From NCBI GenBank assembly GCA_012511955.1, contig JAAZFC010000059.1, positions 1 through 58,917 of the forward strand: 58,917 nucleotides of DNA, in the 5' to 3' direction. The position numbers and the translations under genes were made by a program. This DNA is from Fibrobacter sp. GTDB taxonomy: Bacteria > Fibrobacterota > Fibrobacteria > Fibrobacterales > Fibrobacteraceae. The notes under the pieces were generated by a model. It did no database searches and was not told the origin of the DNA. It saw only the letters and a list, made by a program, of their open reading frames with translations. This document shows positions 1 to 58,917 of this stretch, one piece after another (the stretch's first letter is position 1; each line of letters begins with the position of its first letter).

Positions 1-37
1 ACTGCTGGAGAAAGGCAAAGATCTGTGATAGGTATTT
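1..37 (+). repeat. 37-bp exact copy of 1068-1104 at the window edge
   Basis: Bases 1-37 are identical to bases 1068-1104, which encode the ABC signature stretch TAGERQRSVIGI of the first ATPase. The reading frame is even the same. Directly after base 37 the sequence becomes permease sequence with no further similarity. In other permeases of this family nothing like an ATPase signature precedes the segment IYGGF. The simplest reading is a chimeric contig end produced by assembly; a real rearrangement is less likely. Confidence 0.8.
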
Positions 38-588
38 ACGGCGGTTTTAAGGGAGGAGTGGTTGATAACTTCTTATACATGGTTTCTAACTTGTTCATTG
101 TTATACCTTCTTTTGTAATACTGATTCTAATTAGTGCTAGTTTCGAAGAAGGTAGATCCTTAACCCTTATAGGAGTTATTATAGGAGCTACCACTTGGAC
201 ATGGAGTGCTCGTGCGGTTAGAGCTCAATCAGCAGCATTAAAAAGCCGAGATCATATAGCTTTGGCTCGCATTAATGGTGATAGTACTTTTGTGATTTTA
301 GTAAAGCATATTTTGCCTTACTTATTGTCTTATGTATTTATGGTGTTTATCCTACAAATAGCTTCAGGTATTTTATCAGAAGCGTCTATTTCAATGATTG
401 GTCTAGGTCCCTTAGATACAGTATCCCTTGGAATTATTCTCAATCAGGCTAAAAACACTGGCGCTTTAGGCGATGGTATATGGTGGGCGTTTATTCCTGC
501 TACGGTACTGATTACAGTTGTTGTTTTTGCCCTTTATTTGATAAATACATCCATGGAAGGGGTATTTAATCCCCGTTTGCGTAAATAG
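1..588 (+). CDS. ABC transporter permease, DppC/OppC type (5' partial)
   Basis: C-terminal portion of a peptide/nickel-type ABC permease. It would form the inner-membrane channel together with a second permease and the two ATPases that follow. The visible part has several hydrophobic segments and the cytoplasmic coupling (EAA) loop, seen as ALARINGD followed by HILP at about 20 residues. The end, with NPRLRK, is typical of the DppC family. An internal ATG-type start at 25 exists but lies inside the conserved domain, so this is a truncated gene, not a true start. The stop is 8 bases before the ATG of the first ATPase. The first 37 bases do not belong here (see the separate entry): they copy the signature region of the downstream ATPase, so the usable permease sequence starts near base 31-38. 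Confidence 0.85.
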   Translation, partial: TAGERQRSVIGIYGGFKGGVVDNFLYMVSNLFIVIPSFVILILISASFEEGRSLTLIGVIIGATTWTWSARAVRAQSAALKSRDHIALARINGDSTFVILVKHILPYLLSYVFMVFILQIASGILSEASISMIGLGPLDTVSLGIILNQAKNTGALGDGIWWAFIPATVLITVVVFALYLINTSMEGVFNPRLRK

Positions 589-596
589 GAGTTCTA

Positions 597-1571
597 ATGG
601 CTACTTTTGAAGTTGAAAATTTAAGTTTGCACTATCTGACTCGTTTTGGACAAAAAATCCATGCTGTAACTGATGTATCTTTTACCATGGAAAAAGGCGA
701 AATTTTAGGCATAGCTGGTGAATCAGGATGCGGTAAATCTACTTTGGTAAATGGCCTTATGGGCTTATTTATCCCTCCCTTGCATCTCACATCTGGCGAT
801 GTGCGGGTGGCTGGAGAAAGTTTGATGAATCGCGACCCCAAAGACATACGCGAAAATGTGTTGTCTCAAAAGGTTTCTATGATTCCCCAGGGTGCTTTTA
901 ATGCTCTTAATCCCACTCGTAAAGTTAAAGATATTGCTTTTGATGTAATACATGCTCACGATCATGGTGAACATACTAAAAAAGAAATATATGAACGCTT
1001 AGAAGATCGTTTTGATTTGTTCGGTATGGATACTCAAAGAGTTCTAAACTCATATCCCATAGAACTAACTGCTGGAGAAAGGCAAAGATCTGTGATAGGT
1101 ATTTCCACACTGCTCAACCCACAAATGGTAATAGCAGACGAACCAACATCAGCATTAGATGTTACCACACAAAAAATAGTGATAAGAATGATTTTTGATT
1201 TGCTTGAAAAAGGCATTTTTAACACCATGATTTTTATCACTCACGAATTACCTCTATTGCGCCATGTAGCAGACCGTATTGCTATAATGTATGCTGGAGA
1301 GTTTGTTGAGGTGGGAACCACCGATCAAATAGTGTTCGATCCTCGTCATCCTTACACTCAAGCTCTAATGGGCTCTGTACTAAGTACTAATCCTGAGCAG
1401 AAAAATAAAAAACCCTTTACCATTGAAGGTGCACCACCCTCATTAACCCAAGCTATTCCAGGGTGCCGTTTTGCTGAGCGCTGCCCCAAAGTTCGACCTG
1501 AATGTAAAGTAAATATTCAATCAATGAGAATGGTTGGCGATAGACAAGTGAGGTGTGATTATGCCGAATAA
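597..1571 (+). CDS. Oligopeptide/dipeptide ABC transporter ATP-binding protein, DppD/OppD type
   Basis: Cytoplasmic ATPase that powers peptide (or related solute) import with the preceding permease and the following ATPase. At 324 residues it has the usual OppD length. Walker A is GESGCGKST at residues 41-49, the ABC signature is the unusual LTAGERQR near 156-163, Walker B is MVIADEPTSALD near 177-188, and the switch histidine is in FITHE near 214. The C-terminal oligopeptide-transporter domain is present with its cysteine motif (RFAERCP...EC). ATG at 597 follows the permease stop by 8 bases. The last codons overlap the next gene. The exact substrate cannot be told from sequence. Confidence 0.9.
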   Translation: MATFEVENLSLHYLTRFGQKIHAVTDVSFTMEKGEILGIAGESGCGKSTLVNGLMGLFIPPLHLTSGDVRVAGESLMNRDPKDIRENVLSQKVSMIPQGAFNALNPTRKVKDIAFDVIHAHDHGEHTKKEIYERLEDRFDLFGMDTQRVLNSYPIELTAGERQRSVIGISTLLNPQMVIADEPTSALDVTTQKIVIRMIFDLLEKGIFNTMIFITHELPLLRHVADRIAIMYAGEFVEVGTTDQIVFDPRHPYTQALMGSVLSTNPEQKNKKPFTIEGAPPSLTQAIPGCRFAERCPKVRPECKVNIQSMRMVGDRQVRCDYAE

Positions 1572-2349
1572 ATCAGTGCATACTTTTGATGTTAGTAATG
1601 TAAGCAAAATTTTTGGCCAAGGTAAAAATCAGACGGTAGCTGTGGATGATGTTACCCTTTATGTAGCTGATGAAGAAATAATTTCCATTGTAGGTGGCTC
1701 TGGTTGTGGAAAAAGCGTACTTGCAAAAATGATGTTGGGTTTATATCCCCAAACTTCAGGTGAGTTTTTGTATAGAGGCGCACCTATAACAGATCAAAGA
1801 AAGCATTGGTCAGAAGTACAATCTGTATTTCAGGATCCATTTAGCTGTTTTAATCAGTTTTTCACCATAAGATCGCAACTGAAAGATGCATTTGGCATTT
1901 TGCCAGAGCGTTTATCTCGTGGAGAAGTTGAAGATCGCGTGGATGAAGCTCTCTTAGCTGTGAATGTTACCCCCAAAGATATAGAAGGTAAGTATCCTTT
2001 TGAACTTTCGGGTGGACAAATGCAACGGATGCTTTTAGCTCGTATTTTTGCATTGAAACCAAGAGTTTTAATAGCAGATGAACCCACATCCATGGTAGAT
2101 GCCTGTGTTAGGGCAAATATTTTGGACTATTTGATGAAACTGAAAGAAGAACTAAAAATGACCATTGTGTTTATAACCCATGATATTGGTTTGGCTTATT
2201 ATGTAAGTAACCGTATCTTCATAATGCACGAAGGTAAAATGGTAGAGATGGGGGAACCGGATCAGATTATCCAAGATCCTCAATCACCCCATACTGTTCA
2301 ACTTTTAGACGATATTCCAGACATTAATCGACAATGGATAAAAAGATAA
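1561..2349 (+). CDS. Oligopeptide/dipeptide ABC transporter ATP-binding protein, DppF/OppF type
   Basis: Second ATPase of the importer, 262 residues from the ATG at 1561. That ATG has a GAGGTG ribosome-binding site about 6 bases upstream, inside the previous gene; a GTG at 1555 is possible but less well placed. Walker A GGSGCGKS lies near residues 45-52, the signature is the classical LSGGQMQR, and Walker B is VLIADEPTSMVD (MVD instead of the common ALD). It lacks the long cysteine-bearing C-terminal extension seen in its partner. The gene overlaps the previous stop by 11 bases, which implies translational coupling. A strong terminator follows. Confidence 0.9.
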   Translation: MPNKSVHTFDVSNVSKIFGQGKNQTVAVDDVTLYVADEEIISIVGGSGCGKSVLAKMMLGLYPQTSGEFLYRGAPITDQRKHWSEVQSVFQDPFSCFNQFFTIRSQLKDAFGILPERLSRGEVEDRVDEALLAVNVTPKDIEGKYPFELSGGQMQRMLLARIFALKPRVLIADEPTSMVDACVRANILDYLMKLKEELKMTIVFITHDIGLAYYVSNRIFIMHEGKMVEMGEPDQIIQDPQSPHTVQLLDDIPDINRQWIKR

Positions 2350-2353
2350 TTTT

Positions 2354-2380
2354 AAAAGACCTTTCAAAAGGTCTTTTTTT
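2354..2380 (+). terminator. Rho-independent terminator of the ABC transporter operon
   Basis: An 11-bp perfect stem (2354-2364 with 2367-2377) with a two-base loop, running into a T tract that ends at 2381. It lies 5 bases after the stop of the last ATPase. It separates the transporter operon from the ribosomal-protein block. Confidence 0.9.
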
Positions 2381-2418
2381 TGTGTTTCCACTTGCAAAAT
2401 GCTGTGGTATTTCTATTA

Positions 2419-2459
2419 TTGACGCACTTTGTCAAAGTTCAGGGTTCCCGATTCCCTGA
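2419..2459 (+). promoter_or_regulatory. 5' leader of rplM with two short inverted repeats
   Basis: Between the terminator and rplM are two small inverted repeats: TTGAC/GTCAA (2419-2423 and 2431-2435) and TCAGGG/CCCTGA (2439-2444 and 2454-2459). TTGACG at 2419 could also act as a -35 box, but I see no convincing -10 at the right distance. L13 genes in other phyla carry autoregulatory leaders; whether this is one is a guess. Confidence 0.3.
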
Positions 2460-2484
2460 GCCACTACATAAAATTGAGGAATCT

Positions 2485-2919
2485 ATGAAAACCGTAATGG
2501 TAAACCCAAATGAAGTTAAAAGAAGCTGGAAGCTAGTTGACGCTGAAGCTTTGCCTATTGGTCGCGTAGCTAGCGAAGTGGCACGCCTATTAATGGGCAA
2601 ACACAAAGCTATTTATTCACCCAATGTTGATACAGGTGATTTTGTTGTGGTTATTAATGCTGATAAAGCAATTTTAACTGGCAATAAAGCCCAACAAAAA
2701 AAATATTTCCACCATACCCGCCATATTGGTGGCGAGCGTTGGATAAGTTATGCTCATTGGCAAGAAAAAGATCCTGCCTATCCCCTAAAAACTGCTATTA
2801 GAGGTATGATCCCTCATACAACGCTAGGTAATAAGATCTTTAAAAAGCTTAAAATATATGCTGGCAATGAACACCCTCATTCAGCTCAAAATCCTGAGTT
2901 GATAACTCTAAAAATTTAA
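2485..2919 (+). CDS. rplM: 50S ribosomal protein L13
   Basis: Large-subunit ribosomal protein L13, 144 residues, close to the usual 142. The family core is seen in WKLVDAEALPIGRVASEVA, VVVINADK, the YFHHTRHIGG segment and GMIPHTTLG. I place the start at 2485 because it has a GAGGA ribosome-binding site at 2476-2480 and gives the normal N-terminus; the in-frame extension back to 2380 encodes nothing like L13. It is followed by rpsI, the usual pairing. Confidence 0.95.
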   Translation: MKTVMVNPNEVKRSWKLVDAEALPIGRVASEVARLLMGKHKAIYSPNVDTGDFVVVINADKAILTGNKAQQKKYFHHTRHIGGERWISYAHWQEKDPAYPLKTAIRGMIPHTTLGNKIFKKLKIYAGNEHPHSAQNPELITLKI

Positions 2920-2934
2920 TCGGAGGATAAATCT

Positions 2935-3339
2935 ATCACTACCGCTAAAAATCAAGAAACCTATCGTGGAACTGGTCGTCGCAAAGATGCTGTAGCAAAT
3001 GTTATCATCAAGCGTGGAACCGGAAAACGCACTATCAATGGTTGTAGTTTCGAAGAGTATTTCCACTCTGAAACTCAAAACATGATAGCCAACTTACCTT
3101 TTGCTGTTTTAGAAAATGGCGATGATTGGGATGTGGTTGTCAATGCCAAAGGCGGCGGAATCGCTGGTCAAATGGGCGCTGTACGTTTAGGTATTGCCAG
3201 GGCCTTAGTAGAAAATGATGATACTATAAAAAGTGAATTGCGCAGAGAGGGTTTGTTAACCCGTGACGCACGAGTGGTGGAACGCAAAAAATACGGACGT
3301 GCTAAAGCCCGTAAACGCTTCCAATTCTCAAAACGCTAA
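2935..3339 (+). CDS. rpsI: 30S ribosomal protein S9, apparent ATC start
   Basis: Small-subunit protein S9. Conserved features are YRGTGRRKDAVANV at the N-terminus, GGGIAGQMGAVRLGIARAL in the middle and the basic tail ending FQFSKR, whose last residues reach the P-site tRNA in the ribosome. The frame is open back to the rplM stop at 2917-2919, but there is no ATG, GTG or TTG before the conserved region. A strong GGAGG at 2922-2926 is followed after 8 bases by ATC at 2935, exactly where a start belongs; this gives 134 residues. An internal ATG at 3082 would delete the N-terminal third of the protein and is not credible. Either ATC is used as a start, or an original ATG has been changed or misread at its third base. 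Confidence 0.85.
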   Translation: MTTAKNQETYRGTGRRKDAVANVIIKRGTGKRTINGCSFEEYFHSETQNMIANLPFAVLENGDDWDVVVNAKGGGIAGQMGAVRLGIARALVENDDTIKSELRREGLLTRDARVVERKKYGRAKARKRFQFSKR

Positions 3340-3359
3340 TTTTTTCAATCAATCACCGT

Positions 3360-3432
3360 TGCACAGGGCGTCTCGGTGGCCTAATGGTTTCGACGGCCTA
3401 TTGTGCAGCGGGTAGTTTAACCGTAGGAGATA
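3360..3432 (+). promoter_or_regulatory. Structured leader upstream of rpsB (candidate S2 autoregulatory element)
   Basis: The 97 bases between rpsI and rpsB can fold. TGCACA (3360-3365) pairs with TGTGCA (3402-3407), CGTC (3369-3372) pairs with GACG (3392-3395), and the hexamer GGCCTA occurs twice (3378-3383, 3395-3400), with its GGCC parts able to pair as an alternative. A further small hairpin involving ACCG reaches the ribosome-binding site AGGAG at 3425-3429. rpsB-tsf operons in enterobacteria are known to be repressed by S2 through such a leader. I infer the same type of control here. Confidence 0.5.
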
Positions 3433-3436
3433 AACA

Positions 3437-4180
3437 ATGGCATTGCCAAAACTAGAAGAACTACTAGAAGCAGGTTCACATTTTGGGCATCAAACCCAAA
3501 GATGGAACCCCAAAATGAAACCATATATTCTCACAGAGAAGAATGGAATTTATGTTATAAATCTTGAAAGGACTATCGAGCGCTTAAAAGTCGCAGGTGA
3601 GGTCTTAAAAAGAATAAGTGGCCAAGGTCGCACTGTTCTTTTTGTCGGAACTAAAACCAGCTCTAAGAAAAGTGTTGAAGAAGTTGCGCAAAAAACTAAC
3701 CATTTTTATGTTACTAACCGCTGGTTGGGTGGCATGCTCACTAACTTTCAAACTGTGCGTAAGAGCTTAAGACAAATCGATCGTATTGAAGGCATGGAAA
3801 AAGAAGGTGTTTTTGATTCTATTTCAAAAAAAGAAGCCTTAGATTTAACTAGAAAAAAAGAAAAATTACTTACAGTTTTCGGTGGTATCCGCGAAATGCA
3901 TCGTTTGCCTGGTGCTATAGTTATAACTGATATGTCCCACGAACATATTGCAGTAGCTGAAGCTCGTCGCTTGCGTATTCCCATTATTGGGATTTGTGAT
4001 ACCAATGTAAACCCAGAACTGTGCGAATATCCAATTCCAGCAAATGATGATGCTGTGAAATCAGTTCAATTAATCTTAAACTATCTTGCAGAACAAGTTG
4101 TACCACGCACTTTGGAAGGTGGCAGAACGAATGTGGAGCAAGCTGCGGGAAAATTTGATAATCAGGAGAATGTTAAATGA
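3437..4180 (+). CDS. rpsB: 30S ribosomal protein S2
   Basis: Small-subunit protein S2, 247 residues, the standard length. Family landmarks are LLEAGSHFGHQTQRWNPKMK at the N-terminus, FVGTKTSSKKSVEEVA, the block NRWLGGMLTNFQTVR, and the helix-strand end DTNVNPELCEYPIPANDDA. ATG at 3437 follows the AGGAG box by 7 bases. The stop overlaps the start of tsf (ATGA), so the two are translationally coupled, the widespread rpsB-tsf arrangement. Confidence 0.97.
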   Translation: MALPKLEELLEAGSHFGHQTQRWNPKMKPYILTEKNGIYVINLERTIERLKVAGEVLKRISGQGRTVLFVGTKTSSKKSVEEVAQKTNHFYVTNRWLGGMLTNFQTVRKSLRQIDRIEGMEKEGVFDSISKKEALDLTRKKEKLLTVFGGIREMHRLPGAIVITDMSHEHIAVAEARRLRIPIIGICDTNVNPELCEYPIPANDDAVKSVQLILNYLAEQVVPRTLEGGRTNVEQAAGKFDNQENVK

Positions 4181-5040
4181 AAATAACCGCTTCCATGGTA
4201 AATGATCTACGCAAAAAAACAGGCGTAGGTATGATGCAGTGTAAGAAAGCTTTAACCGAAACTAACGGTGATGTGGACAAAGCTGTAGATTTGTTGCGTA
4301 AACAAGGTGCTGATGTTGCAAGTAAAAGGGCTGATAAAGCAGCTAACGAAGGTGCTGTGGCCTTAGCTATTGAAAATAATAAAGCTGTAATCGTAGAACT
4401 AAACTGCGAAACTGACTTTGTGGCTAGCTCAGATGATTTTAAAGCATTGCAACAAGATGCTGTAAACGCTCTTCTCAATAATGATATCGATTCTGTAGAG
4501 CAATTACTAACTGCCAAAGTTGGTGATTTAGATATTGCTGGACGCATCGATGAGGCCATGTCTAAAATTGGCGAAAAAATGTCTTTCAAACGCGTTGGTT
4601 CCATGCAAGTTGGAGAGGGTGAAATCGTTTATCCTTACAGTCACCTCGGAGGCCGTGCGGGTTGCTTGGTAAAGCTTTCCTACGAGGGCGATGCCGATAC
4701 TGCGGAATTAGAAAGTTTAGCCAAAGATATAGCCATGCAACTGGTGGCTTTTGATGCTGTTTCTATTGACGAAAGTGGCGTGCCTGCAGAAATTGTAGAA
4801 AAAGAAAGAGCCATTTATCGCGAGCAAATAGAATTAGAAGGCAGAACAAAACCAGAATTTATCGATCGTCAAATTGATGGTCGCGTAAGGAAATTCTTAA
4901 GCGGAATTTGTCTGCTCGAACAAGATTTCATCAGAGATACTAGCGTTAAGGTAAAGGCCCATTTAAAAGCTGAGGCCCAAAGATTAGGCTTATCTTCCCT
5001 TAATGTGACTGAGTTCATTCGCTTTGAATTAGGTAAATAA
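4177..5040 (+). CDS. tsf: Elongation factor Ts
   Basis: Nucleotide exchange factor that reloads EF-Tu with GTP. Its 287 residues match the family. The N-terminal UBA-like domain reads LRKKTGVGMMQCKKALTE, and the core carries the signature NCETDFVA that contacts EF-Tu. The ATG overlaps the rpsB stop by 4 bases, so expression probably follows the same leader control as rpsB. pyrH starts one base after the stop. Confidence 0.97.
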   Translation: MKITASMVNDLRKKTGVGMMQCKKALTETNGDVDKAVDLLRKQGADVASKRADKAANEGAVALAIENNKAVIVELNCETDFVASSDDFKALQQDAVNALLNNDIDSVEQLLTAKVGDLDIAGRIDEAMSKIGEKMSFKRVGSMQVGEGEIVYPYSHLGGRAGCLVKLSYEGDADTAELESLAKDIAMQLVAFDAVSIDESGVPAEIVEKERAIYREQIELEGRTKPEFIDRQIDGRVRKFLSGICLLEQDFIRDTSVKVKAHLKAEAQRLGLSSLNVTEFIRFELGK

Positions 5041-5041
5041 T

Positions 5042-5764
5042 ATGACTAAGGCAAGTCCTCGTTTTAAAAGAATCATGTTAAAATTGAGCGGCGAAGCTTT
5101 AGCAGGTGAAGCTGGTAGTGGTATTGATGGTAATATTCTAAATGCCATGGCCAGCGATATTTCCGAAATTATAAAGTCTGGAGTACAAGTTGCCCTCGTT
5201 ATTGGCGGGGGTAATTTTGTTCGAGGTGTACAAATAAGCTCCTCGGGAGGAATGAACCGCGCTGCGGGAGATGCAATGGGAATGCTTGGCACAGTAATGA
5301 ACTGTTTGGCCATGCAAGACGCTCTAGATAAGGTTGGTTGTCCATCTACAGTCATGTCTGCTGTGAAAATGGAACCAGTTTGCGAATATTTTGATAGACG
5401 AAAAGCTTTAAAGCTTTTAAATGATTCTCAAGTGGTGCTTTTTGGTGCTGGAACTGGTAATCCCTTTTTTACTACTGATACTGCTGCAGCACTTAGAGCT
5501 ATTGAAACTGAATGCGATGTGATAATTAAGGCCACAAAAGTAGATGGAGTTTATAGTGCTGATCCAAAAAAAGATCCTACAGCTGTAAAATTTGATTATA
5601 TATCTTGTGATGAGGTTTTGCAGAAAAAGTTGGGTGTAATGGATTTAACGGCTATAACATTGTGTCAAGACCATCAAATGCCTATATTAGTTTTTAAGAT
5701 GGAAGCTGGAAATTTGCAAACTGCTGTTTATAACAATAAAATAGGGACTTTTGTTAGTCCTTAA
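5042..5764 (+). CDS. pyrH: UMP kinase
   Basis: Hexameric bacterial UMP kinase (UMP + ATP to UDP + ADP) of the amino-acid-kinase fold, 240 residues. Visible motifs: the phosphate loop KLSGEALAGEAGSG, the glycine turn VIGGGNFVRG, GNPFFTTDTAAALRA near the UMP site and KVDGVYSADPKKDP. It sits between tsf and frr, as in very many bacteria, with one base between the tsf stop and its ATG. Confidence 0.97.
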   Translation: MTKASPRFKRIMLKLSGEALAGEAGSGIDGNILNAMASDISEIIKSGVQVALVIGGGNFVRGVQISSSGGMNRAAGDAMGMLGTVMNCLAMQDALDKVGCPSTVMSAVKMEPVCEYFDRRKALKLLNDSQVVLFGAGTGNPFFTTDTAAALRAIETECDVIIKATKVDGVYSADPKKDPTAVKFDYISCDEVLQKKLGVMDLTAITLCQDHQMPILVFKMEAGNLQTAVYNNKIGTFVSP

Positions 5765-5775
5765 ATGAGGTGTAT

Positions 5776-6312
5776 ATGTTTAGCGATATCAAAGATAGAA
5801 TGAAAAAAACTGTAGAATCTACAGAAAGAGAATTTGCCAAAATTCGTGCAGGTCAAGCTACACCAGCTATTTTAAGTGACATTATGGTGGATTACTATGG
5901 TGTTTCGACGCCTATCTCTCAAGTTGCAAATATTACCGCTCCTGAACCTAGGGTGCTTTTAGTTTCGCCTTGGGAAAAAACCATGCTAGAAGAAATTGAA
6001 AAAGCAATTTTGGCTGCAAATATCGGTATTAGTCCGCTAAGAGATGGCGATTTAGTTCGTTGTCCCTTGCCAATTCTAACCGAAGAAAGGCGTTTAGAGC
6101 TTACTAGAGTTGTGCGCAAACATGCAGAGGAAGGTAAAATTGCCATCCGCAATATTCGTCGTGAAGCTAATGATAGTGTCAGAAAAGACAAAGAAATGTC
6201 TGAAGATGAGATTAAAAAAGCTCAAGAATACATTCAAAAAATTACCGATACACACATTGAGTTAATTGATAAAGCTACTCAGGAAAAAGAACAAGACCTA
6301 CTTCAGGTCTAA
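5776..6312 (+). CDS. frr: Ribosome recycling factor
   Basis: Splits post-termination ribosomes together with EF-G. From the ATG at 5776 it has 178 residues. Conserved parts are the RAGQATPAIL helix, VDYYGVSTPISQVANI, and the C-terminal helix with VRKHAEEGKIAIRNIRREAN. A GTG at 5770 is in frame, but GAGG at 5767-5770 makes the ATG at 5776 the better start. It is 11 bases from the pyrH stop. Confidence 0.96.
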   Translation: MFSDIKDRMKKTVESTEREFAKIRAGQATPAILSDIMVDYYGVSTPISQVANITAPEPRVLLVSPWEKTMLEEIEKAILAANIGISPLRDGDLVRCPLPILTEERRLELTRVVRKHAEEGKIAIRNIRREANDSVRKDKEMSEDEIKKAQEYIQKITDTHIELIDKATQEKEQDLLQV

Positions 6313-6324
6313 TGAGGCGCAATA

Positions 6325-7032
6325 ATGCTTTCCCTAAGGCACATAGCCATCATAATGGATGGTAATGGGAGATGGGCTAAATCCAAAGGGTTAGAGCGAT
6401 TTTTAGGACATCGCAAAGGTACTGAATCTACAATTTCAGCTGTGGAAAAAGGTGTTGATTTAAATTTAGAACACTTGACACTTTATGTGTTTTCTTCTGA
6501 AAATTGGAACAGACCTGAGCGCGAAATCAATTATTTGATGAATCTTTTAGTAGAAATGGTAGATCAAGAACTCCCAAATCTAATGGAAAAAGATGTTTTG
6601 TTAAAAATCATAGGTGATCTCAGCAAAGTACCAAACAAAGCTCAAAAAAAGTTGGCCAATGCAGTGGAAAAAACTAAGAATAATTCGGGAATGCAGCTAA
6701 ATTTGGCCATTTCTTATGGCGGCCGCCAAGAAATTATTTCTGCTTGTCAAAAAATTGCCCAAAAAGCGAAAGATGGTATAATAGAACCTGATAGAATTAA
6801 TGGTGAATTTTTTGCTAAACATCTTTATTTGGGCTCTGCCCCTGATCCTGATTTGGTGATTCGCACTGGGGGAGAACATCGCTTGTCAAACTACTTGCTT
6901 TGGCAAGCTGCGTACAGTGAATTATATATCACCGATACTTTATGGCCTGATTTTAGAAAAGAGGATTTCCAGGAAGCCATAGATTTTTATCACACTCGTC
7001 AAAGGCGTTTTGGTGGAGTAATCGATGAATAA
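6325..7032 (+). CDS. uppS: Di-trans,poly-cis-undecaprenyl diphosphate synthase
   Basis: Cis-prenyltransferase that makes the C55 lipid carrier for peptidoglycan and surface glycans from farnesyl-PP and isopentenyl-PP; 235 residues. The signature IIMDGNGRWAK with its catalytic aspartate is at residues 9-19, and the substrate-binding block RTGGEHRLSN with LLWQAAYSELY follows near the C-terminus (GGEH where SGEQ is usual). ATG at 6325 follows frr by 12 bases. The farnesyl-PP substrate would come from ispA further along the window. Confidence 0.95.
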   Translation: MLSLRHIAIIMDGNGRWAKSKGLERFLGHRKGTESTISAVEKGVDLNLEHLTLYVFSSENWNRPEREINYLMNLLVEMVDQELPNLMEKDVLLKIIGDLSKVPNKAQKKLANAVEKTKNNSGMQLNLAISYGGRQEIISACQKIAQKAKDGIIEPDRINGEFFAKHLYLGSAPDPDLVIRTGGEHRLSNYLLWQAAYSELYITDTLWPDFRKEDFQEAIDFYHTRQRRFGGVIDE

Positions 7033-7840
7033 TATGACGATACGCATTCTTTTTGCGGTTATAGCAGCACCTATTACTTTATTTTTACTCTATTGGCATC
7101 AATACACTCGTTTAGGGCTTGTAATTAGCCTGCTTACCATTGGTGCTTGGGAATGGTCGCGCATGGTGGCTTCCCAAGTCAACGGTCCTAAAATGCGTTT
7201 TACCACTCCTTTTTTCACCTTTATATTGGCAATGGGTTGGGCAGTGCATGGAAAACATCCTTATATCTTAGCTTTTTTAGCCGCTATGCTTTTACTGAGT
7301 TATATCGTTATAGCTTTTATTAAAGTAGATGTAGAAAATATATATCGTTGGCTAAGTCTGCATATTTCTGCTCCACTATACATGGGGCTTTGGGGCGGTT
7401 TAAGTTTGACTTTTTTGGGTACTGGGCGAGGGTTTCACAGTTCGGCTGCTTTTATTACCGTAATGCTCGCCATGTGGGTCTGTGATACTTTTGCGTATTT
7501 TACCGGCAGACTTTTTGGGTCACGAAAAATGGCCCCGCAAATTAGTCCCAAAAAAACTTGGGAAGGCGCAGCGGGAGGCACTCTTTTTACCATGAGTTTT
7601 ATAGCAGTAATTGGTCCCTGGGCTTTTAAAACAGCTCTGCTTACCAATCTTGTTTTAGGATTTTTGTTGTCTTTTGCCGGTCAAGCTGGCGATCTTTTAA
7701 TGTCAGCTTTAAAAAGGTGGTCTGGTTTTAAAGATTCTTCTCGAATTTTTCCCGGTCATGGTGGTGTTTTAGACCGCATGGATAGTCTTTTGCTATCAGC
7801 GCCCTTGGCTGCTACCATTATGATGGTTTTAGGGGGCTAA
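7025..7840 (+). CDS. cdsA: Phosphatidate cytidylyltransferase
   Basis: Integral membrane enzyme making CDP-diacylglycerol from phosphatidic acid and CTP. It has 271 residues and about eight hydrophobic segments. The family signature is near the C-terminus: an SALKRWSGFKDSSRIFPGHG-like block followed by GVLDRMDSLL; the earlier ISPKKTWEGAAGG motif is also present. The start at 7025 overlaps the end of uppS by 8 bases and has GGTGGAG 6 bases upstream; a second ATG lies at 7034. Confidence 0.95.
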   Translation: MNNMTIRILFAVIAAPITLFLLYWHQYTRLGLVISLLTIGAWEWSRMVASQVNGPKMRFTTPFFTFILAMGWAVHGKHPYILAFLAAMLLLSYIVIAFIKVDVENIYRWLSLHISAPLYMGLWGGLSLTFLGTGRGFHSSAAFITVMLAMWVCDTFAYFTGRLFGSRKMAPQISPKKTWEGAAGGTLFTMSFIAVIGPWAFKTALLTNLVLGFLLSFAGQAGDLLMSALKRWSGFKDSSRIFPGHGGVLDRMDSLLLSAPLAATIMMVLGG

Positions 7841-7841
7841 A

Positions 7842-9005
7842 TTGCGCAAAAAGATTTGCCTGTTAGGCGCCACAGGTTCCATAGGTGACTCCACATTAGG
7901 TGTAATAGACCAACACGGCGATTTATTTGAATTACATTCCATAGCTGCTCATAAAAATTGGGAAAAAGCTTTAAAAATTGCTGAAAAATACCAAGTGCAA
8001 AAAGTTTGTATGTTCAATGAACAAGCGGCGGATAAACTCCACCAAGCAGCCTCTCATTTAACGGTTAGCCATGGCATGGATGGCTTAGTAGAATTGTGTG
8101 GTGATTCAGAAGTTTCGGTGGTGGTAAATGGCTTGGTGGGGGCAGTGGGTTGCTTACCCACATTAGAAGCCGTGCGCCATAGTAAAATCATCGCTTTGGC
8201 AAACAAAGAAACCATGGTTATGGCGGGTCCTGTAATACGCCAAGCTTTGCAAAAATATCCCCAGGCCAAAATTGTCCCTGTGGATTCCGAGCACAATGCT
8301 ATTTATCAATGCTTGGCAGATCGCCCCATCAGCGAAGTGGAGCAAATGATTTTAACCGCTTCTGGAGGTCCTTTTCGCACTTTGCCCCTAGAAGAATTTG
8401 CCAATATTAGTGTAGCTCAGGCATTAAAGCATCCCACTTGGACCATGGGCCAAAAAATCACCATAGATTCCGCTTCTATGATGAACAAGGGCTTGGAAGT
8501 TATAGAGGCGCATTTTTTATTTGGCGTAGATTACGAGCAAATTGCGGTGGTGGTTCATCCCCAATCTATAATTCATTCCTTGGTGCAGTTTCGCGATGGT
8601 AGTTTGATGGCACAAATGGGCGTTCCCGATATGAAAATCCCTATTCAAACCGCATTGACTTGGCCAGATCGCTTGCCTTTGGAGACGGGGAGAGTGAATT
8701 TAGCGGAAGTGGCAAATTTAGAGCTTTTTGCCCCAGATTTTGAGAGATTTCCCTGTTTGAGGCTCGCTTACGAAGCGGGTAAAAAAGGTGGAACGGCCCC
8801 AGCTATTTTAAATGCAGCCAACGAAGTTTTGGTAGCCGCTTTTTTAAATGAAGAGATAGCTTTTAATCATATTCCTCAGGGAATTGAGTACTGTTTGGAT
8901 AAATTAGACGATTCTGTGGAGCAATTAAGCTTAGAAGTTGCTTTAGAAGCCGATAAGTCTAGTCGTAATTGGGCTTCTGAGTTTGTCCAGCGCATAAGGA
9001 ACTGA
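7842..9005 (+). CDS. dxr: 1-deoxy-D-xylulose 5-phosphate reductoisomerase
   Basis: Second step of the MEP isoprenoid pathway: DXP to 2-C-methyl-D-erythritol 4-phosphate using NADPH. It has 387 residues. The N-terminal nucleotide-binding turn is LLGATGSIGDSTL, the metal and substrate site is VPVDSEHNAIYQCL, and the SGGPFR motif and KITIDSASMMNKGLE block follow. Translation starts at TTG 7842 with an AGGGGG box just upstream, one base after the cdsA stop. Its substrate is made by dxs at 42204. Confidence 0.95.
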   Translation: MRKKICLLGATGSIGDSTLGVIDQHGDLFELHSIAAHKNWEKALKIAEKYQVQKVCMFNEQAADKLHQAASHLTVSHGMDGLVELCGDSEVSVVVNGLVGAVGCLPTLEAVRHSKIIALANKETMVMAGPVIRQALQKYPQAKIVPVDSEHNAIYQCLADRPISEVEQMILTASGGPFRTLPLEEFANISVAQALKHPTWTMGQKITIDSASMMNKGLEVIEAHFLFGVDYEQIAVVVHPQSIIHSLVQFRDGSLMAQMGVPDMKIPIQTALTWPDRLPLETGRVNLAEVANLELFAPDFERFPCLRLAYEAGKKGGTAPAILNAANEVLVAAFLNEEIAFNHIPQGIEYCLDKLDDSVEQLSLEVALEADKSSRNWASEFVQRIRN

Positions 9006-9009
9006 TAGT

Positions 9010-10347
9010 ATGGGATTTTTAAGTCCAATAATTCAGATTATTTTAGGCCTTTTAGGCTTGAGCTTTTTAGTTTTTATCCACGAATTAGGTCATTTTTTAA
9101 TGGCTAAGAAATATGGGGTAAAAGTCAAAGTTTTTTCCATAGGTTTTGGTAAAAAGCTTATTAGTTTTCGCAAAGGTGATACCGAATATTGCCTATCTTT
9201 AATTCCTTTTGGCGGTTATGTAGCCATGGCGGGGGAAAGCCCCGATGATCAAGGCACTGACGACCCCGGAAGCTTTGTGCGCCAACCTATTCGCGCTCGT
9301 GCCATGATAGCCTTTGGCGGGCCAGCTATTAATATCATTTTTGCTTTCCTCACCTTGTTCGTCTTGTATATGGTGGGAGTAAACGAGCCTTTGCGCGATA
9401 AACTAGTGGTGGGATTAGTGGAAAAGGAATCTCCTGCGGCTGTGGCAGGGATAAACCCTGGAGATACTATCATAAGTGTTGCAGGTAAAAGTGCCCAAGG
9501 TTGGGATAAATTTCGTGAAGAAGTTGGTATTAGTTTAGGCGCATCTGTAAAAATGCAGGTAAAAAACCAACATGGCGAAGAACGCGAAGTGCAAATGGTG
9601 CCCAAAGAACTCAAAGATTTAGGTATAGGTTGGGTGGGACTGCATCCCTTACAGAGGGTAATTGTGGCTACCGAGCCAGCGGCAGAAAGTCCAGCGGCTC
9701 AAGCGGGGTTCCAAAAAGGTGACACCATAATGTCTGTACAAGGAATCTTAGTAACTTCCCATATAGATGTGCTTACTCCGGTAAATGCTTCTGAAGGTAA
9801 CCCCATGACATTTCAGGTTTTACGCGGGGGCGATACTCTCACCAAAACCGTAGCGGCAAAATTCAATAAAGAAGAAGAACGCTATTTGGTGGGAATACAA
9901 ATGGGCTTAGTAGCCATGCGCGAAGCGCAATTTGTGCGGCGCGGTCCCTTAGATGCTGCGGTAAAATCTGTGAGTACTTCCTATAATTTAGCTACCAGTA
10001 TTTTCCGCTATTTGGGACGCATGGCTAAAGGACAAGTCAAGGCCAAGGCGCTTTCTGGACCTCCGGGAATAGTGGCAATTATTGGGCTTTCTTGGTTAGA
10101 AAGCTTTCAAAGTTTGATGATGATGTTGGCTTTGATATCAGTAAACTTAGGTGTTATGAATTTATTGCCTTTAGCTATCACCGATGGCGGAATCTTAATG
10201 TTTTTAGCTTTGGAATGGGTAAGAGGTAAACCTTTATCTATAAAAACTCAAACTCTCATTCAACAAGTTGCCGCATCGCTATTTATCTTCTTGTTTATTT
10301 ACTTGACTTTTCAAGATCTTTCTCGCTTTTCGCTTTTTCTGCGCTAA
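9010..10347 (+). CDS. rseP: RIP metalloprotease RseP (site-2 protease)
   Basis: Inner-membrane zinc protease that cuts transmembrane substrates such as anti-sigma factors. It has 445 residues. The active-site helix FIHELGHFLMAKKYG holds the HExxH motif near residues 24-28; two PDZ domains follow (about 130-290, with AVAGINPGDTI and AAQAGFQKGDTI). The second metal-binding motif reads NLLPLAITDGG, keeping the aspartate but diverging from the common LDG form. It is the last gene of the dxr-side block. Its 3' end overlaps the convergent gene by 53 bases. Confidence 0.94.
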   Translation: MGFLSPIIQIILGLLGLSFLVFIHELGHFLMAKKYGVKVKVFSIGFGKKLISFRKGDTEYCLSLIPFGGYVAMAGESPDDQGTDDPGSFVRQPIRARAMIAFGGPAINIIFAFLTLFVLYMVGVNEPLRDKLVVGLVEKESPAAVAGINPGDTIISVAGKSAQGWDKFREEVGISLGASVKMQVKNQHGEEREVQMVPKELKDLGIGWVGLHPLQRVIVATEPAAESPAAQAGFQKGDTIMSVQGILVTSHIDVLTPVNASEGNPMTFQVLRGGDTLTKTVAAKFNKEEERYLVGIQMGLVAMREAQFVRRGPLDAAVKSVSTSYNLATSIFRYLGRMAKGQVKAKALSGPPGIVAIIGLSWLESFQSLMMMLALISVNLGVMNLLPLAITDGGILMFLALEWVRGKPLSIKTQTLIQQVAASLFIFLFIYLTFQDLSRFSLFLR

Positions 10348-11575
10348 GCCATTCATCGTAGCTGGGGTATTCATCCCCGCTATTAACCTTTACTTGCATG
10401 GTGGCATCATTTGCGTTGGTGCCGTCCACCTCAAATGATTTTTCTGGGTGTTCTTGAACGATGGTATCATAAATTTTCCCACCGTAATCGTAAAAGTCTT
10501 TTTCTTGGGAAAATTTGCTTTTGGTCTTAAATTTAACCGCATCGGTTTTTAGTTCTACTTGAGCTTCTGTGCCAAATTGCTCAGCTAAACTAGCTAAAAC
10601 AGCTTTGACTCTTTCGCTATGCTCCAATTTCTTTTGCGCTTTTTCTGCATCAGCTGCTCTACCTGCTTTTTGGTAGTTTTCGATGAGTATTTGCCACGCT
10701 TTGCTGTTGTAGGGATTGTAAGTTAAAGAACTTTCTAAAAGCTTGGTCGATGTTTCAGTATCTTGGGATTTTAGCGCTAAGTCTAACATTTTTTCGGAGT
10801 ATTGCTGTTGCTGTTGGGCTAATTGATGCTGTTGTTTAATTTGTTGCTTTTGTTTGGCATTACGCTCGATTACTCGCGGATATTTTTGTTTGGAGCTTGC
10901 TTTAGCAGAGGGTGATTCTTGGACTTCTTGCTTGGGGCTAGAAGTTTTTTCTTCGGAAGCTTTAGTGTTTTCAAAATTATATTGCAAAAACCACACTCCA
11001 ACCCCTATCATTAATACGCTTACTACAAGTAAAATTTGCTTTAAAACAGAGGAGTTATCTTTTTTTACCGTGGATTTGGCATCCCAATTTCGCAATTCTA
11101 TAGGTTGGGAAGGAGCATCTGAGCGCAGCTCTATCTTAGAGCTAGATGTAGAGCTTTCATTTTCTCGTAATTCAATCTTGGAACCAGTTGCAGGCTTTTT
11201 ATTTTCTCGTAATTCTATTTTAGAACTAGGAGTTTGAGTACCATGGGAGCGGTCTTCTGTAGATTTGGATTCTAGTTTTTCTTCCTTCGAAGGTGGTGCT
11301 TGCTTTGGTGCTTTATCATCTTTTGTTGCTTTCAAAGCTTCTGGGGGAGGGATTGGGATAATTTGGTTGCTTAATCCCATACGACTAAGGGCAGAGGTGA
11401 TTTTTTGGGCATCTTTTTCGGTGGAAATAGTTAAGAAATCAAAGGGGGGATGCCCTAACTTATGGGCAAGATTTTCGCTTTCCACCCCAGGTAGTTTTTC
11501 AAGAACTTGTACAATCTGGGGAATTTTTATGCGACTAGCCGGAGCTATTCCTGTAATACGAATTTTCCATTTCAT
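10295..11575 (-). CDS. Single-pass membrane protein with IELR repeats and TPR-like region, function unknown
   Basis: I do not recognise the family. The 426-residue protein has an N-terminal folded-looking domain (about 1-75, MKWKIRITGIAP start), a charged linker with four copies of an SKIELRE-like motif between about 115 and 165, one transmembrane helix near 180-200 (LLVVSVLMIGVGVWF), a Gln-rich coiled stretch, and a TPR-like helical region (LESSLTYNPYNSKAWQILIE) before a charged tail. The IELR repeats and the single membrane span suggest an inner-membrane scaffold. It is convergent with rseP, overlapping it by 53 bases, and divergent from purD. Confidence 0.7.
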   Translation of the reverse strand: MKWKIRITGIAPASRIKIPQIVQVLEKLPGVESENLAHKLGHPPFDFLTISTEKDAQKITSALSRMGLSNQIIPIPPPEALKATKDDKAPKQAPPSKEEKLESKSTEDRSHGTQTPSSKIELRENKKPATGSKIELRENESSTSSSKIELRSDAPSQPIELRNWDAKSTVKKDNSSVLKQILLVVSVLMIGVGVWFLQYNFENTKASEEKTSSPKQEVQESPSAKASSKQKYPRVIERNAKQKQQIKQQHQLAQQQQQYSEKMLDLALKSQDTETSTKLLESSLTYNPYNSKAWQILIENYQKAGRAADAEKAQKKLEHSERVKAVLASLAEQFGTEAQVELKTDAVKFKTKSKFSQEKDFYDYGGKIYDTIVQEHPEKSFEVDGTNANDATMQVKVNSGDEYPSYDEWLSAEKAKSEKDLEKSSK

Positions 11576-11636
11576 AACAAAAAGATAGTCCTAAATACTA
11601 GATTTGCCTATGTTAATGTTTGAAAACGAGGCTATT

Positions 11637-12917
11637 ATGAAAATTTTGATTGTCGGTGGCGGTGGTAGAGAGCATGCTCTTGCTTTGACGGTAAAAAAAT
11701 CTCCATTATGTAAAGAACTTATTTGTGCTCCAGGAAACCCAGGTACAGCGCTTTTAGGGAAAAATTTCCCAGCAGATATGTCAGATCCTCAATCAATTTT
11801 AGCTGTGGCATTAGCGGAAAAAGTTGATTTTACTATTGTAGGGCCTGAAATCCCTTTGGTGGCAGGGGTGGTGGATTTATTTAATGACAATGGCCTTACA
11901 ATCTTTGGTCCTACGGCTGCAGCTGCAGCTTTAGAAGGCAGCAAAGCTTTTTCCAAAGCCATGATGGAAAAGTACCAAGTTCCCACCGCGCTACATCAGA
12001 CTTTTACCGATCTCGATTCGGCTTTGGCTCATTTGAAGGCTAATCCTGCTCCGGTGGTGGTAAAAGCATCGGGTTTGGCGGCGGGTAAAGGCGCTTTGGT
12101 ATGCATGACTGATGACGAGGCTGTAGCAGCTGTGGAATCTATGCTAGGCGCAGATGCACAATTTGGCGAAGCGGGGAAAACCGTGGTAATCGAAGAATAT
12201 ATGGAAGGGGAAGAAGCTTCTATATTTGCTGTGAGCGATGGACAAAATTATGTGCTATTAGCCTCAGCCCAAGATCATAAACGCGCCTATGATGGCGATG
12301 AAGGCCCTAATACTGGCGGAATGGGGGCTTATGCGCCTGCTCCTTTAGTAGATGATGCTCTTTTAAATCAAGTTTGTGAAGAAATAATTGAACCAACTTT
12401 AATAGGGATGCAAAAAGAAGGAATCCCTTATGTGGGAGTTTTGTATGTTGGCATTATGCTAACTAAAGAAGGACCTAAAGTGGTGGAATACAATTGCCGT
12501 TTTGGAGATCCCGAAGCCCAGGTCATTTTGCCTCTTTATAAAGGCGATATAGTGCAGTTATTGCTAGATGCTTCTAACGATAATTTGCAAAAGCACCCGA
12601 AGAATCCTCCTGTGGAGGGTAGTGCGGCTATAGTTGTTCTAGCTAGTGATGGTTATCCTGGGGATTACGAAGCGCATAAAGAAATCAGTGGCATAGATCG
12701 CGCCGAAGCTAGTGGTGCGCAGGTGTTGCATGCTGGTACAACTTTAGGAGCCGATGGAAAATTGCTTAGTGCTGGGGGTAGGGTCTTAGGAGTAGTTGCT
12801 CAAGACGAAAACTTAAAACTGACTTTAGAAAAAGCTTATGCAGCTTTAAAAGAAATTCACTTTCAAGGTTGTTTTTATCGCCAAGATATTGGCCAAAAAG
12901 GATTAAAAAATGTTTGA
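11637..12917 (+). CDS. purD: Phosphoribosylamine-glycine ligase
   Basis: GAR synthetase, the second step of purine synthesis (phosphoribosylamine + glycine + ATP). It has 426 residues. Motifs: GGGGREHALA at the N-terminus, GPEIPLVAGVVD, the ATP-grasp segment EEYMEGEEASIF, PNTGGMGAY, and NCRFGDPEAQ for metal binding. I choose ATG 11637 over the upstream ATG at 11604 because it has GAGG at 11628-11631 and gives the standard MKILIVGGG start. Overlaps purE by 8 bases. Confidence 0.96.
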   Translation: MKILIVGGGGREHALALTVKKSPLCKELICAPGNPGTALLGKNFPADMSDPQSILAVALAEKVDFTIVGPEIPLVAGVVDLFNDNGLTIFGPTAAAAALEGSKAFSKAMMEKYQVPTALHQTFTDLDSALAHLKANPAPVVVKASGLAAGKGALVCMTDDEAVAAVESMLGADAQFGEAGKTVVIEEYMEGEEASIFAVSDGQNYVLLASAQDHKRAYDGDEGPNTGGMGAYAPAPLVDDALLNQVCEEIIEPTLIGMQKEGIPYVGVLYVGIMLTKEGPKVVEYNCRFGDPEAQVILPLYKGDIVQLLLDASNDNLQKHPKNPPVEGSAAIVVLASDGYPGDYEAHKEISGIDRAEASGAQVLHAGTTLGADGKLLSAGGRVLGVVAQDENLKLTLEKAYAALKEIHFQGCFYRQDIGQKGLKNV

Positions 12918-13380
12918 AATTAAAAAAGATTCCCGAGTGGGGATTGTTACTGGCAGCACTTCTGATAAAGCCATTGTAGATAAAGTAACTAGTGTTTTAG
13001 ATGAATTTGGCATTGTCTGGGAATGGAATGTGCTCAGTGCCCATCGCACACCAAATAAAGTGGCTCGTTATGCTAAAGATGCGGAAGAGCGTGGTCTTCA
13101 TGTTATAGTGGGTATTGCAGGCTTAGCAGCAGCTTTGCCAGGGGTTTTAGCCGCTTATACCACATTGCCTGTAATTGGCGTTCCTGGCGATGGTGGACCT
13201 CTACAAGGCGCTGATGCACTGCATTCCATAGTGCAAATGCCCCCAGGTATTCCTGTGGCAACGGTGGGTATAGGCAATGGGCAAAATGCGGCATATTTGG
13301 CTATTTCGATTTTGTCTTTGCAAGATGCTGAGTTAAAAAGTCAGTTAAAGTCCTATCGCCAAAGTTTAGGAGATATCTAA
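12910..13380 (+). CDS. purE: N5-carboxyaminoimidazole ribonucleotide mutase, class I PurE
   Basis: Moves the carboxyl group of N5-CAIR to give CAIR in purine synthesis. It has 156 residues. Class I features are GSTSD near the N-terminus, [20 protein letters not shown], and a glycine-rich block ending [19 protein letters not shown]; the family's GAGGAAHLPG reads [11 protein letters not shown] here. It starts within the purD end, so both are in one operon. Confidence 0.93.
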
Positions 13381-13384
13381 GCTT

Positions 13385-14146
13385 ATGGTGTTTTTCCTAG
13401 TCCTTATTTTTGCGCTAGGAGCTTATGCGGGTGAAGCACAGCCCAGTTGGCTGAGTGGTGAGCGCTTGAATTACGATATTCGCTGGGGATTTATTACCGC
13501 TGGCGAAGCTTCTTTGCATACCATTGCTAAACCAGTTACGCAAAAAATTGAATTTAAGGTTTTAGCGCATAATAATGGCTTTTTTGAAGCTATTTATCCT
13601 GTGCGTGACACTATAATTTCGGTGGTGCGCCCTGGGGATCTTGTTCCAGAATATTTTCGAAAAATAAACCACGAAGGAGGGTGGCACAATAGATCTCAAG
13701 TGCATTTTGATTGGGAAAATCAGCTAGCTGTACTGGGAGACACGGTATTTAACTCCTTAAACGGACCTATTAAACGTCACACAGACACCACGGTGGTCTT
13801 AGACGGAGCATACTATGATATTATCTCGGCCTTTTATAAAGTGCGCTCACTGCCCTTAGAAGTGGGTAAGGTGTCGTTTTTAGAAGCCATTAGCGGCAAA
13901 AAGAAGTATAAAATGCGAATTCATTGTTTACGCAAAGAAAAAATAGAGGTTTTGGCGGGAAAATTTGATTGTATAGTGGTTGAACCTATTTTAGATGAAG
14001 ATGGTTTATTTCAAGCTAAGGGTAAATTAGTGATTTGGTTTACTGACGATGATTTGCGTTTGCCAGTATTGATGAAGTCTAAGATTGCCCTAGGTTCTAT
14101 TCGCGCTGAAATGAAGGCTTGGCAGCAAAAATCCATTAGTAAATAA
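13385..14146 (+). CDS. Secreted DUF3108-type protein
   Basis: Probable periplasmic protein of the DUF3108 family (253 residues). It opens with a short signal peptide (VFFLVLIFALGAYAGEA) and then shows the family style: GERLNYDIRWGFITAGEASL, a beta-rich body, and the C-terminal GKLVIWFTDD with a lysine-rich last strand. DUF3108 proteins are thought to be envelope-associated; no biochemical role is established. It follows purE by 4 bases and may be cotranscribed with it. Confidence 0.75.
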   Translation: MVFFLVLIFALGAYAGEAQPSWLSGERLNYDIRWGFITAGEASLHTIAKPVTQKIEFKVLAHNNGFFEAIYPVRDTIISVVRPGDLVPEYFRKINHEGGWHNRSQVHFDWENQLAVLGDTVFNSLNGPIKRHTDTTVVLDGAYYDIISAFYKVRSLPLEVGKVSFLEAISGKKKYKMRIHCLRKEKIEVLAGKFDCIVVEPILDEDGLFQAKGKLVIWFTDDDLRLPVLMKSKIALGSIRAEMKAWQQKSISK

Positions 14147-14252
14147 AAGTTTTCGTAAAATTTTCGGAAAAACTAGCGTAAGCTCTAGGATAATTATATC
14201 TTTAAAGCAAATAAATGTATATTAATCGTAAATTAAAAATTTTGGTCAGTTT

Positions 14253-15089
14253 ATGAAAAAAAAATATATCGTTCTTATACTATTATCGTTTTTAATGGCT
14301 TATGCTCAGGCTGATGATATGGCTGATGAACCCTCGTCTGCGGAAGATATGTATCCTGAAGTAGAGATGACGGCTGAAGAGCGTATGCAACAACGGCAGT
14401 TTGAAGAGGAGCAACGCTTAGACGAATATGCAAACTCCATGCGCCGCCGCGACTGGCTTAAAGACCGTCTTATTTTTGAGTTAGGCCTAGGTTCTAAATA
14501 TCCTGTAATGGGAAAATCGGGTTTTTCTTTTGGGCTAGGTGTTGAGTATATTACTCGCTGGCATTTTGCTCCCTTTGTAACTTATGGTCTAATCCCCGAA
14601 AGCACAGATCCTTCTTTTGAAGCATTTAAGTCCCAAGGTGGTACTGGATACAGGGTGGGTATGACATACTATCTAAACCCCAAAAGCCCTATGCACATAG
14701 GAATCATGGCCTCTTATGGTGATGTTTATTACGATCATCGTGCCAAACCTGGTCCCCATGGAAACAATATGGATTTGGCTCCCGATGTTAGAGAGTTAAT
14801 CCAATGTAAAGGTTGGGAGTTTGATTTAAGCATTTCATATTTGACTAATGAGTGGTATTTTCTGAATTTTATTGCTGGAATATATTATATAGGAAAAGAC
14901 TCTAATCCGGGAATGGAATTTAATAACCGTGGTGTTGAGGTAAGTATTGTCACCAACGATGCTGGTGTAGAGGGTATTCCTTCCAGTGGCTTAGTGTTTG
15001 GTCTAGGCATAGGTTTTGCATTGCCAGAGTTATTCCCAGATGACACTGAAGTTCGTCGCCGAGAAAGAGCCAAAAAACGCGGTAACTAA
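14253..15089 (+). CDS. Putative outer-membrane beta-barrel protein
   Basis: A 278-residue exported protein: signal peptide MKKKYIVLILLSFLMAYAQA, then an acidic stretch rich in Glu and Gln (about 20-65), then alternating hydrophobic and aromatic strands (FELGLGSKYPVMG, FSFGLGVEYITRWHF, GIMASYGDVYYD, FDLSISYLTNEWYFLNFIAG) ending with GLVFGLGIGFALPELF. This looks like a small 8-10 strand barrel. The protein continues past the last strand with a short basic tail. Upstream lies a 106-base AT-rich gap that likely holds its promoter. I cannot assign a specific function. Confidence 0.6.
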   Translation: MKKKYIVLILLSFLMAYAQADDMADEPSSAEDMYPEVEMTAEERMQQRQFEEEQRLDEYANSMRRRDWLKDRLIFELGLGSKYPVMGKSGFSFGLGVEYITRWHFAPFVTYGLIPESTDPSFEAFKSQGGTGYRVGMTYYLNPKSPMHIGIMASYGDVYYDHRAKPGPHGNNMDLAPDVRELIQCKGWEFDLSISYLTNEWYFLNFIAGIYYIGKDSNPGMEFNNRGVEVSIVTNDAGVEGIPSSGLVFGLGIGFALPELFPDDTEVRRRERAKKRGN

Positions 15090-15099
15090 TATAGCATTA

Positions 15100-15173
15100 G
15101 CACCCGTAGCTCAGTGGATTAGAGCGTTGGTCTCCGAAGCCGAAGGTCACAAGTTCGAATCTTGTCGGGTGCA
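15100..15173 (+). tRNA. tRNA-Arg (anticodon CCG)
   Basis: A complete 74-base cloverleaf: acceptor GCACCCG/CGGGTGC with discriminator A, D stem GCTC/GAGC, anticodon stem TTGGT/GCCGA around loop CTCCGAA, a five-base variable loop, and T arm ACAAG/CTTGT with TTCGAAT. The anticodon CCG reads CGG. The CCA end is not encoded (TCA follows) and would be added enzymatically. Confidence 0.95.
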
Positions 15174-15178
15174 TCATT

Positions 15179-15219
15179 CATAATTGGAGAGTTTATGTTA
15201 TCTTTGTTATCCAATTATG
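15179..15219 (+). promoter_or_regulatory. 9-bp inverted repeat between tRNA-Arg and the prenyl synthase gene
   Basis: CATAATTGG (15179-15187) and CCAATTATG (15211-15219) are perfect inverted copies 23 bases apart, just before the GAGGA ribosome-binding site at 15221-15225. There is no T tract, so it does not look like a terminator. It could be a leader hairpin or a protein operator for the downstream gene. Confidence 0.4.
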
Positions 15220-15229
15220 TGAGGAACAC

Positions 15230-16246
15230 TTGATTTCTGAACAAACTGAATTTCAATATGTTTTAGAGAAGAGCCGAGAATTTGTGGCTCAGCCTTTAGC
15301 TTTAACCGAACAGTTAATGTCAGATGTGGCAACTAGCGCCCCTGAGATTTTACGGTCTCGGCTAGAACAAATTTTATCTCGCAAAGGTAAACGCATTAGA
15401 GCAATACTGTTGCTGTTGATTGCCAATTCTAAAGATGAAGTTGCTAAGGATAACTTGTACAAGCAAGCTAGCATGGCTGCAGGTATTGAGCTATTACATT
15501 TGGCAAGCCTTGTGCATGACGATGTCATAGATAAGAGTTCCATGCGACGCGGTGGAAAAACTCCAAACCAAAGATGGGGAAATAAAATTGCTGTTTTGCT
15601 TGGAGATTATCTTTTAGCAAAGTCTATGGAATTGAGTTTTGATAGTGGCATATCGCAAATTACTCACATCCTTTCCAAAGCCTCTGCCAGCCTAGTCGCG
15701 GGCGAAGTGATGGAAATAGATTTAGCGGGTAAATTAGAGTTAAGCCATGAAGAGTATTTCATTTTAATAGAAGGCAAAACTTCTTCACTTTTTGAAGCTT
15801 GTGCTTCTTCTGGGGCTATAATTGCAGGCTATGATGCAGAAACCATAAAACTATGTGAAGAATTAGGCCGTCATTTTGGGGTAACTTTCCAAATTGTAGA
15901 TGATTTGCTAGATTACGGAGTAGGGGCAGACGATTTAGGTAAGGCGAAATTTGCTGATTTGGCTAATGGATTAACAACTTTACCCATTATAGAGTATTTC
16001 AGCCACGCCAATACTTCAGAAAAAGACTGGATGCGTAAAAAACTTCAAAAAGCTAGTACAGGTGAAGAAGAAGCTATACACTTAGTCAGCGATGCCTTAA
16101 ATGATTCAGGGGCTTTTAGCCGAGCAACGGATTTAGCTTTGGCTAGAGTTGAACGCACCAAAGAAATTATTCATTCTCTCCCTTCTAGTCGCGCTCGTGA
16201 ATTGCTAAACGAAATTAATTTATCCATAGTGGACAGACCTAACTAG
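15230..16246 (+). CDS. Long-chain trans-polyprenyl diphosphate synthase (IspB/HepT-like)
   Basis: Class I trans-prenyltransferase of 338 residues that elongates isoprenoid diphosphates, most likely for the quinone side chain. The first aspartate motif is LVHDDVIDKSSMRRG and the second is FQIVDDLLDYG, with GKRIRAILLLL and the Gly-Lys-Thr-Ser (GKTSSLF) segment. The starting codon is TTG at 15230 with GAGGA 4 bases before it. The final stop abuts, without a gap, the stop of the convergent obgE. The chain length cannot be told from sequence by eye. Confidence 0.85.
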   Translation: MISEQTEFQYVLEKSREFVAQPLALTEQLMSDVATSAPEILRSRLEQILSRKGKRIRAILLLLIANSKDEVAKDNLYKQASMAAGIELLHLASLVHDDVIDKSSMRRGGKTPNQRWGNKIAVLLGDYLLAKSMELSFDSGISQITHILSKASASLVAGEVMEIDLAGKLELSHEEYFILIEGKTSSLFEACASSGAIIAGYDAETIKLCEELGRHFGVTFQIVDDLLDYGVGADDLGKAKFADLANGLTTLPIIEYFSHANTSEKDWMRKKLQKASTGEEEAIHLVSDALNDSGAFSRATDLALARVERTKEIIHSLPSSRARELLNEINLSIVDRPN

Positions 16247-17233
16247 TTACCAACCTTTTTGCTCTAATTTAGGTAGTTGTTTGGCAATGCGTTGCACTAA
16301 TTCTGGGCAACCTTTACCTGTAGCTGCAGATATACTTACAAAGTCTTGTTTATGCTGTTTAAAGGTTTTTTCAGCATTTTCTATACCTAAATCAGCTTTA
16401 TTTAAAGCTACAATAAAGGGTTTTTTAGCCAGTTGTGGATGAAAATTCTTTAGCTCTTTTTGCAATATTTCAAATTGTTCCCAAGGATTGTCGCTAAAAC
16501 CATCTATAACATATAGTAGTGTATGGTTGCGCTCTATATGTTTGAGAAAAGTATGTCCTAAGCCTTTTCCCTTAGCAGCACCTTCGATGATACCAGGGAT
16601 ATCAGCTATGACAAAGCTATGAATAGGGGAGCTTTGCACAATGCCCAAAATAGGGTTGAGGGTGGTAAAAGGATAGTCGGCGACTTTGGGCTTAGCTCCA
16701 GAAATCTTGTTTACTAATGAAGATTTGCCTGCATTGGGAAAGCCCACCAGCCCCACATCGGCCATAAGTTTGAGTTCCAAATGCAAAATGCGTTCTACAG
16801 CGGGTTTACCCACAGTAAACTTTCGTGGGGCGCGATTGGTGGGTGTGGCAAAATGCTGATTACCCAGACCGCCTTTTCCGCCAGGAGCGGCTAACCAAGT
16901 TTCACCAATTTCAGTGAGATCCGCCAGTTGCATTCCTTGTTCGTCTTTTATCAGTGTGCCTCTGGGGACATCTATGTATAAATCTTCGCCACTTTTGCCC
17001 GTGCATTTTTGCGCGCCACCACTTTGTCCATTCTTGGCTTTAAACATGCGAATATTACCCATATCTAAAAGGGTAGTGTATTGTTCATTGACACGCAAAT
17101 ATACTGAGCCGCCATGTCCGCCATCTCCACCATCGGGGCCACCTTTGGGTACCATGGCTTCGCGTCTGAAACTGGAGATACCATCTCCACCTTTACCAGA
17201 TGTTATTTGAATTTTGGTTTCATCTAAAAACAT
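16247..17233 (-). CDS. obgE: GTPase Obg
   Basis: Ribosome-associated GTPase involved in 50S maturation. The 328-residue protein has the glycine-rich Obg fold (about 1-158, with GGDGISSFRREAMVPKGGP) and the G domain: G1 GFPNAGKSSL near 164, the DIPGIIEGAAKGKGLGH switch region, G4 NKAD and G5 SAATG. The C-terminal OCT domain found in some Obg proteins is absent, so it is the short type. It lies 6 bases after proC in the same direction. Confidence 0.94.
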   Translation of the reverse strand: MFLDETKIQITSGKGGDGISSFRREAMVPKGGPDGGDGGHGGSVYLRVNEQYTTLLDMGNIRMFKAKNGQSGGAQKCTGKSGEDLYIDVPRGTLIKDEQGMQLADLTEIGETWLAAPGGKGGLGNQHFATPTNRAPRKFTVGKPAVERILHLELKLMADVGLVGFPNAGKSSLVNKISGAKPKVADYPFTTLNPILGIVQSSPIHSFVIADIPGIIEGAAKGKGLGHTFLKHIERNHTLLYVIDGFSDNPWEQFEILQKELKNFHPQLAKKPFIVALNKADLGIENAEKTFKQHKQDFVSISAATGKGCPELVQRIAKQLPKLEQKGW

Positions 17234-17239
17234 AAATCA

Positions 17240-18046
17240 TCATTTATTTAAAAAACGGGAGCGTTCCGCCGCCGCAGAAATTGCTTTGCTAATGGTCGCT
17301 TTAAAAGCACCGCTTTCTAGGGCGTGTAAGCCATAAATTGTGGTTCCCCCAGGGGAACTCACCGCCGTGCTGAGATCCGCGGGAGAAGCATCGCTTTGTA
17401 CCACTAAAGCGGTGGAACCAGCTATGGTAGCTAAACATAATTCTTCAGCTATTTCTTTGGATAGACCTTCTTTGATTCCCCCTTGGATCATAGCATCAAT
17501 AAATTGAAAAACAAAGGCTGGTCCACTGCCGGAAAGCGCCGTGGCCGCATCCATCATATTTTCTGGCATTAAAACAGTTTTGGCCACGGGAGCGAATATG
17601 TTTTGCACATCTTTTAACACTTCTTCGTCTAGCTCATCTTGAGCAATGCTAACCACGCCTTTGCCTATGGTCATGGGCAAATTGGGCATGGTGCGAACCA
17701 CCACTTTTGCTTTGGGGAATGATTTTTTAAGGTTTTGTATGGAAATTCCCGCCATTATAGAGATAATAGTGCGATTATTGCTGCTCTTTAAAAGAATTTT
17801 ATTCCATTTATCACTAATTTCATTAAAAATTTGCGGTTTTACACAAATAATTAAAGTATTAGCCCAAGTTAAAGCCTCTTCAATTTCTGCAAAAATCTTA
17901 CAGTTTTTATCTTTAAATTTAGCTGCAGCCAAAGAATTGGGGTCAAATACACCAATTTCAGCTACTTTTAATGTGTCTTGGCGCAACAAACCCTGCAGTA
18001 TTGCCCCCCCCATATTTCCTGTGCCTAAAAACAAGATTTTGGCCAT
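17240..18046 (-). CDS. proC: Pyrroline-5-carboxylate reductase
   Basis: Last step of proline synthesis, P5C + NADPH to proline. It has 268 residues. Cofactor turn FLGTGNMGGAILQGLL at the N-terminus, then VRTMPNLP, and the dimer-core signature ALSGSGPAFVFQFIDAM and SPGGTTIYGLHALE. proA and proB are elsewhere in the window, so the pathway from glutamate is complete here. It sits between rho and obgE, all on the minus strand. Confidence 0.94.
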   Translation of the reverse strand: MAKILFLGTGNMGGAILQGLLRQDTLKVAEIGVFDPNSLAAAKFKDKNCKIFAEIEEALTWANTLIICVKPQIFNEISDKWNKILLKSSNNRTIISIMAGISIQNLKKSFPKAKVVVRTMPNLPMTIGKGVVSIAQDELDEEVLKDVQNIFAPVAKTVLMPENMMDAATALSGSGPAFVFQFIDAMIQGGIKEGLSKEIAEELCLATIAGSTALVVQSDASPADLSTAVSSPGGTTIYGLHALESGAFKATISKAISAAAERSRFLNK

Positions 18047-18057
18047 ATTTTACCTGC

Positions 18058-19797
18058 TTATCTACTCATATTACCTAAGAAATCATCGTTAGTTTTACTG
18101 TGCTTGAGTTTGTCGAGCATAAATTCCATGATTTCTGTGGATGTCATGTCTTGCAAATAGCGACGCAAAATCATAACTCTATTGGATTCATCTTCTTTCA
18201 TGAGCAATTCTTCTTTGCGCGTGCCAGATTTAAAGATGTCAATGGCTGGCCATATACGCTTTTCAGCAATGCGACGATCGAGCACTAATTCGTTATTACC
18301 AGTACCTTTAAATTCTTCAAAAATAACTTCGTCCATACGGCTGCCAGTTTCTATAAGCGCTGTGCCTAAAATGGTTAGAGAACCTCCAAATTCGATTTTG
18401 CGAGCGGCGCCAAAAAAGCGTTTGGGACGCTGCATGGCCATGGCATCTACACCACCAGAAAGAATCTTTCCGGAGTGGGGAATAACCACATTATTAGCGC
18501 GAGCTAAACGAGTAATGGAGTCTAATAAAATAACCACATCGTTGCCGTATTCCACTAAGCGCTTGGCTTTTTTTAGCACCATATCAGCTACCTGTACATG
18601 GCGTTCCGGGGGTTCATCAAAAGTTGAACTAATCACTTCACCTTTAACATTGCGGCGCATATCCGTAACTTCTTCGGGGCGTTCATCCACTAAAAGCACC
18701 ATCAAATAAACTTCAGGGTGATTTTGAGTGATAGCATTGGCAATGTTTTGTAACAAAACCGTTTTTCCCGTGCGGGGAGGTGCGAGGATAATCCCTCTTT
18801 GCCCTTTACCAATAGGGGTAAAAAGGTTCATAATACGCGTGGAATATTCATCGGTTTTATGCTCTAAATTTAAGCGTTCAAAGGGATGTAAGGGGGTCAA
18901 ATGCTCAAAACCTACTCTCTTGCGAGCTTCTTCAGGCTCTTTAAAGTTTATTTTAGCAATACGAGTGATAGCAAAGTATTTTTCTCCACTGGAAGGCGCG
19001 CGTACTTGCCCTTCTATGGTATCTCCGCTTTTTAGTTCAAAACGCCTAATTTGATGATGGCTGATGTAAATATCGTCAGGTCCAGCCAAATAGTTGTGAT
19101 CCGGTGAACGCAAGAATCCGTAGCCATCATTAACAATATCTAGCACACCCTCGGTGTAGATTAAATTACTTTCATTTTCTGTGGAAGTAGCTTCGAGTAT
19201 TTTATACATCAGAGCTTGTTTGCGCATTCTTTTAATATCGGGGATATTTAGTTCGATAGCAATTTCTTGTAATTCGAACATTTGTTTGCGGCGTAATTCA
19301 CTAAATCTTTCTTTAGCTTCAGCTATTTCTTCAGGTGTAGGAGGAGGGCCTGTGGGTTCTTCCACAACTTGTTCGTAATGTCTATGCCTACCCTTTTTAC
19401 GCCCTCTATAATCTTTGCGGTTATTGCGCCTTTGGTTGCGGGATTCAGGAAATTTGATTTCTGCTGCGAGGGCGCCTAGTTCTTCTTTATTGGGAATGTC
19501 GTCAGGAACAGTAGAGCTAGCTGGTTCTTTGGCAACTTTTTGTGCTCTTTTCAAAGAGCTTTTAGTTCCAACGCTTGCTTTCTTTTTGACAGCTGCTTTT
19601 TTCTTGACTGCGGCTTTAGGTTTTTCCTCAGTAGTCTCAGGTTTTTCCTCAGTAGTTTCAGGCTTTTCTTCTGTGGCTGTGTTTTCTTCAACTTTCTTTT
19701 TTGGTGGCCGCCCGCGTCTTTTAGGTGCTGGAGTTTCGCCAGTAGTATTATCAACTGATTTTTCATCAGTAGTTTGCTCTATTTCTTGATTGGACAA
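18058..19797 (-). CDS. rho: Transcription termination factor Rho with charged N-terminal extension
   Basis: Hexameric RNA helicase that ends transcription. At 579 residues it is longer than the roughly 420-residue E. coli protein because of an N-terminal extension of about 130 residues. The extension is low-complexity: an AT-hook-like [10 protein letters not shown], three EEKPETT-type repeats and Lys/Ala-rich stretches. The helicase core is classical: RNA-binding [20 protein letters not shown], Walker A GPPRTGKT-type ([11 protein letters not shown]), Walker [14 protein letters not shown], and the Q-loop and R-loop regions. The start is TTG at 19797 with AAGGAG about 7 bases upstream. Confidence 0.96.
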
Positions 19798-19941
19798 AAG
19801 AGGCTCCTTGCGTAGTCTTTTTGTTAAAATAATGAATGTCAGTGGACTTCATGTAGTATTTATAAATTGAAAATTTTATTAGATTTTTTTAGCTCGTTAT
19901 TTATATAAGCTAAGTTAAAAATCTATAAAAAGAAGGGTTTT

Positions 19942-20481
19942 TTGTCAGAAAAAGATTGTAATATTTATCAAATGCGCGAAAAAAAACAGGTTTTTGTGGC
20001 TTTAGGTTCAAACATAGGCTTTAGAGAAAAATATCTTAGGCGAGCGCGTGTTTTTTTGCGTGAAATTTTCCCAGGTTTTTGGCAGGAAAGCCCTTTATAT
20101 GTCACAGCTCCAGTAGGTCCCGAAGGCCAAGATGATTATTTAAACCAGGTGGTGAGTTTTAATTCTGATTGGGGGGCTATGGATGTATTGCGTGAGTTTA
20201 AAAGAATTGAAATGCTGATGGGGAGACAAAAAAGAGAACGTTGGGGGGCTCGAGAAATAGATATAGACTTACTTTATTTGGGTCGAGAGCTGATTGATAC
20301 TGAGCAATTATCTGTACCGCATTTAAGCATAGCTCAAAGGAGTTTTGTATTGAAACCCATGTACGATTTAGCCCCTGAATTTTATGATGTGCGCACTAAA
20401 GAAACAATTGCTACGATGTTACTAAATTTGCAGAAAAGTGATAACTACACTTCAGCGGAGTTATGGAGTCCAAATTTATGA
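19942..20481 (+). CDS. folK: 2-amino-4-hydroxy-6-hydroxymethyldihydropteridine pyrophosphokinase
   Basis: HPPK, which transfers pyrophosphate from ATP to the pterin before folP acts. It has 179 residues from the TTG at 19942 (box AGAAGGG 6 bases upstream); the ATG at 19972 lacks a ribosome-binding site but would also cover the whole enzyme. Motifs are VALGSNIGFREKYL, SPLYVTAPVGPEGQDDYLNQ, the catalytic EIDIDLLYLG with its two aspartates, and PHLSIAQRSFVLKPMYDLAP. It begins the operon with the deoxynucleoside kinase and panC. Confidence 0.93.
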   Translation: MSEKDCNIYQMREKKQVFVALGSNIGFREKYLRRARVFLREIFPGFWQESPLYVTAPVGPEGQDDYLNQVVSFNSDWGAMDVLREFKRIEMLMGRQKRERWGAREIDIDLLYLGRELIDTEQLSVPHLSIAQRSFVLKPMYDLAPEFYDVRTKETIATMLLNLQKSDNYTSAELWSPNL

Positions 20482-21134
20482 AAACACCTTCGAATATTCG
20501 TTATTTAGCCATTGAAGGCGTTATAGGCGTGGGTAAGTCTTCTTTGGCGGAGTTATTAGGGCAACGCTTAGATGCTACCTTGTTAATGGAAGATTTTGGA
20601 CAAAATCCTTTTTTGAAGAGTTTTTATGAAAATCCCGAAGCATGGGCTTTCCAAACGCAGTTGTTCTTTTTACTTTCTCGCTTTCAGAAACTACAAGACA
20701 CTTTTAGTCAAGAAGATATTTTTCGTCCTTTGGTCGTTTCAGACTACACCATTGAAAAAGATCGCATTTTTGCTGTGCAAAATTTGTCTGAACACGAATT
20801 AGCCTTGTACGATAAAGTGGCAGCCGCATTGCAACAAGAGGTTGTCAAACCTGACTTTGTAGTATATTTGCAAGCCAGTGTGCCTACATTAATAGAGCGG
20901 ATTAAACAGCGCGATCGCGAAATGGAACGCAAAATTGAGCCTAGCTATTTATTGGCTTTAAGTGAGCAGTATAATAGACATTTTTTGCACTACCAAGATG
21001 CACCGGTGATGATAGTAAACACGGACAACATTGATTTTGTGAATAATGAAATGGATTTGGAAAACTTAATCAAAGAAATATGTAAATGTCCTTTGGGGTT
21101 AAGTTTTTATGCACCCCAGAGCAGTAATAGATAA
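20463..21134 (+). CDS. Deoxynucleoside kinase (dNK/dGK-dCK type)
   Basis: Phosphorylates deoxynucleosides for dNTP salvage. It has 223 residues. P-loop GVIGVGKSSLAELL near residues 20-30, the RPLVVSDYTIEKDRIFA block, and the LID-like IKQRDREMER near 158 with its arginines. It overlaps folK by 19 bases. ATG 20463 and ATG 20478 both have a nearby purine box; the longer form is given. The nucleoside preference (A, G or C) cannot be decided by eye. Confidence 0.88.
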   Translation: MESKFMKTPSNIRYLAIEGVIGVGKSSLAELLGQRLDATLLMEDFGQNPFLKSFYENPEAWAFQTQLFFLLSRFQKLQDTFSQEDIFRPLVVSDYTIEKDRIFAVQNLSEHELALYDKVAAALQQEVVKPDFVVYLQASVPTLIERIKQRDREMERKIEPSYLLALSEQYNRHFLHYQDAPVMIVNTDNIDFVNNEMDLENLIKEICKCPLGLSFYAPQSSNR

Positions 21135-21135
21135 A

Positions 21136-21981
21136 ATGAAAATCGTTAAAAATATTGAAGAATTGCGCCATGAATTGGCATTAGTTAAAAATAAAGGCTT
21201 AACTGTGGGTTTGGTTCCCACCATGGGCGCTTTGCACGAAGGGCATTTAAGTTTGGTTGCCGCCAGTGCTGCCCAAAGCGATTACACGGTGGTTTCGATT
21301 TTTTTAAACCCTTTGCAGTTTGGTGAAAACGAAGATTTAGACACATATCCCCGCCGTTTAGAGACTGATGCTGAACTTTGCGCCCAGCATGGTGCGCAAC
21401 TGATTTTTGCCCCTGAAGCCAGTACCATGTATCATCCGGAACACGCTACTTTTGTGCATAATTCTGAATTAGAAGAAAAGTATTGTGGAAAGTATCGTCC
21501 TGGGCATTTTAGGGGAGTGCTAACAGTGGTGGCAAAGTTGTTTTTAGCCGTGGAGCCAAGTAAAGCTTTTTTTGGCAAAAAAGATTACCAGCAAGCTGCA
21601 TTAATTAAAAACATGGTGCGCGATTTAAATTGGAATATCGTTATAGAGCTATTGGAAACTTCCCGGGAGGATTCTGGTTTGGCTCGCAGTAGCAGAAACG
21701 AGTATATGAGTGCTGAGCAGCGAAATGATGCTGCGGCTATATATCGCGGCTTAGAGGCTGCGCAAAAGCAGTATGAAAACGGAGAGAGAGAGGTGTCAAC
21801 GCTTTTGGAATTGGTGCAAAAAAGCATAAAAAAGTCATCGGGAAAGCTACAATATTTACATTTAGTTGATGCGCAAACTTTATTGCCTTTAAAGAATAAA
21901 GTTGAAAAGCCTGCCGTAATTTTGGTGGCGGCTTTTTATGGAGAAACTCGTTTAATAGATAATTTGGAGCTAGGAGTTTAG
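21136..21981 (+). CDS. panC: Pantothenate synthetase
   Basis: Joins pantoate and beta-alanine using ATP (coenzyme A pathway). It has 282 residues from ATG 21136, which gives the family start MKIVKNIEELR; an ATG at 21109 is also in frame. Motifs are PTMGALHEGHLSL with the HIGH-type motif, FLNPLQFGENEDLDTYPR, the FFGKKDYQQAALIKNMVRDL helix and SSRNEYMS. It follows the kinase by one base. The stop overlaps that of the convergent FlgM-like gene. Confidence 0.93.
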   Translation: MKIVKNIEELRHELALVKNKGLTVGLVPTMGALHEGHLSLVAASAAQSDYTVVSIFLNPLQFGENEDLDTYPRRLETDAELCAQHGAQLIFAPEASTMYHPEHATFVHNSELEEKYCGKYRPGHFRGVLTVVAKLFLAVEPSKAFFGKKDYQQAALIKNMVRDLNWNIVIELLETSREDSGLARSSRNEYMSAEQRNDAAAIYRGLEAAQKQYENGEREVSTLLELVQKSIKKSSGKLQYLHLVDAQTLLPLKNKVEKPAVILVAAFYGETRLIDNLELGV

Positions 21982-22226
21982 CTTTCTAAGCTTTCTAAAA
22001 CGCCACTAAGCTTGTCGCTAATGTCGTCAATTACCGCTTCTTTTTCGTAATATCCTCGTTCAATGCGTTGCTTAACCATGGCTAAGCGACGCTGAGCTTC
22101 TGTGGATATTTCCACTCGATCTTTTTTGTGGACAGAAACAGCATCGTCTTTTTTAGAATTACGCAAAGAAGCCGATGACCTGTTGGCATCGGGCGCATAA
22201 GCACTTATGGCAGCTTGAATACGCAT
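21978..22226 (-). CDS. FlgM-like small protein (putative anti-sigma factor)
   Basis: A small 82-residue protein from ATG 22226 (AAAGGA box 7 bases upstream; a TTG six codons earlier is less likely). The C-terminal half resembles the FlgM anti-sigma-28 domain: DRVEISTEAQRRL, then KQRIERGYYEKEAVIDDISDKL. FlgM proteins bind and hold back sigma-28. No flagellar genes are visible in this window, so the partner is unknown; it could regulate another sigma factor or be a relic. Convergent overlap with panC of 4 bases. Confidence 0.6.
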   Translation of the reverse strand: MRIQAAISAYAPDANRSSASLRNSKKDDAVSVHKKDRVEISTEAQRRLAMVKQRIERGYYEKEAVIDDISDKLSGVLESLES

Positions 22227-22295
22227 GTTATATTCCTTTGACAATAATCCGTATTATATATATCGGCAGAAAAAGCTTTAACTTTAGTATTTATT

Positions 22296-23510
22296 TTATT
22301 TTATTTTGCTGCAACAACGAAAACCTACAAAAGGATATTGATTTTGGGGGTAAAAACTGTATTTCACTTCAGAGCAAGAACTGCCGTCGGCGGTATTCCA
22401 TGCACCTCCAGTCACTAAAAAGAAACCGGCCCGTTGGGTATAGGGGCTAGAAGTCCATTCCCATAAATTTCCAGACATATCGCTCATGCCCCACCAGCTT
22501 CTACAGGATTCTTTACGCCCTGAGCGTTCCGCTTCTTTTTGAGCTGTGGCACAGCGTGTCTGATCGTAGCGATTGCCGTAAGGGTAGCGCAAATTGTCTT
22601 TGCCTTTGCAAGCCGCTTGCCATTCTTCGATGCTGCACAAATATTTTCCTTGTTCTTCACATAATTTCACCGCTTCTGATTGGCTAACCATATCTCGGGG
22701 AATAGCTCCTGCTTCGTTGGGGTATTCGTAGGCATCTACGCAAATTTCACCACCTGACACAGGAACGGGAAAAGAGTTTTTTGAACAACGATTATCGGCG
22801 GCCATATCGTAGGCTACGCTTTGCCAAGAGCTTTTATTTCCCACAGAATCTTCTAATTGCCACCATACCAATCCTGTTTTATTGTGGGAAATAGGAGAAG
22901 TCCAAAGCTGAGGTTTAAGAGTATCTTCTATGGCAATATGTTTTTTGCACTTGGGTTCATCGCATTGGATGCGCAATGAAATATCTTCATAATACCTTCC
23001 TTGAGGGGGCAAAAGCTGGCCAGTGGGAGGAATAGTATCGCTGGCGCGCAAAGCTTCGAGGGAATCCGCAATACTTTGCAGTGAATCCTCTATTTTTTGC
23101 AGAGAATCTGCATGCCGCAAGGAATCTTGCCTCAATTTTCGCGCCAAAGCCGCAGCGCTATCTTCTTGGGAGCGTTTTTGCGCTTTTTGCAGTGAGTCAT
23201 TGTATAAACTATCGCGGAGTAAGCTATCTAATTTTAAGCTATCCGCTAAGTGAACCCTTTGTTGCAAAGAGTCTAAGATTTTGAGAGAATCTGCAATTCT
23301 TTGGAGTGAATCTGCTCGTTGTATGGAATCTAGGCGTTGTTTTTCTTCGGCATATTTAAATCTAATGGCTTCTTTTTCGTAGTGTTTGGAGCATAGCTGC
23401 AGCAAAAGCGCCACGAATAAGGCAAAAGCCATTAATGCTAGGGTGGTTCTCCTATTTTTCTTGTAATTTTCTTTATCGCTTTCTTCAGTATTATTTTTCA
23501 TGTTTTTCAT
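22296..23510 (-). CDS. Membrane-anchored SUMF1/FGE-like domain protein with DSL coiled coil
   Basis: A 404-residue envelope protein. After a basic N-terminus there is one transmembrane helix (residues about 24-42, TLALMAFALFVALLLQL), then a coiled coil with many ADSLQ/DSL repeats (about 60-155), a proline-led Ig-like or beta segment (DTIPPTGQLLPPQG), and a C-terminal sulfatase-modifying-factor fold (CVDAYEYPN, MSGNLWEWTSS, GGAWN, VGFRCC). The paired catalytic cysteines of true formylglycine enzymes are not evident, so a binding or structural role is more likely. It overlaps cdaA by 20 bases and occupies the place where cdaR (YbbR) often stands. Confidence 0.72.
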   Translation of the reverse strand: MKNMKNNTEESDKENYKKNRRTTLALMAFALFVALLLQLCSKHYEKEAIRFKYAEEKQRLDSIQRADSLQRIADSLKILDSLQQRVHLADSLKLDSLLRDSLYNDSLQKAQKRSQEDSAAALARKLRQDSLRHADSLQKIEDSLQSIADSLEALRASDTIPPTGQLLPPQGRYYEDISLRIQCDEPKCKKHIAIEDTLKPQLWTSPISHNKTGLVWWQLEDSVGNKSSWQSVAYDMAADNRCSKNSFPVPVSGGEICVDAYEYPNEAGAIPRDMVSQSEAVKLCEEQGKYLCSIEEWQAACKGKDNLRYPYGNRYDQTRCATAQKEAERSGRKESCRSWWGMSDMSGNLWEWTSSPYTQRAGFFLVTGGAWNTADGSSCSEVKYSFYPQNQYPFVGFRCCSKIK

Positions 23511-24288
23511 GGAAATGCCTTTTTAATTCTTCTTCTAATTCCTTTAAACTTAAACGCCGGCGCAAAGTATTGCGATATGCTATGGAAATAATAGCTGTTT
23601 CTTCGGAAACTACAATGACCACAGCATCGCTTTCGGCGGTGAGGGCTCGGGCGGCTCGATGGCGCATACCCAAAGAGCTATCAATTTCTGTGCTCAAAGC
23701 AGACATGGGTAAAATGCACCCCGCAGCTTTGATGCGATTTTGCGAAATGATAACAGCTCCGTCATGTAAGGGATTATTGGGGAAAAATATGCTGCGCAAA
23801 AGCCTAGAACTTACTTGGGCATCTATGGGTTGTCCGGTATCTTCGAAGTTGCGCAAGCCCACAAACTTTTCTAGGACAATTAGTGCGCCATAATTATTGC
23901 GCGATAACTCTTGCACCGCATCTACAATTTCATTAATAAGAATTTCCACACGATCTTCATGGAAAAAAATGCGTTTGAGGTTAAACTGACTAGCTGTTTG
24001 CCCAATGCGAGCCAAAGCACCGCGGATTTCTGGTTGAAATAGAATCACAATTACCACTACGCCCACGGTGGAAAGTTTGGCAAACAACCAAGTTACCCCA
24101 TGCAAACCCCACCATCTCGCTACAAACCAACCTAATATTAAAATGGCAAAACCAAAAAACATTTGCACAGCGCGAGTGCCGCGGAAAAGTAAAAAAGTAT
24201 AATAGAAAAACACCGATACAAAGAACAAATCTAAAATATCAGCAAAGCGTATATCTATAACGCCAAAAAGTTTAAATGATTCTAGCAC
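23491..24288 (-). CDS. cdaA: Diadenylate cyclase CdaA
   Basis: Makes cyclic di-AMP from ATP at the inner membrane. It has 265 residues with three N-terminal transmembrane helices (about 15-75) followed by the DisA_N catalytic domain. The DGA motif is in NPLHDGAVIISQ and the RHR motif in GMRHRAARAL, both needed for catalysis. Cyclic di-AMP usually controls osmolyte balance and wall homeostasis. It lies 5 bases after folP in one minus-strand operon with ftsH and folP. Confidence 0.92.
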   Translation of the reverse strand: MLESFKLFGVIDIRFADILDLFFVSVFFYYTFLLFRGTRAVQMFFGFAILILGWFVARWWGLHGVTWLFAKLSTVGVVVIVILFQPEIRGALARIGQTASQFNLKRIFFHEDRVEILINEIVDAVQELSRNNYGALIVLEKFVGLRNFEDTGQPIDAQVSSRLLRSIFFPNNPLHDGAVIISQNRIKAAGCILPMSALSTEIDSSLGMRHRAARALTAESDAVVIVVSEETAIISIAYRNTLRRRLSLKELEEELKRHFHEKHEK

Positions 24289-24293
24289 TATGT

Positions 24294-25151
24294 TTAATAT
24301 AAGAAATCTGACAAGATTCTTTGGGTTTTAAATGCTTCAAAAGTGAGTTTGACATCGTGGACGCGAACAATTTCCACAGAACTTTTTGCCACTGCTAAAG
24401 CAGAAACTATGGAGGGGATAAGTCGATCGCTGCTTTCTAAGCCTGGGATATTCCCAATATAAGACTTGCGAGACATGCCATAAAGCCAAATAAAGTCGTG
24501 ATTAGACAGTTTTTTAGCGGTTTTGCGCAGTTTTTTTGCTTGGGCAATTAGTTTTAAATTGTGTTCTAGTTTTTTGCTAAAACCTATGCCAGGGTCTAAA
24601 ATGATTTTTGCTAAAGGAAATCCTTGGGAGTTTAACTTCTGGGCAGCTTGCACCAGCTCTTCTGCAACTTCGGCAATGACATCCTTGTAATAAGGGGATT
24701 TCTGCATGGTAGCAGGGGTTCCGCGTATATGATTTAGCACTATATAAGGCTGGTGTTTTAACAAAACATCCGGGAGTTTATCATCAAACTTTAACATGGA
24801 TATATCATTGATAATATCCGCACCATTTTGCAACGCTTGCTCCGCCACCATGGATTTTGTGGTATCTACGGAAATAAGAAAGCTCAAATCATGGGTTTGG
24901 CGATGTTTGTGCAAAGCTTTTACTAAGGGTAAAACCCTGGAAGTTTCCTGTTCAGCACTGACTTTTTCTGCCCCTGGACGGGTGGATTCTCCGCCAATAT
25001 CAAGGATTTGCGCTCCTTGGGAAAGCAAGTCTAAACTATGCTTCCACGCTTGCTCAAAAGCGAAGTTTTTGCCGCCATCAAAAAAAGAATCTGGGGTACA
25101 GTTCACAATGCCCATTATAATGGGCATTGTTTGTTGAATTAGCTTTTCCAT
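24294..25151 (-). CDS. folP: Dihydropteroate synthase
   Basis: Condenses p-aminobenzoate with the pterin diphosphate in folate synthesis. It has 285 residues from the ATG at 25151; a TTG one codon earlier would add one residue. Motifs are GIVNCTPDSFFDGGK, DIGGESTRPGAE, and the C-terminal GMSRKSYIG and RVHDV. The ATG overlaps the ftsH stop by one base (TGATG), so translation is coupled. folK, the previous pathway step, is at 19942 on the other strand. Confidence 0.94.
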   Translation of the reverse strand: MEKLIQQTMPIIMGIVNCTPDSFFDGGKNFAFEQAWKHSLDLLSQGAQILDIGGESTRPGAEKVSAEQETSRVLPLVKALHKHRQTHDLSFLISVDTTKSMVAEQALQNGADIINDISMLKFDDKLPDVLLKHQPYIVLNHIRGTPATMQKSPYYKDVIAEVAEELVQAAQKLNSQGFPLAKIILDPGIGFSKKLEHNLKLIAQAKKLRKTAKKLSNHDFIWLYGMSRKSYIGNIPGLESSDRLIPSIVSALAVAKSSVEIVRVHDVKLTFEAFKTQRILSDFLY

Positions 25152-27220
25152 CAAGTTGGTGCAGGGGCTATGGGAGGAATTTCCGGAGGTGGGGGAGGAG
25201 CAGTTTCTTCTTTTTTAGCCTCTTCTTCTTGTTTGAGTCTATTTATGTACTGACGGCTTTTCTTAGTGCTTTCTAGGGTTTCTCCTGCCAATACGCGATC
25301 AATTTCAGAACGATCCAAAATCTCATGTTCAAAAAGAGCTTCAGCTAAGGCGATAAGCTTTTCTTTGTTGGTGGTGAGCAAGTCACGTACTCTTTCAGTT
25401 TGTTCTGTGATGATTTTATGTATGGCTTCGTCAATGCGTACCGCTGTGGCTTCAGACATTTCTTTGGGACGACTAATTTCGCGGCCCAAGAATATTTCAT
25501 CGTTGGCACGACTATAGGAAATAGGACCAAGATCTTCGGTGAAACCCCATTCTGTTACCATTTTCCTAGCCATTTTCGTGGCTCTTTCTATATCATTAGA
25601 AGCACCAGTGGATTGATGGTTAAATATGAGAATTTCAGCCATGCGACCAGCCATAAGTAGCGCTATATTATCTTCGGCAGCTTCTTTGCTTATGGAAACT
25701 TTATCTCTTTCAGGCAAAGACATAGTAATACCTAAAGCTCTACCTCGTGGGATAATGGTAACTTTGTGTAAAGGATCGCTATGTTCGCATAAAAGGTTGA
25801 TTAGAGCGTGGCCTGCTTCGTGATATGCGGTGTGACGGCGTTCCTCTTCGGTCATAATCAATGAACGCCTTTCGGCACCCATCCACAACTTATCTCGAGC
25901 TTCTTCAAAGTCAATATGAGTAACTTGATCGCCACCAAAACGGGCGGCCATCAGAGCGGCTTCATTAACCAAGTTTTCTAAATCTGCCCCGGCTAAACCT
26001 GGGGTTCCCCGGGCAATGGTTTCCACATCTACATCGGAAGCCAAGGGAACTTTGCGTTTTTTCAAATGCACCCATAAAATTTCTTCTCTGCCTTTTAAAT
26101 CAGGCAAGTTTACTACGATTTGGCGGTCAAAACGACCTGGGCGTAGCAAGGCTTTGTCCAAAACATCGGGGCGGTTGGTGGCTGCCAGCAATATCACGCC
26201 TTCGTTGGGGGCAAAACCATCCATTTCCACCAAAAGTTGGTTTAAAGTTTGTTCTCTTTCGTCGTGTCCACCACCTAAACCTGCGCCGCGTTGGCGACCC
26301 ACCGCATCAATTTCGTCTATGAAAATTATGCAAGGGGCATGGCGTTTACCAGTTTCAAATAAATCTCTTACCCTGGAAGCACCCACTCCTACAAACATCT
26401 CCACAAAATCAGAGCCAGACATACTAAAAAAGCTTACCCCAGCTTCTCCAGCTACTGCGCGTGCTAGTAAAGTTTTTCCAGTGCCAGGGGGCCCCACCAA
26501 AAGCGCCCCTTTGGGAATGCGTCCACCCAGCTGATCAAACTTTTTGGGGTCTTTTAAAAAGTGTACAATTTCTTCTAAATCTTGCTTAGCTTCTTCTGCG
26601 CCAGCTACATCTTTAAAGGTGGTGCTGGGCTTGCCCTTGTCACTCATGCGAGCTTTGCTTTTGCCAAAGGCAAATAGTCCACGGCTACCTCCACCACCCA
26701 TATTTTGCCTAGCCATAATAAGCCAGAAAAATACGATGATTAATATAATGGGTAAAAAGGCTAGTATATGCTCTAACCATGAAGTGTCTTCGTGGCGAAC
26801 TTCGATTTCTACTTTTTTATCGGCTTCCCATTTGGCTATCATTTCGTTGGGAATTTCGAGCATGTGGCTTTGAAAACGCATAGTTTGCTGTTCTTCGGTG
26901 CCAGCATTTTTATTTATTCCAAATAAACCTTTGGTGCTTTGTTCTGCTTGTTCAGCTTCCGATAAAAGTCGTTCTCCCTCAATGGCTATGCCATCGGGGG
27001 TCTTTTGTAGTTCTAAATTAACCAAGGAGATTTCAGGGTTTTCCATCCATTCTAAAAAGACTGTACGGGAAATTTTTTGATTAACTCCTTCGGAATATAT
27101 TTTTAACAATAACATTCCAATCATGATAAACATGAGTATCAAGAAGAAGTTTTTATTGCTTTTCCAGCCCCCTGATTTCACCTTGGGTAGGCCATCTTTA
27201 AATTGCTTATCTTGAGACAT
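25151..27220 (-). CDS. ftsH: ATP-dependent zinc metalloprotease FtsH
   Basis: Membrane AAA+ protease that degrades misassembled membrane and regulatory proteins. It has 689 residues: two transmembrane helices (about 22-40 and 150-170) with a periplasmic region between them, then the AAA+ domain with Walker [17 protein letters not shown], the pore loop [14 protein letters not shown], Walker [16 protein letters not shown] and the second region of homology GRFDR, then the zinc site HEAGH. It ends with a proline-rich tail. It is the first gene of the operon ftsH-folP-cdaA-SUMF1-like. Confidence 0.97.
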
Positions 27221-27319
27221 GTGCTAAAGATACTTAATATGTGCTAAAAGCTAAAGTAAATTTGCCAACCTAATGCAACTCTTGTCGTTTTTTTTGATAT
27301 ATATAGCGAAAAGTGCTGT

Positions 27320-27949
27320 TTAGCTAGCTATTAACAATAAAGTGAATATCCCTAAAACCACAGAAAGGCCAATTATGGCTATTTTCTTTAAATCAATATC
27401 AGTTTCAGGCTTTGGGTCTGTATCTGGGGTTTCTTTAGTATTGCTGACTAATTCAGGCTCTTTTATGTTGAGATTGTGTTTTTCTTGAATGAAATTATTA
27501 ATATCACTGGCGACTTCTTGGGTTTTAAACAATAACTCACCAATGGGGCCATGATGTTCAACATTAACGGTGTGGATTATTTCACCGGATTGAACTTCCA
27601 TAATTCTGATATTAATTGTGTTAAAAATGCCTATTTTTCCCACTGAACCTAGCACAAAGTATTGTACCCCCATTACTTTTCCTAATTCTAGCTGACAGTC
27701 TTCACCACACAAACCCGAGCTTTGTATGGTGTGTTCTTGCATGGCTAATTCTAATTTGTTTCGTTCAATAATTCGAAAAGTTTTGGTCCTGATTAATTCG
27801 TGAGCTAAGCGATCAGTGACTACTTCTGCTTCCTCAGATTTTATATTTTGAGGTTGCAAGCTATTGACAGCTATGTTAATAAGATTAGCGTGAGTGTTCA
27901 CAATCATAAAGAGGAAGAAAAAAACATATTTTGCCATAAAACACCGCAT
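27320..27949 (-). CDS. CsgG/LpoB-like envelope protein with C-terminal membrane helix
   Basis: A 209-residue exported protein. After a signal-type N-terminus (FFFLFMIVNTHA) there is a fold typical of the CsgG/FlgT-like family: VTDRLAHELIRTKTFRIIERNKLELAMQEH and GKVMGVQYFVLGSVGKIG. Such domains occur in secretion-pore proteins and peptidoglycan-synthase activators. Unlike CsgG it ends in a hydrophobic helix (IAIIGLSVVLGIFTLLLIAS), so it may be anchored at both ends. A second ATG at 27937 is possible. No clear ribosome-binding site is present for either. Confidence 0.6.
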   Translation of the reverse strand: MRCFMAKYVFFFLFMIVNTHANLINIAVNSLQPQNIKSEEAEVVTDRLAHELIRTKTFRIIERNKLELAMQEHTIQSSGLCGEDCQLELGKVMGVQYFVLGSVGKIGIFNTINIRIMEVQSGEIIHTVNVEHHGPIGELLFKTQEVASDINNFIQEKHNLNIKEPELVSNTKETPDTDPKPETDIDLKKIAIIGLSVVLGIFTLLLIAS

Positions 27950-28026
27950 AATTCGTATAAACTATTATTTTTGAATTGAACAATATAAAATATATGTTGA
28001 TTATTGACATAATAAAAGGAAATTTA

Positions 28027-28452
28027 ATGAGATATTTAATAGGACTTTTGTTGGCATTTTTGCTTTTTTCATGTGCAGGTATTCAAACTTCAAATTATGA
28101 ATTAACTGAAAATTGGATAGATGAAAGAACTTTGGCTTATGCTGTGGCTGTAAAGCAGGAAAAAAAATGGGTGGAATATACAGGTAGGCCAGTGTTTATA
28201 GAGCTAAAAGGCGATACAGTTCTTTACTATTATCATTACAAGACACAACTTTATAAAACAAAAGAAAATGATATGCAATTTCAACACAAAGAGGAACACC
28301 GCACCAACGAGTGGGCAGATCGCACGGAAATGGTGGCTCTTAAGATAATAAGTGGGTATTTGGTAGGGGTAGAGCGCAATAGGGCTTTCAATGAAATTAA
28401 TAATTTTGGAGAAACCACTGAAACCAAAAAGTCTTGGCTTCCTCTAAAATAA
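28027..28452 (+). CDS. Small lipoprotein, function unknown
   Basis: A 141-residue predicted lipoprotein: signal sequence with lipobox LLFSCAG right after MRYLIGLLLAFL, then a soluble domain rich in Tyr, Lys and Glu. ATG 28027 is preferred over the longer frame because AAAGGA lies 6 bases upstream and the signal peptide begins right there. It is divergent from the CsgG-like gene, which suggests a functional link. After the TAA the same frame continues with a hydrophobic segment (separate entry). Confidence 0.6.
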   Translation: MRYLIGLLLAFLLFSCAGIQTSNYELTENWIDERTLAYAVAVKQEKKWVEYTGRPVFIELKGDTVLYYYHYKTQLYKTKENDMQFQHKEEHRTNEWADRTEMVALKIISGYLVGVERNRAFNEINNFGETTETKKSWLPLK

Positions 28453-28527
28453 ATTTTAATTGCAATGGGATCAATTGCAGTAACTTTAATCACTACATTT
28501 ATCATTCTTGATGCAAATGGTTTTTAA
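28453..28527 (+). other. In-frame hydrophobic tail after the lipoprotein stop
   Basis: Directly after the TAA stop (28450-28452) of the lipoprotein, the same frame stays open for 24 codons up to TAA 28525-28527 and encodes a transmembrane-like helix (ILIAMGSIAVTLITTFIIL). The neighbouring CsgG-like protein has exactly such a C-terminal helix. This suggests that the lipoprotein originally ended in a membrane helix and now has a premature stop, or that the stop is read through. Confidence 0.45.
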
Positions 28528-28561
28528 TTATTAGTGCCAATTAAGATAGTTACTGTTACTA

Positions 28562-29638
28562 TTAATTTTTTGTAGCAACTTCCACGGAGATAGCTAAAAT
28601 TTGCTGAGTTTGAGGGGTTACTTTGTGCAAGCCAGAAACGACCCGGTTGGCAATCCACAAAATAGTGGAGCCTTGAGCCAATAAGGGCAAAAAGTCCCTT
28701 TCAAACGAGGGATAACCGTTTTCTTGCCAAAATTGCTTGAGTTTGCGACGGTGAGTGCGCAAGTGGAGTGGGGCAAACAAATCCCCAGCTTGCCGCGAAC
28801 GAATTTGCAACTGTTCTAGGTCAATTTCCCCTGAGGGAAACACGCTTAATAGATCTAAATGCACTTGATTGCGCAATGGGGGATGGGGGCTAGGATTGGT
28901 CAATATTTGCGCGGAAATTCGCCAATCATGCATATCTACATGCAGTTTTTGCCTAATGCTTTGTGCTCGCTGAGCCACCGCCAAAAGCTGTGGGGCAACC
29001 TGCGGAAAATGTTGGTTAAGGTGGGGAATCAAACCATGGCGCAGGCGGTTGCGCATATACTGCGAACTTTGATTGCTTTGATCTTCGCGCCAGGGAACGC
29101 CGTGCTTTTGCGCATATTGCTGCAATTGCTCCAAAGGATATGCGAGCAAAGGCCGCCAAATCCCATCGTTGCGCAGGGGATGCACACCGGCTAAGCCTTT
29201 GACACCAGTACCCCGCATTATGCGTAGCAATAAGGTTTCTACTTGATCGTCCGCGTGGTGAGCGGTGCAAATCCAATCTAAACCACGCTTTTGGCGAATG
29301 GCGTTTAAAAAATGATAGCGAGCCTGGCGGGCGCGGGCTTCCATACCCCCGGAACTTTGTAGGGGAAATCCATCTAATCCCAAGCCCGCCAAATGGTGAA
29401 TATGAAAGGGAAGCTGTTGGGAATGGCAAAAATCTTCCACCAACTGGGCTTCGATATCTGCGGCTTGGCGCAATCCGTGGTGAATATGGGCCACTTCGAT
29501 TTTTGGGAAATATTCCGGATAGCTTTTGTGCCATGAATTTAGCCAATGAAGCATAACCATGGAGTCTAGGCCCCCAGAAATGGCTAATAAAAGCGCCTTG
29601 CCCTGAGCCATTTCGGGCGGCGCAAAATCTATGTTCAC
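28562..29638 (-). CDS. tilS: tRNA(Ile)-lysidine synthetase
   Basis: Modifies C34 of tRNA-Ile2 to lysidine so that it reads AUA. The 358-residue protein has the PP-loop [17 protein letters not shown] near residues 16-32, the [11 protein letters not shown] segment, and [21 protein letters not shown], followed by a C-terminal substrate-binding region. The start is GTG 29638, which overlaps the hisI stop by 3 bases. The stretch 28562-33027 looks visibly richer in GC than its neighbours. Confidence 0.92.
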
Positions 29639-30072
29639 GATTTATACACCTGCGCCGGGTCAAAAAGCAGTTCGCCCTCAGCTTGCCAGACGGGACCGGG
29701 GGCTAAAATGCGGTGAAAACAAGAGCGTCGCCCGGTGTGGCAAGCGGCTTGGGGGCCTTGCATGCGCACTTGGAAAAGCAGGGCATCGCCATCGCAATCC
29801 AAAGCGAAACTCTCCACACGCATGGTGTTGCCCGAAGTTGCGCCTTTGTGCCAATATTCTTGGCGGGAGCGGGACCAAAACACCATTTCCCCCCGTTGCA
29901 CCGTTAAAAACAGCGCCGCAGGATTCATAAAAGCAGTCATCAAAACATCGTGCTTTTCGGCATCTTGTACAATAGCTTGCACCAAGTTTTTTTCGTCCCA
30001 ACGCACATCTTGGAGCCAAGTATGCTCTTGGGGATCAAAATCCTTTAGTTCGGGGAACTCTTTTAAGCTCAT
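29635..30072 (-). CDS. hisI: Phosphoribosyl-AMP cyclohydrolase
   Basis: Third step of histidine synthesis (ring opening of phosphoribosyl-AMP). It has 145 residues, the usual length of the single-domain HisI, with no fused HisE. Motifs are [30 protein letters not shown], the metal-binding [11 protein letters not shown] and the zinc-cysteine motif [15 protein letters not shown] lies 5 bases before the ATG. No other histidine gene is in the window. Confidence 0.94.
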
Positions 30073-30073
30073 T

Positions 30074-31333
30074 TTAGCTCCTGATTTGCCCCGAACCGCG
30101 GAGAATCCATTTATAGGTGGTCAAACTATCCACTCCCATGGGCCCTCGAGCGTGAAGCTTGTCTGTACTAATTCCCACTTCGGCACCTAAACCATATTCG
30201 CCACCATCGGCAAAGCGAGTGCTGGCATTAACCATCACCGAAGAAGCATCCACTTGGCTTACAAAAGAGTTTTGTACCGCTTCGTTTTGGGCTATTAGTG
30301 CCTCGGTATGCCCAGAACCGTAGTTTTCTATATGTTCCGTGGCTTGTTCAATGCCATTTACAATTTTTACCGAAAGTTTTAGGTCTAAATGTTCAGTATG
30401 ATAAAAATTATTCTCAGCAATGGGCAAAGCATCGGGGAAGATTTTGCGCGTGGCTTCGCAGCCATATATTTCTACCCCTTCGCTGTGCAAATTTTTTAAT
30501 AAATCTTTTTGTGTTTCTGGGCTTAATTGCGAGTCCAACAAAAGCGTTTCCATGGCATTGCAAACACCGGGGCGTTGGATTTTGGCATTGCGCAAAATTG
30601 GCGCTGTTATATCCACATCGGCGCTGGCATCTACATAAATGTGGCATACGCCTTTAAAATGCTTAATCACCGGGACGCGACTTTGTTCCACCACTGCGCG
30701 AATCAAGCCTTCGCCACCGCGGGGAATCACTAAATCGAGACGATCATCCCGTTGCAACAATAAATTTACCACTTCTCGGTCGGTGCGAGTGACTAATTGC
30801 ACCGCAAAAGGGTCTAAATCATGACTTTTAATGGCATTTTGGAAAATTTCTGCCAATAAAGTGGAGGAATGTAGGCTTTCCCTGCCTCCGCGTAAAATCA
30901 CTGCGTTTCCTGCTTTAAAGCACAAAGCAGCGCCATCAATGGTTACATTGGGGCGAGATTCATAAATGAAAAAGATGGAGCCAATGGGAACAGTAGTTCG
31001 GCTAAGTTCAATGCCATTGGGCAAGGTGCGGGTTTCGAGTTCTTTACCCAAAGGATCGGCAAAAGCGGCGATTTCTCTGCAACTTTGAGCCATGGCGGCG
31101 ATGCGTTCGGGGTTGAGGGTTAAGCGATCAATCATGGCATCGTTTAATCCATATTCCGGGGCTAAAGCTAAATCTTTGGCATTGGCAGCGATAATTTCGT
31201 CGGTGCGAACCACCAAATCTTGGGCGGCGGTGAGCAATACTTGATTGCGCAGTTCGGCGTTAACGGTGCGCAAATTCCGCGCAGCACTAGCTGATTGGGC
31301 GGTGATTTCTTCTACATAAATTTCGTTGTTCAT
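30074..31333 (-). CDS. proA: Glutamate-5-semialdehyde dehydrogenase (gamma-glutamyl phosphate reductase)
   Basis: Second proline-synthesis enzyme, an NADPH-dependent aldehyde-dehydrogenase-fold reductase of 419 residues. Conserved parts: [41 protein letters not shown], the catalytic cysteine in [13 protein letters not shown], and [21 protein letters not shown] place the start at ATG 31333; the longer reading to 31369 crosses a G tract and adds residues not seen in ProA. No good ribosome-binding site is visible. Its partner proB is upstream, separated by about 550 bp of accessory sequence. Confidence 0.93.
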
Positions 31334-31365
31334 AATGTTAAAATAGCAATTTATTACGACCAGCG

Positions 31366-31593
31366 TCACGGGGGGGGGGAGTAGTAAGTAATAAGTTGTA
31401 AGTTGCTACAGGATTCTTGTAAAACAACAGCATTGATTAACATGGCTTGGTTAGGAATAGTTTTAGCAATGCCTTTTAATTCAGCCAAGGCGGCAGTGGC
31501 TTTATTGGTCTGCCTAAGTATTTCAATAGTTTCCACTAATTCTCGCAAAGGAGGAAGTTTAGCTAGTTGTTGATGCGGTGCTTTATGTCCCAT
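31366..31593 (-). pseudogene. Remnant of a Fic-family protein N-terminus
   Basis: A 75-codon open stretch (from ATG 31593) whose middle resembles the N-terminal region of Fic/DOC AMP-transferase proteins: LPPLRELVETIEILRQTNKA, then ALAELKGIAKTIPNQAMLIN and VLQES. In intact proteins this is followed by a conserved SxIE segment and the HPFxxGNG active site. Here the similarity stops at LQESCSN and the frame runs into a poly-C tract encoding three prolines and a stop. So it is a truncated relic. It lies between proB and proA. Confidence 0.6.
31370..31405 (+). repeat. G10 tract and TAAGTTG heptamer repeats upstream of proA
   Basis: Ten consecutive G (31370-31379) followed by AGTAG and three 7-base units, TAAGTAA then TAAGTTG twice (31385-31405). 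A related arrangement (C11 and CAACTTA heptamers, i.e. the other strand) occurs at 45586-45646. The G tract lies 37 bases before the proA start and could vary in length by slippage. Confidence 0.7.
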
Positions 31594-31887
31594 ATTACAC
31601 AATATATAGCCCTTTTTTCGGTGTTTTGGTGCATATCTGGGCTGTGCGTGGATGCTTTTAGCCGACCTGTATAAGGCGGTCGGCAAAGCTTTATCCGTTT
31701 TTTTTTGGAAATGAAGTAAGTTACCGCCCCTCGATACATTTTTTTTAAAAGCAAAAAACACTCGGGGACCGTGGGCTAACCACTAACTCGTCCAAAAATT
31801 TACCAATTAAGTCCCACGCGCGGGCCCGCATAAAGTGGAATTCCTTTTTAAAATCTATCTAAAGCCAAAAAAGTGAGCGAACTTTTG
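31594..31887. other. Non-coding accessory debris between the Fic remnant and proB
   Basis: No convincing gene. It holds a 7-bp perfect hairpin (GCCGACC 31661-31667 with GGTCGGC 31678-31684), the 22-bp dispersed repeat at 31755-31776, and a GC palindrome GCGGGCCCGC near 31822. A reading frame upstream of the Fic remnant (back to 31761) shows no recognisable domain. It looks like the footprint of an insertion in the proB-proA operon. Confidence 0.5.
31755..31776 (+). repeat. Dispersed 22-bp repeat, copy A
   Basis: This 22-bp block differs at one base from 47195-47216. Both copies are preceded, at differing distances, by a TACCG...CGATACAT block and a GCC(G/A)ACC hairpin, so they are likely remnants of the same larger element. 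Confidence 0.6.
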
Positions 31888-33027
31888 TTAAAGCAACATC
31901 AAATCGTTTTTATGTATCAATTCTGTGGGAATGTCATCCCCAAATCGGCAACCTATATCTCGGGTATTTTGCCCCATGACTAGTTTGAGCTTTTCGCTCC
32001 CCAAAGAACTTAATCCTCGGGCCACTGAATTACCCGATGTATCCGTTACTTCTATAAGCTCTTTGGCATCAAAATTGCCTTTGACTTGCACCACGCCCAC
32101 GGGCAATAGTGAAGAATGCTTTTTGCGCAGGGCTTTTACCGCTCCAGGGTCTATGACGACTTTGCCTTTGGGAGTGCTCACCAACGAAAGCCAGCGTTTG
32201 CGATGGTTTAGGGGATTGGCTGCGCCGGCGAAAAATGTGCCGCGTCCACCTTCTAGCACCACTTGGTGAGGTGATATTTTAGCTCCATTGGCCAAAAAAG
32301 CATTGCAACCGCCTTGGGTGGCCGCTTTGATGGCTACCAATTTGGAGTGCATGCCTCCGGTGCTCACCGCTGATCCAGTCTGTCCAGGTTTTCCCGCCAT
32401 ATCCATGATTTTTGCATCGATTTCGGGCACATATTGCAACAAACGCGCCTGGGGGTTGGTCTTGGGGTTTTCTTCGTACAAACCATCTTCGTCGGTGAAA
32501 ATCAAGAGCAGATCAGCATCCCAAAAAAGCGCCACATCGGAGCTGAGTTTGTCGTTGTCGCCCACTTTGATTTCATTGACCACCACGGAGTCGTTTTCGT
32601 TGATCACCGGAACCACCTGGTGGGCTAAAAGCGCTTTAAGAGTGCTTTGTAAATTTTTGTAGCGTTGGCGATCGCGAAAATCGTCAGCGCTAAGCAAAAT
32701 CTGGGCGCTGGCAATGCCTAATTGGGCAAAACTTTGGCGATAAGCGTACATCAAGTCGATTTGCCCCACTGCCGCGCAGGCTTGTTTCACTTCCATGGCT
32801 TCGGGTTTGGTGTCGTATCCCAACACCGCCATTCCCGTGCCCACCGCTCCCGAACTGACAATTACCACTTCTTTGCCCGCTTTTTTTAACTGGGCCACAG
32901 ACTTGGTGAAATTTTCAATCCAACCAGTGTTTACGCCACCTTGGGTGGAGTCAACCAAAATATTAGAGCCAATTTTGATGACTATTTTTTTACTTTCCAA
33001 AAGAATTTTACGCCGAAGTTCGCTCAT
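31888..33027 (-). CDS. proB: Glutamate 5-kinase with PUA domain
   Basis: First step of proline synthesis: glutamate + ATP to gamma-glutamyl phosphate. It has 379 residues. The amino-acid-kinase domain covers about 1-260 (IVIKIGSNILVD, VIVSSGAVGTGM, INENDSVVVNEIKVGDNDKL, GTGGM-type motif STGGMHSKL) and the PUA domain follows (PKGKVVIDPGAVKAL, SLLPVGVVQVKG). In many bacteria proB and proA are adjacent; here they are split by the Fic-remnant segment, both still on the minus strand. Confidence 0.94.
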   Translation of the reverse strand: MSELRRKILLESKKIVIKIGSNILVDSTQGGVNTGWIENFTKSVAQLKKAGKEVVIVSSGAVGTGMAVLGYDTKPEAMEVKQACAAVGQIDLMYAYRQSFAQLGIASAQILLSADDFRDRQRYKNLQSTLKALLAHQVVPVINENDSVVVNEIKVGDNDKLSSDVALFWDADLLLIFTDEDGLYEENPKTNPQARLLQYVPEIDAKIMDMAGKPGQTGSAVSTGGMHSKLVAIKAATQGGCNAFLANGAKISPHQVVLEGGRGTFFAGAANPLNHRKRWLSLVSTPKGKVVIDPGAVKALRKKHSSLLPVGVVQVKGNFDAKELIEVTDTSGNSVARGLSSLGSEKLKLVMGQNTRDIGCRFGDDIPTELIHKNDLMLL

Positions 33028-33060
33028 AATTCGTCAATAGTAGTAAAAGGCAGCTTTAAA

Positions 33061-34425
33061 ATGAAACTTTTACGACGAATGACCATGATATTAATCTTTA
33101 TTAATGGCTTAGGATGGACCGAAGTACCATGGGAGTGGGAGGTGGAGGACGGCAGAATTCACGCTTCGGAATTAGCGGACTTATTGGAAGAAGAAAAAGA
33201 AGCTTGGGAGGCCGAAATGAAAGAATTAAGATCTTCTCGGCAAAAGAAGTATGGCCAGCTGCGTAGCGTGTGGGTCATAGATAGCGGAGCAGCTTTGCAT
33301 TCCAAACAGTGGCAGGCAATGATTTACCCGCTTTCTTGGTTAGAATTTAGCTTAGAAGGCGACACTTTGCCCCAGGAATACTATGGGAAAATCATTTATA
33401 AAAAACCGCATTTTAGCGCAGAAATTTTGGGCGGATATTGGAAGTGGAGAGCCTTAAAAATGAAGTGGCCTTGGTTTCCTGGTTGGGGCGGGGCGTTCAA
33501 ATTGCAAAACCGCCATGGGCAAGGTAATTTCGCCGGAGTTTTAGATAGTAATTACAATTTGCAACTGCATAGTTGGTGGCATTGGCGCGGCGCAGAAATC
33601 GCAGGATATACAGAAATCACTACGCAAACAGAAAACGCAGGATACACAGAAGTTTCTGGTCATGCAGAAATCGCTAATCGAGCAGAAATGGCTGAACCAT
33701 ACAGCGCTGGGCATTGGGGAGTGGGGGCGGGTTACGCTTATAACAAAAACTTGCTGCGCTTATGGTTTCTAGGGGAAAACTGGGATTTATGGCTTAAAAG
33801 TCAAGAGCAAATTAGCCTGTGGCAGGGAAAATTGTTGCAAAAAACGGATTTAAAGTGGCTTAGTGATAAAAAATTGGAATATAAAAGCACACTAAATTTC
33901 ACCAAAACAACTAGTTGGACTAAAACAAATAGTAGCACTAAAACAGCCAATTGTGTTAAAAACAAATGGCAGTATCAGGGGGAGTGGCGTTGGGCGCGTT
34001 TACTAAAGAATGACGCTTGGCAAGATGAATTTAGATACCGTTTTTACTCTCAAAGGACTAAAGGCGACTATAAATCTCGTTGGGAATTGCGGGGGTTATG
34101 GCCTTCGGTGAATTATCAAGGGATAGTATGGAATATCAAGGCAGAAATGCCCAGTTCCTGGGAAGCTGTGTTTTTAGGCGCTTTTCAATGGCGCATGGGC
34201 GAAAATTGGCGCAATATAGGCCTAGAAAGCGGCATAAAATGGCGTTTTAAATTTAGCGAATTGACTTGGACCATGTTTGCTCCCACCACTAAAACAGGAT
34301 TGCGCCGTCTGCATTGGCGCAGCAGTTTTAAGCAAAAACTACCCTGGGGATATTTTAGTGGCTCTTGGAGCATTAAAGAAGGCAATATTTCCACAATTGA
34401 AGTGCGGGTTTTGGGGAGTTTTTAA
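33061..34425 (+). CDS. Trp-rich putative outer-membrane protein, function unknown
   Basis: A 454-residue protein from ATG 33061 (the frame is open back to 32941, but the earlier part is antisense to proB). After a hydrophobic start (MTMILIFINGLGWTE) there is a charged helix (ELADLLEEEKEAWEAEMKEL), then many alternating aromatic strands with unusually frequent tryptophan (WKWRALKMKWPWFPGWGG, SWWHWRGAEIAGYTE), as in outer-membrane barrels. Two low-complexity patches occur: AGYTE/HAEIANRAEMAE units near 195-225 and repeated TKT units near 285-300. It is not a family I recognise. It converges with the flavoprotein gene and overlaps it by 4 bases. Confidence 0.55.
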   Translation: MKLLRRMTMILIFINGLGWTEVPWEWEVEDGRIHASELADLLEEEKEAWEAEMKELRSSRQKKYGQLRSVWVIDSGAALHSKQWQAMIYPLSWLEFSLEGDTLPQEYYGKIIYKKPHFSAEILGGYWKWRALKMKWPWFPGWGGAFKLQNRHGQGNFAGVLDSNYNLQLHSWWHWRGAEIAGYTEITTQTENAGYTEVSGHAEIANRAEMAEPYSAGHWGVGAGYAYNKNLLRLWFLGENWDLWLKSQEQISLWQGKLLQKTDLKWLSDKKLEYKSTLNFTKTTSWTKTNSSTKTANCVKNKWQYQGEWRWARLLKNDAWQDEFRYRFYSQRTKGDYKSRWELRGLWPSVNYQGIVWNIKAEMPSSWEAVFLGAFQWRMGENWRNIGLESGIKWRFKFSELTWTMFAPTTKTGLRRLHWRSSFKQKLPWGYFSGSWSIKEGNISTIEVRVLGSF

Positions 34426-35597
34426 TGCAGTTTATAAAATTCCCAAGCATACTTAGCGGCTATTAAGGGATGGCTTAAAATAGCGCGGGGTATGGATTGA
34501 CCTTTTTGGGCCCAAACTTTAAAGAGAGTATAAAACTCTATTTGCTTTTCTCTGTCCATGGCCAAAATCCACTGGCGTAAGCGCATTTGAAAGGCATGAC
34601 CTTTGCCAATGCGTTCCCACACAGCTTTGTCGTAGCGACTCAAAAAGCTTTTGGATAAATCTCCAGCTTTAAAAGCCTCGTCAATGGCCTGGGCAGCTAA
34701 CCAGCCACCCCGCATTCCCGCAGAGATTCCTCCCCCAGTTAGGGGATCCGTTTGGTGAGCCGCATCGCCCACTAGCAAAAAGTTATCGCTAACAGTTTCT
34801 TCAAGTACACCGCTCACAGGAATAGCGCCACCCACCATATCGATCACATTGGCATCGGGGTAAATCTTTTCTTTCCATTCCATGGCCACATCGTAGATGT
34901 TTGGGGTATTGATTTTAGGGGTTAAAAAGCCCGCTCCAAAATTAGTTACACCGCTTTTAGCTTTGGGGAAACTCCAAATATAGCCGTCATTTATAGCATC
35001 ATGTCCCTGCCAAAAAGTCAAAGCATTGGGGTTTTCGTCCAGCATATCTAGGCGAATTTCGATTCCGCTGCAAACATGATGGGGAAGGTGGTGGTTTCTC
35101 AGTCCAGTCCAGCGTCCCACCAAGGATTCCACACCGTCGGCGCCAATTACCATGCGCGCTTTGATTAAATGCTCGTTGCCTTCGTATTCGATGGGCACTG
35201 TGCGATAACCATTTTCCACCGGGCGTACATCTTTAGCGCGGGCGGATGTTACAACTTCTGCCCCAGCTTCAGCGGCCTGTTGGGCCAGCCAAGGGTCAAA
35301 TTTTAAGCGGTCCAACATTAAAGTGGTGGTGGGCAAATTAGCTCGGATTTTGATGCCCCCCGTGGCGTGCAAAATTGCCTCAGTAATATCTGTTTCTATA
35401 TAATCTTCATTCACAGCAGCGTAAGTGGCTAGCTTTTCTCTTTCGCCAGTGGCTTCTCCACAGCGTACGGGGGATCCTATAATAGGTCTTTTTTCTATTA
35501 ATAAAACAGAATAACCGCGCAAAGCTACATGACGAGCAGCCACGGAACCCGAAGGCCCTGCTCCAATCACTAGCACATCGTATTTATCGTTTTTCAA
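34422..35597 (-). CDS. Geranylgeranyl-reductase-family FAD flavoprotein
   Basis: A 391-residue flavoprotein of the geranylgeranyl reductase/FixC family, which reduces double bonds in isoprenoid chains. The FAD-binding turn VLVIGAGPSGSVAARHVALRG is at the N-terminus, the conserved CGEATGERE near residue 47, the GADGVESLVGRW segment, and VGDAAHQTDPLTGGGISAGM for FAD. It overlaps the ferredoxin gene by 14 bases and is downstream of it, so the ferredoxin is a likely electron donor. A role in saturating a quinone side chain or membrane lipid is an inference. Confidence 0.85.
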   Translation of the reverse strand: MKNDKYDVLVIGAGPSGSVAARHVALRGYSVLLIEKRPIIGSPVRCGEATGEREKLATYAAVNEDYIETDITEAILHATGGIKIRANLPTTTLMLDRLKFDPWLAQQAAEAGAEVVTSARAKDVRPVENGYRTVPIEYEGNEHLIKARMVIGADGVESLVGRWTGLRNHHLPHHVCSGIEIRLDMLDENPNALTFWQGHDAINDGYIWSFPKAKSGVTNFGAGFLTPKINTPNIYDVAMEWKEKIYPDANVIDMVGGAIPVSGVLEETVSDNFLLVGDAAHQTDPLTGGGISAGMRGGWLAAQAIDEAFKAGDLSKSFLSRYDKAVWERIGKGHAFQMRLRQWILAMDREKQIEFYTLFKVWAQKGQSIPRAILSHPLIAAKYAWEFYKLH

Positions 35598-35787
35598 TTT
35601 TCAAAGCTCCTACTGGGCAAATGCGTACACACAAAGCACAGGCAGTACATTTGTCAGAATATAATGTCCATTCCAAACCGTAAAAATCCAAGGCTTCTTC
35701 GGGGCAAATACCCACACAGCCTGCGCATGTTATGCAGACATCACGGTCAAATAATAAATCTCTATCAGGTCTTTTTGTAGGTGGCAT
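35584..35787 (-). CDS. Two-cluster 4Fe-4S ferredoxin
   Basis: A 67-residue ferredoxin with two complete binding motifs, CITCAGCVGICP and CTACALCVRICP, each CxxCxxCxxxCP, as in clostridial-type 2[4Fe-4S] ferredoxins. ATG at 35787. The stop lies inside the start of the flavoprotein gene, so they are translated together. It is an electron carrier in the cytoplasm, probably dedicated to that reductase. Confidence 0.93.
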   Translation of the reverse strand: MPPTKRPDRDLLFDRDVCITCAGCVGICPEEALDFYGLEWTLYSDKCTACALCVRICPVGALKIEKR

Positions 35788-35834
35788 TTTATTAAAATAG
35801 CAAATTTATTTGCCGAACTTACTAAATTTTCACC

Positions 35835-36515
35835 ATGAGAACTTTAATTGTGGGTGATGTGCACGGATGTTCCGCTGAACTGCAAGATTTACTCGAGAAA
35901 TTTGCTTTTGTGCCTGGTAAAGATAAGCTTATTAGTGTGGGCGATGTGATAAATAAAGGTCCCGATGTTTTGGGGGCTTTGCGCATACTCAAAGATTTGG
36001 ATGCCCAAGTGGTTTTGGGAAACCACGAAGCTGGCTTTTTAAAAATTTGGCAACTTCCACCTTGGCAACGCCGTCCCAAAGATAATGAGCGCCTAGCGGC
36101 ATATAGGAATTTGGGAGAAATTGCAGATTATATTAAAGATTGGCCTTTATGGATAGAGCTACCGCAAATGCCTTTGCCCCAAGGTTTAACAGATATTACC
36201 GTAGTACATGCAGGTTTGGAACCGGGTAAAGTTAATATTGCCGATATGAATCCCCATTGCTTAGTTTCCATTCGCACCTGGGACGGCATAGGAACAAATT
36301 TAAAAAATCCGAAAAATCCTCCATGGCATCAGTGCGCTCAGTGGTCGGGAATAGTGGTTTTTGGGCATTGGGCGGTACAGGGTTTGTATTTAACCCCGAA
36401 ATTGCGGGGTTTGGACACGGGTTGTGTTTATGGACGAAAATTAAGTGCTTGGAGTGTAGAAGAAGATAAAGTCTATCAAGTAAACTCTCGCCAAACTAAG
36501 CGTATTTTTGATTAA
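35835..36515 (+). CDS. ApaH/PrpE-like metallophosphatase
   Basis: Calcineurin-type phosphoesterase of 226 residues. All metal and catalytic motifs are present: GDVHGC near residue 7, GDVINKGPD, GNHE (VVLGNHEAG), HAG (VVHAGLEPG), GH (VVFGHWAV) and the final DTGCVYGRKL. This order matches symmetrical Ap4A hydrolases (ApaH) and PrpE-like enzymes. The substrate is not certain. It is divergent from the ferredoxin gene and lies before pheS. Confidence 0.82.
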   Translation: MRTLIVGDVHGCSAELQDLLEKFAFVPGKDKLISVGDVINKGPDVLGALRILKDLDAQVVLGNHEAGFLKIWQLPPWQRRPKDNERLAAYRNLGEIADYIKDWPLWIELPQMPLPQGLTDITVVHAGLEPGKVNIADMNPHCLVSIRTWDGIGTNLKNPKNPPWHQCAQWSGIVVFGHWAVQGLYLTPKLRGLDTGCVYGRKLSAWSVEEDKVYQVNSRQTKRIFD

Positions 36516-36537
36516 ATATTCATCTTTATCATAAATT

Positions 36538-36567
36538 TTGAAGTGGTGTTAAAAAAATTGCTAAAAT
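36538..36567 (+). promoter_or_regulatory. Promoter of pheS-pheT
   Basis: TTGAAG at 36538-36543 and TAAAAT at 36562-36567 with 18 bases between them; TG sits one base before the -10, giving an extended -10. The expected start of transcription (6-7 bases after the -10) falls on or within a base or two of the pheS ATG at 36574, and no ribosome-binding site lies between, so the message may be leaderless. Confidence 0.5.
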
Positions 36568-36573
36568 TGCACT

Positions 36574-37599
36574 ATGAATGAACAAAACTTCACTGAGCTA
36601 CTAAGCCAGTTTAACACTGAATTATCTGACACAGATGTGTCTTCAACCGTGGCGGTAGATGCCCTGCGGGTAAAATTTTTAGGAAGAAAAGGCCTAGTTA
36701 CGGGCTTAATGCGAAATATGGGCGCTTTGAGTGCCGAAGAAAGACCTGCTTATGGCAAGCGCGTCAACGAACTAAAACAAGAAGTAGAAGCTTCTTTAGA
36801 AGCTGCCATAGAACAAGCGCGATTAGCCGAATTAGAGCGTAAATTAAATAGCGGTTGGACTGATATTAGTCTGCCTGGAAACGGTTTAGGTTCGGGAAGT
36901 TTACATCCCCTTTACGAAATTCGCGAAGAAATCATTGACTTTTTTATGAATATGGGTTTTCATGTGGAAACCGGGCGTGATATCGAAACAGATTGGTACA
37001 ATTTTGAAGCCCTGAACACCCCTCCCGATCACCCTTCACGGGATATGCAAGACACTTTTTATGTGGCCGACAAGGTAATGCTGCGCACCCATACTTCGGG
37101 GACGCAAATCCATTATATGGAAGACAATAAACCGCCATTGCGCATGATTGCTCCCGGTCATGTTTATCGTGTGGATTCTGATGCCACCCATGCTCCTATG
37201 TTTCAGCAAGTAGAAGGTTTGGTGGTGGATAAAGACATTTCTTTTGCTCATTTAAAAGGTTTATTATTCCTTTGGGCCCAGCATTTGTTTGGCGACAAGG
37301 TAAAAACTCGTTTTAGACCAAGTTTTTTCCCTTTTACTGAACCCAGTGCCGAAATGGACATTTCTTGCGTATTTTGCCAAGGAAAAGGTTGTCGCCGCTG
37401 TAAAAACACCGGTTGGATGGAAATTGGAGGCTGCGGTTCGGTGGACCCCATAGTGTTAAAAAATGTGAATATAGACCCCGAAGTTTACACAGGTTTTGCC
37501 TTTGGCTTTGGCTTGGATCGCATTGCTATGCTGCGCTACGCTATTCCCGAAATAGGACTTTTAACTTCTAACGATCAACGCTTTCTCAGGCAATTTTAA
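36574..37599 (+). CDS. pheS: Phenylalanyl-tRNA synthetase alpha subunit
   Basis: Catalytic subunit that charges tRNA-Phe, 341 residues. The N-terminal coiled coil is followed by class II motifs: HPLYEIREEIIDFFMNMGF, the TSGTQIHYM segment, RVDSDATHAPMFQQVEGL, and the cysteine-bearing CVFCQGKGCRRCKNTGW just before GGCG and FGFGLDRIAMLRYAIPEI (motif 3). ATG 36574 has no ribosome-binding site in front of it. pheT starts 9 bases after its stop. Confidence 0.97.
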   Translation: MNEQNFTELLSQFNTELSDTDVSSTVAVDALRVKFLGRKGLVTGLMRNMGALSAEERPAYGKRVNELKQEVEASLEAAIEQARLAELERKLNSGWTDISLPGNGLGSGSLHPLYEIREEIIDFFMNMGFHVETGRDIETDWYNFEALNTPPDHPSRDMQDTFYVADKVMLRTHTSGTQIHYMEDNKPPLRMIAPGHVYRVDSDATHAPMFQQVEGLVVDKDISFAHLKGLLFLWAQHLFGDKVKTRFRPSFFPFTEPSAEMDISCVFCQGKGCRRCKNTGWMEIGGCGSVDPIVLKNVNIDPEVYTGFAFGFGLDRIAMLRYAIPEIGLLTSNDQRFLRQF

Positions 37600-37608
37600 G
37601 GTATAAAG

Positions 37609-40065
37609 ATGATAGTAAGTATAAATTGGTTAAAACGCTTGGTAAATATTGAAGCCAGCGTCGAAGAAATTGAAGAAAAGCTCACTGCTTTGGGTTTAGA
37701 AGTGGAAGGTCGTGAAGAACCTGGGAAAATTTACGCCAAAGTTATGGTGGCAAAAGTGTTGGAATGTGGTGCTCATCCCGACTCAGATCACTTATCTCTT
37801 ACCAAGGTGTTTGATGGTAAGCAAGAACTGCAAGTGGTGTGTGGTGCGCCCAATGTGGCTGCCGGGCAGACCGTAGCTTTTGCACCCATTGGCACAGAAT
37901 TGCCTTTGCCCGATGGGGGAGTGTTAAAGCTCAAAAAAGCCAAAATTCGGGGACAAGAAAGTCATGGTATGATCTGCGCCGAAGATGAAATTGGCTTGGG
38001 CGATGCCCACGAAGGCATTATGGTTTTAGACGATGATTTAGAAGCCGGTACGCCTTTGGTGGATCTGGGTTTTTATGATGTGAGTTTAGAAGTTAATGTT
38101 ACGCCCAACCGCCCCGATGCTTTGTCTCATATAGGCATAGCCCGGGAATTAGCAGCAGCCTACGATTTGAAATTACAATTGCCCAGCCCCAGTTTTAGTG
38201 AAAGTGGTGCCAAAGCAGAAGATATTATCAAATTAAAAGTAGAAGCCGGTAGCGGTTGCACTCGTTATGTGGGCAGAGTTATAGAAAATGTTAAGATCGC
38301 TCCTAGCCCAGCTTGGTTGCAAAGTTTATTGCGCGCCGTGGGCATAACTCCCATTAGCAATGTGGTGGATATTACCAACTTTGTTTTGATGGAATTAGGA
38401 CAACCATTGCACAGTTTTGACTTAGATCGCCTTAAAAATGGTGTTATCACCGTGCGCAATGCTAAAAAAGGTGAAGTTTTAACCACCATTGACCATCAGG
38501 AACACAAACTCCAAGAAAGTGATTTGTTGATTTGCGATGGCGATGCCCCTGCTTGCGTGGCTGGTGTCATGGGAGGGGTGGAATCTGAGATTTCTGAAAC
38601 TACCACTAGAGTATTTTTGGAGTCTGCGTGGTTTGACCCTACTACAGTGCGTAAACAGAGTAAGAGAATAGGTCTTTCCACGGATTCTAGCTATCGTTTT
38701 GAGCGTCATATAGATCCCTTTATGCAGGATTTTGCCAGTCGCTATGCTTGTCAATTAATACAGGAAATAGCGGGTGGAGAAATTCGGGTGGGTACGGTGG
38801 AATATACCGCCCCCGAACATCAATCAGTGCCGCGTCGCGTATCTGTGCGTTTGGCGCGTATAGAAAAAGTGGTGGGAATCCAAGTTAGCGCCAATCAGGT
38901 GCGCAAGTTGCTCAGCGGTATAGGTTTAGTAGAGGAATCCTGTTGTGGAGGCGCACCTGCAGCCAATGCCCCAGAACTAGTCTTTTCCATCCCTGGCTTC
39001 CGCCCAGATTTAGAGAGAGAAATCGACTTGATCGAAGAAGTGGCACGCTTGGTGGGTTACGAAGAAATCCCCTATGCCATGCCCAGTTTTGTGGCAGAAA
39101 TAAACCAGTTGCCCCAATTAGAGCAAATTGGTCGCAAAATTCGCTACGCTTTGTCCGCCATGGGTTTGCACGAGTGTTTATCCCTGCGTTTTAGTTCGCG
39201 TACGGCGGTGGAGCAAGTTTTTGGCCCCGCCCAAGATGATGATTTGCGCACTAATCCCGTGCCATTATTAAACCCGCTTTCCGAAGATTTAGGCGTGCTA
39301 CCCGTTTCGCTTTTGCCCACATTGTTGCGCAGCGCCGGAGAAAACGAAAAGTCGCGCACCCCCAGCGTGCGTTTATTCGAAGTGGGCAAAGGGATTTTTC
39401 CCACGGAAAAAGCCAGCGCCAAAGACAGCGGTTTCCAAGAAATCCCCTTAGTGGCGGCTCTGATTTCCGGCGTGTGGGAAAACGATGCTGTGAGCGCCAA
39501 ACCCGCCACCGCTGACTTTGCCGCCCTCAAAGGCGTGCTCCAAAGTTTGAGTCGCCGTTTGCGCACGCCTTTGCGCTTTGCCCTCCCCGCTAATCCCGAA
39601 AGCTTTTTGCATCCGCATCGCCAAGCAGCAGTTTACGCAGGCGAAGTGCATCTCGGCAGTTGCGGCGAAGTTCATCCTACCGTAGCTGAAAGCTTCGATT
39701 TGCGCTTAGACACTTATGTTTTCGAATTGGATTTGCAAAAGTTGGCCGATGCCGAAACCACGCCAGTTTACACTCCTTTTAGCAGGCAAGTTACCGTAAC
39801 TCGCGATGTTTCGGTGGAAGTTGATGAAAAGTTCACCCACGAACAAGTTCTAGAAATAATGCAGAGCATAAAAATCAGAAATTTAGTGGAAATTCAGCTC
39901 AAAAGCACTTATATGGGTGAAAAACTTGAAGAAGGTAAAAAGAACTTAGTTTATCAATTTGTGTATCAATCCCCTGATCGCACTCTTACCGATGACGAAG
40001 TTAATAAAGCTCATACTCGTTTGCGAAATTTTTTAGCAAAAAGCGCCTCTATTGTTTTGCGATAG
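37609..40065 (+). CDS. pheT: Phenylalanyl-tRNA synthetase beta subunit
   Basis: Large partner of PheS with tRNA-binding and editing domains, 818 residues, close to the usual 800. It has an N-terminal EMAP-type tRNA-binding domain (VMVAKVLECGAHPDSDHLSL), the B3/B4 editing domain (DITNFVLMELGQPLHSFD), the B5 fold, the catalytic-like core and the C-terminal ferredoxin-fold anticodon-binding domain (FSRQVTVTRDVSVEVDEKFT). Complete and in the standard order after pheS. Confidence 0.97.
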   Translation: MIVSINWLKRLVNIEASVEEIEEKLTALGLEVEGREEPGKIYAKVMVAKVLECGAHPDSDHLSLTKVFDGKQELQVVCGAPNVAAGQTVAFAPIGTELPLPDGGVLKLKKAKIRGQESHGMICAEDEIGLGDAHEGIMVLDDDLEAGTPLVDLGFYDVSLEVNVTPNRPDALSHIGIARELAAAYDLKLQLPSPSFSESGAKAEDIIKLKVEAGSGCTRYVGRVIENVKIAPSPAWLQSLLRAVGITPISNVVDITNFVLMELGQPLHSFDLDRLKNGVITVRNAKKGEVLTTIDHQEHKLQESDLLICDGDAPACVAGVMGGVESEISETTTRVFLESAWFDPTTVRKQSKRIGLSTDSSYRFERHIDPFMQDFASRYACQLIQEIAGGEIRVGTVEYTAPEHQSVPRRVSVRLARIEKVVGIQVSANQVRKLLSGIGLVEESCCGGAPAANAPELVFSIPGFRPDLEREIDLIEEVARLVGYEEIPYAMPSFVAEINQLPQLEQIGRKIRYALSAMGLHECLSLRFSSRTAVEQVFGPAQDDDLRTNPVPLLNPLSEDLGVLPVSLLPTLLRSAGENEKSRTPSVRLFEVGKGIFPTEKASAKDSGFQEIPLVAALISGVWENDAVSAKPATADFAALKGVLQSLSRRLRTPLRFALPANPESFLHPHRQAAVYAGEVHLGSCGEVHPTVAESFDLRLDTYVFELDLQKLADAETTPVYTPFSRQVTVTRDVSVEVDEKFTHEQVLEIMQSIKIRNLVEIQLKSTYMGEKLEEGKKNLVYQFVYQSPDRTLTDDEVNKAHTRLRNFLAKSASIVLR

Positions 40066-40101
40066 ATTATCTTTGATATAACAAGGTTGTAAAGGAAAAT
40101 T

Positions 40102-40698
40102 ATGGAAAAATTAGACTTACTCACTGGCAAAGTTGAACAAGCTTTACTCACCATACGCCGTTTGCGGGTAGATAACGAAGCTTTGACAGAAAAAGTAGGC
40201 ACTTTAGAAAACAGTGTCGAAGAACTTGAAAAGCTTAACATAGAGCTAATGGAAAACTCCGAAGGCAGTGGTTCACAAATAGAAGAATTAAACTCTCAGC
40301 TTGCCGCCAAAGAAGAAGAACTTTCCCAAGCTTTGGCTGCTTCCCAAGAAAAAGATGCAGAATTAGAAAATTTGCGCTTAGAATCAGGGGAAAAAACCAT
40401 GGAATTGAGCCTAATGAAAGAGGCTTTAGTAGAAAAAGACGAAAAAATCCAAGCCGTTACTGAAAGAGTAGAACAGGTAATGCAGTCTTTAGAATACGAA
40501 TTAGATTTGCGCCAGGGTGAAGTGGATGAAGAAGTTGTAGGCGAGAATGAAGTTCTTGACTCTGAAAACGAAGAATATTCTAATGATGTGCAGGATTCTC
40601 CATTTGAGTCAGAAGAGTATAACGCTGACTTTCCTCCCGAAGATGATTCTGAGGGCGATGATTTTCAAGCTTCCCAAGATTTTTTTCAAGAAAGTTAA
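40102..40698 (+). CDS. Coiled-coil acidic protein upstream of zapA (ZapB-like position)
   Basis: A 198-residue protein made largely of one coiled coil (about 1-130; LLTGKVEQALLTIRRLRVDN, then LNSQLAAKEEELSQALAA) and a strongly acidic tail (SEEYNADFPPEDDSEGDD). The N-terminus is similar in style to ZapB-type division proteins, and it stands just before zapA, where small coiled-coil genes are often found. I infer a role at the division ring; identity with ZapB is not shown. Confidence 0.6.
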   Translation: MEKLDLLTGKVEQALLTIRRLRVDNEALTEKVGTLENSVEELEKLNIELMENSEGSGSQIEELNSQLAAKEEELSQALAASQEKDAELENLRLESGEKTMELSLMKEALVEKDEKIQAVTERVEQVMQSLEYELDLRQGEVDEEVVGENEVLDSENEEYSNDVQDSPFESEEYNADFPPEDDSEGDDFQASQDFFQES

Positions 40699-40721
40699 AA
40701 TAGTCGCATAAAAGGTATATT

Positions 40722-41084
40722 GTGTCTGAATCTAAACTCAAACCCATAAGAATAAATGTAGGCAATGAACGCTTACAGATTCAAACGGATTTGACCGAAG
40801 AGGAACTCAATAAGCTAAGTGCTTATGTGGAAAACAAAATGGAAGTGCATATCAATCCAGCATTGCGAGTGGATCCGCGCAAGCAATTTATTTTGCTAGC
40901 CATGGACATCACAGCAGAATTGTTTAACACTAAAGCTCGTTTGAAAAAAAGTTTAGCGAAGGATGAAAAGACTCAAACTACAATATCTCACCTCTTAGAA
41001 ATACTCGAAGATTTAGGTGATTCTGGGAATATTCCAAGTGATATTAAAATTTCTGAAGAAACTCCACCTTTTTTAGAGCCTTAA
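40722..41084 (+). CDS. zapA: Cell division protein ZapA
   Basis: Small FtsZ-binding protein that stabilises the Z ring, 120 residues. The family pattern is PIRINVGNERLQIQTDLTEE followed by LSAYVENKM and the helix DPRKQFILLAMDITAELF, with a coiled C-terminus. The start is GTG at 40722 with AAAGG 6 bases before it. As in enterobacteria, 6S RNA lies directly downstream. Confidence 0.85.
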   Translation: MSESKLKPIRINVGNERLQIQTDLTEEELNKLSAYVENKMEVHINPALRVDPRKQFILLAMDITAELFNTKARLKKSLAKDEKTQTTISHLLEILEDLGDSGNIPSDIKISEETPPFLEP

Positions 41085-41097
41085 AAAATAAAAATTG

Positions 41098-41103
41098 TAT
41101 ATT
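41098..41103 (+). promoter_or_regulatory. -10 box of the 6S RNA promoter
   Basis: TATATT at 41098-41103 lies 8 bases before the predicted 5' end of the 6S RNA at 41112. I see no clear -35 element at the expected spacing. Confidence 0.45.
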
Positions 41104-41111
41104 AAAATTAT

Positions 41112-41266
41112 GGCTCCCGCCAAAAAAAATGCTCGATCTTAATAGCGATGTTCAGCGCGTGTGGTTTCTCTTGAGCGAGTTTACAGCCGCTTTGCGGAAA
41201 AAACCAACTCAAGGAACAACGCAAACTTTTTACAGGAAGTTTCGAGCATTTGCACCGGCGGGAGTC
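41112..41266 (+). ncRNA. ssrS: 6S RNA
   Basis: A 155-base RNA gene between zapA and ispA. The ends pair over ten bases: GGCTCCCGCC (41112-41121) with GGCGGGAGTC (41257-41266). AAATGCTCGA pairs with TCGAGCATTT (41241-41250 region) next, and inside are GCGTGT with ACAACGC and CTTGAG with CTCAAG around a large central region. This is the long rod with an open centre that mimics an open promoter and binds sigma-70 RNA polymerase. The T tract at 41267-41278 after the closing stem provides the terminator. The position after zapA is the known one in many bacteria. Confidence 0.85.
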
Positions 41267-41315
41267 TTTTTTTGTTTTAGCCTATATTCAAGTAGAATTT
41301 TTCTAAATTTAAAGC

Positions 41316-42203
41316 ATGAAAAATTTAACTGCTGAAGCTGCCACCGCCCAAAAATATCTCAACGATGTGGTGGGAGATATAGAAAAGAATTTAGAATTAC
41401 ATCTTCCTAAAGATTCCATTAGGCCCCAAAGGTTGCATGAAGCCATGCGCTACTCCATGTTTGCAGGTGGTAAACGCTTGCGCCCCGTATTGGCTTATAC
41501 CGCTTGGGAGGCTTTTGGCGGCCAAGGCGAAGATATTTGGTTGTTAACTAGCGCTTTAGAAATGTTGCATACATTTTCTTTGATTCACGATGATCTTCCC
41601 TGTATGGATGATGATGATTTTCGCAGAGGAATTCCCACTGCCCACAAAAAATATGGAGAAGCCACTGCAATTTTAGGCGGCGATGCCTTGTGTATTTTGG
41701 CTTTTGAACTCTTGGCGCGCACGGGCAACGCTGAAATTGTCCGTATGGTGGCCAAATCCCTGGGAACTTCGGGTATGATAGGGGGACAGATTGTAGATAT
41801 CGAGTCCGAAGGTCAGCAAGTTGAGTTAGAAACGGTGGATTATATACACTATCACAAAACCGCAGCTCTCATAGAAGCTTCCTTAGTGGCGGGAGCGCTT
41901 TTGGCTGGCGCAACCGCAGAGCAAATCAAACCCATTCACGACTATGGCAATGCCATTGGGCTGGCTTTTCAGGTGGTGGATGATATTTTAGATATAGAGC
42001 AAACCACAGAGCAATTAGGAAAAGATGCTGGCTCCGATGTGGAAAAAGGAAAAGCTACTTATCCCGCAGTTCTAGGTGTAGAAACATCTAAACAAAAGGT
42101 TTTAGAACTTTACAATGAATCCCTTGTTGCGTTAGAAACAAGCTCGGCTCAGACAGATGTATTAAAATCCATTGCCGCATATATTATAACTAGAGTAAAT
42201 TAG
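41316..42203 (+). CDS. ispA: Farnesyl/geranyl diphosphate synthase
   Basis: Trans-prenyltransferase making the C15 (or C20) precursor used by uppS and the long-chain synthase. It has 295 residues. The first aspartate-rich motif is LIHDDLPCMDDDDFRRG and the second QVVDDILDIE; GGKRLRPVLAY and the GGQIVDIESEG segment are conserved. dxs starts on the base after its stop. No clear ribosome-binding site precedes the ATG. Confidence 0.93.
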   Translation: MKNLTAEAATAQKYLNDVVGDIEKNLELHLPKDSIRPQRLHEAMRYSMFAGGKRLRPVLAYTAWEAFGGQGEDIWLLTSALEMLHTFSLIHDDLPCMDDDDFRRGIPTAHKKYGEATAILGGDALCILAFELLARTGNAEIVRMVAKSLGTSGMIGGQIVDIESEGQQVELETVDYIHYHKTAALIEASLVAGALLAGATAEQIKPIHDYGNAIGLAFQVVDDILDIEQTTEQLGKDAGSDVEKGKATYPAVLGVETSKQKVLELYNESLVALETSSAQTDVLKSIAAYIITRVN

Positions 42204-44081
42204 ATGTTATTAGAAGATATTAAGCACCCTGGCGATTTAAAAAAAATGTCCTATGCGCAATTGGATCAATTGGCTTTGGAATTGCGTCAAAAAATCATTG
42301 AACAAGTGGGCAAAAACGGGGGGCATTTAGCACCCAATTTAGGTGTAATTGAGTTGACCTTGGCATTGCACAAAGTTTTTGACACCCCCCATGACAAGTT
42401 TATTTGGGATGTGGGACATCAAGCTTATGCCCACAAATTGCTTACCGGCCGGCAAAAAGAATTTGAAAGTTTAAGGCTTTACAAAGGTATGAGTGGGTTT
42501 CCCAAGCGCAGTGAAAGTGAACACGATGCTTTTGGTGTGGGACACGCTTCAACTTCTATTTCCGCTGCTTTAGGCTTTGCCGTGGGACGCGATCTCAATG
42601 AAGATGATAATTCAGTGGTGGCTATTATTGGTGACGGTTCCATGACTGGTGGAATGGTTTTCGAAGCCCTTAATAATTTGGGCAGTACCAAAAATATAAC
42701 CATCATATTAAATGACAATAAAATGTCCATCGCTCCCAATGTGGGGACTTTTTCTCGATATTTAAATAGAGTAATATCGGATCCTACATACAATCGCTTG
42801 CGCGATGATTGGCACAATTTGTTGCAAAAATTGCCTGGGGGCATCGGCCGTAGAGTTGAAGATATCATGGGTCGCGCCGAAACCATCGCTAAGGCGGTGT
42901 TTAAGCCCGGTCGTTTATTTGAAGATTTAGGAGCGCGTTATTTTGGACCCATTGACGGGCATAGCATTCCCGATTTGATGGAGATATTTAATCGCGTTAA
43001 AACCGTGGGCGGCGTAAATTTGATTCATGTAATCACCGAAAAAGGCCGAGGGTTGAGCTTCTCTGAAGAAGATCCTTATCACTGGCATGGAACAGTGCCT
43101 TTTGATCCCGATTCGGGTAGTCCCCTTAGCAAGCCCAAAACCCAACCGGCACTGACTACGATTTTTGGCGATGCTATGCTAGAAATGGCCCGCAATAACC
43201 CCAAATTGGTGGGGATAACTGGAGCCATGCCCAGCGGTTGTGGCTTAAATATCATGGAAGCGGAGTTACCTAATCAGGTTTTTGATGTGGGAATAGCCGA
43301 AGCCCATGCGGTAACATTTGCGGCGGGTTTAGCTTGCGAAGGCATAGTACCGGTGGTGGCTATATATTCATCTTTTATGCAGCGAGCTTTTGACCAGGTG
43401 ATTCACGATGTGGCTTTGCAGGAACTCCATGTGATTTTTGCCATGGATAGAGCGGGGCTGGTGGGGGCCGATGGTCCCACTCATCACGGGGTTTTTGACC
43501 TAAGCTATATGCGTATGGTTCCCAATATGGTAATTATGGCTCCTTCGGACGAAGTTTTGTTGCGAAATATGCTTTACACCGCAGTTAATCATTGTAATGG
43601 CCCTGTTTCCATACGCTTTCCCCGAGGTTCAGCCCTTACTGATTTGAAAGAATGTCCCGACTTTGAAGAAGTAGAAGTGGGAAAATACGCTATCATTGAA
43701 GAAGGTAGCGAAGTGCTGTTGGTAGGAGTGGGCTTTATGCTCCAGCAGTTCAAAAAGACCGCCCAAATATTAAAAGAAAATGGCATCAATCCCACTTTGG
43801 TAGATGCTCGTTTTGTGAAACCCATAGACGAAGATTCCTGGGCCGAGCTTATACAAAAGCACCAGCATTTGGTGGTCTTAGAAGACAATGCCAAAATTGG
43901 TGGATTTGGCGCAACGCTAATGGAATTGAGCGGCGATAGAGATTTAAACACCAAAATTCACCGCTTTGCCTTGCCCGATGAGTTTGTGGAGCAAGGGGAA
44001 TTAGATGAATTATACGCAGAATTAGGCATTGATGGGGAATCTGTGGCCCGCACCATGTTAAATCGTTTAGGAAGAAATTAA
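42204..44081 (+). CDS. dxs: 1-deoxy-D-xylulose 5-phosphate synthase
   Basis: First enzyme of the MEP pathway: pyruvate + glyceraldehyde 3-phosphate to DXP with thiamine diphosphate. It has 625 residues. Features: GGHLAPNLGVIELTLALH at the N-terminus, HQAYAHKLLTGR, the thiamine-binding GDGSMTGGMVFEALNN to NDNKMSIAPNVG, the DRAGLVGADGPTHHGVFDLS core and a transketolase-type C-terminal domain (VLEDNAKIGGFG). It works with dxr earlier in the window. Confidence 0.97.
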   Translation: MLLEDIKHPGDLKKMSYAQLDQLALELRQKIIEQVGKNGGHLAPNLGVIELTLALHKVFDTPHDKFIWDVGHQAYAHKLLTGRQKEFESLRLYKGMSGFPKRSESEHDAFGVGHASTSISAALGFAVGRDLNEDDNSVVAIIGDGSMTGGMVFEALNNLGSTKNITIILNDNKMSIAPNVGTFSRYLNRVISDPTYNRLRDDWHNLLQKLPGGIGRRVEDIMGRAETIAKAVFKPGRLFEDLGARYFGPIDGHSIPDLMEIFNRVKTVGGVNLIHVITEKGRGLSFSEEDPYHWHGTVPFDPDSGSPLSKPKTQPALTTIFGDAMLEMARNNPKLVGITGAMPSGCGLNIMEAELPNQVFDVGIAEAHAVTFAAGLACEGIVPVVAIYSSFMQRAFDQVIHDVALQELHVIFAMDRAGLVGADGPTHHGVFDLSYMRMVPNMVIMAPSDEVLLRNMLYTAVNHCNGPVSIRFPRGSALTDLKECPDFEEVEVGKYAIIEEGSEVLLVGVGFMLQQFKKTAQILKENGINPTLVDARFVKPIDEDSWAELIQKHQHLVVLEDNAKIGGFGATLMELSGDRDLNTKIHRFALPDEFVEQGELDELYAELGIDGESVARTMLNRLGRN

Positions 44082-44083
44082 TC

Positions 44084-45418
44084 ATGAGTTCTAAAGAAAA
44101 TTCCCCCAAAAAAATCAAGGCCACCTTAAACAAGAAGTTTGGGCATAGCCGAGAAGATAGAAAGTCCCATAAACCAAGATTTTCCCCAGCTGGTAACAGC
44201 GATATTCCCGCCGAAGTTCCCGAAAAGACTTACGGCAGTAAGCGCGGCCAGCTTGAAAGAGAATTGCGTGCCAAAAAACAAGAGGAATTAGAAGCTTCCC
44301 AAGCTGGCGATGGTAGCGAAGTTTCGACGGAGCCTGCCGCAGAAAGAGAAGCTGGCGCAGACCGAGGCCGTTTCCGTAACGAGGGCAAACCTCGCTTTGG
44401 CGGCGATAGGGAAGATAGAGGTCGTTTCCGCAACGAGGGCAAGCCTCGCTTTGGCGGCGATAGGGAAGACAGAGGTCGTTTTCGCAATGAGGGTAAGCCT
44501 CGTTTTGGCGGTGATAGGGATGATAGAGGTCGTTTTCGCAATGAGGGCAAACCTCGTTTTGGTGGCGATAAAGGGGCTCCGCGCCGAGAAGAAAGACCTT
44601 GGATGCGTAGCAGACCAGATAATCGTCAAAAAAGCGATACTCCGAATCCGCCATGGTTAAGACGGGTTTTGCGCTTGACCACGGAAAAAGGCAGGGAAAA
44701 AACCGAAAACTTCCTCGCCGAGGGCGTGCGTTGTGTGCAAGAAATTGTGCAACATCATGCAGAAATCGTGCGCGAGATTTTCGTGGTGGATTCCTTTGCC
44801 GGAACTGAATTACTGCAAGCTATCACAGATAGGCAAATCCAAATTCAAACCATAAGCACCGCCGAAATGGAGCTGATTTCCACCATGGTGACAAACCAAG
44901 GAATCATAGCTATTTGTCGCAGTGCTTCGGTGAAACCCGATTACGACATGGCTCGCTTTTTAACCTTAGTAGATGGCATTCAAGATCCTGGCAATTTGGG
45001 TTCAGTGTATAGAACCAGTTTGGGATTTGCCTCCGATGGATTACTCTTAGGAAAAGGCACTGTAAGTGCGTTTAACCCTAAAGTGGTGCGCGGGTCTTCG
45101 GGGACTTTTTTGCGCGTACCCTTTGAGCAAGGGGTAGATATGCAGGAACGCATCATGTTTTTGCGCCAAAAAGGCTTTACCGTGATTGCTACTGATTTGC
45201 ACGCTAAGCAAGATTTAGCAGACATTGCTCCCTATAAATTGCGCAAAGTGGCTTTGTTGATTGGCAATGAAGGATCCGGTGCAGATATTGCCCATATACA
45301 ACACGCCGATGAAATCATTAAAATCCCCATGGAACAAAACTTGGAATCCCTTAATGTAGCCGTGGCTCATGGGATTTTAAGCTTCCAAATCAAAGAAGCG
45401 CTAAAAACAGGCGGGTAG
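44084..45418 (+). CDS. SpoU/TrmH-family RNA methyltransferase with Arg/Gly-rich N-terminal repeats
   Basis: A SPOUT methyltransferase of 444 residues, likely a 2'-O-methyltransferase of rRNA or tRNA. The N-terminal 180 residues are basic and disordered with four tandem 18-residue repeats of the type DRGRFRNEGKPRFGGDRE. The substrate-binding region starts near 185 (RRVLRLTTEKGREKTENFLA), and the knotted catalytic domain shows QDPGNLGSVYRTSLGF, NPKVVRGSSGTFLRVPF, LLIGNEGSGAD and NLESLNVAVAHGIL. The RGRF repeats recall RNA-binding RGG tails. It follows dxs by two bases. Confidence 0.88.
   Translation: MSSKENSPKKIKATLNKKFGHSREDRKSHKPRFSPAGNSDIPAEVPEKTYGSKRGQLERELRAKKQEELEASQAGDGSEVSTEPAAEREAGADRGRFRNEGKPRFGGDREDRGRFRNEGKPRFGGDREDRGRFRNEGKPRFGGDRDDRGRFRNEGKPRFGGDKGAPRREERPWMRSRPDNRQKSDTPNPPWLRRVLRLTTEKGREKTENFLAEGVRCVQEIVQHHAEIVREIFVVDSFAGTELLQAITDRQIQIQTISTAEMELISTMVTNQGIIAICRSASVKPDYDMARFLTLVDGIQDPGNLGSVYRTSLGFASDGLLLGKGTVSAFNPKVVRGSSGTFLRVPFEQGVDMQERIMFLRQKGFTVIATDLHAKQDLADIAPYKLRKVALLIGNEGSGADIAHIQHADEIIKIPMEQNLESLNVAVAHGILSFQIKEALKTGG
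44360..44575 (+). repeat. Four tandem 54-bp units coding the RGRF/KPRFGG repeats
   Basis: Starting at 44360, a 54-base unit is repeated four times in frame. The copies are close to identical, with mostly third-position changes (for example GACCGAGGCCG versus GATAGAGGTCG). Recent expansion by slippage or unequal crossing over is likely, so copy number could vary between strains. Confidence 0.85.
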
Positions 45419-45715
45419 CTATCTGCGATGCTCTCCACGGTCATGGAGGAGAATAACCTTGTGTATGGCGGACTTCCGGACTTTCTATCAGCCAGCATTA
45501 GCGGGCTGATTAAAATCATCCAAGCATAGCTTTCCGAAAGCTACCACCTAGCCACTAAAACCTAAAATTTACACGGCGCTAGCTGCAACTTACAACTTAC
45601 AACTCCCCGCCAAGCTTGATACTTTCCCCTACTCACCCCCCCCCCCGAAAATATAGATGACAACACCACAGCACTTTATTACTTTATCAAAAAAGGACTC
45701 CATGGGAGCTTCAAT
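45419..45715. other. Intergenic debris before the first lipoprotein module
   Basis: No clear gene. A 33-codon frame (45428-45529) with text like NNLVYGGLPDFLSA looks like a gene fragment; it matches nothing I know. It ends in a perfect hairpin, TAGCTTTC and GAAAGCTA. Then come the CAACTTA tandem repeats, a C11 tract, and finally a leader (AAAAAGGACTCC, then ATGGGAGC) that is also found in front of the second lipoprotein. The leader in front of 45716 holds a mini-ORF (45702-45719) whose TGA overlaps the ATG. Confidence 0.5.
45586..45646 (-). repeat. CAACTTA heptamers and C11 tract
   Basis: CAACTTA twice plus CAACT (45586-45604) and, 31 bases later, eleven C (45636-45646). Read on the minus strand this is a G tract, a TGAGTAG block and TAAGTTG heptamers, the same order as at 31370-31405. 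The two sites are probably copies of one element type. Confidence 0.65.
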
Positions 45716-46702
45716 ATGAAAAAAATAGGTGAAAATTCGCAATTTAACCGCAGTTTAGGCGCAAAAGCGGTACTGACTTTGCTATTGGTGACGCTGTGGG
45801 GGTGTGATAGCAGAAATACATCTGTTAGTTGGTTGGAGCGTGGTGCTGTTTTGACAAGTATAATAGATGATAGCTTAGCCATATATACAAATAATTCTAT
45901 TAAAATAATTTGCACGCAACCAAAATTTAATATACAAGGGATTAATGATTGTGAGTACTATGACTATAATCCAGGATTATATTTGGTGAACTACCGCAAT
46001 AAACAAGTCTATTGGGGAGATACACTTGATTATAATATGGTGGTGTTGCTAGGGCATCTGGATGATTCCACAGTATTCGTTGCAAATGAATCATTTACTG
46101 AATATGGCTATTGGAAAATTGGTGAAAAGCCTAAATTGGAGAATAAGTTAGACTTTCCTATGATAGGTGTTGATTGGAGCGTAGAAGCTAGGCCTTGGAA
46201 AAAGGGAGATATTTTGTTTTACAATTATTCTAACAATTTACGACATCACTGGATGATAGATAGTGCCGCCAGAGAGTTTCGTGAATTTGAATACACAGGG
46301 GAAGATACTTGGTTGGAGAGTTGTATAGACTTTAAATATCATGAGGGAGAGGTTTTTTGCGTGAAAATGGATAGCTCGGGTTCAGGTAACTTAAATTTAT
46401 GGGTAGATGGCACCGTTACCGATTCTCTATACCTAAACGGTTGTAAACTCATGGAAACTTATGGCTGGTATGGCCCTTATGTAGTATTGGACTTATACTG
46501 CTCACATTTTTATTCACCTCATGTTAAAGAAGTAGATTGGTGGTACGGCTTGTATGATGTGAGAAAGGTAGATTACACAAATCGAAGGTTTGATACTACT
46601 TTTAGTGGTTTATGGTTTAGCACTGAAAGAGGTTTTGCATTTGATCAAGGTAATTATACTATATTTGAACCAGAAGACTTAATAGTAACAGGAGGTGAAT
46701 AG
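45716..46702 (+). CDS. Lipoprotein of module 1 (paralogue family A)
   Basis: A 328-residue predicted lipoprotein: basic N-terminus, hydrophobic KAVLTLLLVTL, lipobox LWGCDS. The family shared with the next two lipoproteins is defined by SIIDDSLAIY-like starts, LVNYRNKQ, the RPWKKGDIL segment, and above all the block GEDTWLESCIDFKY to FCVKM with conserved Cys, and LWVDGTVTDSLY. The beta-rich, Trp/Asp-rich pattern could be a propeller-type or sandwich fold. The gene runs directly into the first hydrolase fragment (TAGTG overlap). Candidate immunity protein, folding partner or anchor; no function is established. Confidence 0.72.
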   Translation: MKKIGENSQFNRSLGAKAVLTLLLVTLWGCDSRNTSVSWLERGAVLTSIIDDSLAIYTNNSIKIICTQPKFNIQGINDCEYYDYNPGLYLVNYRNKQVYWGDTLDYNMVVLLGHLDDSTVFVANESFTEYGYWKIGEKPKLENKLDFPMIGVDWSVEARPWKKGDILFYNYSNNLRHHWMIDSAAREFREFEYTGEDTWLESCIDFKYHEGEVFCVKMDSSGSGNLNLWVDGTVTDSLYLNGCKLMETYGWYGPYVVLDLYCSHFYSPHVKEVDWWYGLYDVRKVDYTNRRFDTTFSGLWFSTERGFAFDQGNYTIFEPEDLIVTGGE

Positions 46703-46827
46703 TGAGAGTGGTTTTGTTTTTAGTATTGGGTTTGCTTAATGTATTGAGTTTCGCTAACTCAAAACCCATGGAGTCCCTTGAAAAGTACAATGTCGTTCTG
46801 GTGCATGGAGCCTCCAATTTTCTTTGA
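46702..46827 (+). pseudogene. Truncated hydrolase copy 1 (41 codons)
   Basis: Starts with GTG at 46702, one base overlapping the lipoprotein stop, with GGAGG 6 bases upstream. It encodes a signal peptide (VVLFLVLGLLNVLSFANS), KPMESLEKYNVVLVHGAS and then FL and a TGA at 46825. Copies 2 and 3 continue the same start into a complete hydrolase N-terminus, so this copy has lost everything after the VHGAS strand. Beyond the stop the sequence is unrelated non-coding DNA. Confidence 0.85.
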
Positions 46828-46861
46828 AATTAGCAGGCGCACTATTTCGTTGCACTGCGAT

Positions 46862-46904
46862 AAAATAACATTCGAAATACTATGTGTATTCCTCATGTTA
46901 TTTT
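46862..46904 (+). repeat. 10-bp perfect inverted repeat
   Basis: AAAATAACAT (46862-46871) and ATGTTATTTT (46895-46904) with 23 bases between, right after the broken end of hydrolase copy 1. Could be the end of a small mobile element or a bidirectional hairpin. Confidence 0.5.
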
Positions 46905-47194
46905 GTTGACACTGAACATCCATATTCAGTGCCCGTTGGGCTCACTGCGTGAGTCCCTCTCCGGCATCCATGCCTCTGTGGTGTGCGCCTCGTATTGCAT
47001 CCTGCTAATTCCAAAGAGCTTCTGGCTGCGCAGGCACACTACTTTAACCACGTACCCCGAGTGATTTCCCACATACGGTCTGGCGTAAGCCAAAAAGTAC
47101 CGAGGGGCACTTCGATACATCTCCAGCCTGCTTCGAGACGCTTTTGCCAACCTGCATCGGCTGGTTGGCTGATTGCTGGAAGTTCTAATATCTG

Positions 47195-47216
47195 AAAACA
47201 CTCGGGGAGCGTGGGC
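47195..47216 (+). repeat. Dispersed 22-bp repeat, copy B
   Basis: Second copy of the block at 31755-31776, one mismatch in 22. It is preceded by the TACCG...CGATACAT block near 47098-47120 and by a hairpin with the same outer bases as the one at 31661. Confidence 0.6.
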
Positions 47217-47321
47217 GAAAAATATCGAGGTGGCATTCATCCAGGCGGGGAGATTCACCCTATGATTTCCTGCCTCACTTTGTTATATTGCAAGAAAAAG
47301 GACTCCATGGGGGCACTAAAC

Positions 47322-48248
47322 ATGAAGAAATCAGCTAAAATCTCAAAAGTAAACCGTAACTTAGGTTCGAAAGCAGTGTTAGCCTTGCTATTGGTGGCGC
47401 TGTGGGGGTGTGATGGCACTAGAGCAGAGTGGGGTGAGCGCACTGGAAGGATGGTTTCGATTCTTAATGATTCTTTAGCATTGATTCAAGATTGGCGGCC
47501 TAAAAGTGTTTGCAAAGGCATGGTAACTAATGTTAGCTGTGTACATAGTTCGCATAATGCCGGCTTACATTTGGTTAATTATCAACAGCAGCAACCCGTA
47601 TTACTGAGCGATACTTTAAGTTACTATTTAAATGTAATGAGAGGGTATGTACGAGATTCCGTTGCATTTGTTGTGCATGAAAATACTAGTAAATTTGCTT
47701 TTTGGAAAGTGGGACAAAAACCAAGTCCATGGAAAGACTGGTACTGGCCCAGCTCATGCGCTCGTCATATTTCTGTAGAAGACTTGATCAGGCCTTGGAA
47801 AAACAATCAATTTATAATTAGAGAGAGGACAGCTTCTTGCCCGAATGTGCTATTAGACACTACAACCGGGCAGGTTTCCATTTTTGAATTTAGCGGGGAA
47901 AACGCTTGGCTTAGTGAATGTACCGATTTTAGCTATGTAGATGGTAAAATTTATTGTCTTAGAGTTAGTTCACCTCAAACCTTAGATTTGTTGGTAGATA
48001 ATGAGTTAATGGATGTTTTGCATAGTGAAGCTTGTGAGTTTGTTAAAGAAAAACCACGCAGGGTGAGTAAAGAGTCGGTGGAATTGTTTAATGAGTATGT
48101 TTCTATTCAAACGAAATGTTCTTATGGATATAATCAGCATAAACTAGACGCTGATAAAATGTCCTTTGATACAACTTTTTCAGAAGTAACTCTTAAAGGA
48201 AAAAGGTTTATTCATCAAGATGGTAGAGTGGTTGATTACTATGAATAA
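47322..48248 (+). CDS. Lipoprotein of module 2 (paralogue family A)
   Basis: A 308-residue lipoprotein from ATG 47322 (or 313 from an in-frame ATG at 47307 that has the AAAAAGGA box). N-terminus and upstream leader are nearly the same as in module 1: KAVLALLLVALWGCDG. The rest diverges but keeps the family marks: SILNDSLALI, LVNYQQQQ, RPWKNNQFI, GENAWLSECTDFSYVDGKIYCL and LLVDNELMDVL. So the signal region is conserved while the mature part is diversified. The end overlaps a possible upstream start of hydrolase copy 2. Confidence 0.72.
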   Translation: MKKSAKISKVNRNLGSKAVLALLLVALWGCDGTRAEWGERTGRMVSILNDSLALIQDWRPKSVCKGMVTNVSCVHSSHNAGLHLVNYQQQQPVLLSDTLSYYLNVMRGYVRDSVAFVVHENTSKFAFWKVGQKPSPWKDWYWPSSCARHISVEDLIRPWKNNQFIIRERTASCPNVLLDTTTGQVSIFEFSGENAWLSECTDFSYVDGKIYCLRVSSPQTLDLLVDNELMDVLHSEACEFVKEKPRRVSKESVELFNEYVSIQTKCSYGYNQHKLDADKMSFDTTFSEVTLKGKRFIHQDGRVVDYYE

Positions 48249-48267
48249 AAACTTACTAGGAGAAAAA

Positions 48268-48903
48268 ATGAGATATTTTTTGCTGTTGATATTATTGATG
48301 CTGGGGTTGGCCTACTCTAATGCTAAACCCATGGAATCCCTTGAAAAATACAATGTAATCATGGTGCATGGCGCCTCTAATTCTACTAATGGATTACAAG
48401 AACTGTGTAATGGTGCTGATACCTTACCGGAAGCCTCAGATTTTCACAAAGCATATATGCAAAAAATAGAAGAGAATGATAAATTTGAAGAAAATTGGGG
48501 ATTGGGCACAGCTGTGAATATGATGGGCGGCTATCATAGTAAAGACACCCTAACTCATTGGCTGGATACTGAAGTATTTGAAAAGTATAGACATTTTAAA
48601 TCTGACGACCCCGAAGGCGCTTCTCCGATCTACATTCAGCGTTCTTTTGTTAACCCGGCCAATTCGCCCATAGCTAATGCACGGGAATTGGGGGGTCCTA
48701 CCTGGAATGGTTTGGGTAAGTGTTCTAAACGCCGTTCTTTAATCGAAGAGGCCCAAGAAGTCAAGGCTGGCGGTCGTGGGAATTTGAAGAGATTGCGCAC
48801 TTCTAAAAATTACTTCGACATCCCCTCGCGTAACATTTTGATTGGTTACAGCATGGGCGGCGTGGCATCCAGTGAGTATGTGCGGGGGAATTTTTGTGCT
48901 TAA
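48268..48903 (+). pseudogene. Truncated hydrolase copy 2 (211 residues)
   Basis: ATG 48268 with AGGAG 5-6 bases upstream. Signal peptide (LLLILLMLGLAYSNA), KPMESLEKYNVIMVHGAS, and the alpha/beta-hydrolase N-terminal half up to the nucleophile elbow IGYSMGGVASSEYVRG (Ser 195). Immediately after this it ends in NFCA-stop. It aligns well with copy 3 (shared RRSLIEEAQEV, IPSRNILI). It cannot form a full enzyme because the acid and histidine parts are missing. The start of the next lipoprotein overlaps its last 8 bases. Confidence 0.85.
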
Positions 48904-49891
48904 ATCAATACAACTCGCCAACAACATATTTTGTAGATATTTATTTGTGTTAACAGTTATGGTTGCGAACGCAATGTTTTTAGGTTGTGGCAGCTCAGAG
49001 ACTAGGCCTGCGAGTCCCTCTGTAAGTATGTTAGGAATTCTTAATGATTCAACTGTTGTTTTGAAAGTAACAAAGAATCAAGAAACATGCGTAGAAACAC
49101 TTCTGGGTAATAGTTGCTATGGAAAATATGCAGTTAATCAGTATGTTGCCGTTTTTGATCTTCGTTCGCATTTGTCGTTAGTACAATCATTAGAAATTGA
49201 CACATCATACTCGCTAGTGACTCAAGTTTCGGATTCTTCTTTTGTATTCTTGAATGGAAATGGAGTTTTGGGGTATTACAATAGCTCGAAAAACCAATTT
49301 GATGAAGTAGCGATCAATTGGGGAACTTGTAATGTGATAAATAAAAATCTACGGGCTAGAATATGGAGAAATGAAACGATCCTTCTTAGTTCCTATCGTT
49401 CTAATTCTGTGGATTCTCAATGTGATTTTATTGAAGTAGATATTATTTCAAAATCTATGCAACCAGTGCTGTTAGCTGGTGATTATAAGTGGTTGATTGA
49501 TTGTGATGATTTTTATTTTTCTTCTGAAATAGATAAACCTGTATGCGCAATGCTTTCGAATACTCTAAGTTGCAATATTTTTTTATTTATTGATGGAATT
49601 GTTAAAGATTCTGTTTTGCTTGGGGATAAATCCTGTGAATTGATAGGCTCTTCTGGACGTACATACAACCTCAATTGGTTGGGGAATTATCTGGTTACAC
49701 CAAAATCAAGCAATAGTTCTAACTATTTATCGCAGAAACTTTTAGGGGATACTGTGATGAGTGTTGATGCAAATGAGTCAACTTTTAACAGACAAATGCC
49801 GGAAATGTGGCTTTCGGTAACTGGTATTGTCTTTGACGGATCGTTTATGCCATACTCATCGTTCCCATTCAATAATTTGTTGGAGAATTAA
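48896..49891 (+). CDS. Lipoprotein of module 3 (paralogue family A, diverged)
   Basis: A 331-residue lipoprotein from GTG 48896 (GGGGGA about 8 bases upstream). The signal sequence (YLFVLTVMVANAMFLGCGS) with lipobox FLGC is unlike those of modules 1 and 2. The mature part shares GILNDSTVVL, a CxDF-type block (WLIDCDDFYFS, then CAMLS) and LFIDGIVKDSVLL. It is longer in low-complexity Ser/Asn segments. It lies directly before the intact hydrolase gene (one base gap), which suggests a dedicated partner. Confidence 0.7.
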   Translation: MLKSIQLANNIFCRYLFVLTVMVANAMFLGCGSSETRPASPSVSMLGILNDSTVVLKVTKNQETCVETLLGNSCYGKYAVNQYVAVFDLRSHLSLVQSLEIDTSYSLVTQVSDSSFVFLNGNGVLGYYNSSKNQFDEVAINWGTCNVINKNLRARIWRNETILLSSYRSNSVDSQCDFIEVDIISKSMQPVLLAGDYKWLIDCDDFYFSSEIDKPVCAMLSNTLSCNIFLFIDGIVKDSVLLGDKSCELIGSSGRTYNLNWLGNYLVTPKSSNSSNYLSQKLLGDTVMSVDANESTFNRQMPEMWLSVTGIVFDGSFMPYSSFPFNNLLEN

Positions 49892-49892
49892 T

Positions 49893-52800
49893 ATGAATAA
49901 GTATTTTATAACGATGATTGTTGTGATATTTGGATGCTTATGGGCTGGCAATAAGCCAATGGAGTCCGTCACTCGATACAATGTAATTCTTGTGCACGGA
50001 GCTTCTGATAGATGGGGTGGGATGGACTGTAATGCTGAGAATTTTCCTGAAGCATACCGGAGCCCTCGTGATAGTGTGACAGGCTATTTCGAAATGGTTG
50101 GTGGAATTCAGAATGGTGATTGGAAATCTTCAGCTGCCAAAATGCTAAGAGCTTTAGTGCCATGGCTCTCAGATACCATTTTGGAAGATAAAAATGTCGT
50201 TTATCTGCAGAGACCATTAACTCAACCTGCTGGTTCTCCTCTTCAAAACGCTAGTGAAATTGGAGATAGAAAGTGGAAAGGTAAAGGAGGGTGCGCTGCG
50301 CGGAGGTCTTTATTTGAAGAAGCTCAAGAAATTCGGGCTAATGATCAAAAAGAATTAGCAACAAAACGTAGCTCTATGGCGTATAGATTGATACCTTCAA
50401 GAAACATCATCATTGCCCATAGTATGGGAGGTGTGACATCACGGGAATATATACGATCAAAGTCATATAACAATGATGTTGATAAAGTCATAACTCTTGA
50501 TTCCCCTCATGAAGGTACCGGAAGTTTAAACTTACTATTAGACATTAACGATGATCTTCGGGCTGTTGTAGAAACTGGAACAAATGCTATTCCGTTGGCC
50601 ATTGCTACATCAATTACTATGGCTTCAATTGGAAAAGAACCAGGCACAATTATTCCAGCTATTCTTGGTCTTGCAGAATCAATTGCATTAAACGGTATGA
50701 ATTATGGCACGCGATTAGCGATAATGAATTCATTGAAGCCAAAAGGATTTGATTTCACTAAAGACGATGCTCTAGCTGATTATATTGATCCAATAGCGCA
50801 TAATAGTAGTGGCATTGATAACCTGATAAATGAAAGAATATCAGATAGCCTTCCGATGTTTAGGTTATTGGGCGGAAGAAATAGCATGGTTTTTACAGAT
50901 CCCAATGTTGGCTGGAGAACGCCGTCGAATGTTTTTATACCCGCAGCCATTACGGTACCGTTTGCAAATGTGTGGGCACAATCAACAGGAGCTAGTAGCC
51001 AAAAGACAAATTTTATTAATGCATTAACAGGATTTACTGTTGGCCTTTTGGGCGGTATCACTTTAGAGGATCACGGTACGGCATTGATTCCAGAATGGAG
51101 TAGTTTGGCAAAGAATACGCCTTTGCTAAATAACCAAAAAGTAGATGTGAAAAGAATGCAATATGATGGTGATATTTTTGCCAAGTCAGCGGACGCAACA
51201 TTTGCAGCTTCGTTAACGGGTTTGGGCGCTGCAATTATTGCTCTTGATGTTGCTTTATCTTGGAACTATCCAATTGCGACTGGAGCAAAAGTAGGTCTAG
51301 CGATTGCAGGTTCTACACTCTTATCTGCTGGCATAGTGACTGCTACTATGATCGGTGTAGAAGATATACAAATGTCACATAAAGCCCCATCGCTTTCTGA
51401 ATATCAAGCGCAGTGGTTTGGTAATCCTTCAACATATAATTTACTCACAGGGAAGCAATCCACCATCACCCCCTACCTTATGGAAGATTTTCTTTATGAA
51501 AAGCCTTTTGTAAACCTGCGAGTTAGCAGTGCCAATGATTTTACAGAAGTCCCCGATAGCACCAACCAAGATAGCTTGGGCCTTTATTACAATTGCGATA
51601 GTAATGTCTGTCAATCTTTGGCAGTTATTGCTCCCGATACCACAAAAAAGTATCCCTTGACCTTTAAAAACGCTTATGATTGGGAGAAAATGGGCGTTAA
51701 AATCGATACTTGGACTCGGGTTTCGGGGGTAGATGGCACAGTTCCCATTCGCCATGTAAATCGTTATGCCATGCCAGATGTAGTGGTTGAAGATAACATT
51801 AATCGCTATAGTTTTGTTGTGGACGATCTGATGCCCCACCGTTTGCGCCAAATTCGCATAAACTTTAACTTTGTAGAGGACTTAGCTTGGGAATGTGATA
51901 TTAGTAAAGCAGAAGATGCCCAAGATGCTTGTGATGTATATACTCGCAGCGGTGGTAGTGATTGGGTTAAAAAAGATAAAAAAGTGGCACATCCGGTTAA
52001 AAAAGACGGCTCTTTTGATTTAAATATGGGTGATTATTACAAGAGCCTTTTGGGGGTGCAAAAAGACAATCAAAATACCGTTACCATCTCCACGGTTAAT
52101 AAAATTGGTTTATCCAACACCCAGCGCTTTCATTATCTGTTTAAAGCCACTGCTAATTTCATTCAACCTCGCTGGCCTTTGCCCGGGGTGGCGGTGAGCA
52201 AAATCGACAGTTTTGTAACCTATGCTTCTACTCTAGATTATCAAGGTTATGCGGTTAAATCAGGCCAAGATTGCATTTTTATAGATCACCTTGATAGCGC
52301 AAGTTGTGTAGAATCATCTTATGTAAATATGACTTTAGATGGAGCAGATGGCGGTGCACTTTTATTTTCAAATAATAAAGCCGACAGCGTGGAATATAGC
52401 GGTCCGATGCTGTGGAGTTTGCAGATAAACACCGAAAATTCTTCAGGGAATAGTAACGATGAACTTATCATTCCTTTTAAATTAGATCAAAGACCTCCAG
52501 AAATAACTATCAACGCAGAGGCTGCGGTTTTAAACCCCGATTCCACCGCGTTTATGGCGCGTTTTTACAATAACATTAGTGTGGATCCTTCGTTGCGCTT
52601 GGTGCGCATGAAGTTAGAGCGTTTGCAAAATAATACCCCTAGCAAAACATGGGATTTACCCTTGTTTACCAATGTGTTAAGCCACGAGTTTGCTATTGAT
52701 TGGACTGGTTTAGACAAGGAATCATTGTCAGATGGGGTTTATCGTTTAATTGCTTTGGCGCTGGACAACGCTGCGCCTAATCGTAGTCTGCACGAGGCGG

Positions 52801-55800
52801 TAAATAATGTGGTTTCTCTGGCTAGTTCGCCAATAGATTCAGATCAATTTAAAAGAGATTGGTATAATATTGCATCGCCAGACTCCCCTTGGATCTTGCG
52901 GGATGGCCTCAACAGCACCACAGACACTGCTACTTTTGTCATAGATCGCACCGCCCCAACGGTTTCCGTGGATGCTTTAACCGCAAATACTAGTTCTAAT
53001 AGTAGATATCCGCAAAGCGAAACTAAGCGTAGCGGCTGGGTTACCTTAAACAAATATCAAACCTTAGCTGCAGATTATGCGGTGCAAGAGCCAATGCTAC
53101 AGCGCGACACAGCACTGGTATCGTTGTTGTGGCGTTTTACTAGTTTAAACGATAGCAACCAAAGTCATCAAGCCGGCATGGAGCAAATTATAACTAGCGA
53201 TAATGCTGTAAGTGGCGTTTGGGAAGAATCCGCGCAAAATCTTATTCCCGAAGGTGATTATCAATTGCGCTTATTGGCACGGGACGCAGCTGGCAATGTG
53301 AATTCAGCAGCTGCAGCCCTTAAAGTGCGTATAGATCGCACTGCTCCGCAGGTGGAAAACCTAATAGCAAGCCAATTAGTGTATGTGAATACTTATGATA
53401 CGGTTAAGGCTTCATTTTCGGTTTCGCAAGCCGCAGACTTAGACTCCAATCGCTCAGATTTGCAGTGCTATTATAGAGTGCGGGGAGCCGGGGTTGCTCA
53501 CTCCGATTGGGTTTTGACTGGAACTGATACTAAATCCCAAAGTTCTACCTCTAATTATAAATCCAAGATAGACTTTGTGGTGGATCCGGCAATGCTCGTA
53601 AATGCCACGGGCAAAATGTATTTAGAAGCGGGCTGTTTAGATGCGGTGGGTAACTTTGGCTTTAGCACTGATTTGTTCCATTTTGGTGCCTTGTACCCCA
53701 CCATTATTTCTCCAGATTCAACTGGGGAATTAGCAAATGAGTTTGTGGTTATCACGGGTATAGCCCATCCTCCCCAAGATGCTAACATCAAAGCGATAGA
53801 GGGTAACGGTGGCTATCGTTTGCGTTGGCGTAACTTTGTGTCTAGCACTTGGACTACGGAAGGGTTAGATGTGGGGGCGGGTAAAAGAAAAAGTGCAGAG
53901 ACTCCCTGGCTTTCCAATGAAGCCCAGCCCGCAGAGGGGGTTTTAGGTATTTGGGATCGGCGTTCTTTGCCTTATGGGGATTATATGCTGGAATTGGCCA
54001 GCCAAAGTTGCGATACCTGCCCATGGGTGACAGATTCCATGAAAGTTATTTTGACTGATGTTGCGCCTGACACGGTGTCAAAGTTAGTGCTGACGGTGGT
54101 TGATTCTATGCAAGCGGGGCATGAAATTGCTATTAGTATGAACATGGTGGGTGCTACAGCTGATTTTAGTGGACGCATTTATGCTCAAGATAAATCCGGT
54201 ACCGCTATGTTTGAGGTATCTACGGAGAAAATTAAAGCTTCGCCTTATGTGGGCCCTCCCGTGAATCCGGGCCGTCAAGATGGAATCTGGTTTTGGAGTC
54301 AAGATGATAAATACTATTTGCAATGGCAGGGCCTAGCTGCGGATGATACTTTAAAAATCAACTTTAAAGATGGGGCTATTGAAAGTTTGTGTTACGATGG
54401 CGCCGCAACGCCAGTGGCTAATTGTCGAGTGGAAGATAATCAAGCCTCTAGCTCAACAACTAATTGGAATTTGGTGGATTCGAGCATTCAGGGAAACTTG
54501 AGTGAGTATTTTCAAATACCAGCAGATTTAAATAAGACCATGGTGTTATATGGTGCAGCTGGTTATGTCACATTTAATAGTTCCTCCGCTTTTTACATTG
54601 ATTTAAATAGTTTATGGGATAGTACAGGGGCAATGGCTTTGCCTTATTGGCTAGGCGGTGCCACAGAAGCAAGCACAGTGGCGAGTGGGGTGTCTTTTGC
54701 TATGCCCTTTATTTCGGTAAATCCTCAATTGTATGGTTTGAGCACCAACTGGGACGGTATGTCATCCACAGGGCATTTTCCCCAGGGTGGCGAGGTAACC
54801 ATATACGCCGAAAGTTATGAAAATGCCATGTATGGAAAAGTGTTTCGCGATTCGGTTACTATCAAGGTGAGCTTGCCTAATTTGAAATTAGTGAGTGATA
54901 CTAAGGATTTAGGTGAGTTTTATGTGTTGCAAGATATGCAAGAAATGGCAAAATCCCCAGTGGTGGGCAAAAAACAGCTGAGTTATGGGGTGTATGGCCG
55001 CAATGCGCGGGTGAGTGCTTGGATAGAAGACGGATTTGGCAAAAATATTCGCAATTTATTGGATAACATACCGCAAAAAGCAACTTCATCCAAGCAAGCA
55101 TATACCGTGGCTTGGGATGGCGTTAACGAACAAGGTCATTTAGTAACCACGCCGGATACTTACACTTTTGTAATTAGCGCCCAAGAAGAGGGCGGTTCCC
55201 AACCGGCAACTTTACGGGTGCCATTTAGACTAACGGTACCGTCCAGTGTGGTGGAAGTGGTGGATGATGGCAGCACTGCTAGTTCAAAGTCGGGTTTAAG
55301 GGTGGCGGAGGCTGTTGCAGATCCCGATTATGACGGTGCGTATTTATACGCTCCCCAGGCGGATTATTTAATTAAAGCTAATTTGCAAGGAAAGTATTTA
55401 CCCGATAGCTTGCGTAAAGTAAGTCTGGAACATAGTGTAACAGGCACGCAAAATGCTATTGGTTATCCTCCGCAACGCTTTTCCTTGGCGGTAAAACGCC
55501 AAAGAGACCGGCTGGATTTGGTGATAGTGTATATGGTAGATAGAACATTAGAAAAAACTACTTATCCTGGTTGCAAGCAAGAACCAGCTTATGATGAAGT
55601 TTTTATTCAAGCGGAATCAATGCTTTTTACTGCCAGTGATAGCGTACATGAAATAGTTGTTGATTTGCCAGCAGGAGACAATAGGGGATTCTATGCTCCA
55701 TCAATGGACACGGCTAAAATCCGTATGATCGCATTAATGCGAAAAGATTGGGAGGCTTTTAGAAAAGAAATGCCCACAGGTTGGGGTAATAATATAAGAG

Positions 55801-58800
55801 AAACATTTAAAGAATTAAGTGATAAAAAAGCGATTTGGAGTGCAAGAGATCCCTACGGTAATGATGGCATCCAGATTCCTAAAGTTCATACTACTAATAA
55901 AGTCAATATAAGCCCTGGCGATGTTAATTGCGTGGTCAGTGATTCATTGAAAAATGTTTGCACTTACACAACTGATGGCTATAATCCAAATCAAAATTTA
56001 TTTAAAATAGGTATGTATAGTGATCATGAAAATTTTTATTATAATTATAAATATGTTCGACCTGGTGTACCCACGTGTTATACTAAAAGATACCAAAGCT
56101 TAGGGTTCAAGGTTCAACTCACCATCCCTGATGATTATTGGAATGCCGGCTATGGCTATGATAACCTAGTGAACCGCACCCTTCGTTTTGATCAAACCAA
56201 TTTGACTATGTTTGGAGAATCAAGTAGCTACTTATCGGCGCTAAAATCGTTAGCAGACACTAATGATAACTTTAAGCCGATTTTTAACCACCTGTTTCAC
56301 GACGGCGCTAAATGGAATAGCAACACAAATTATGGAAGGCTAACTCCTTTTGAAGTACACAATTTCCCATTTATTAGCGCTAACGCCTTTCCAAGCCCCC
56401 AAAACACCTTTTTATTACCCGATGAAGTTGGTGGGTTTGAATATCCATCGTATTTACACGCTAAGTTTTATGGGAAAAACGAAGTTGGAAGTTTTGTCGC
56501 AAAAATTTTAGGTAAACCCGTTCACGAAAATACTTGCCCGAAGTGGGATGCTGATGGGCGTTGTGAAATTACCTTGGTGAACAAGAGGGAATCTTCGGTT
56601 AGCACGCCGCTATTGCAGCATGGAAACATTAACATTATGGTGGGCTTAAATGCGCAAAAGAGTGATTATGATAGCAAATATACGGTTACCATCCCCAAAC
56701 CCGCACCTATGAATTGGATGGAAAGCTTACATGATACTGTTAAGTGTCCCGCGCACACCGACGCCATTTGGACTTCTAATGAAAACGCTTTTGCCTCTTG
56801 CCAAAAGTTTTATACCGTGGGCTCGTATGTAAACTATCATACAGGTGATTATTCCCCAGAAAAGTGGGATTCTGTTATGCTTGACAATTTTACTAATAAG
56901 TATTTGGCTAATCAGATTAATAAACCCGGGCAAGCATTATATATAGATTCGCTCAACATCTTCCCTAATTTTAATGCGGCTCTGGCAGGTAAAGAAGCGA
57001 TAACAACTACGACTGAAGTGGAATTCAGTCCGAAAAATTATGAAAATGGGGTGTTTTACATACTCCAAGGTCTTGGTAGGCCCGAGTATAATGCTGCATA
57101 TAGCGAAACCATTACTACTAAGGTAGTAAATGTGGATTCTAGCCTAGTATGGTGGAATGCAAGCGAAAAAAGATTAGAAGCGAAAGCCCAGGATTGGATG
57201 GATCCCGCCTTGGATTCTAATAAAGTGATTTATCGCCGCACTTTAGATAAAATAAATGAGCAAACTATACCCCCAAGTACCAAGAAAGCACTCGGGTTTT
57301 CGTTGGAAGATTTGTATTTTGGGCAAGTGGGTATCAAAGACCGTTTAGAACCCGGATTAAGCTTGTATGACTCTCTTAATGAACGGAATAATTGGATTAA
57401 AGAGGTAAAATTGGCTTCACCCGCATTAACGCATTTGGATAGTACGGTGCATACTCATTTTACCGTTTCTGCTACCCCGGGTGATACCGTGGTAAACATA
57501 GTCCGCAAAGATGCAACGACTAACATTAGAGCTAAAGAGTTGGTGGCCATTCACGGTCAAGTACCGGCAGGTCAAAACTATCAGTTAGCTTATCTCTATA
57601 AGGGCGCTATTGAAAATATCGCAAGCGATACCATGCCTACGATTTCAGCGCATGATAGCATTTATGGGGGTACTTTCGCCGGCCTACCGCGTTTAAATTG
57701 GTTTGATGTTAATCGTTTGCAAGGTAACACCTCTTTAATGCTTTTTTGGCAAGAAGAGCCAAGTTCCCAACTAAATTTCCGCAAGTTGGATTTAAATATT
57801 GGCACGCCAGTTAGGGACAGTATTGATAGTAAAACAGTAACTTCAATTTTTGGAGAGTTAAGCGTAAGTTTTGACAATGTAGTAACCGACGAAAAGCGCA
57901 TGGATGTTACGGTGCGGGTGGCTAACCCCAGCGATTATGGCTTTGAGGTGTTTAATGGCGCTCCTTTGCGGGGGCCAGTGATGGAAGTTTTACCCTCCAT
58001 GACTTTTGCCGAAGGGTCTTACCCCCGGGTGAAAATGGTGATTGCTCGTGAAGAAATAGAGGAGTATGAACAAGACCCTTCTCGCATTCGCTTATATAAG
58101 GTGGATTTTGCCAATCAGCAATTTGTGCCCTTACAAAATGTGCTATATGGCTATTTAACCAAGGATGATACTGATATAAATAAGGTTAATGAGTGTGATA
58201 AACCTTTTAGTTCTCTTTGTTATAAAGATGACAATTGGACACATTTACTGGTTTCCGGCGAAACCTCCACTTTCTCGGCCTTTGTGGCTTTAGATTATCA
58301 GAATGTAGGGTCGGGTGGCGTAGAGTTTAGCCTGCACCCTCAAGTGGGCACCGAATTGCGCCGTCATATTCTAGTTTCCGGGGCTGAAAGCTATAATATC
58401 TATCTCGACGACGACCCGATTTGGGGCGATAGTACAGATGCCACCCCGCCGGAATTGCTAAGCGTGCATACCGATAGCCTGGGTAAGCCCTATATTTATT
58501 TACCCCAACGCACGGATTCTTGGCTTTATTTAGTGCCCAAATACCAAGGTGCGGAACTGGCCGATGCACCCTTGCGGGTGCATGCCCAAGTGGTACCGGC
58601 TAATATGCTTTGCACCATGCCCGATACCCTGTTGTGGTTGGGTTTAGACAATGGCTATTTAGAGTTGGCCCAATCGTGTAACCAAGGGGGCGTGGGTACT
58701 TTACAGTTGCGCCAAGATAATAAAGTAAAAGCTGAAATTTACCAGTCATTACCCGATCCCTTCCACTGGGACGGCAGCTTGGGCGTAAATAAAATTAAGT

Positions 58801-58917
58801 TTGGCAGTTATCAAAGCCGCTATATTGGCCTCGCCTTTACTGAGGCGCAAACCCAAATTGCGGGCCCGGAAATTCGCACCGATAGCCTGCGTCCGCGCAT
58901 CTCCCATTGGTCAGTTA
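49893..58917 (+). CDS. Giant secreted alpha/beta-hydrolase (lipase-like) surface protein, 3' end outside window
   Basis: An open frame of at least 3,008 codons running off the window. ATG 49893 with GGAG 7 bases before. Signal peptide about 1-20 (MIVVIFGCLWAG). The hydrolase has YNVILVHGAS (oxyanion strand), the nucleophile elbow IAHSMGGV with Ser177, and TLDSPHEG at 201-208 as in PGAP1/lipase-type enzymes. A lipase-like GVDGTVPIRHV near 612-622 may give the Asp/His. After that come bacterial Ig-like modules (ending FVIDRTAP about 1020, RDAAGNVN about 1130), a FlgD-like module (YTVAWDGVNEQGHL about 1740), and long unidentified beta-rich regions with sparse cysteines. No stop codon is met. Substrate unknown; the protein may act on surface lipids or other cells. 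Confidence 0.85.
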   Translation, partial: MNKYFITMIVVIFGCLWAGNKPMESVTRYNVILVHGASDRWGGMDCNAENFPEAYRSPRDSVTGYFEMVGGIQNGDWKSSAAKMLRALVPWLSDTILEDKNVVYLQRPLTQPAGSPLQNASEIGDRKWKGKGGCAARRSLFEEAQEIRANDQKELATKRSSMAYRLIPSRNIIIAHSMGGVTSREYIRSKSYNNDVDKVITLDSPHEGTGSLNLLLDINDDLRAVVETGTNAIPLAIATSITMASIGKEPGTIIPAILGLAESIALNGMNYGTRLAIMNSLKPKGFDFTKDDALADYIDPIAHNSSGIDNLINERISDSLPMFRLLGGRNSMVFTDPNVGWRTPSNVFIPAAITVPFANVWAQSTGASSQKTNFINALTGFTVGLLGGITLEDHGTALIPEWSSLAKNTPLLNNQKVDVKRMQYDGDIFAKSADATFAASLTGLGAAIIALDVALSWNYPIATGAKVGLAIAGSTLLSAGIVTATMIGVEDIQMSHKAPSLSEYQAQWFGNPSTYNLLTGKQSTITPYLMEDFLYEKPFVNLRVSSANDFTEVPDSTNQDSLGLYYNCDSNVCQSLAVIAPDTTKKYPLTFKNAYDWEKMGVKIDTWTRVSGVDGTVPIRHVNRYAMPDVVVEDNINRYSFVVDDLMPHRLRQIRINFNFVEDLAWECDISKAEDAQDACDVYTRSGGSDWVKKDKKVAHPVKKDGSFDLNMGDYYKSLLGVQKDNQNTVTISTVNKIGLSNTQRFHYLFKATANFIQPRWPLPGVAVSKIDSFVTYASTLDYQGYAVKSGQDCIFIDHLDSASCVESSYVNMTLDGADGGALLFSNNKADSVEYSGPMLWSLQINTENSSGNSNDELIIPFKLDQRPPEITINAEAAVLNPDSTAFMARFYNNISVDPSLRLVRMKLERLQNNTPSKTWDLPLFTNVLSHEFAIDWTGLDKESLSDGVYRLIALALDNAAPNRSLHEAVNNVVSLASSPIDSDQFKRDWYNIASPDSPWILRDGLNSTTDTATFVIDRTAPTVSVDALTANTSSNSRYPQSETKRSGWVTLNKYQTLAADYAVQEPMLQRDTALVSLLWRFTSLNDSNQSHQAGMEQIITSDNAVSGVWEESAQNLIPEGDYQLRLLARDAAGNVNSAAAALKVRIDRTAPQVENLIASQLVYVNTYDTVKASFSVSQAADLDSNRSDLQCYYRVRGAGVAHSDWVLTGTDTKSQSSTSNYKSKIDFVVDPAMLVNATGKMYLEAGCLDAVGNFGFSTDLFHFGALYPTIISPDSTGELANEFVVITGIAHPPQDANIKAIEGNGGYRLRWRNFVSSTWTTEGLDVGAGKRKSAETPWLSNEAQPAEGVLGIWDRRSLPYGDYMLELASQSCDTCPWVTDSMKVILTDVAPDTVSKLVLTVVDSMQAGHEIAISMNMVGATADFSGRIYAQDKSGTAMFEVSTEKIKASPYVGPPVNPGRQDGIWFWSQDDKYYLQWQGLAADDTLKINFKDGAIESLCYDGAATPVANCRVEDNQASSSTTNWNLVDSSIQGNLSEYFQIPADLNKTMVLYGAAGYVTFNSSSAFYIDLNSLWDSTGAMALPYWLGGATEASTVASGVSFAMPFISVNPQLYGLSTNWDGMSSTGHFPQGGEVTIYAESYENAMYGKVFRDSVTIKVSLPNLKLVSDTKDLGEFYVLQDMQEMAKSPVVGKKQLSYGVYGRNARVSAWIEDGFGKNIRNLLDNIPQKATSSKQAYTVAWDGVNEQGHLVTTPDTYTFVISAQEEGGSQPATLRVPFRLTVPSSVVEVVDDGSTASSKSGLRVAEAVADPDYDGAYLYAPQADYLIKANLQGKYLPDSLRKVSLEHSVTGTQNAIGYPPQRFSLAVKRQRDRLDLVIVYMVDRTLEKTTYPGCKQEPAYDEVFIQAESMLFTASDSVHEIVVDLPAGDNRGFYAPSMDTAKIRMIALMRKDWEAFRKEMPTGWGNNIRETFKELSDKKAIWSARDPYGNDGIQIPKVHTTNKVNISPGDVNCVVSDSLKNVCTYTTDGYNPNQNLFKIGMYSDHENFYYNYKYVRPGVPTCYTKRYQSLGFKVQLTIPDDYWNAGYGYDNLVNRTLRFDQTNLTMFGESSSYLSALKSLADTNDNFKPIFNHLFHDGAKWNSNTNYGRLTPFEVHNFPFISANAFPSPQNTFLLPDEVGGFEYPSYLHAKFYGKNEVGSFVAKILGKPVHENTCPKWDADGRCEITLVNKRESSVSTPLLQHGNINIMVGLNAQKSDYDSKYTVTIPKPAPMNWMESLHDTVKCPAHTDAIWTSNENAFASCQKFYTVGSYVNYHTGDYSPEKWDSVMLDNFTNKYLANQINKPGQALYIDSLNIFPNFNAALAGKEAITTTTEVEFSPKNYENGVFYILQGLGRPEYNAAYSETITTKVVNVDSSLVWWNASEKRLEAKAQDWMDPALDSNKVIYRRTLDKINEQTIPPSTKKALGFSLEDLYFGQVGIKDRLEPGLSLYDSLNERNNWIKEVKLASPALTHLDSTVHTHFTVSATPGDTVVNIVRKDATTNIRAKELVAIHGQVPAGQNYQLAYLYKGAIENIASDTMPTISAHDSIYGGTFAGLPRLNWFDVNRLQGNTSLMLFWQEEPSSQLNFRKLDLNIGTPVRDSIDSKTVTSIFGELSVSFDNVVTDEKRMDVTVRVANPSDYGFEVFNGAPLRGPVMEVLPSMTFAEGSYPRVKMVIAREEIEEYEQDPSRIRLYKVDFANQQFVPLQNVLYGYLTKDDTDINKVNECDKPFSSLCYKDDNWTHLLVSGETSTFSAFVALDYQNVGSGGVEFSLHPQVGTELRRHILVSGAESYNIYLDDDPIWGDSTDATPPELLSVHTDSLGKPYIYLPQRTDSWLYLVPKYQGAELADAPLRVHAQVVPANMLCTMPDTLLWLGLDNGYLELAQSCNQGGVGTLQLRQDNKVKAEIYQSLPDPFHWDGSLGVNKIKFGSYQSRYIGLAFTEAQTQIAGPEIRTDSLRPRISHWSV

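What the first reader, a model, noticed from the sequence alone, without database searches (positions are those of the whole stretch)
45716..58917. Tandem array of lipoprotein plus lipase-like giant protein modules, with decayed enzyme copies and retained lipoproteins
Seen directly: three tandem modules, each a lipoprotein of one family followed at once by the start of a secreted hydrolase with the shared N-terminus KPMES...YNV..VHGAS. Copy 1 of the enzyme has 41 codons, copy 2 has 211, copy 3 is intact and exceeds 3,000. All three lipoproteins are open and diverged. Family knowledge: T6SS lipase effectors (Tle) are encoded with periplasmic immunity lipoproteins (Tli), and immunity genes are often kept as orphans. 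Inference: this may be a related effector-immunity system in which the lipase has a signal peptide and a giant Ig/FlgD-type body instead of T6SS export. Alternatives are a lipase-specific chaperone or a surface anchor.
Basis: partly seen in the sequence, partly recalled or inferred. Interest (0 to 1): 0.85.

Follow-up and report, generated by a model that had tools for sequence, protein, structure and literature searches.

The report
Backwards polymorphic lipase–immunity lipoprotein array
Fibre-degrading gut bacteria (Fibrobacter relatives) carry a giant secreted protein whose front end, a lipase, is swapped by recombination together with a matching lipoprotein gene, leaving old pairs beside it; this looks like a toxin-and-antidote system built the opposite way round from the known ones.

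Summary
Three lipoprotein genes of one family are open; each is followed at once by a hydrolase start of 41 codons, 211 codons and >3,008 codons (open to the contig end). Comparison with about 100 Fibrobacterota genomes shows a recurrent locus type: [lipoprotein + truncated lipase]n upstream of [lipoprotein + intact 3,600–4,090-aa giant]. The lipoprotein and the N-terminal lipase behave as one cassette: they co-vary (r = 0.83) but not with the giant's body (r = 0.13–0.23). In several arrays the orphan and main cassettes are 40–55% identical and then abruptly about 95% identical in a conserved block just behind the lipase, the signature of tip replacement by recombination. Orphan lipoproteins stay open (50 of 56) under purifying selection while their enzymes are dead (6 of 56 complete). 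Specificity is split into two matched halves (lipoprotein N-part with lipase residues ~20–140; lipoprotein C-third with a ~20-residue patch before GHSMGG), with no cross-correlation, which implies physical pairing. Best reading: a polymorphic effector–immunity system that mirrors CDI/Rhs, with an N-terminal toxin, the immunity gene upstream, and no T6SS. Toxicity and neutralisation are inferred, not shown.

The parts
45716..46702 (+). Orphan lipoprotein 1 (328 aa, lipobox ...LWGC-D)
   Evidence: ORF; family HMM hit 241 bits
46702..46827 (+). Truncated hydrolase copy 1 (41 codons: signal peptide + KPMES..YNV..VHGAS), cut where a dispersed repeat begins
   Evidence: sequence; hydN HMM 39 bits; repeat starts at 46818-46819
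46818..47020 (.). Dispersed genomic repeat abutting the break in copy 1
   Evidence: 47 matches in the genome, most in the first ~206 nt of the query
47322..48248 (+). Orphan lipoprotein 2 (308 aa)
   Evidence: ORF; HMM 270 bits; AlphaFold2 beta-propeller-like, pLDDT 86.5
48268..48903 (+). Truncated hydrolase copy 2 (211 codons), ends just behind the nucleophile motif GYSMGG; no catalytic His region
48896..49891 (+). Lipoprotein 3 (331 aa from GTG), predicted immunity partner of the intact enzyme; GTG start overlaps the stop of copy 2
49893..58917 (+). Giant secreted protein (>3,008 aa, runs off the contig): signal peptide + lipase domain + conserved body with Ig-like domains
   Evidence: PGAP1 E=3.7e-7, weak Big_13
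49893..51623 (+). Variable N-terminal lipase tip (aa 1-577): Ser177 in AHSMGG, invariant Asp203, His496; membrane-type hydrophobic helices
49950..50300 (+). Specificity region A of the lipase (aa ~20-136), co-varies with the N-terminal part of the lipoprotein
   Evidence: partial r 0.65-0.67
50334..50393 (+). Specificity patch of the lipase (aa ~148-167, between RRSLFEEAQE and AHSMGG), co-varies with the C-terminal third of the lipoprotein
   Evidence: partial r 0.41-0.49; near-identical module pairs
51663..52283 (+). Conserved junction block (hydC) where cassettes recombine onto the body
   Evidence: identity jumps at the homologous position in relatives

Best explanation
A polymorphic effector-immunity locus built as a mirror image of CDI/Rhs. 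The giant protein is exported (signal peptide; probably held at the surface by its C-terminal tail, perhaps through the type IX route) and presents an N-terminal lipase tip that attacks membranes of neighbouring bacteria. The lipoprotein encoded directly upstream sits in the cell envelope, binds its cognate lipase through two contact regions and blocks it, protecting the producer and its kin. New [promoter-lipoprotein-lipase tip] cassettes enter by homologous recombination in the conserved block behind the lipase (or at the conserved LDSPHEGTG segment). The old lipoprotein and a truncated lipase are left upstream as an orphan module. The orphan lipoprotein is kept because it still protects against neighbours that use the old tip; the orphan lipase decays. 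Shown: cassette structure, recombination breakpoints, co-variation, selection on orphans. Inferred: lipase activity, toxicity, neutralisation, export route, contact delivery.
For: Array anatomy in many genomes; every variable-type enzyme start with sequence upstream has the lipoprotein, including L129, where the family HMM missed a diverged one. Orphans: 50/56 lipoproteins intact against 6/56 complete catalytic domains, 16 with no enzyme; dN/dS mostly 0.14-0.4 among orphan lipoproteins. Mantel over 21 complete main modules: lipoprotein~lipase N 0.83, lipoprotein~body 0.23, lipase N~body 0.13, junction block~body 0.78. Identity jump from 40-55% to ~95% at the junction block (L143 F. intestinalis, L140, L145, L156). 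A cassette that is orphan in one genome is the main one in another (L145/L086, 97-100% over most of lipoprotein plus lipase N). Double dissociation lipoprotein-N/lipase-A and lipoprotein-C/lipase-patch, replicated in mains and orphans separately. Lipase fold and motifs; hydrophobic helices. No T6SS VipB in this genome.
Against: No toxicity or inhibition data. Mantel statistics ignore shared ancestry beyond permutation. The C-terminal tail is not recognised as a T9SS sorting domain by Pfam or NCBIfam, and a profile comparison was inconclusive. dN/dS in orphans partly reflects time before orphaning, and one orphan pair is at 0.87. Some pairs break the matched-patch rule (e.g. L082:3199/L131:5740, lipoprotein C 0.94 with patch 0.52). 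One genome per species, so no strain-level view of switching. Structural complex not predicted.
Confidence: 0.7

Rival explanations
1. The lipoprotein is a dedicated folding or export helper (or surface anchor) for the lipase tip, like the lipase-specific foldase Lif.
For: Always adjacent and co-varying with the lipase; would also explain physical pairing.
Against: Orphan lipoproteins without any enzyme, or with a dead one, stay intact under purifying selection. The lipoprotein is all-beta and propeller-like, whereas Lif is helical (own knowledge). Related giants with other N-termini do without it.
Confidence: 0.13
2. Antigenic or receptor variation: the giant is a surface adhesin whose N-terminus is varied from silent upstream cassettes to evade phages, protozoa or host defences; the lipoprotein is an assembly partner.
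For: Upstream truncated cassettes sharing homology with the main gene could act as silent donors; giant Ig/lectin-bearing body.
Against: The catalytic residues are invariant in complete copies, which evasion does not need; lipoproteins persist with no enzyme left at all.
Confidence: 0.1
3. An ordinary secreted lipase for plant or membrane lipids with a regulatory lipoprotein, duplicated in tandem and decaying neutrally.
For: Lipase-like fold and gut fibre habitat.
Against: Neutral decay does not give abrupt identity jumps at one block, cassette/body decoupling, matched patch replacement, or conserved orphans.
Confidence: 0.07

Closest known systems
CDI (CdiA/CdiI) and Rhs polymorphic toxin systems
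   Same: Giant delivery protein with constant body, swappable toxin tip, adjacent cognate immunity gene, displaced orphan toxin/immunity modules with residual homology (PMC3482391, PMC4927057).
   Different: Tip is N-terminal, the immunity gene lies upstream (IT not TI order), orphans accumulate upstream; no CdiA/CdiB or Rhs domains; a lipase rather than the usual nuclease.
T6SS lipase effectors Tle with Tli immunity (notably Tle4/TplE)
   Same: GxSxG alpha/beta hydrolase of PGAP1-like type; immunity proteins usually periplasmic or lipoproteins (PMC9860674).
   Different: Signal peptide and giant body; no T6SS in this genome; lipoprotein upstream and propeller-like; Tle4 is only a weak structural match.
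TANFOR polymorphic toxins of Bacteroidetes, proposed T9SS substrates (PMC7073777)
   Same: Large secreted toxins, often with Fn3-type repeats, possibly exported by T9SS.
   Different: Constant domain N-terminal and toxin C-terminal, immunity downstream; no TANFOR domain found here.
Lipase-foldase pairs (LipA/Lif)
   Same: A lipase with a dedicated membrane-linked partner gene.
   Different: Partner fold is unlike; partner genes persist without the enzyme; specificity is hypervariable.

Membership tests
Polymorphic toxin systems (CDI/Rhs-like) | Variable toxin domain on a constant delivery body | tested here: met
   Lipase N vs body Mantel r 0.13; junction block vs body 0.78; identity jump at junction
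Polymorphic toxin systems (CDI/Rhs-like) | Partner gene travels and co-varies with the tip cassette | tested here: met
   Lipoprotein~lipase N r 0.83; matched patches
Polymorphic toxin systems (CDI/Rhs-like) | Displaced orphan modules retaining homology to the main gene | tested here: met
Polymorphic toxin systems (CDI/Rhs-like) | C-terminal toxin and toxin-then-immunity gene order | tested here: not met
   N-terminal tip, lipoprotein-then-enzyme order in all arrays
Polymorphic toxin systems (CDI/Rhs-like) | CdiA/CdiB, Rhs or other known delivery domains | tested here: not met
   Pfam/NCBIfam scans of giants show none
Polymorphic toxin systems (CDI/Rhs-like) | Toxin kills and immunity neutralises | not testable with these tools
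   needs bench work
T6SS Tle/Tli | GxSxG lipase with catalytic triad | tested here: met
   Ser177, His496 and Asp candidates invariant in 32 sequences; lipase fold
T6SS Tle/Tli | Delivery by T6SS | tested here: not met
   No VipB in the window's genome or in the listed Fibrobacter-type genomes with arrays, e.g. G009, G016, G022, G025; some relatives in genus g6 do have T6SS
T6SS Tle/Tli | Immunity homologous to known Tli | tested here: not met
   No significant PDB sequence match; propeller-like fold hits, no Tli among the 50 listed
Lipase-specific foldase (Lif) | Helical foldase fold | tested here: not met
   all-beta model; the helical nature of Lif is own knowledge
T9SS cargo | C-terminal sorting domain recognised by PF18962 or the NCBIfam equivalents | tested here: inconclusive
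   Conserved C-terminal tail shared by giants, but no family hit; T9SS tails exist in the genome
TANFOR polymorphic toxins | TANFOR domain plus C-terminal toxin | tested here: not met
   none reported by Pfam or NCBIfam

The most novel reading that the evidence does not exclude
A whole contact-dependent kin-discrimination system built back to front: a C-terminally anchored giant protein whose distal N-terminal lipase tip, with an upstream beta-propeller immunity lipoprotein, is exchanged by recombination, and whose specificity is set by two independently swappable contact halves. It would be a major interbacterial weapon of Fibrobacteraceae, with no counterpart in the described polymorphic toxin classes.
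Probability: 0.45. Interest if true: 0.88.

Novelty: new variant of a known kind. Interest (0 to 1): 0.8.

Why it matters
Polymorphic toxins are described as having C-terminal tips and toxin-then-immunity gene order, and that order has been argued to be what made tip swapping possible (PMC3482391). This locus shows the same evolutionary logic running in reverse, which tests that argument directly and predicts that anchoring polarity sets which end varies. It would give Fibrobacter, a keystone cellulose degrader of herbivore guts, a predicted polymorphic weapon that I did not find described. The matched specificity halves offer a ready system for studying how toxin-antidote specificities are born by recombination. 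Neither the lipoprotein nor the variable parts of the enzyme matched a curated family above cut-off apart from the PGAP1 core, so annotation pipelines are likely to miss them.

Tried and rejected
Simple tandem duplication with neutral decay: rejected by the identity jumps and conserved orphans. Site-specific recombination at the recurrent ALNMQ|LGLLLFCSKIRRKSFKENRV* junction of short orphans: the tail proved to be the promoter/RBS of the next lipoprotein read as protein, so a shared ancestral junction spread by homologous recombination is simpler. T6SS delivery: no sheath gene in this genome. T9SS tail by sequence: inconclusive. Defence-system library PADLOC: no meaningful hit. Phage or plasmid carriage: no relatives in viral contigs for the enzyme or in plasmids for the lipoprotein; the lipoprotein alignment was too diverse for the contig scan. 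PDB sequence search gave no relative for the lipoprotein. A search for PF13629 was uninformative.
Full report
WHAT IS THERE. The window is one contig of a 2.68-Mb, 150-contig genome in the family that also holds Fibrobacter (named relatives). At its right end are three lipoprotein genes of one family, each followed at once by the start of a secreted hydrolase. Copy 1 of the hydrolase has 41 codons and stops where a dispersed genomic repeat begins. Copy 2 has 211 codons and ends just behind its nucleophile motif. Copy 3 is open for 3,008 codons to the contig end. The lipoproteins have no Pfam, NCBIfam or PADLOC assignment above cut-off. The giant has a PGAP1-like hydrolase match (E=3.7e-7) and weak Ig-like matches. 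A relative in a closed genome (L079, 3,901 aa) adds a Laminin_G_3 lectin-like domain and a FlgD-Ig domain.

SAME LOCUS TYPE IN RELATIVES. Among 101 genomes, 36 hold the hydrolase and 25 the lipoprotein. I fetched about 40 of these loci and 37 named loci (F. succinogenes MAGs, F. intestinalis ATCC 43854, Ca. Fibrimonas, Fibrobacteria AD312 and GUT307). HMMs for the lipoprotein and three hydrolase sections gave maps. The recurring order is [lipoprotein + truncated hydrolase]n, then [lipoprotein + intact giant], all on one strand. Every variable-type giant with upstream sequence has the lipoprotein in front; the one exception to the HMM, L129, also has a diverged lipoprotein ORF there. Related giants with other N-termini (L112-L128) have no such lipoprotein, so the lipoprotein belongs to the lipase tip, not to the body.

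ORPHANS KEEP THE LIPOPROTEIN AND LOSE THE ENZYME. Of 56 internal orphan modules, 50 have an intact lipoprotein, 39 some hydrolase start, 6 a complete catalytic domain in one frame, and 16 no enzyme. Pairs of orphan lipoproteins show dN/dS mostly 0.14-0.4, including pairs in which neither copy has an enzyme (L076 0.22, L102 0.33) and a same-genome pair with enzyme stubs only (L103/L105, 0.14); one pair is at 0.87.

TIP SWAPPING. In F. intestinalis (L073/L143) the orphan and main cassettes are about 40-60% identical over lipoprotein and lipase, then 94-95% over the conserved block behind the lipase, where the orphan ends; L140, L145 and L156 show the same jump. A single crossover of an incoming cassette in that block produces exactly this order: the old cassette, truncated in the block, left upstream, and the new cassette joined to the old body (inference). 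A second recombination point lies at the conserved LDSPHEGTG segment: L145's orphan is 90-100% (mostly 97-100%) identical to the main cassette of another genome (L086) over lipoprotein and most of lipase N, then drops to 56%. Many short orphans end at this place, joined to the promoter/RBS of the next lipoprotein.

CASSETTE VERSUS BODY. Over 21 complete main modules, pairwise identities correlate 0.83 between lipoprotein and lipase N-part and 0.62 with the middle part, but 0.23 between lipoprotein and body and 0.13 between lipase N-part and body; the junction block follows the body at 0.78.

MATCHED SPECIFICITY HALVES. Near-identical module pairs (L081/L159, L135/L136, L091/L141 orphan 1) differ mainly in two places: the C-terminal third of the lipoprotein and one short lipase segment between RRSLxEEAQEV and xHSMGG; the signal peptide also differs. 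Other pairs show the converse, keeping these two regions and differing elsewhere (L141 main/L137: lipoprotein C 0.93 and patch 0.95, against lipoprotein N 0.48 and lipase A 0.62). Partial correlations over 47 modules: lipoprotein C with patch 0.41, lipoprotein N with lipase A 0.66, cross terms 0.13 and -0.02. The result holds in 26 main modules alone, 21 orphans alone and, more weakly, in remote pairs alone. Simple linkage would favour the adjacent pair, lipoprotein C with lipase A, which shows almost nothing. I read this as two physical contact regions. Some pairs do not follow the rule.

STRUCTURES. AlphaFold2 gives the lipoprotein as an all-beta, propeller-like protein (pLDDT 86.5; best Foldseek matches WDR4, FBXW11 and BamB, E about 1e-5 but low TM-scores). 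The lipase tip (577 aa, pLDDT 77) resembles bacterial triacylglycerol lipases, with Tle4 at rank 32 and PlaB among weaker hits. Ser177 and His496 and several Asp are invariant in 32 complete sequences. Hydrophobic segments at one or more of two places recur in nearly all members despite about 36% mean identity, which suits membrane action (inference). Truncated orphans of about 225-260 residues lack the His region and are expected to be inactive.

EXPORT. No T6SS sheath gene is found in this genome or in the Fibrobacter-type genomes with arrays that are listed (e.g. G009, G016, G022, G025); several relatives in another genus (g6) do have one. T9SS-type tails occur in this genome, and T9SS has been proposed for F. 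succinogenes enzymes (PMC6851124). The giants share a conserved C-terminal tail that by eye resembles a T9SS sorting domain, but no model recognises it, so the route is open. If the protein is anchored at its C-terminus, its distal end is the N-terminus, which would explain why this system varies at the opposite end from CDI (inference).

COMPARISON. Zhang et al. 2012 describe polymorphic toxins as having C-terminal tips with toxin-then-immunity order and argue that this order enabled one-step exchange of tip and antidote (PMC3482391). CDI orphan modules are read as retained immunity or silent reserve (PMC4927057). TANFOR toxins (PMC7073777) also have C-terminal toxins. My literature searches found no description of an N-terminal, immunity-first version or of this Fibrobacter family, within the limits of that library.

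VERDICT. Works like a polymorphic toxin-immunity system (0.7). It is not a member of CDI, Rhs or Tle/Tli by the features tested. Toxicity, neutralisation, export and contact delivery still need experiments.

Noticed in passing
window 46818-47020: Dispersed repeat with 47 matches in the genome; it begins exactly at the break of hydrolase copy 1.
   Followed up: partly
L011 (G000:C82) 5555-7433: Another copy of the lipoprotein, broken by a frame break, with an IS3-type transposase gene beside it.
   Followed up: no
L012 (G000:C124) 7692-8648: Intact orphan lipoprotein between ordinary genes, 45% identical to lipoprotein 2, no hydrolase remnant detected.
   Followed up: partly
L112-L128: Paralogous giants (about 3,000-5,300 aa or more) with other N-termini related to the lipase, without the lipoprotein; L124 has two tandem small lipoproteins of another family right upstream, possibly a second immunity family.
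   Followed up: partly
L129 829-3148: Type I restriction-modification-like genes directly upstream of a lipoprotein+giant pair on a contig labelled Bacteroidales, probably a mis-binned Fibrobacter contig; L146 (Paludibacteraceae) and L164 (archaeon) look mis-binned too.
   Followed up: no
window 1-40: The contig's first residues (TAGERQRSVIGI) repeat a stretch of the ABC ATPase at 597-1571, suggesting a small assembly artefact at the contig end.
   Followed up: no
window 44359-44570: Three 54-nt direct repeats inside the N-terminal part of an RNA methyltransferase-like gene.
   Followed up: no
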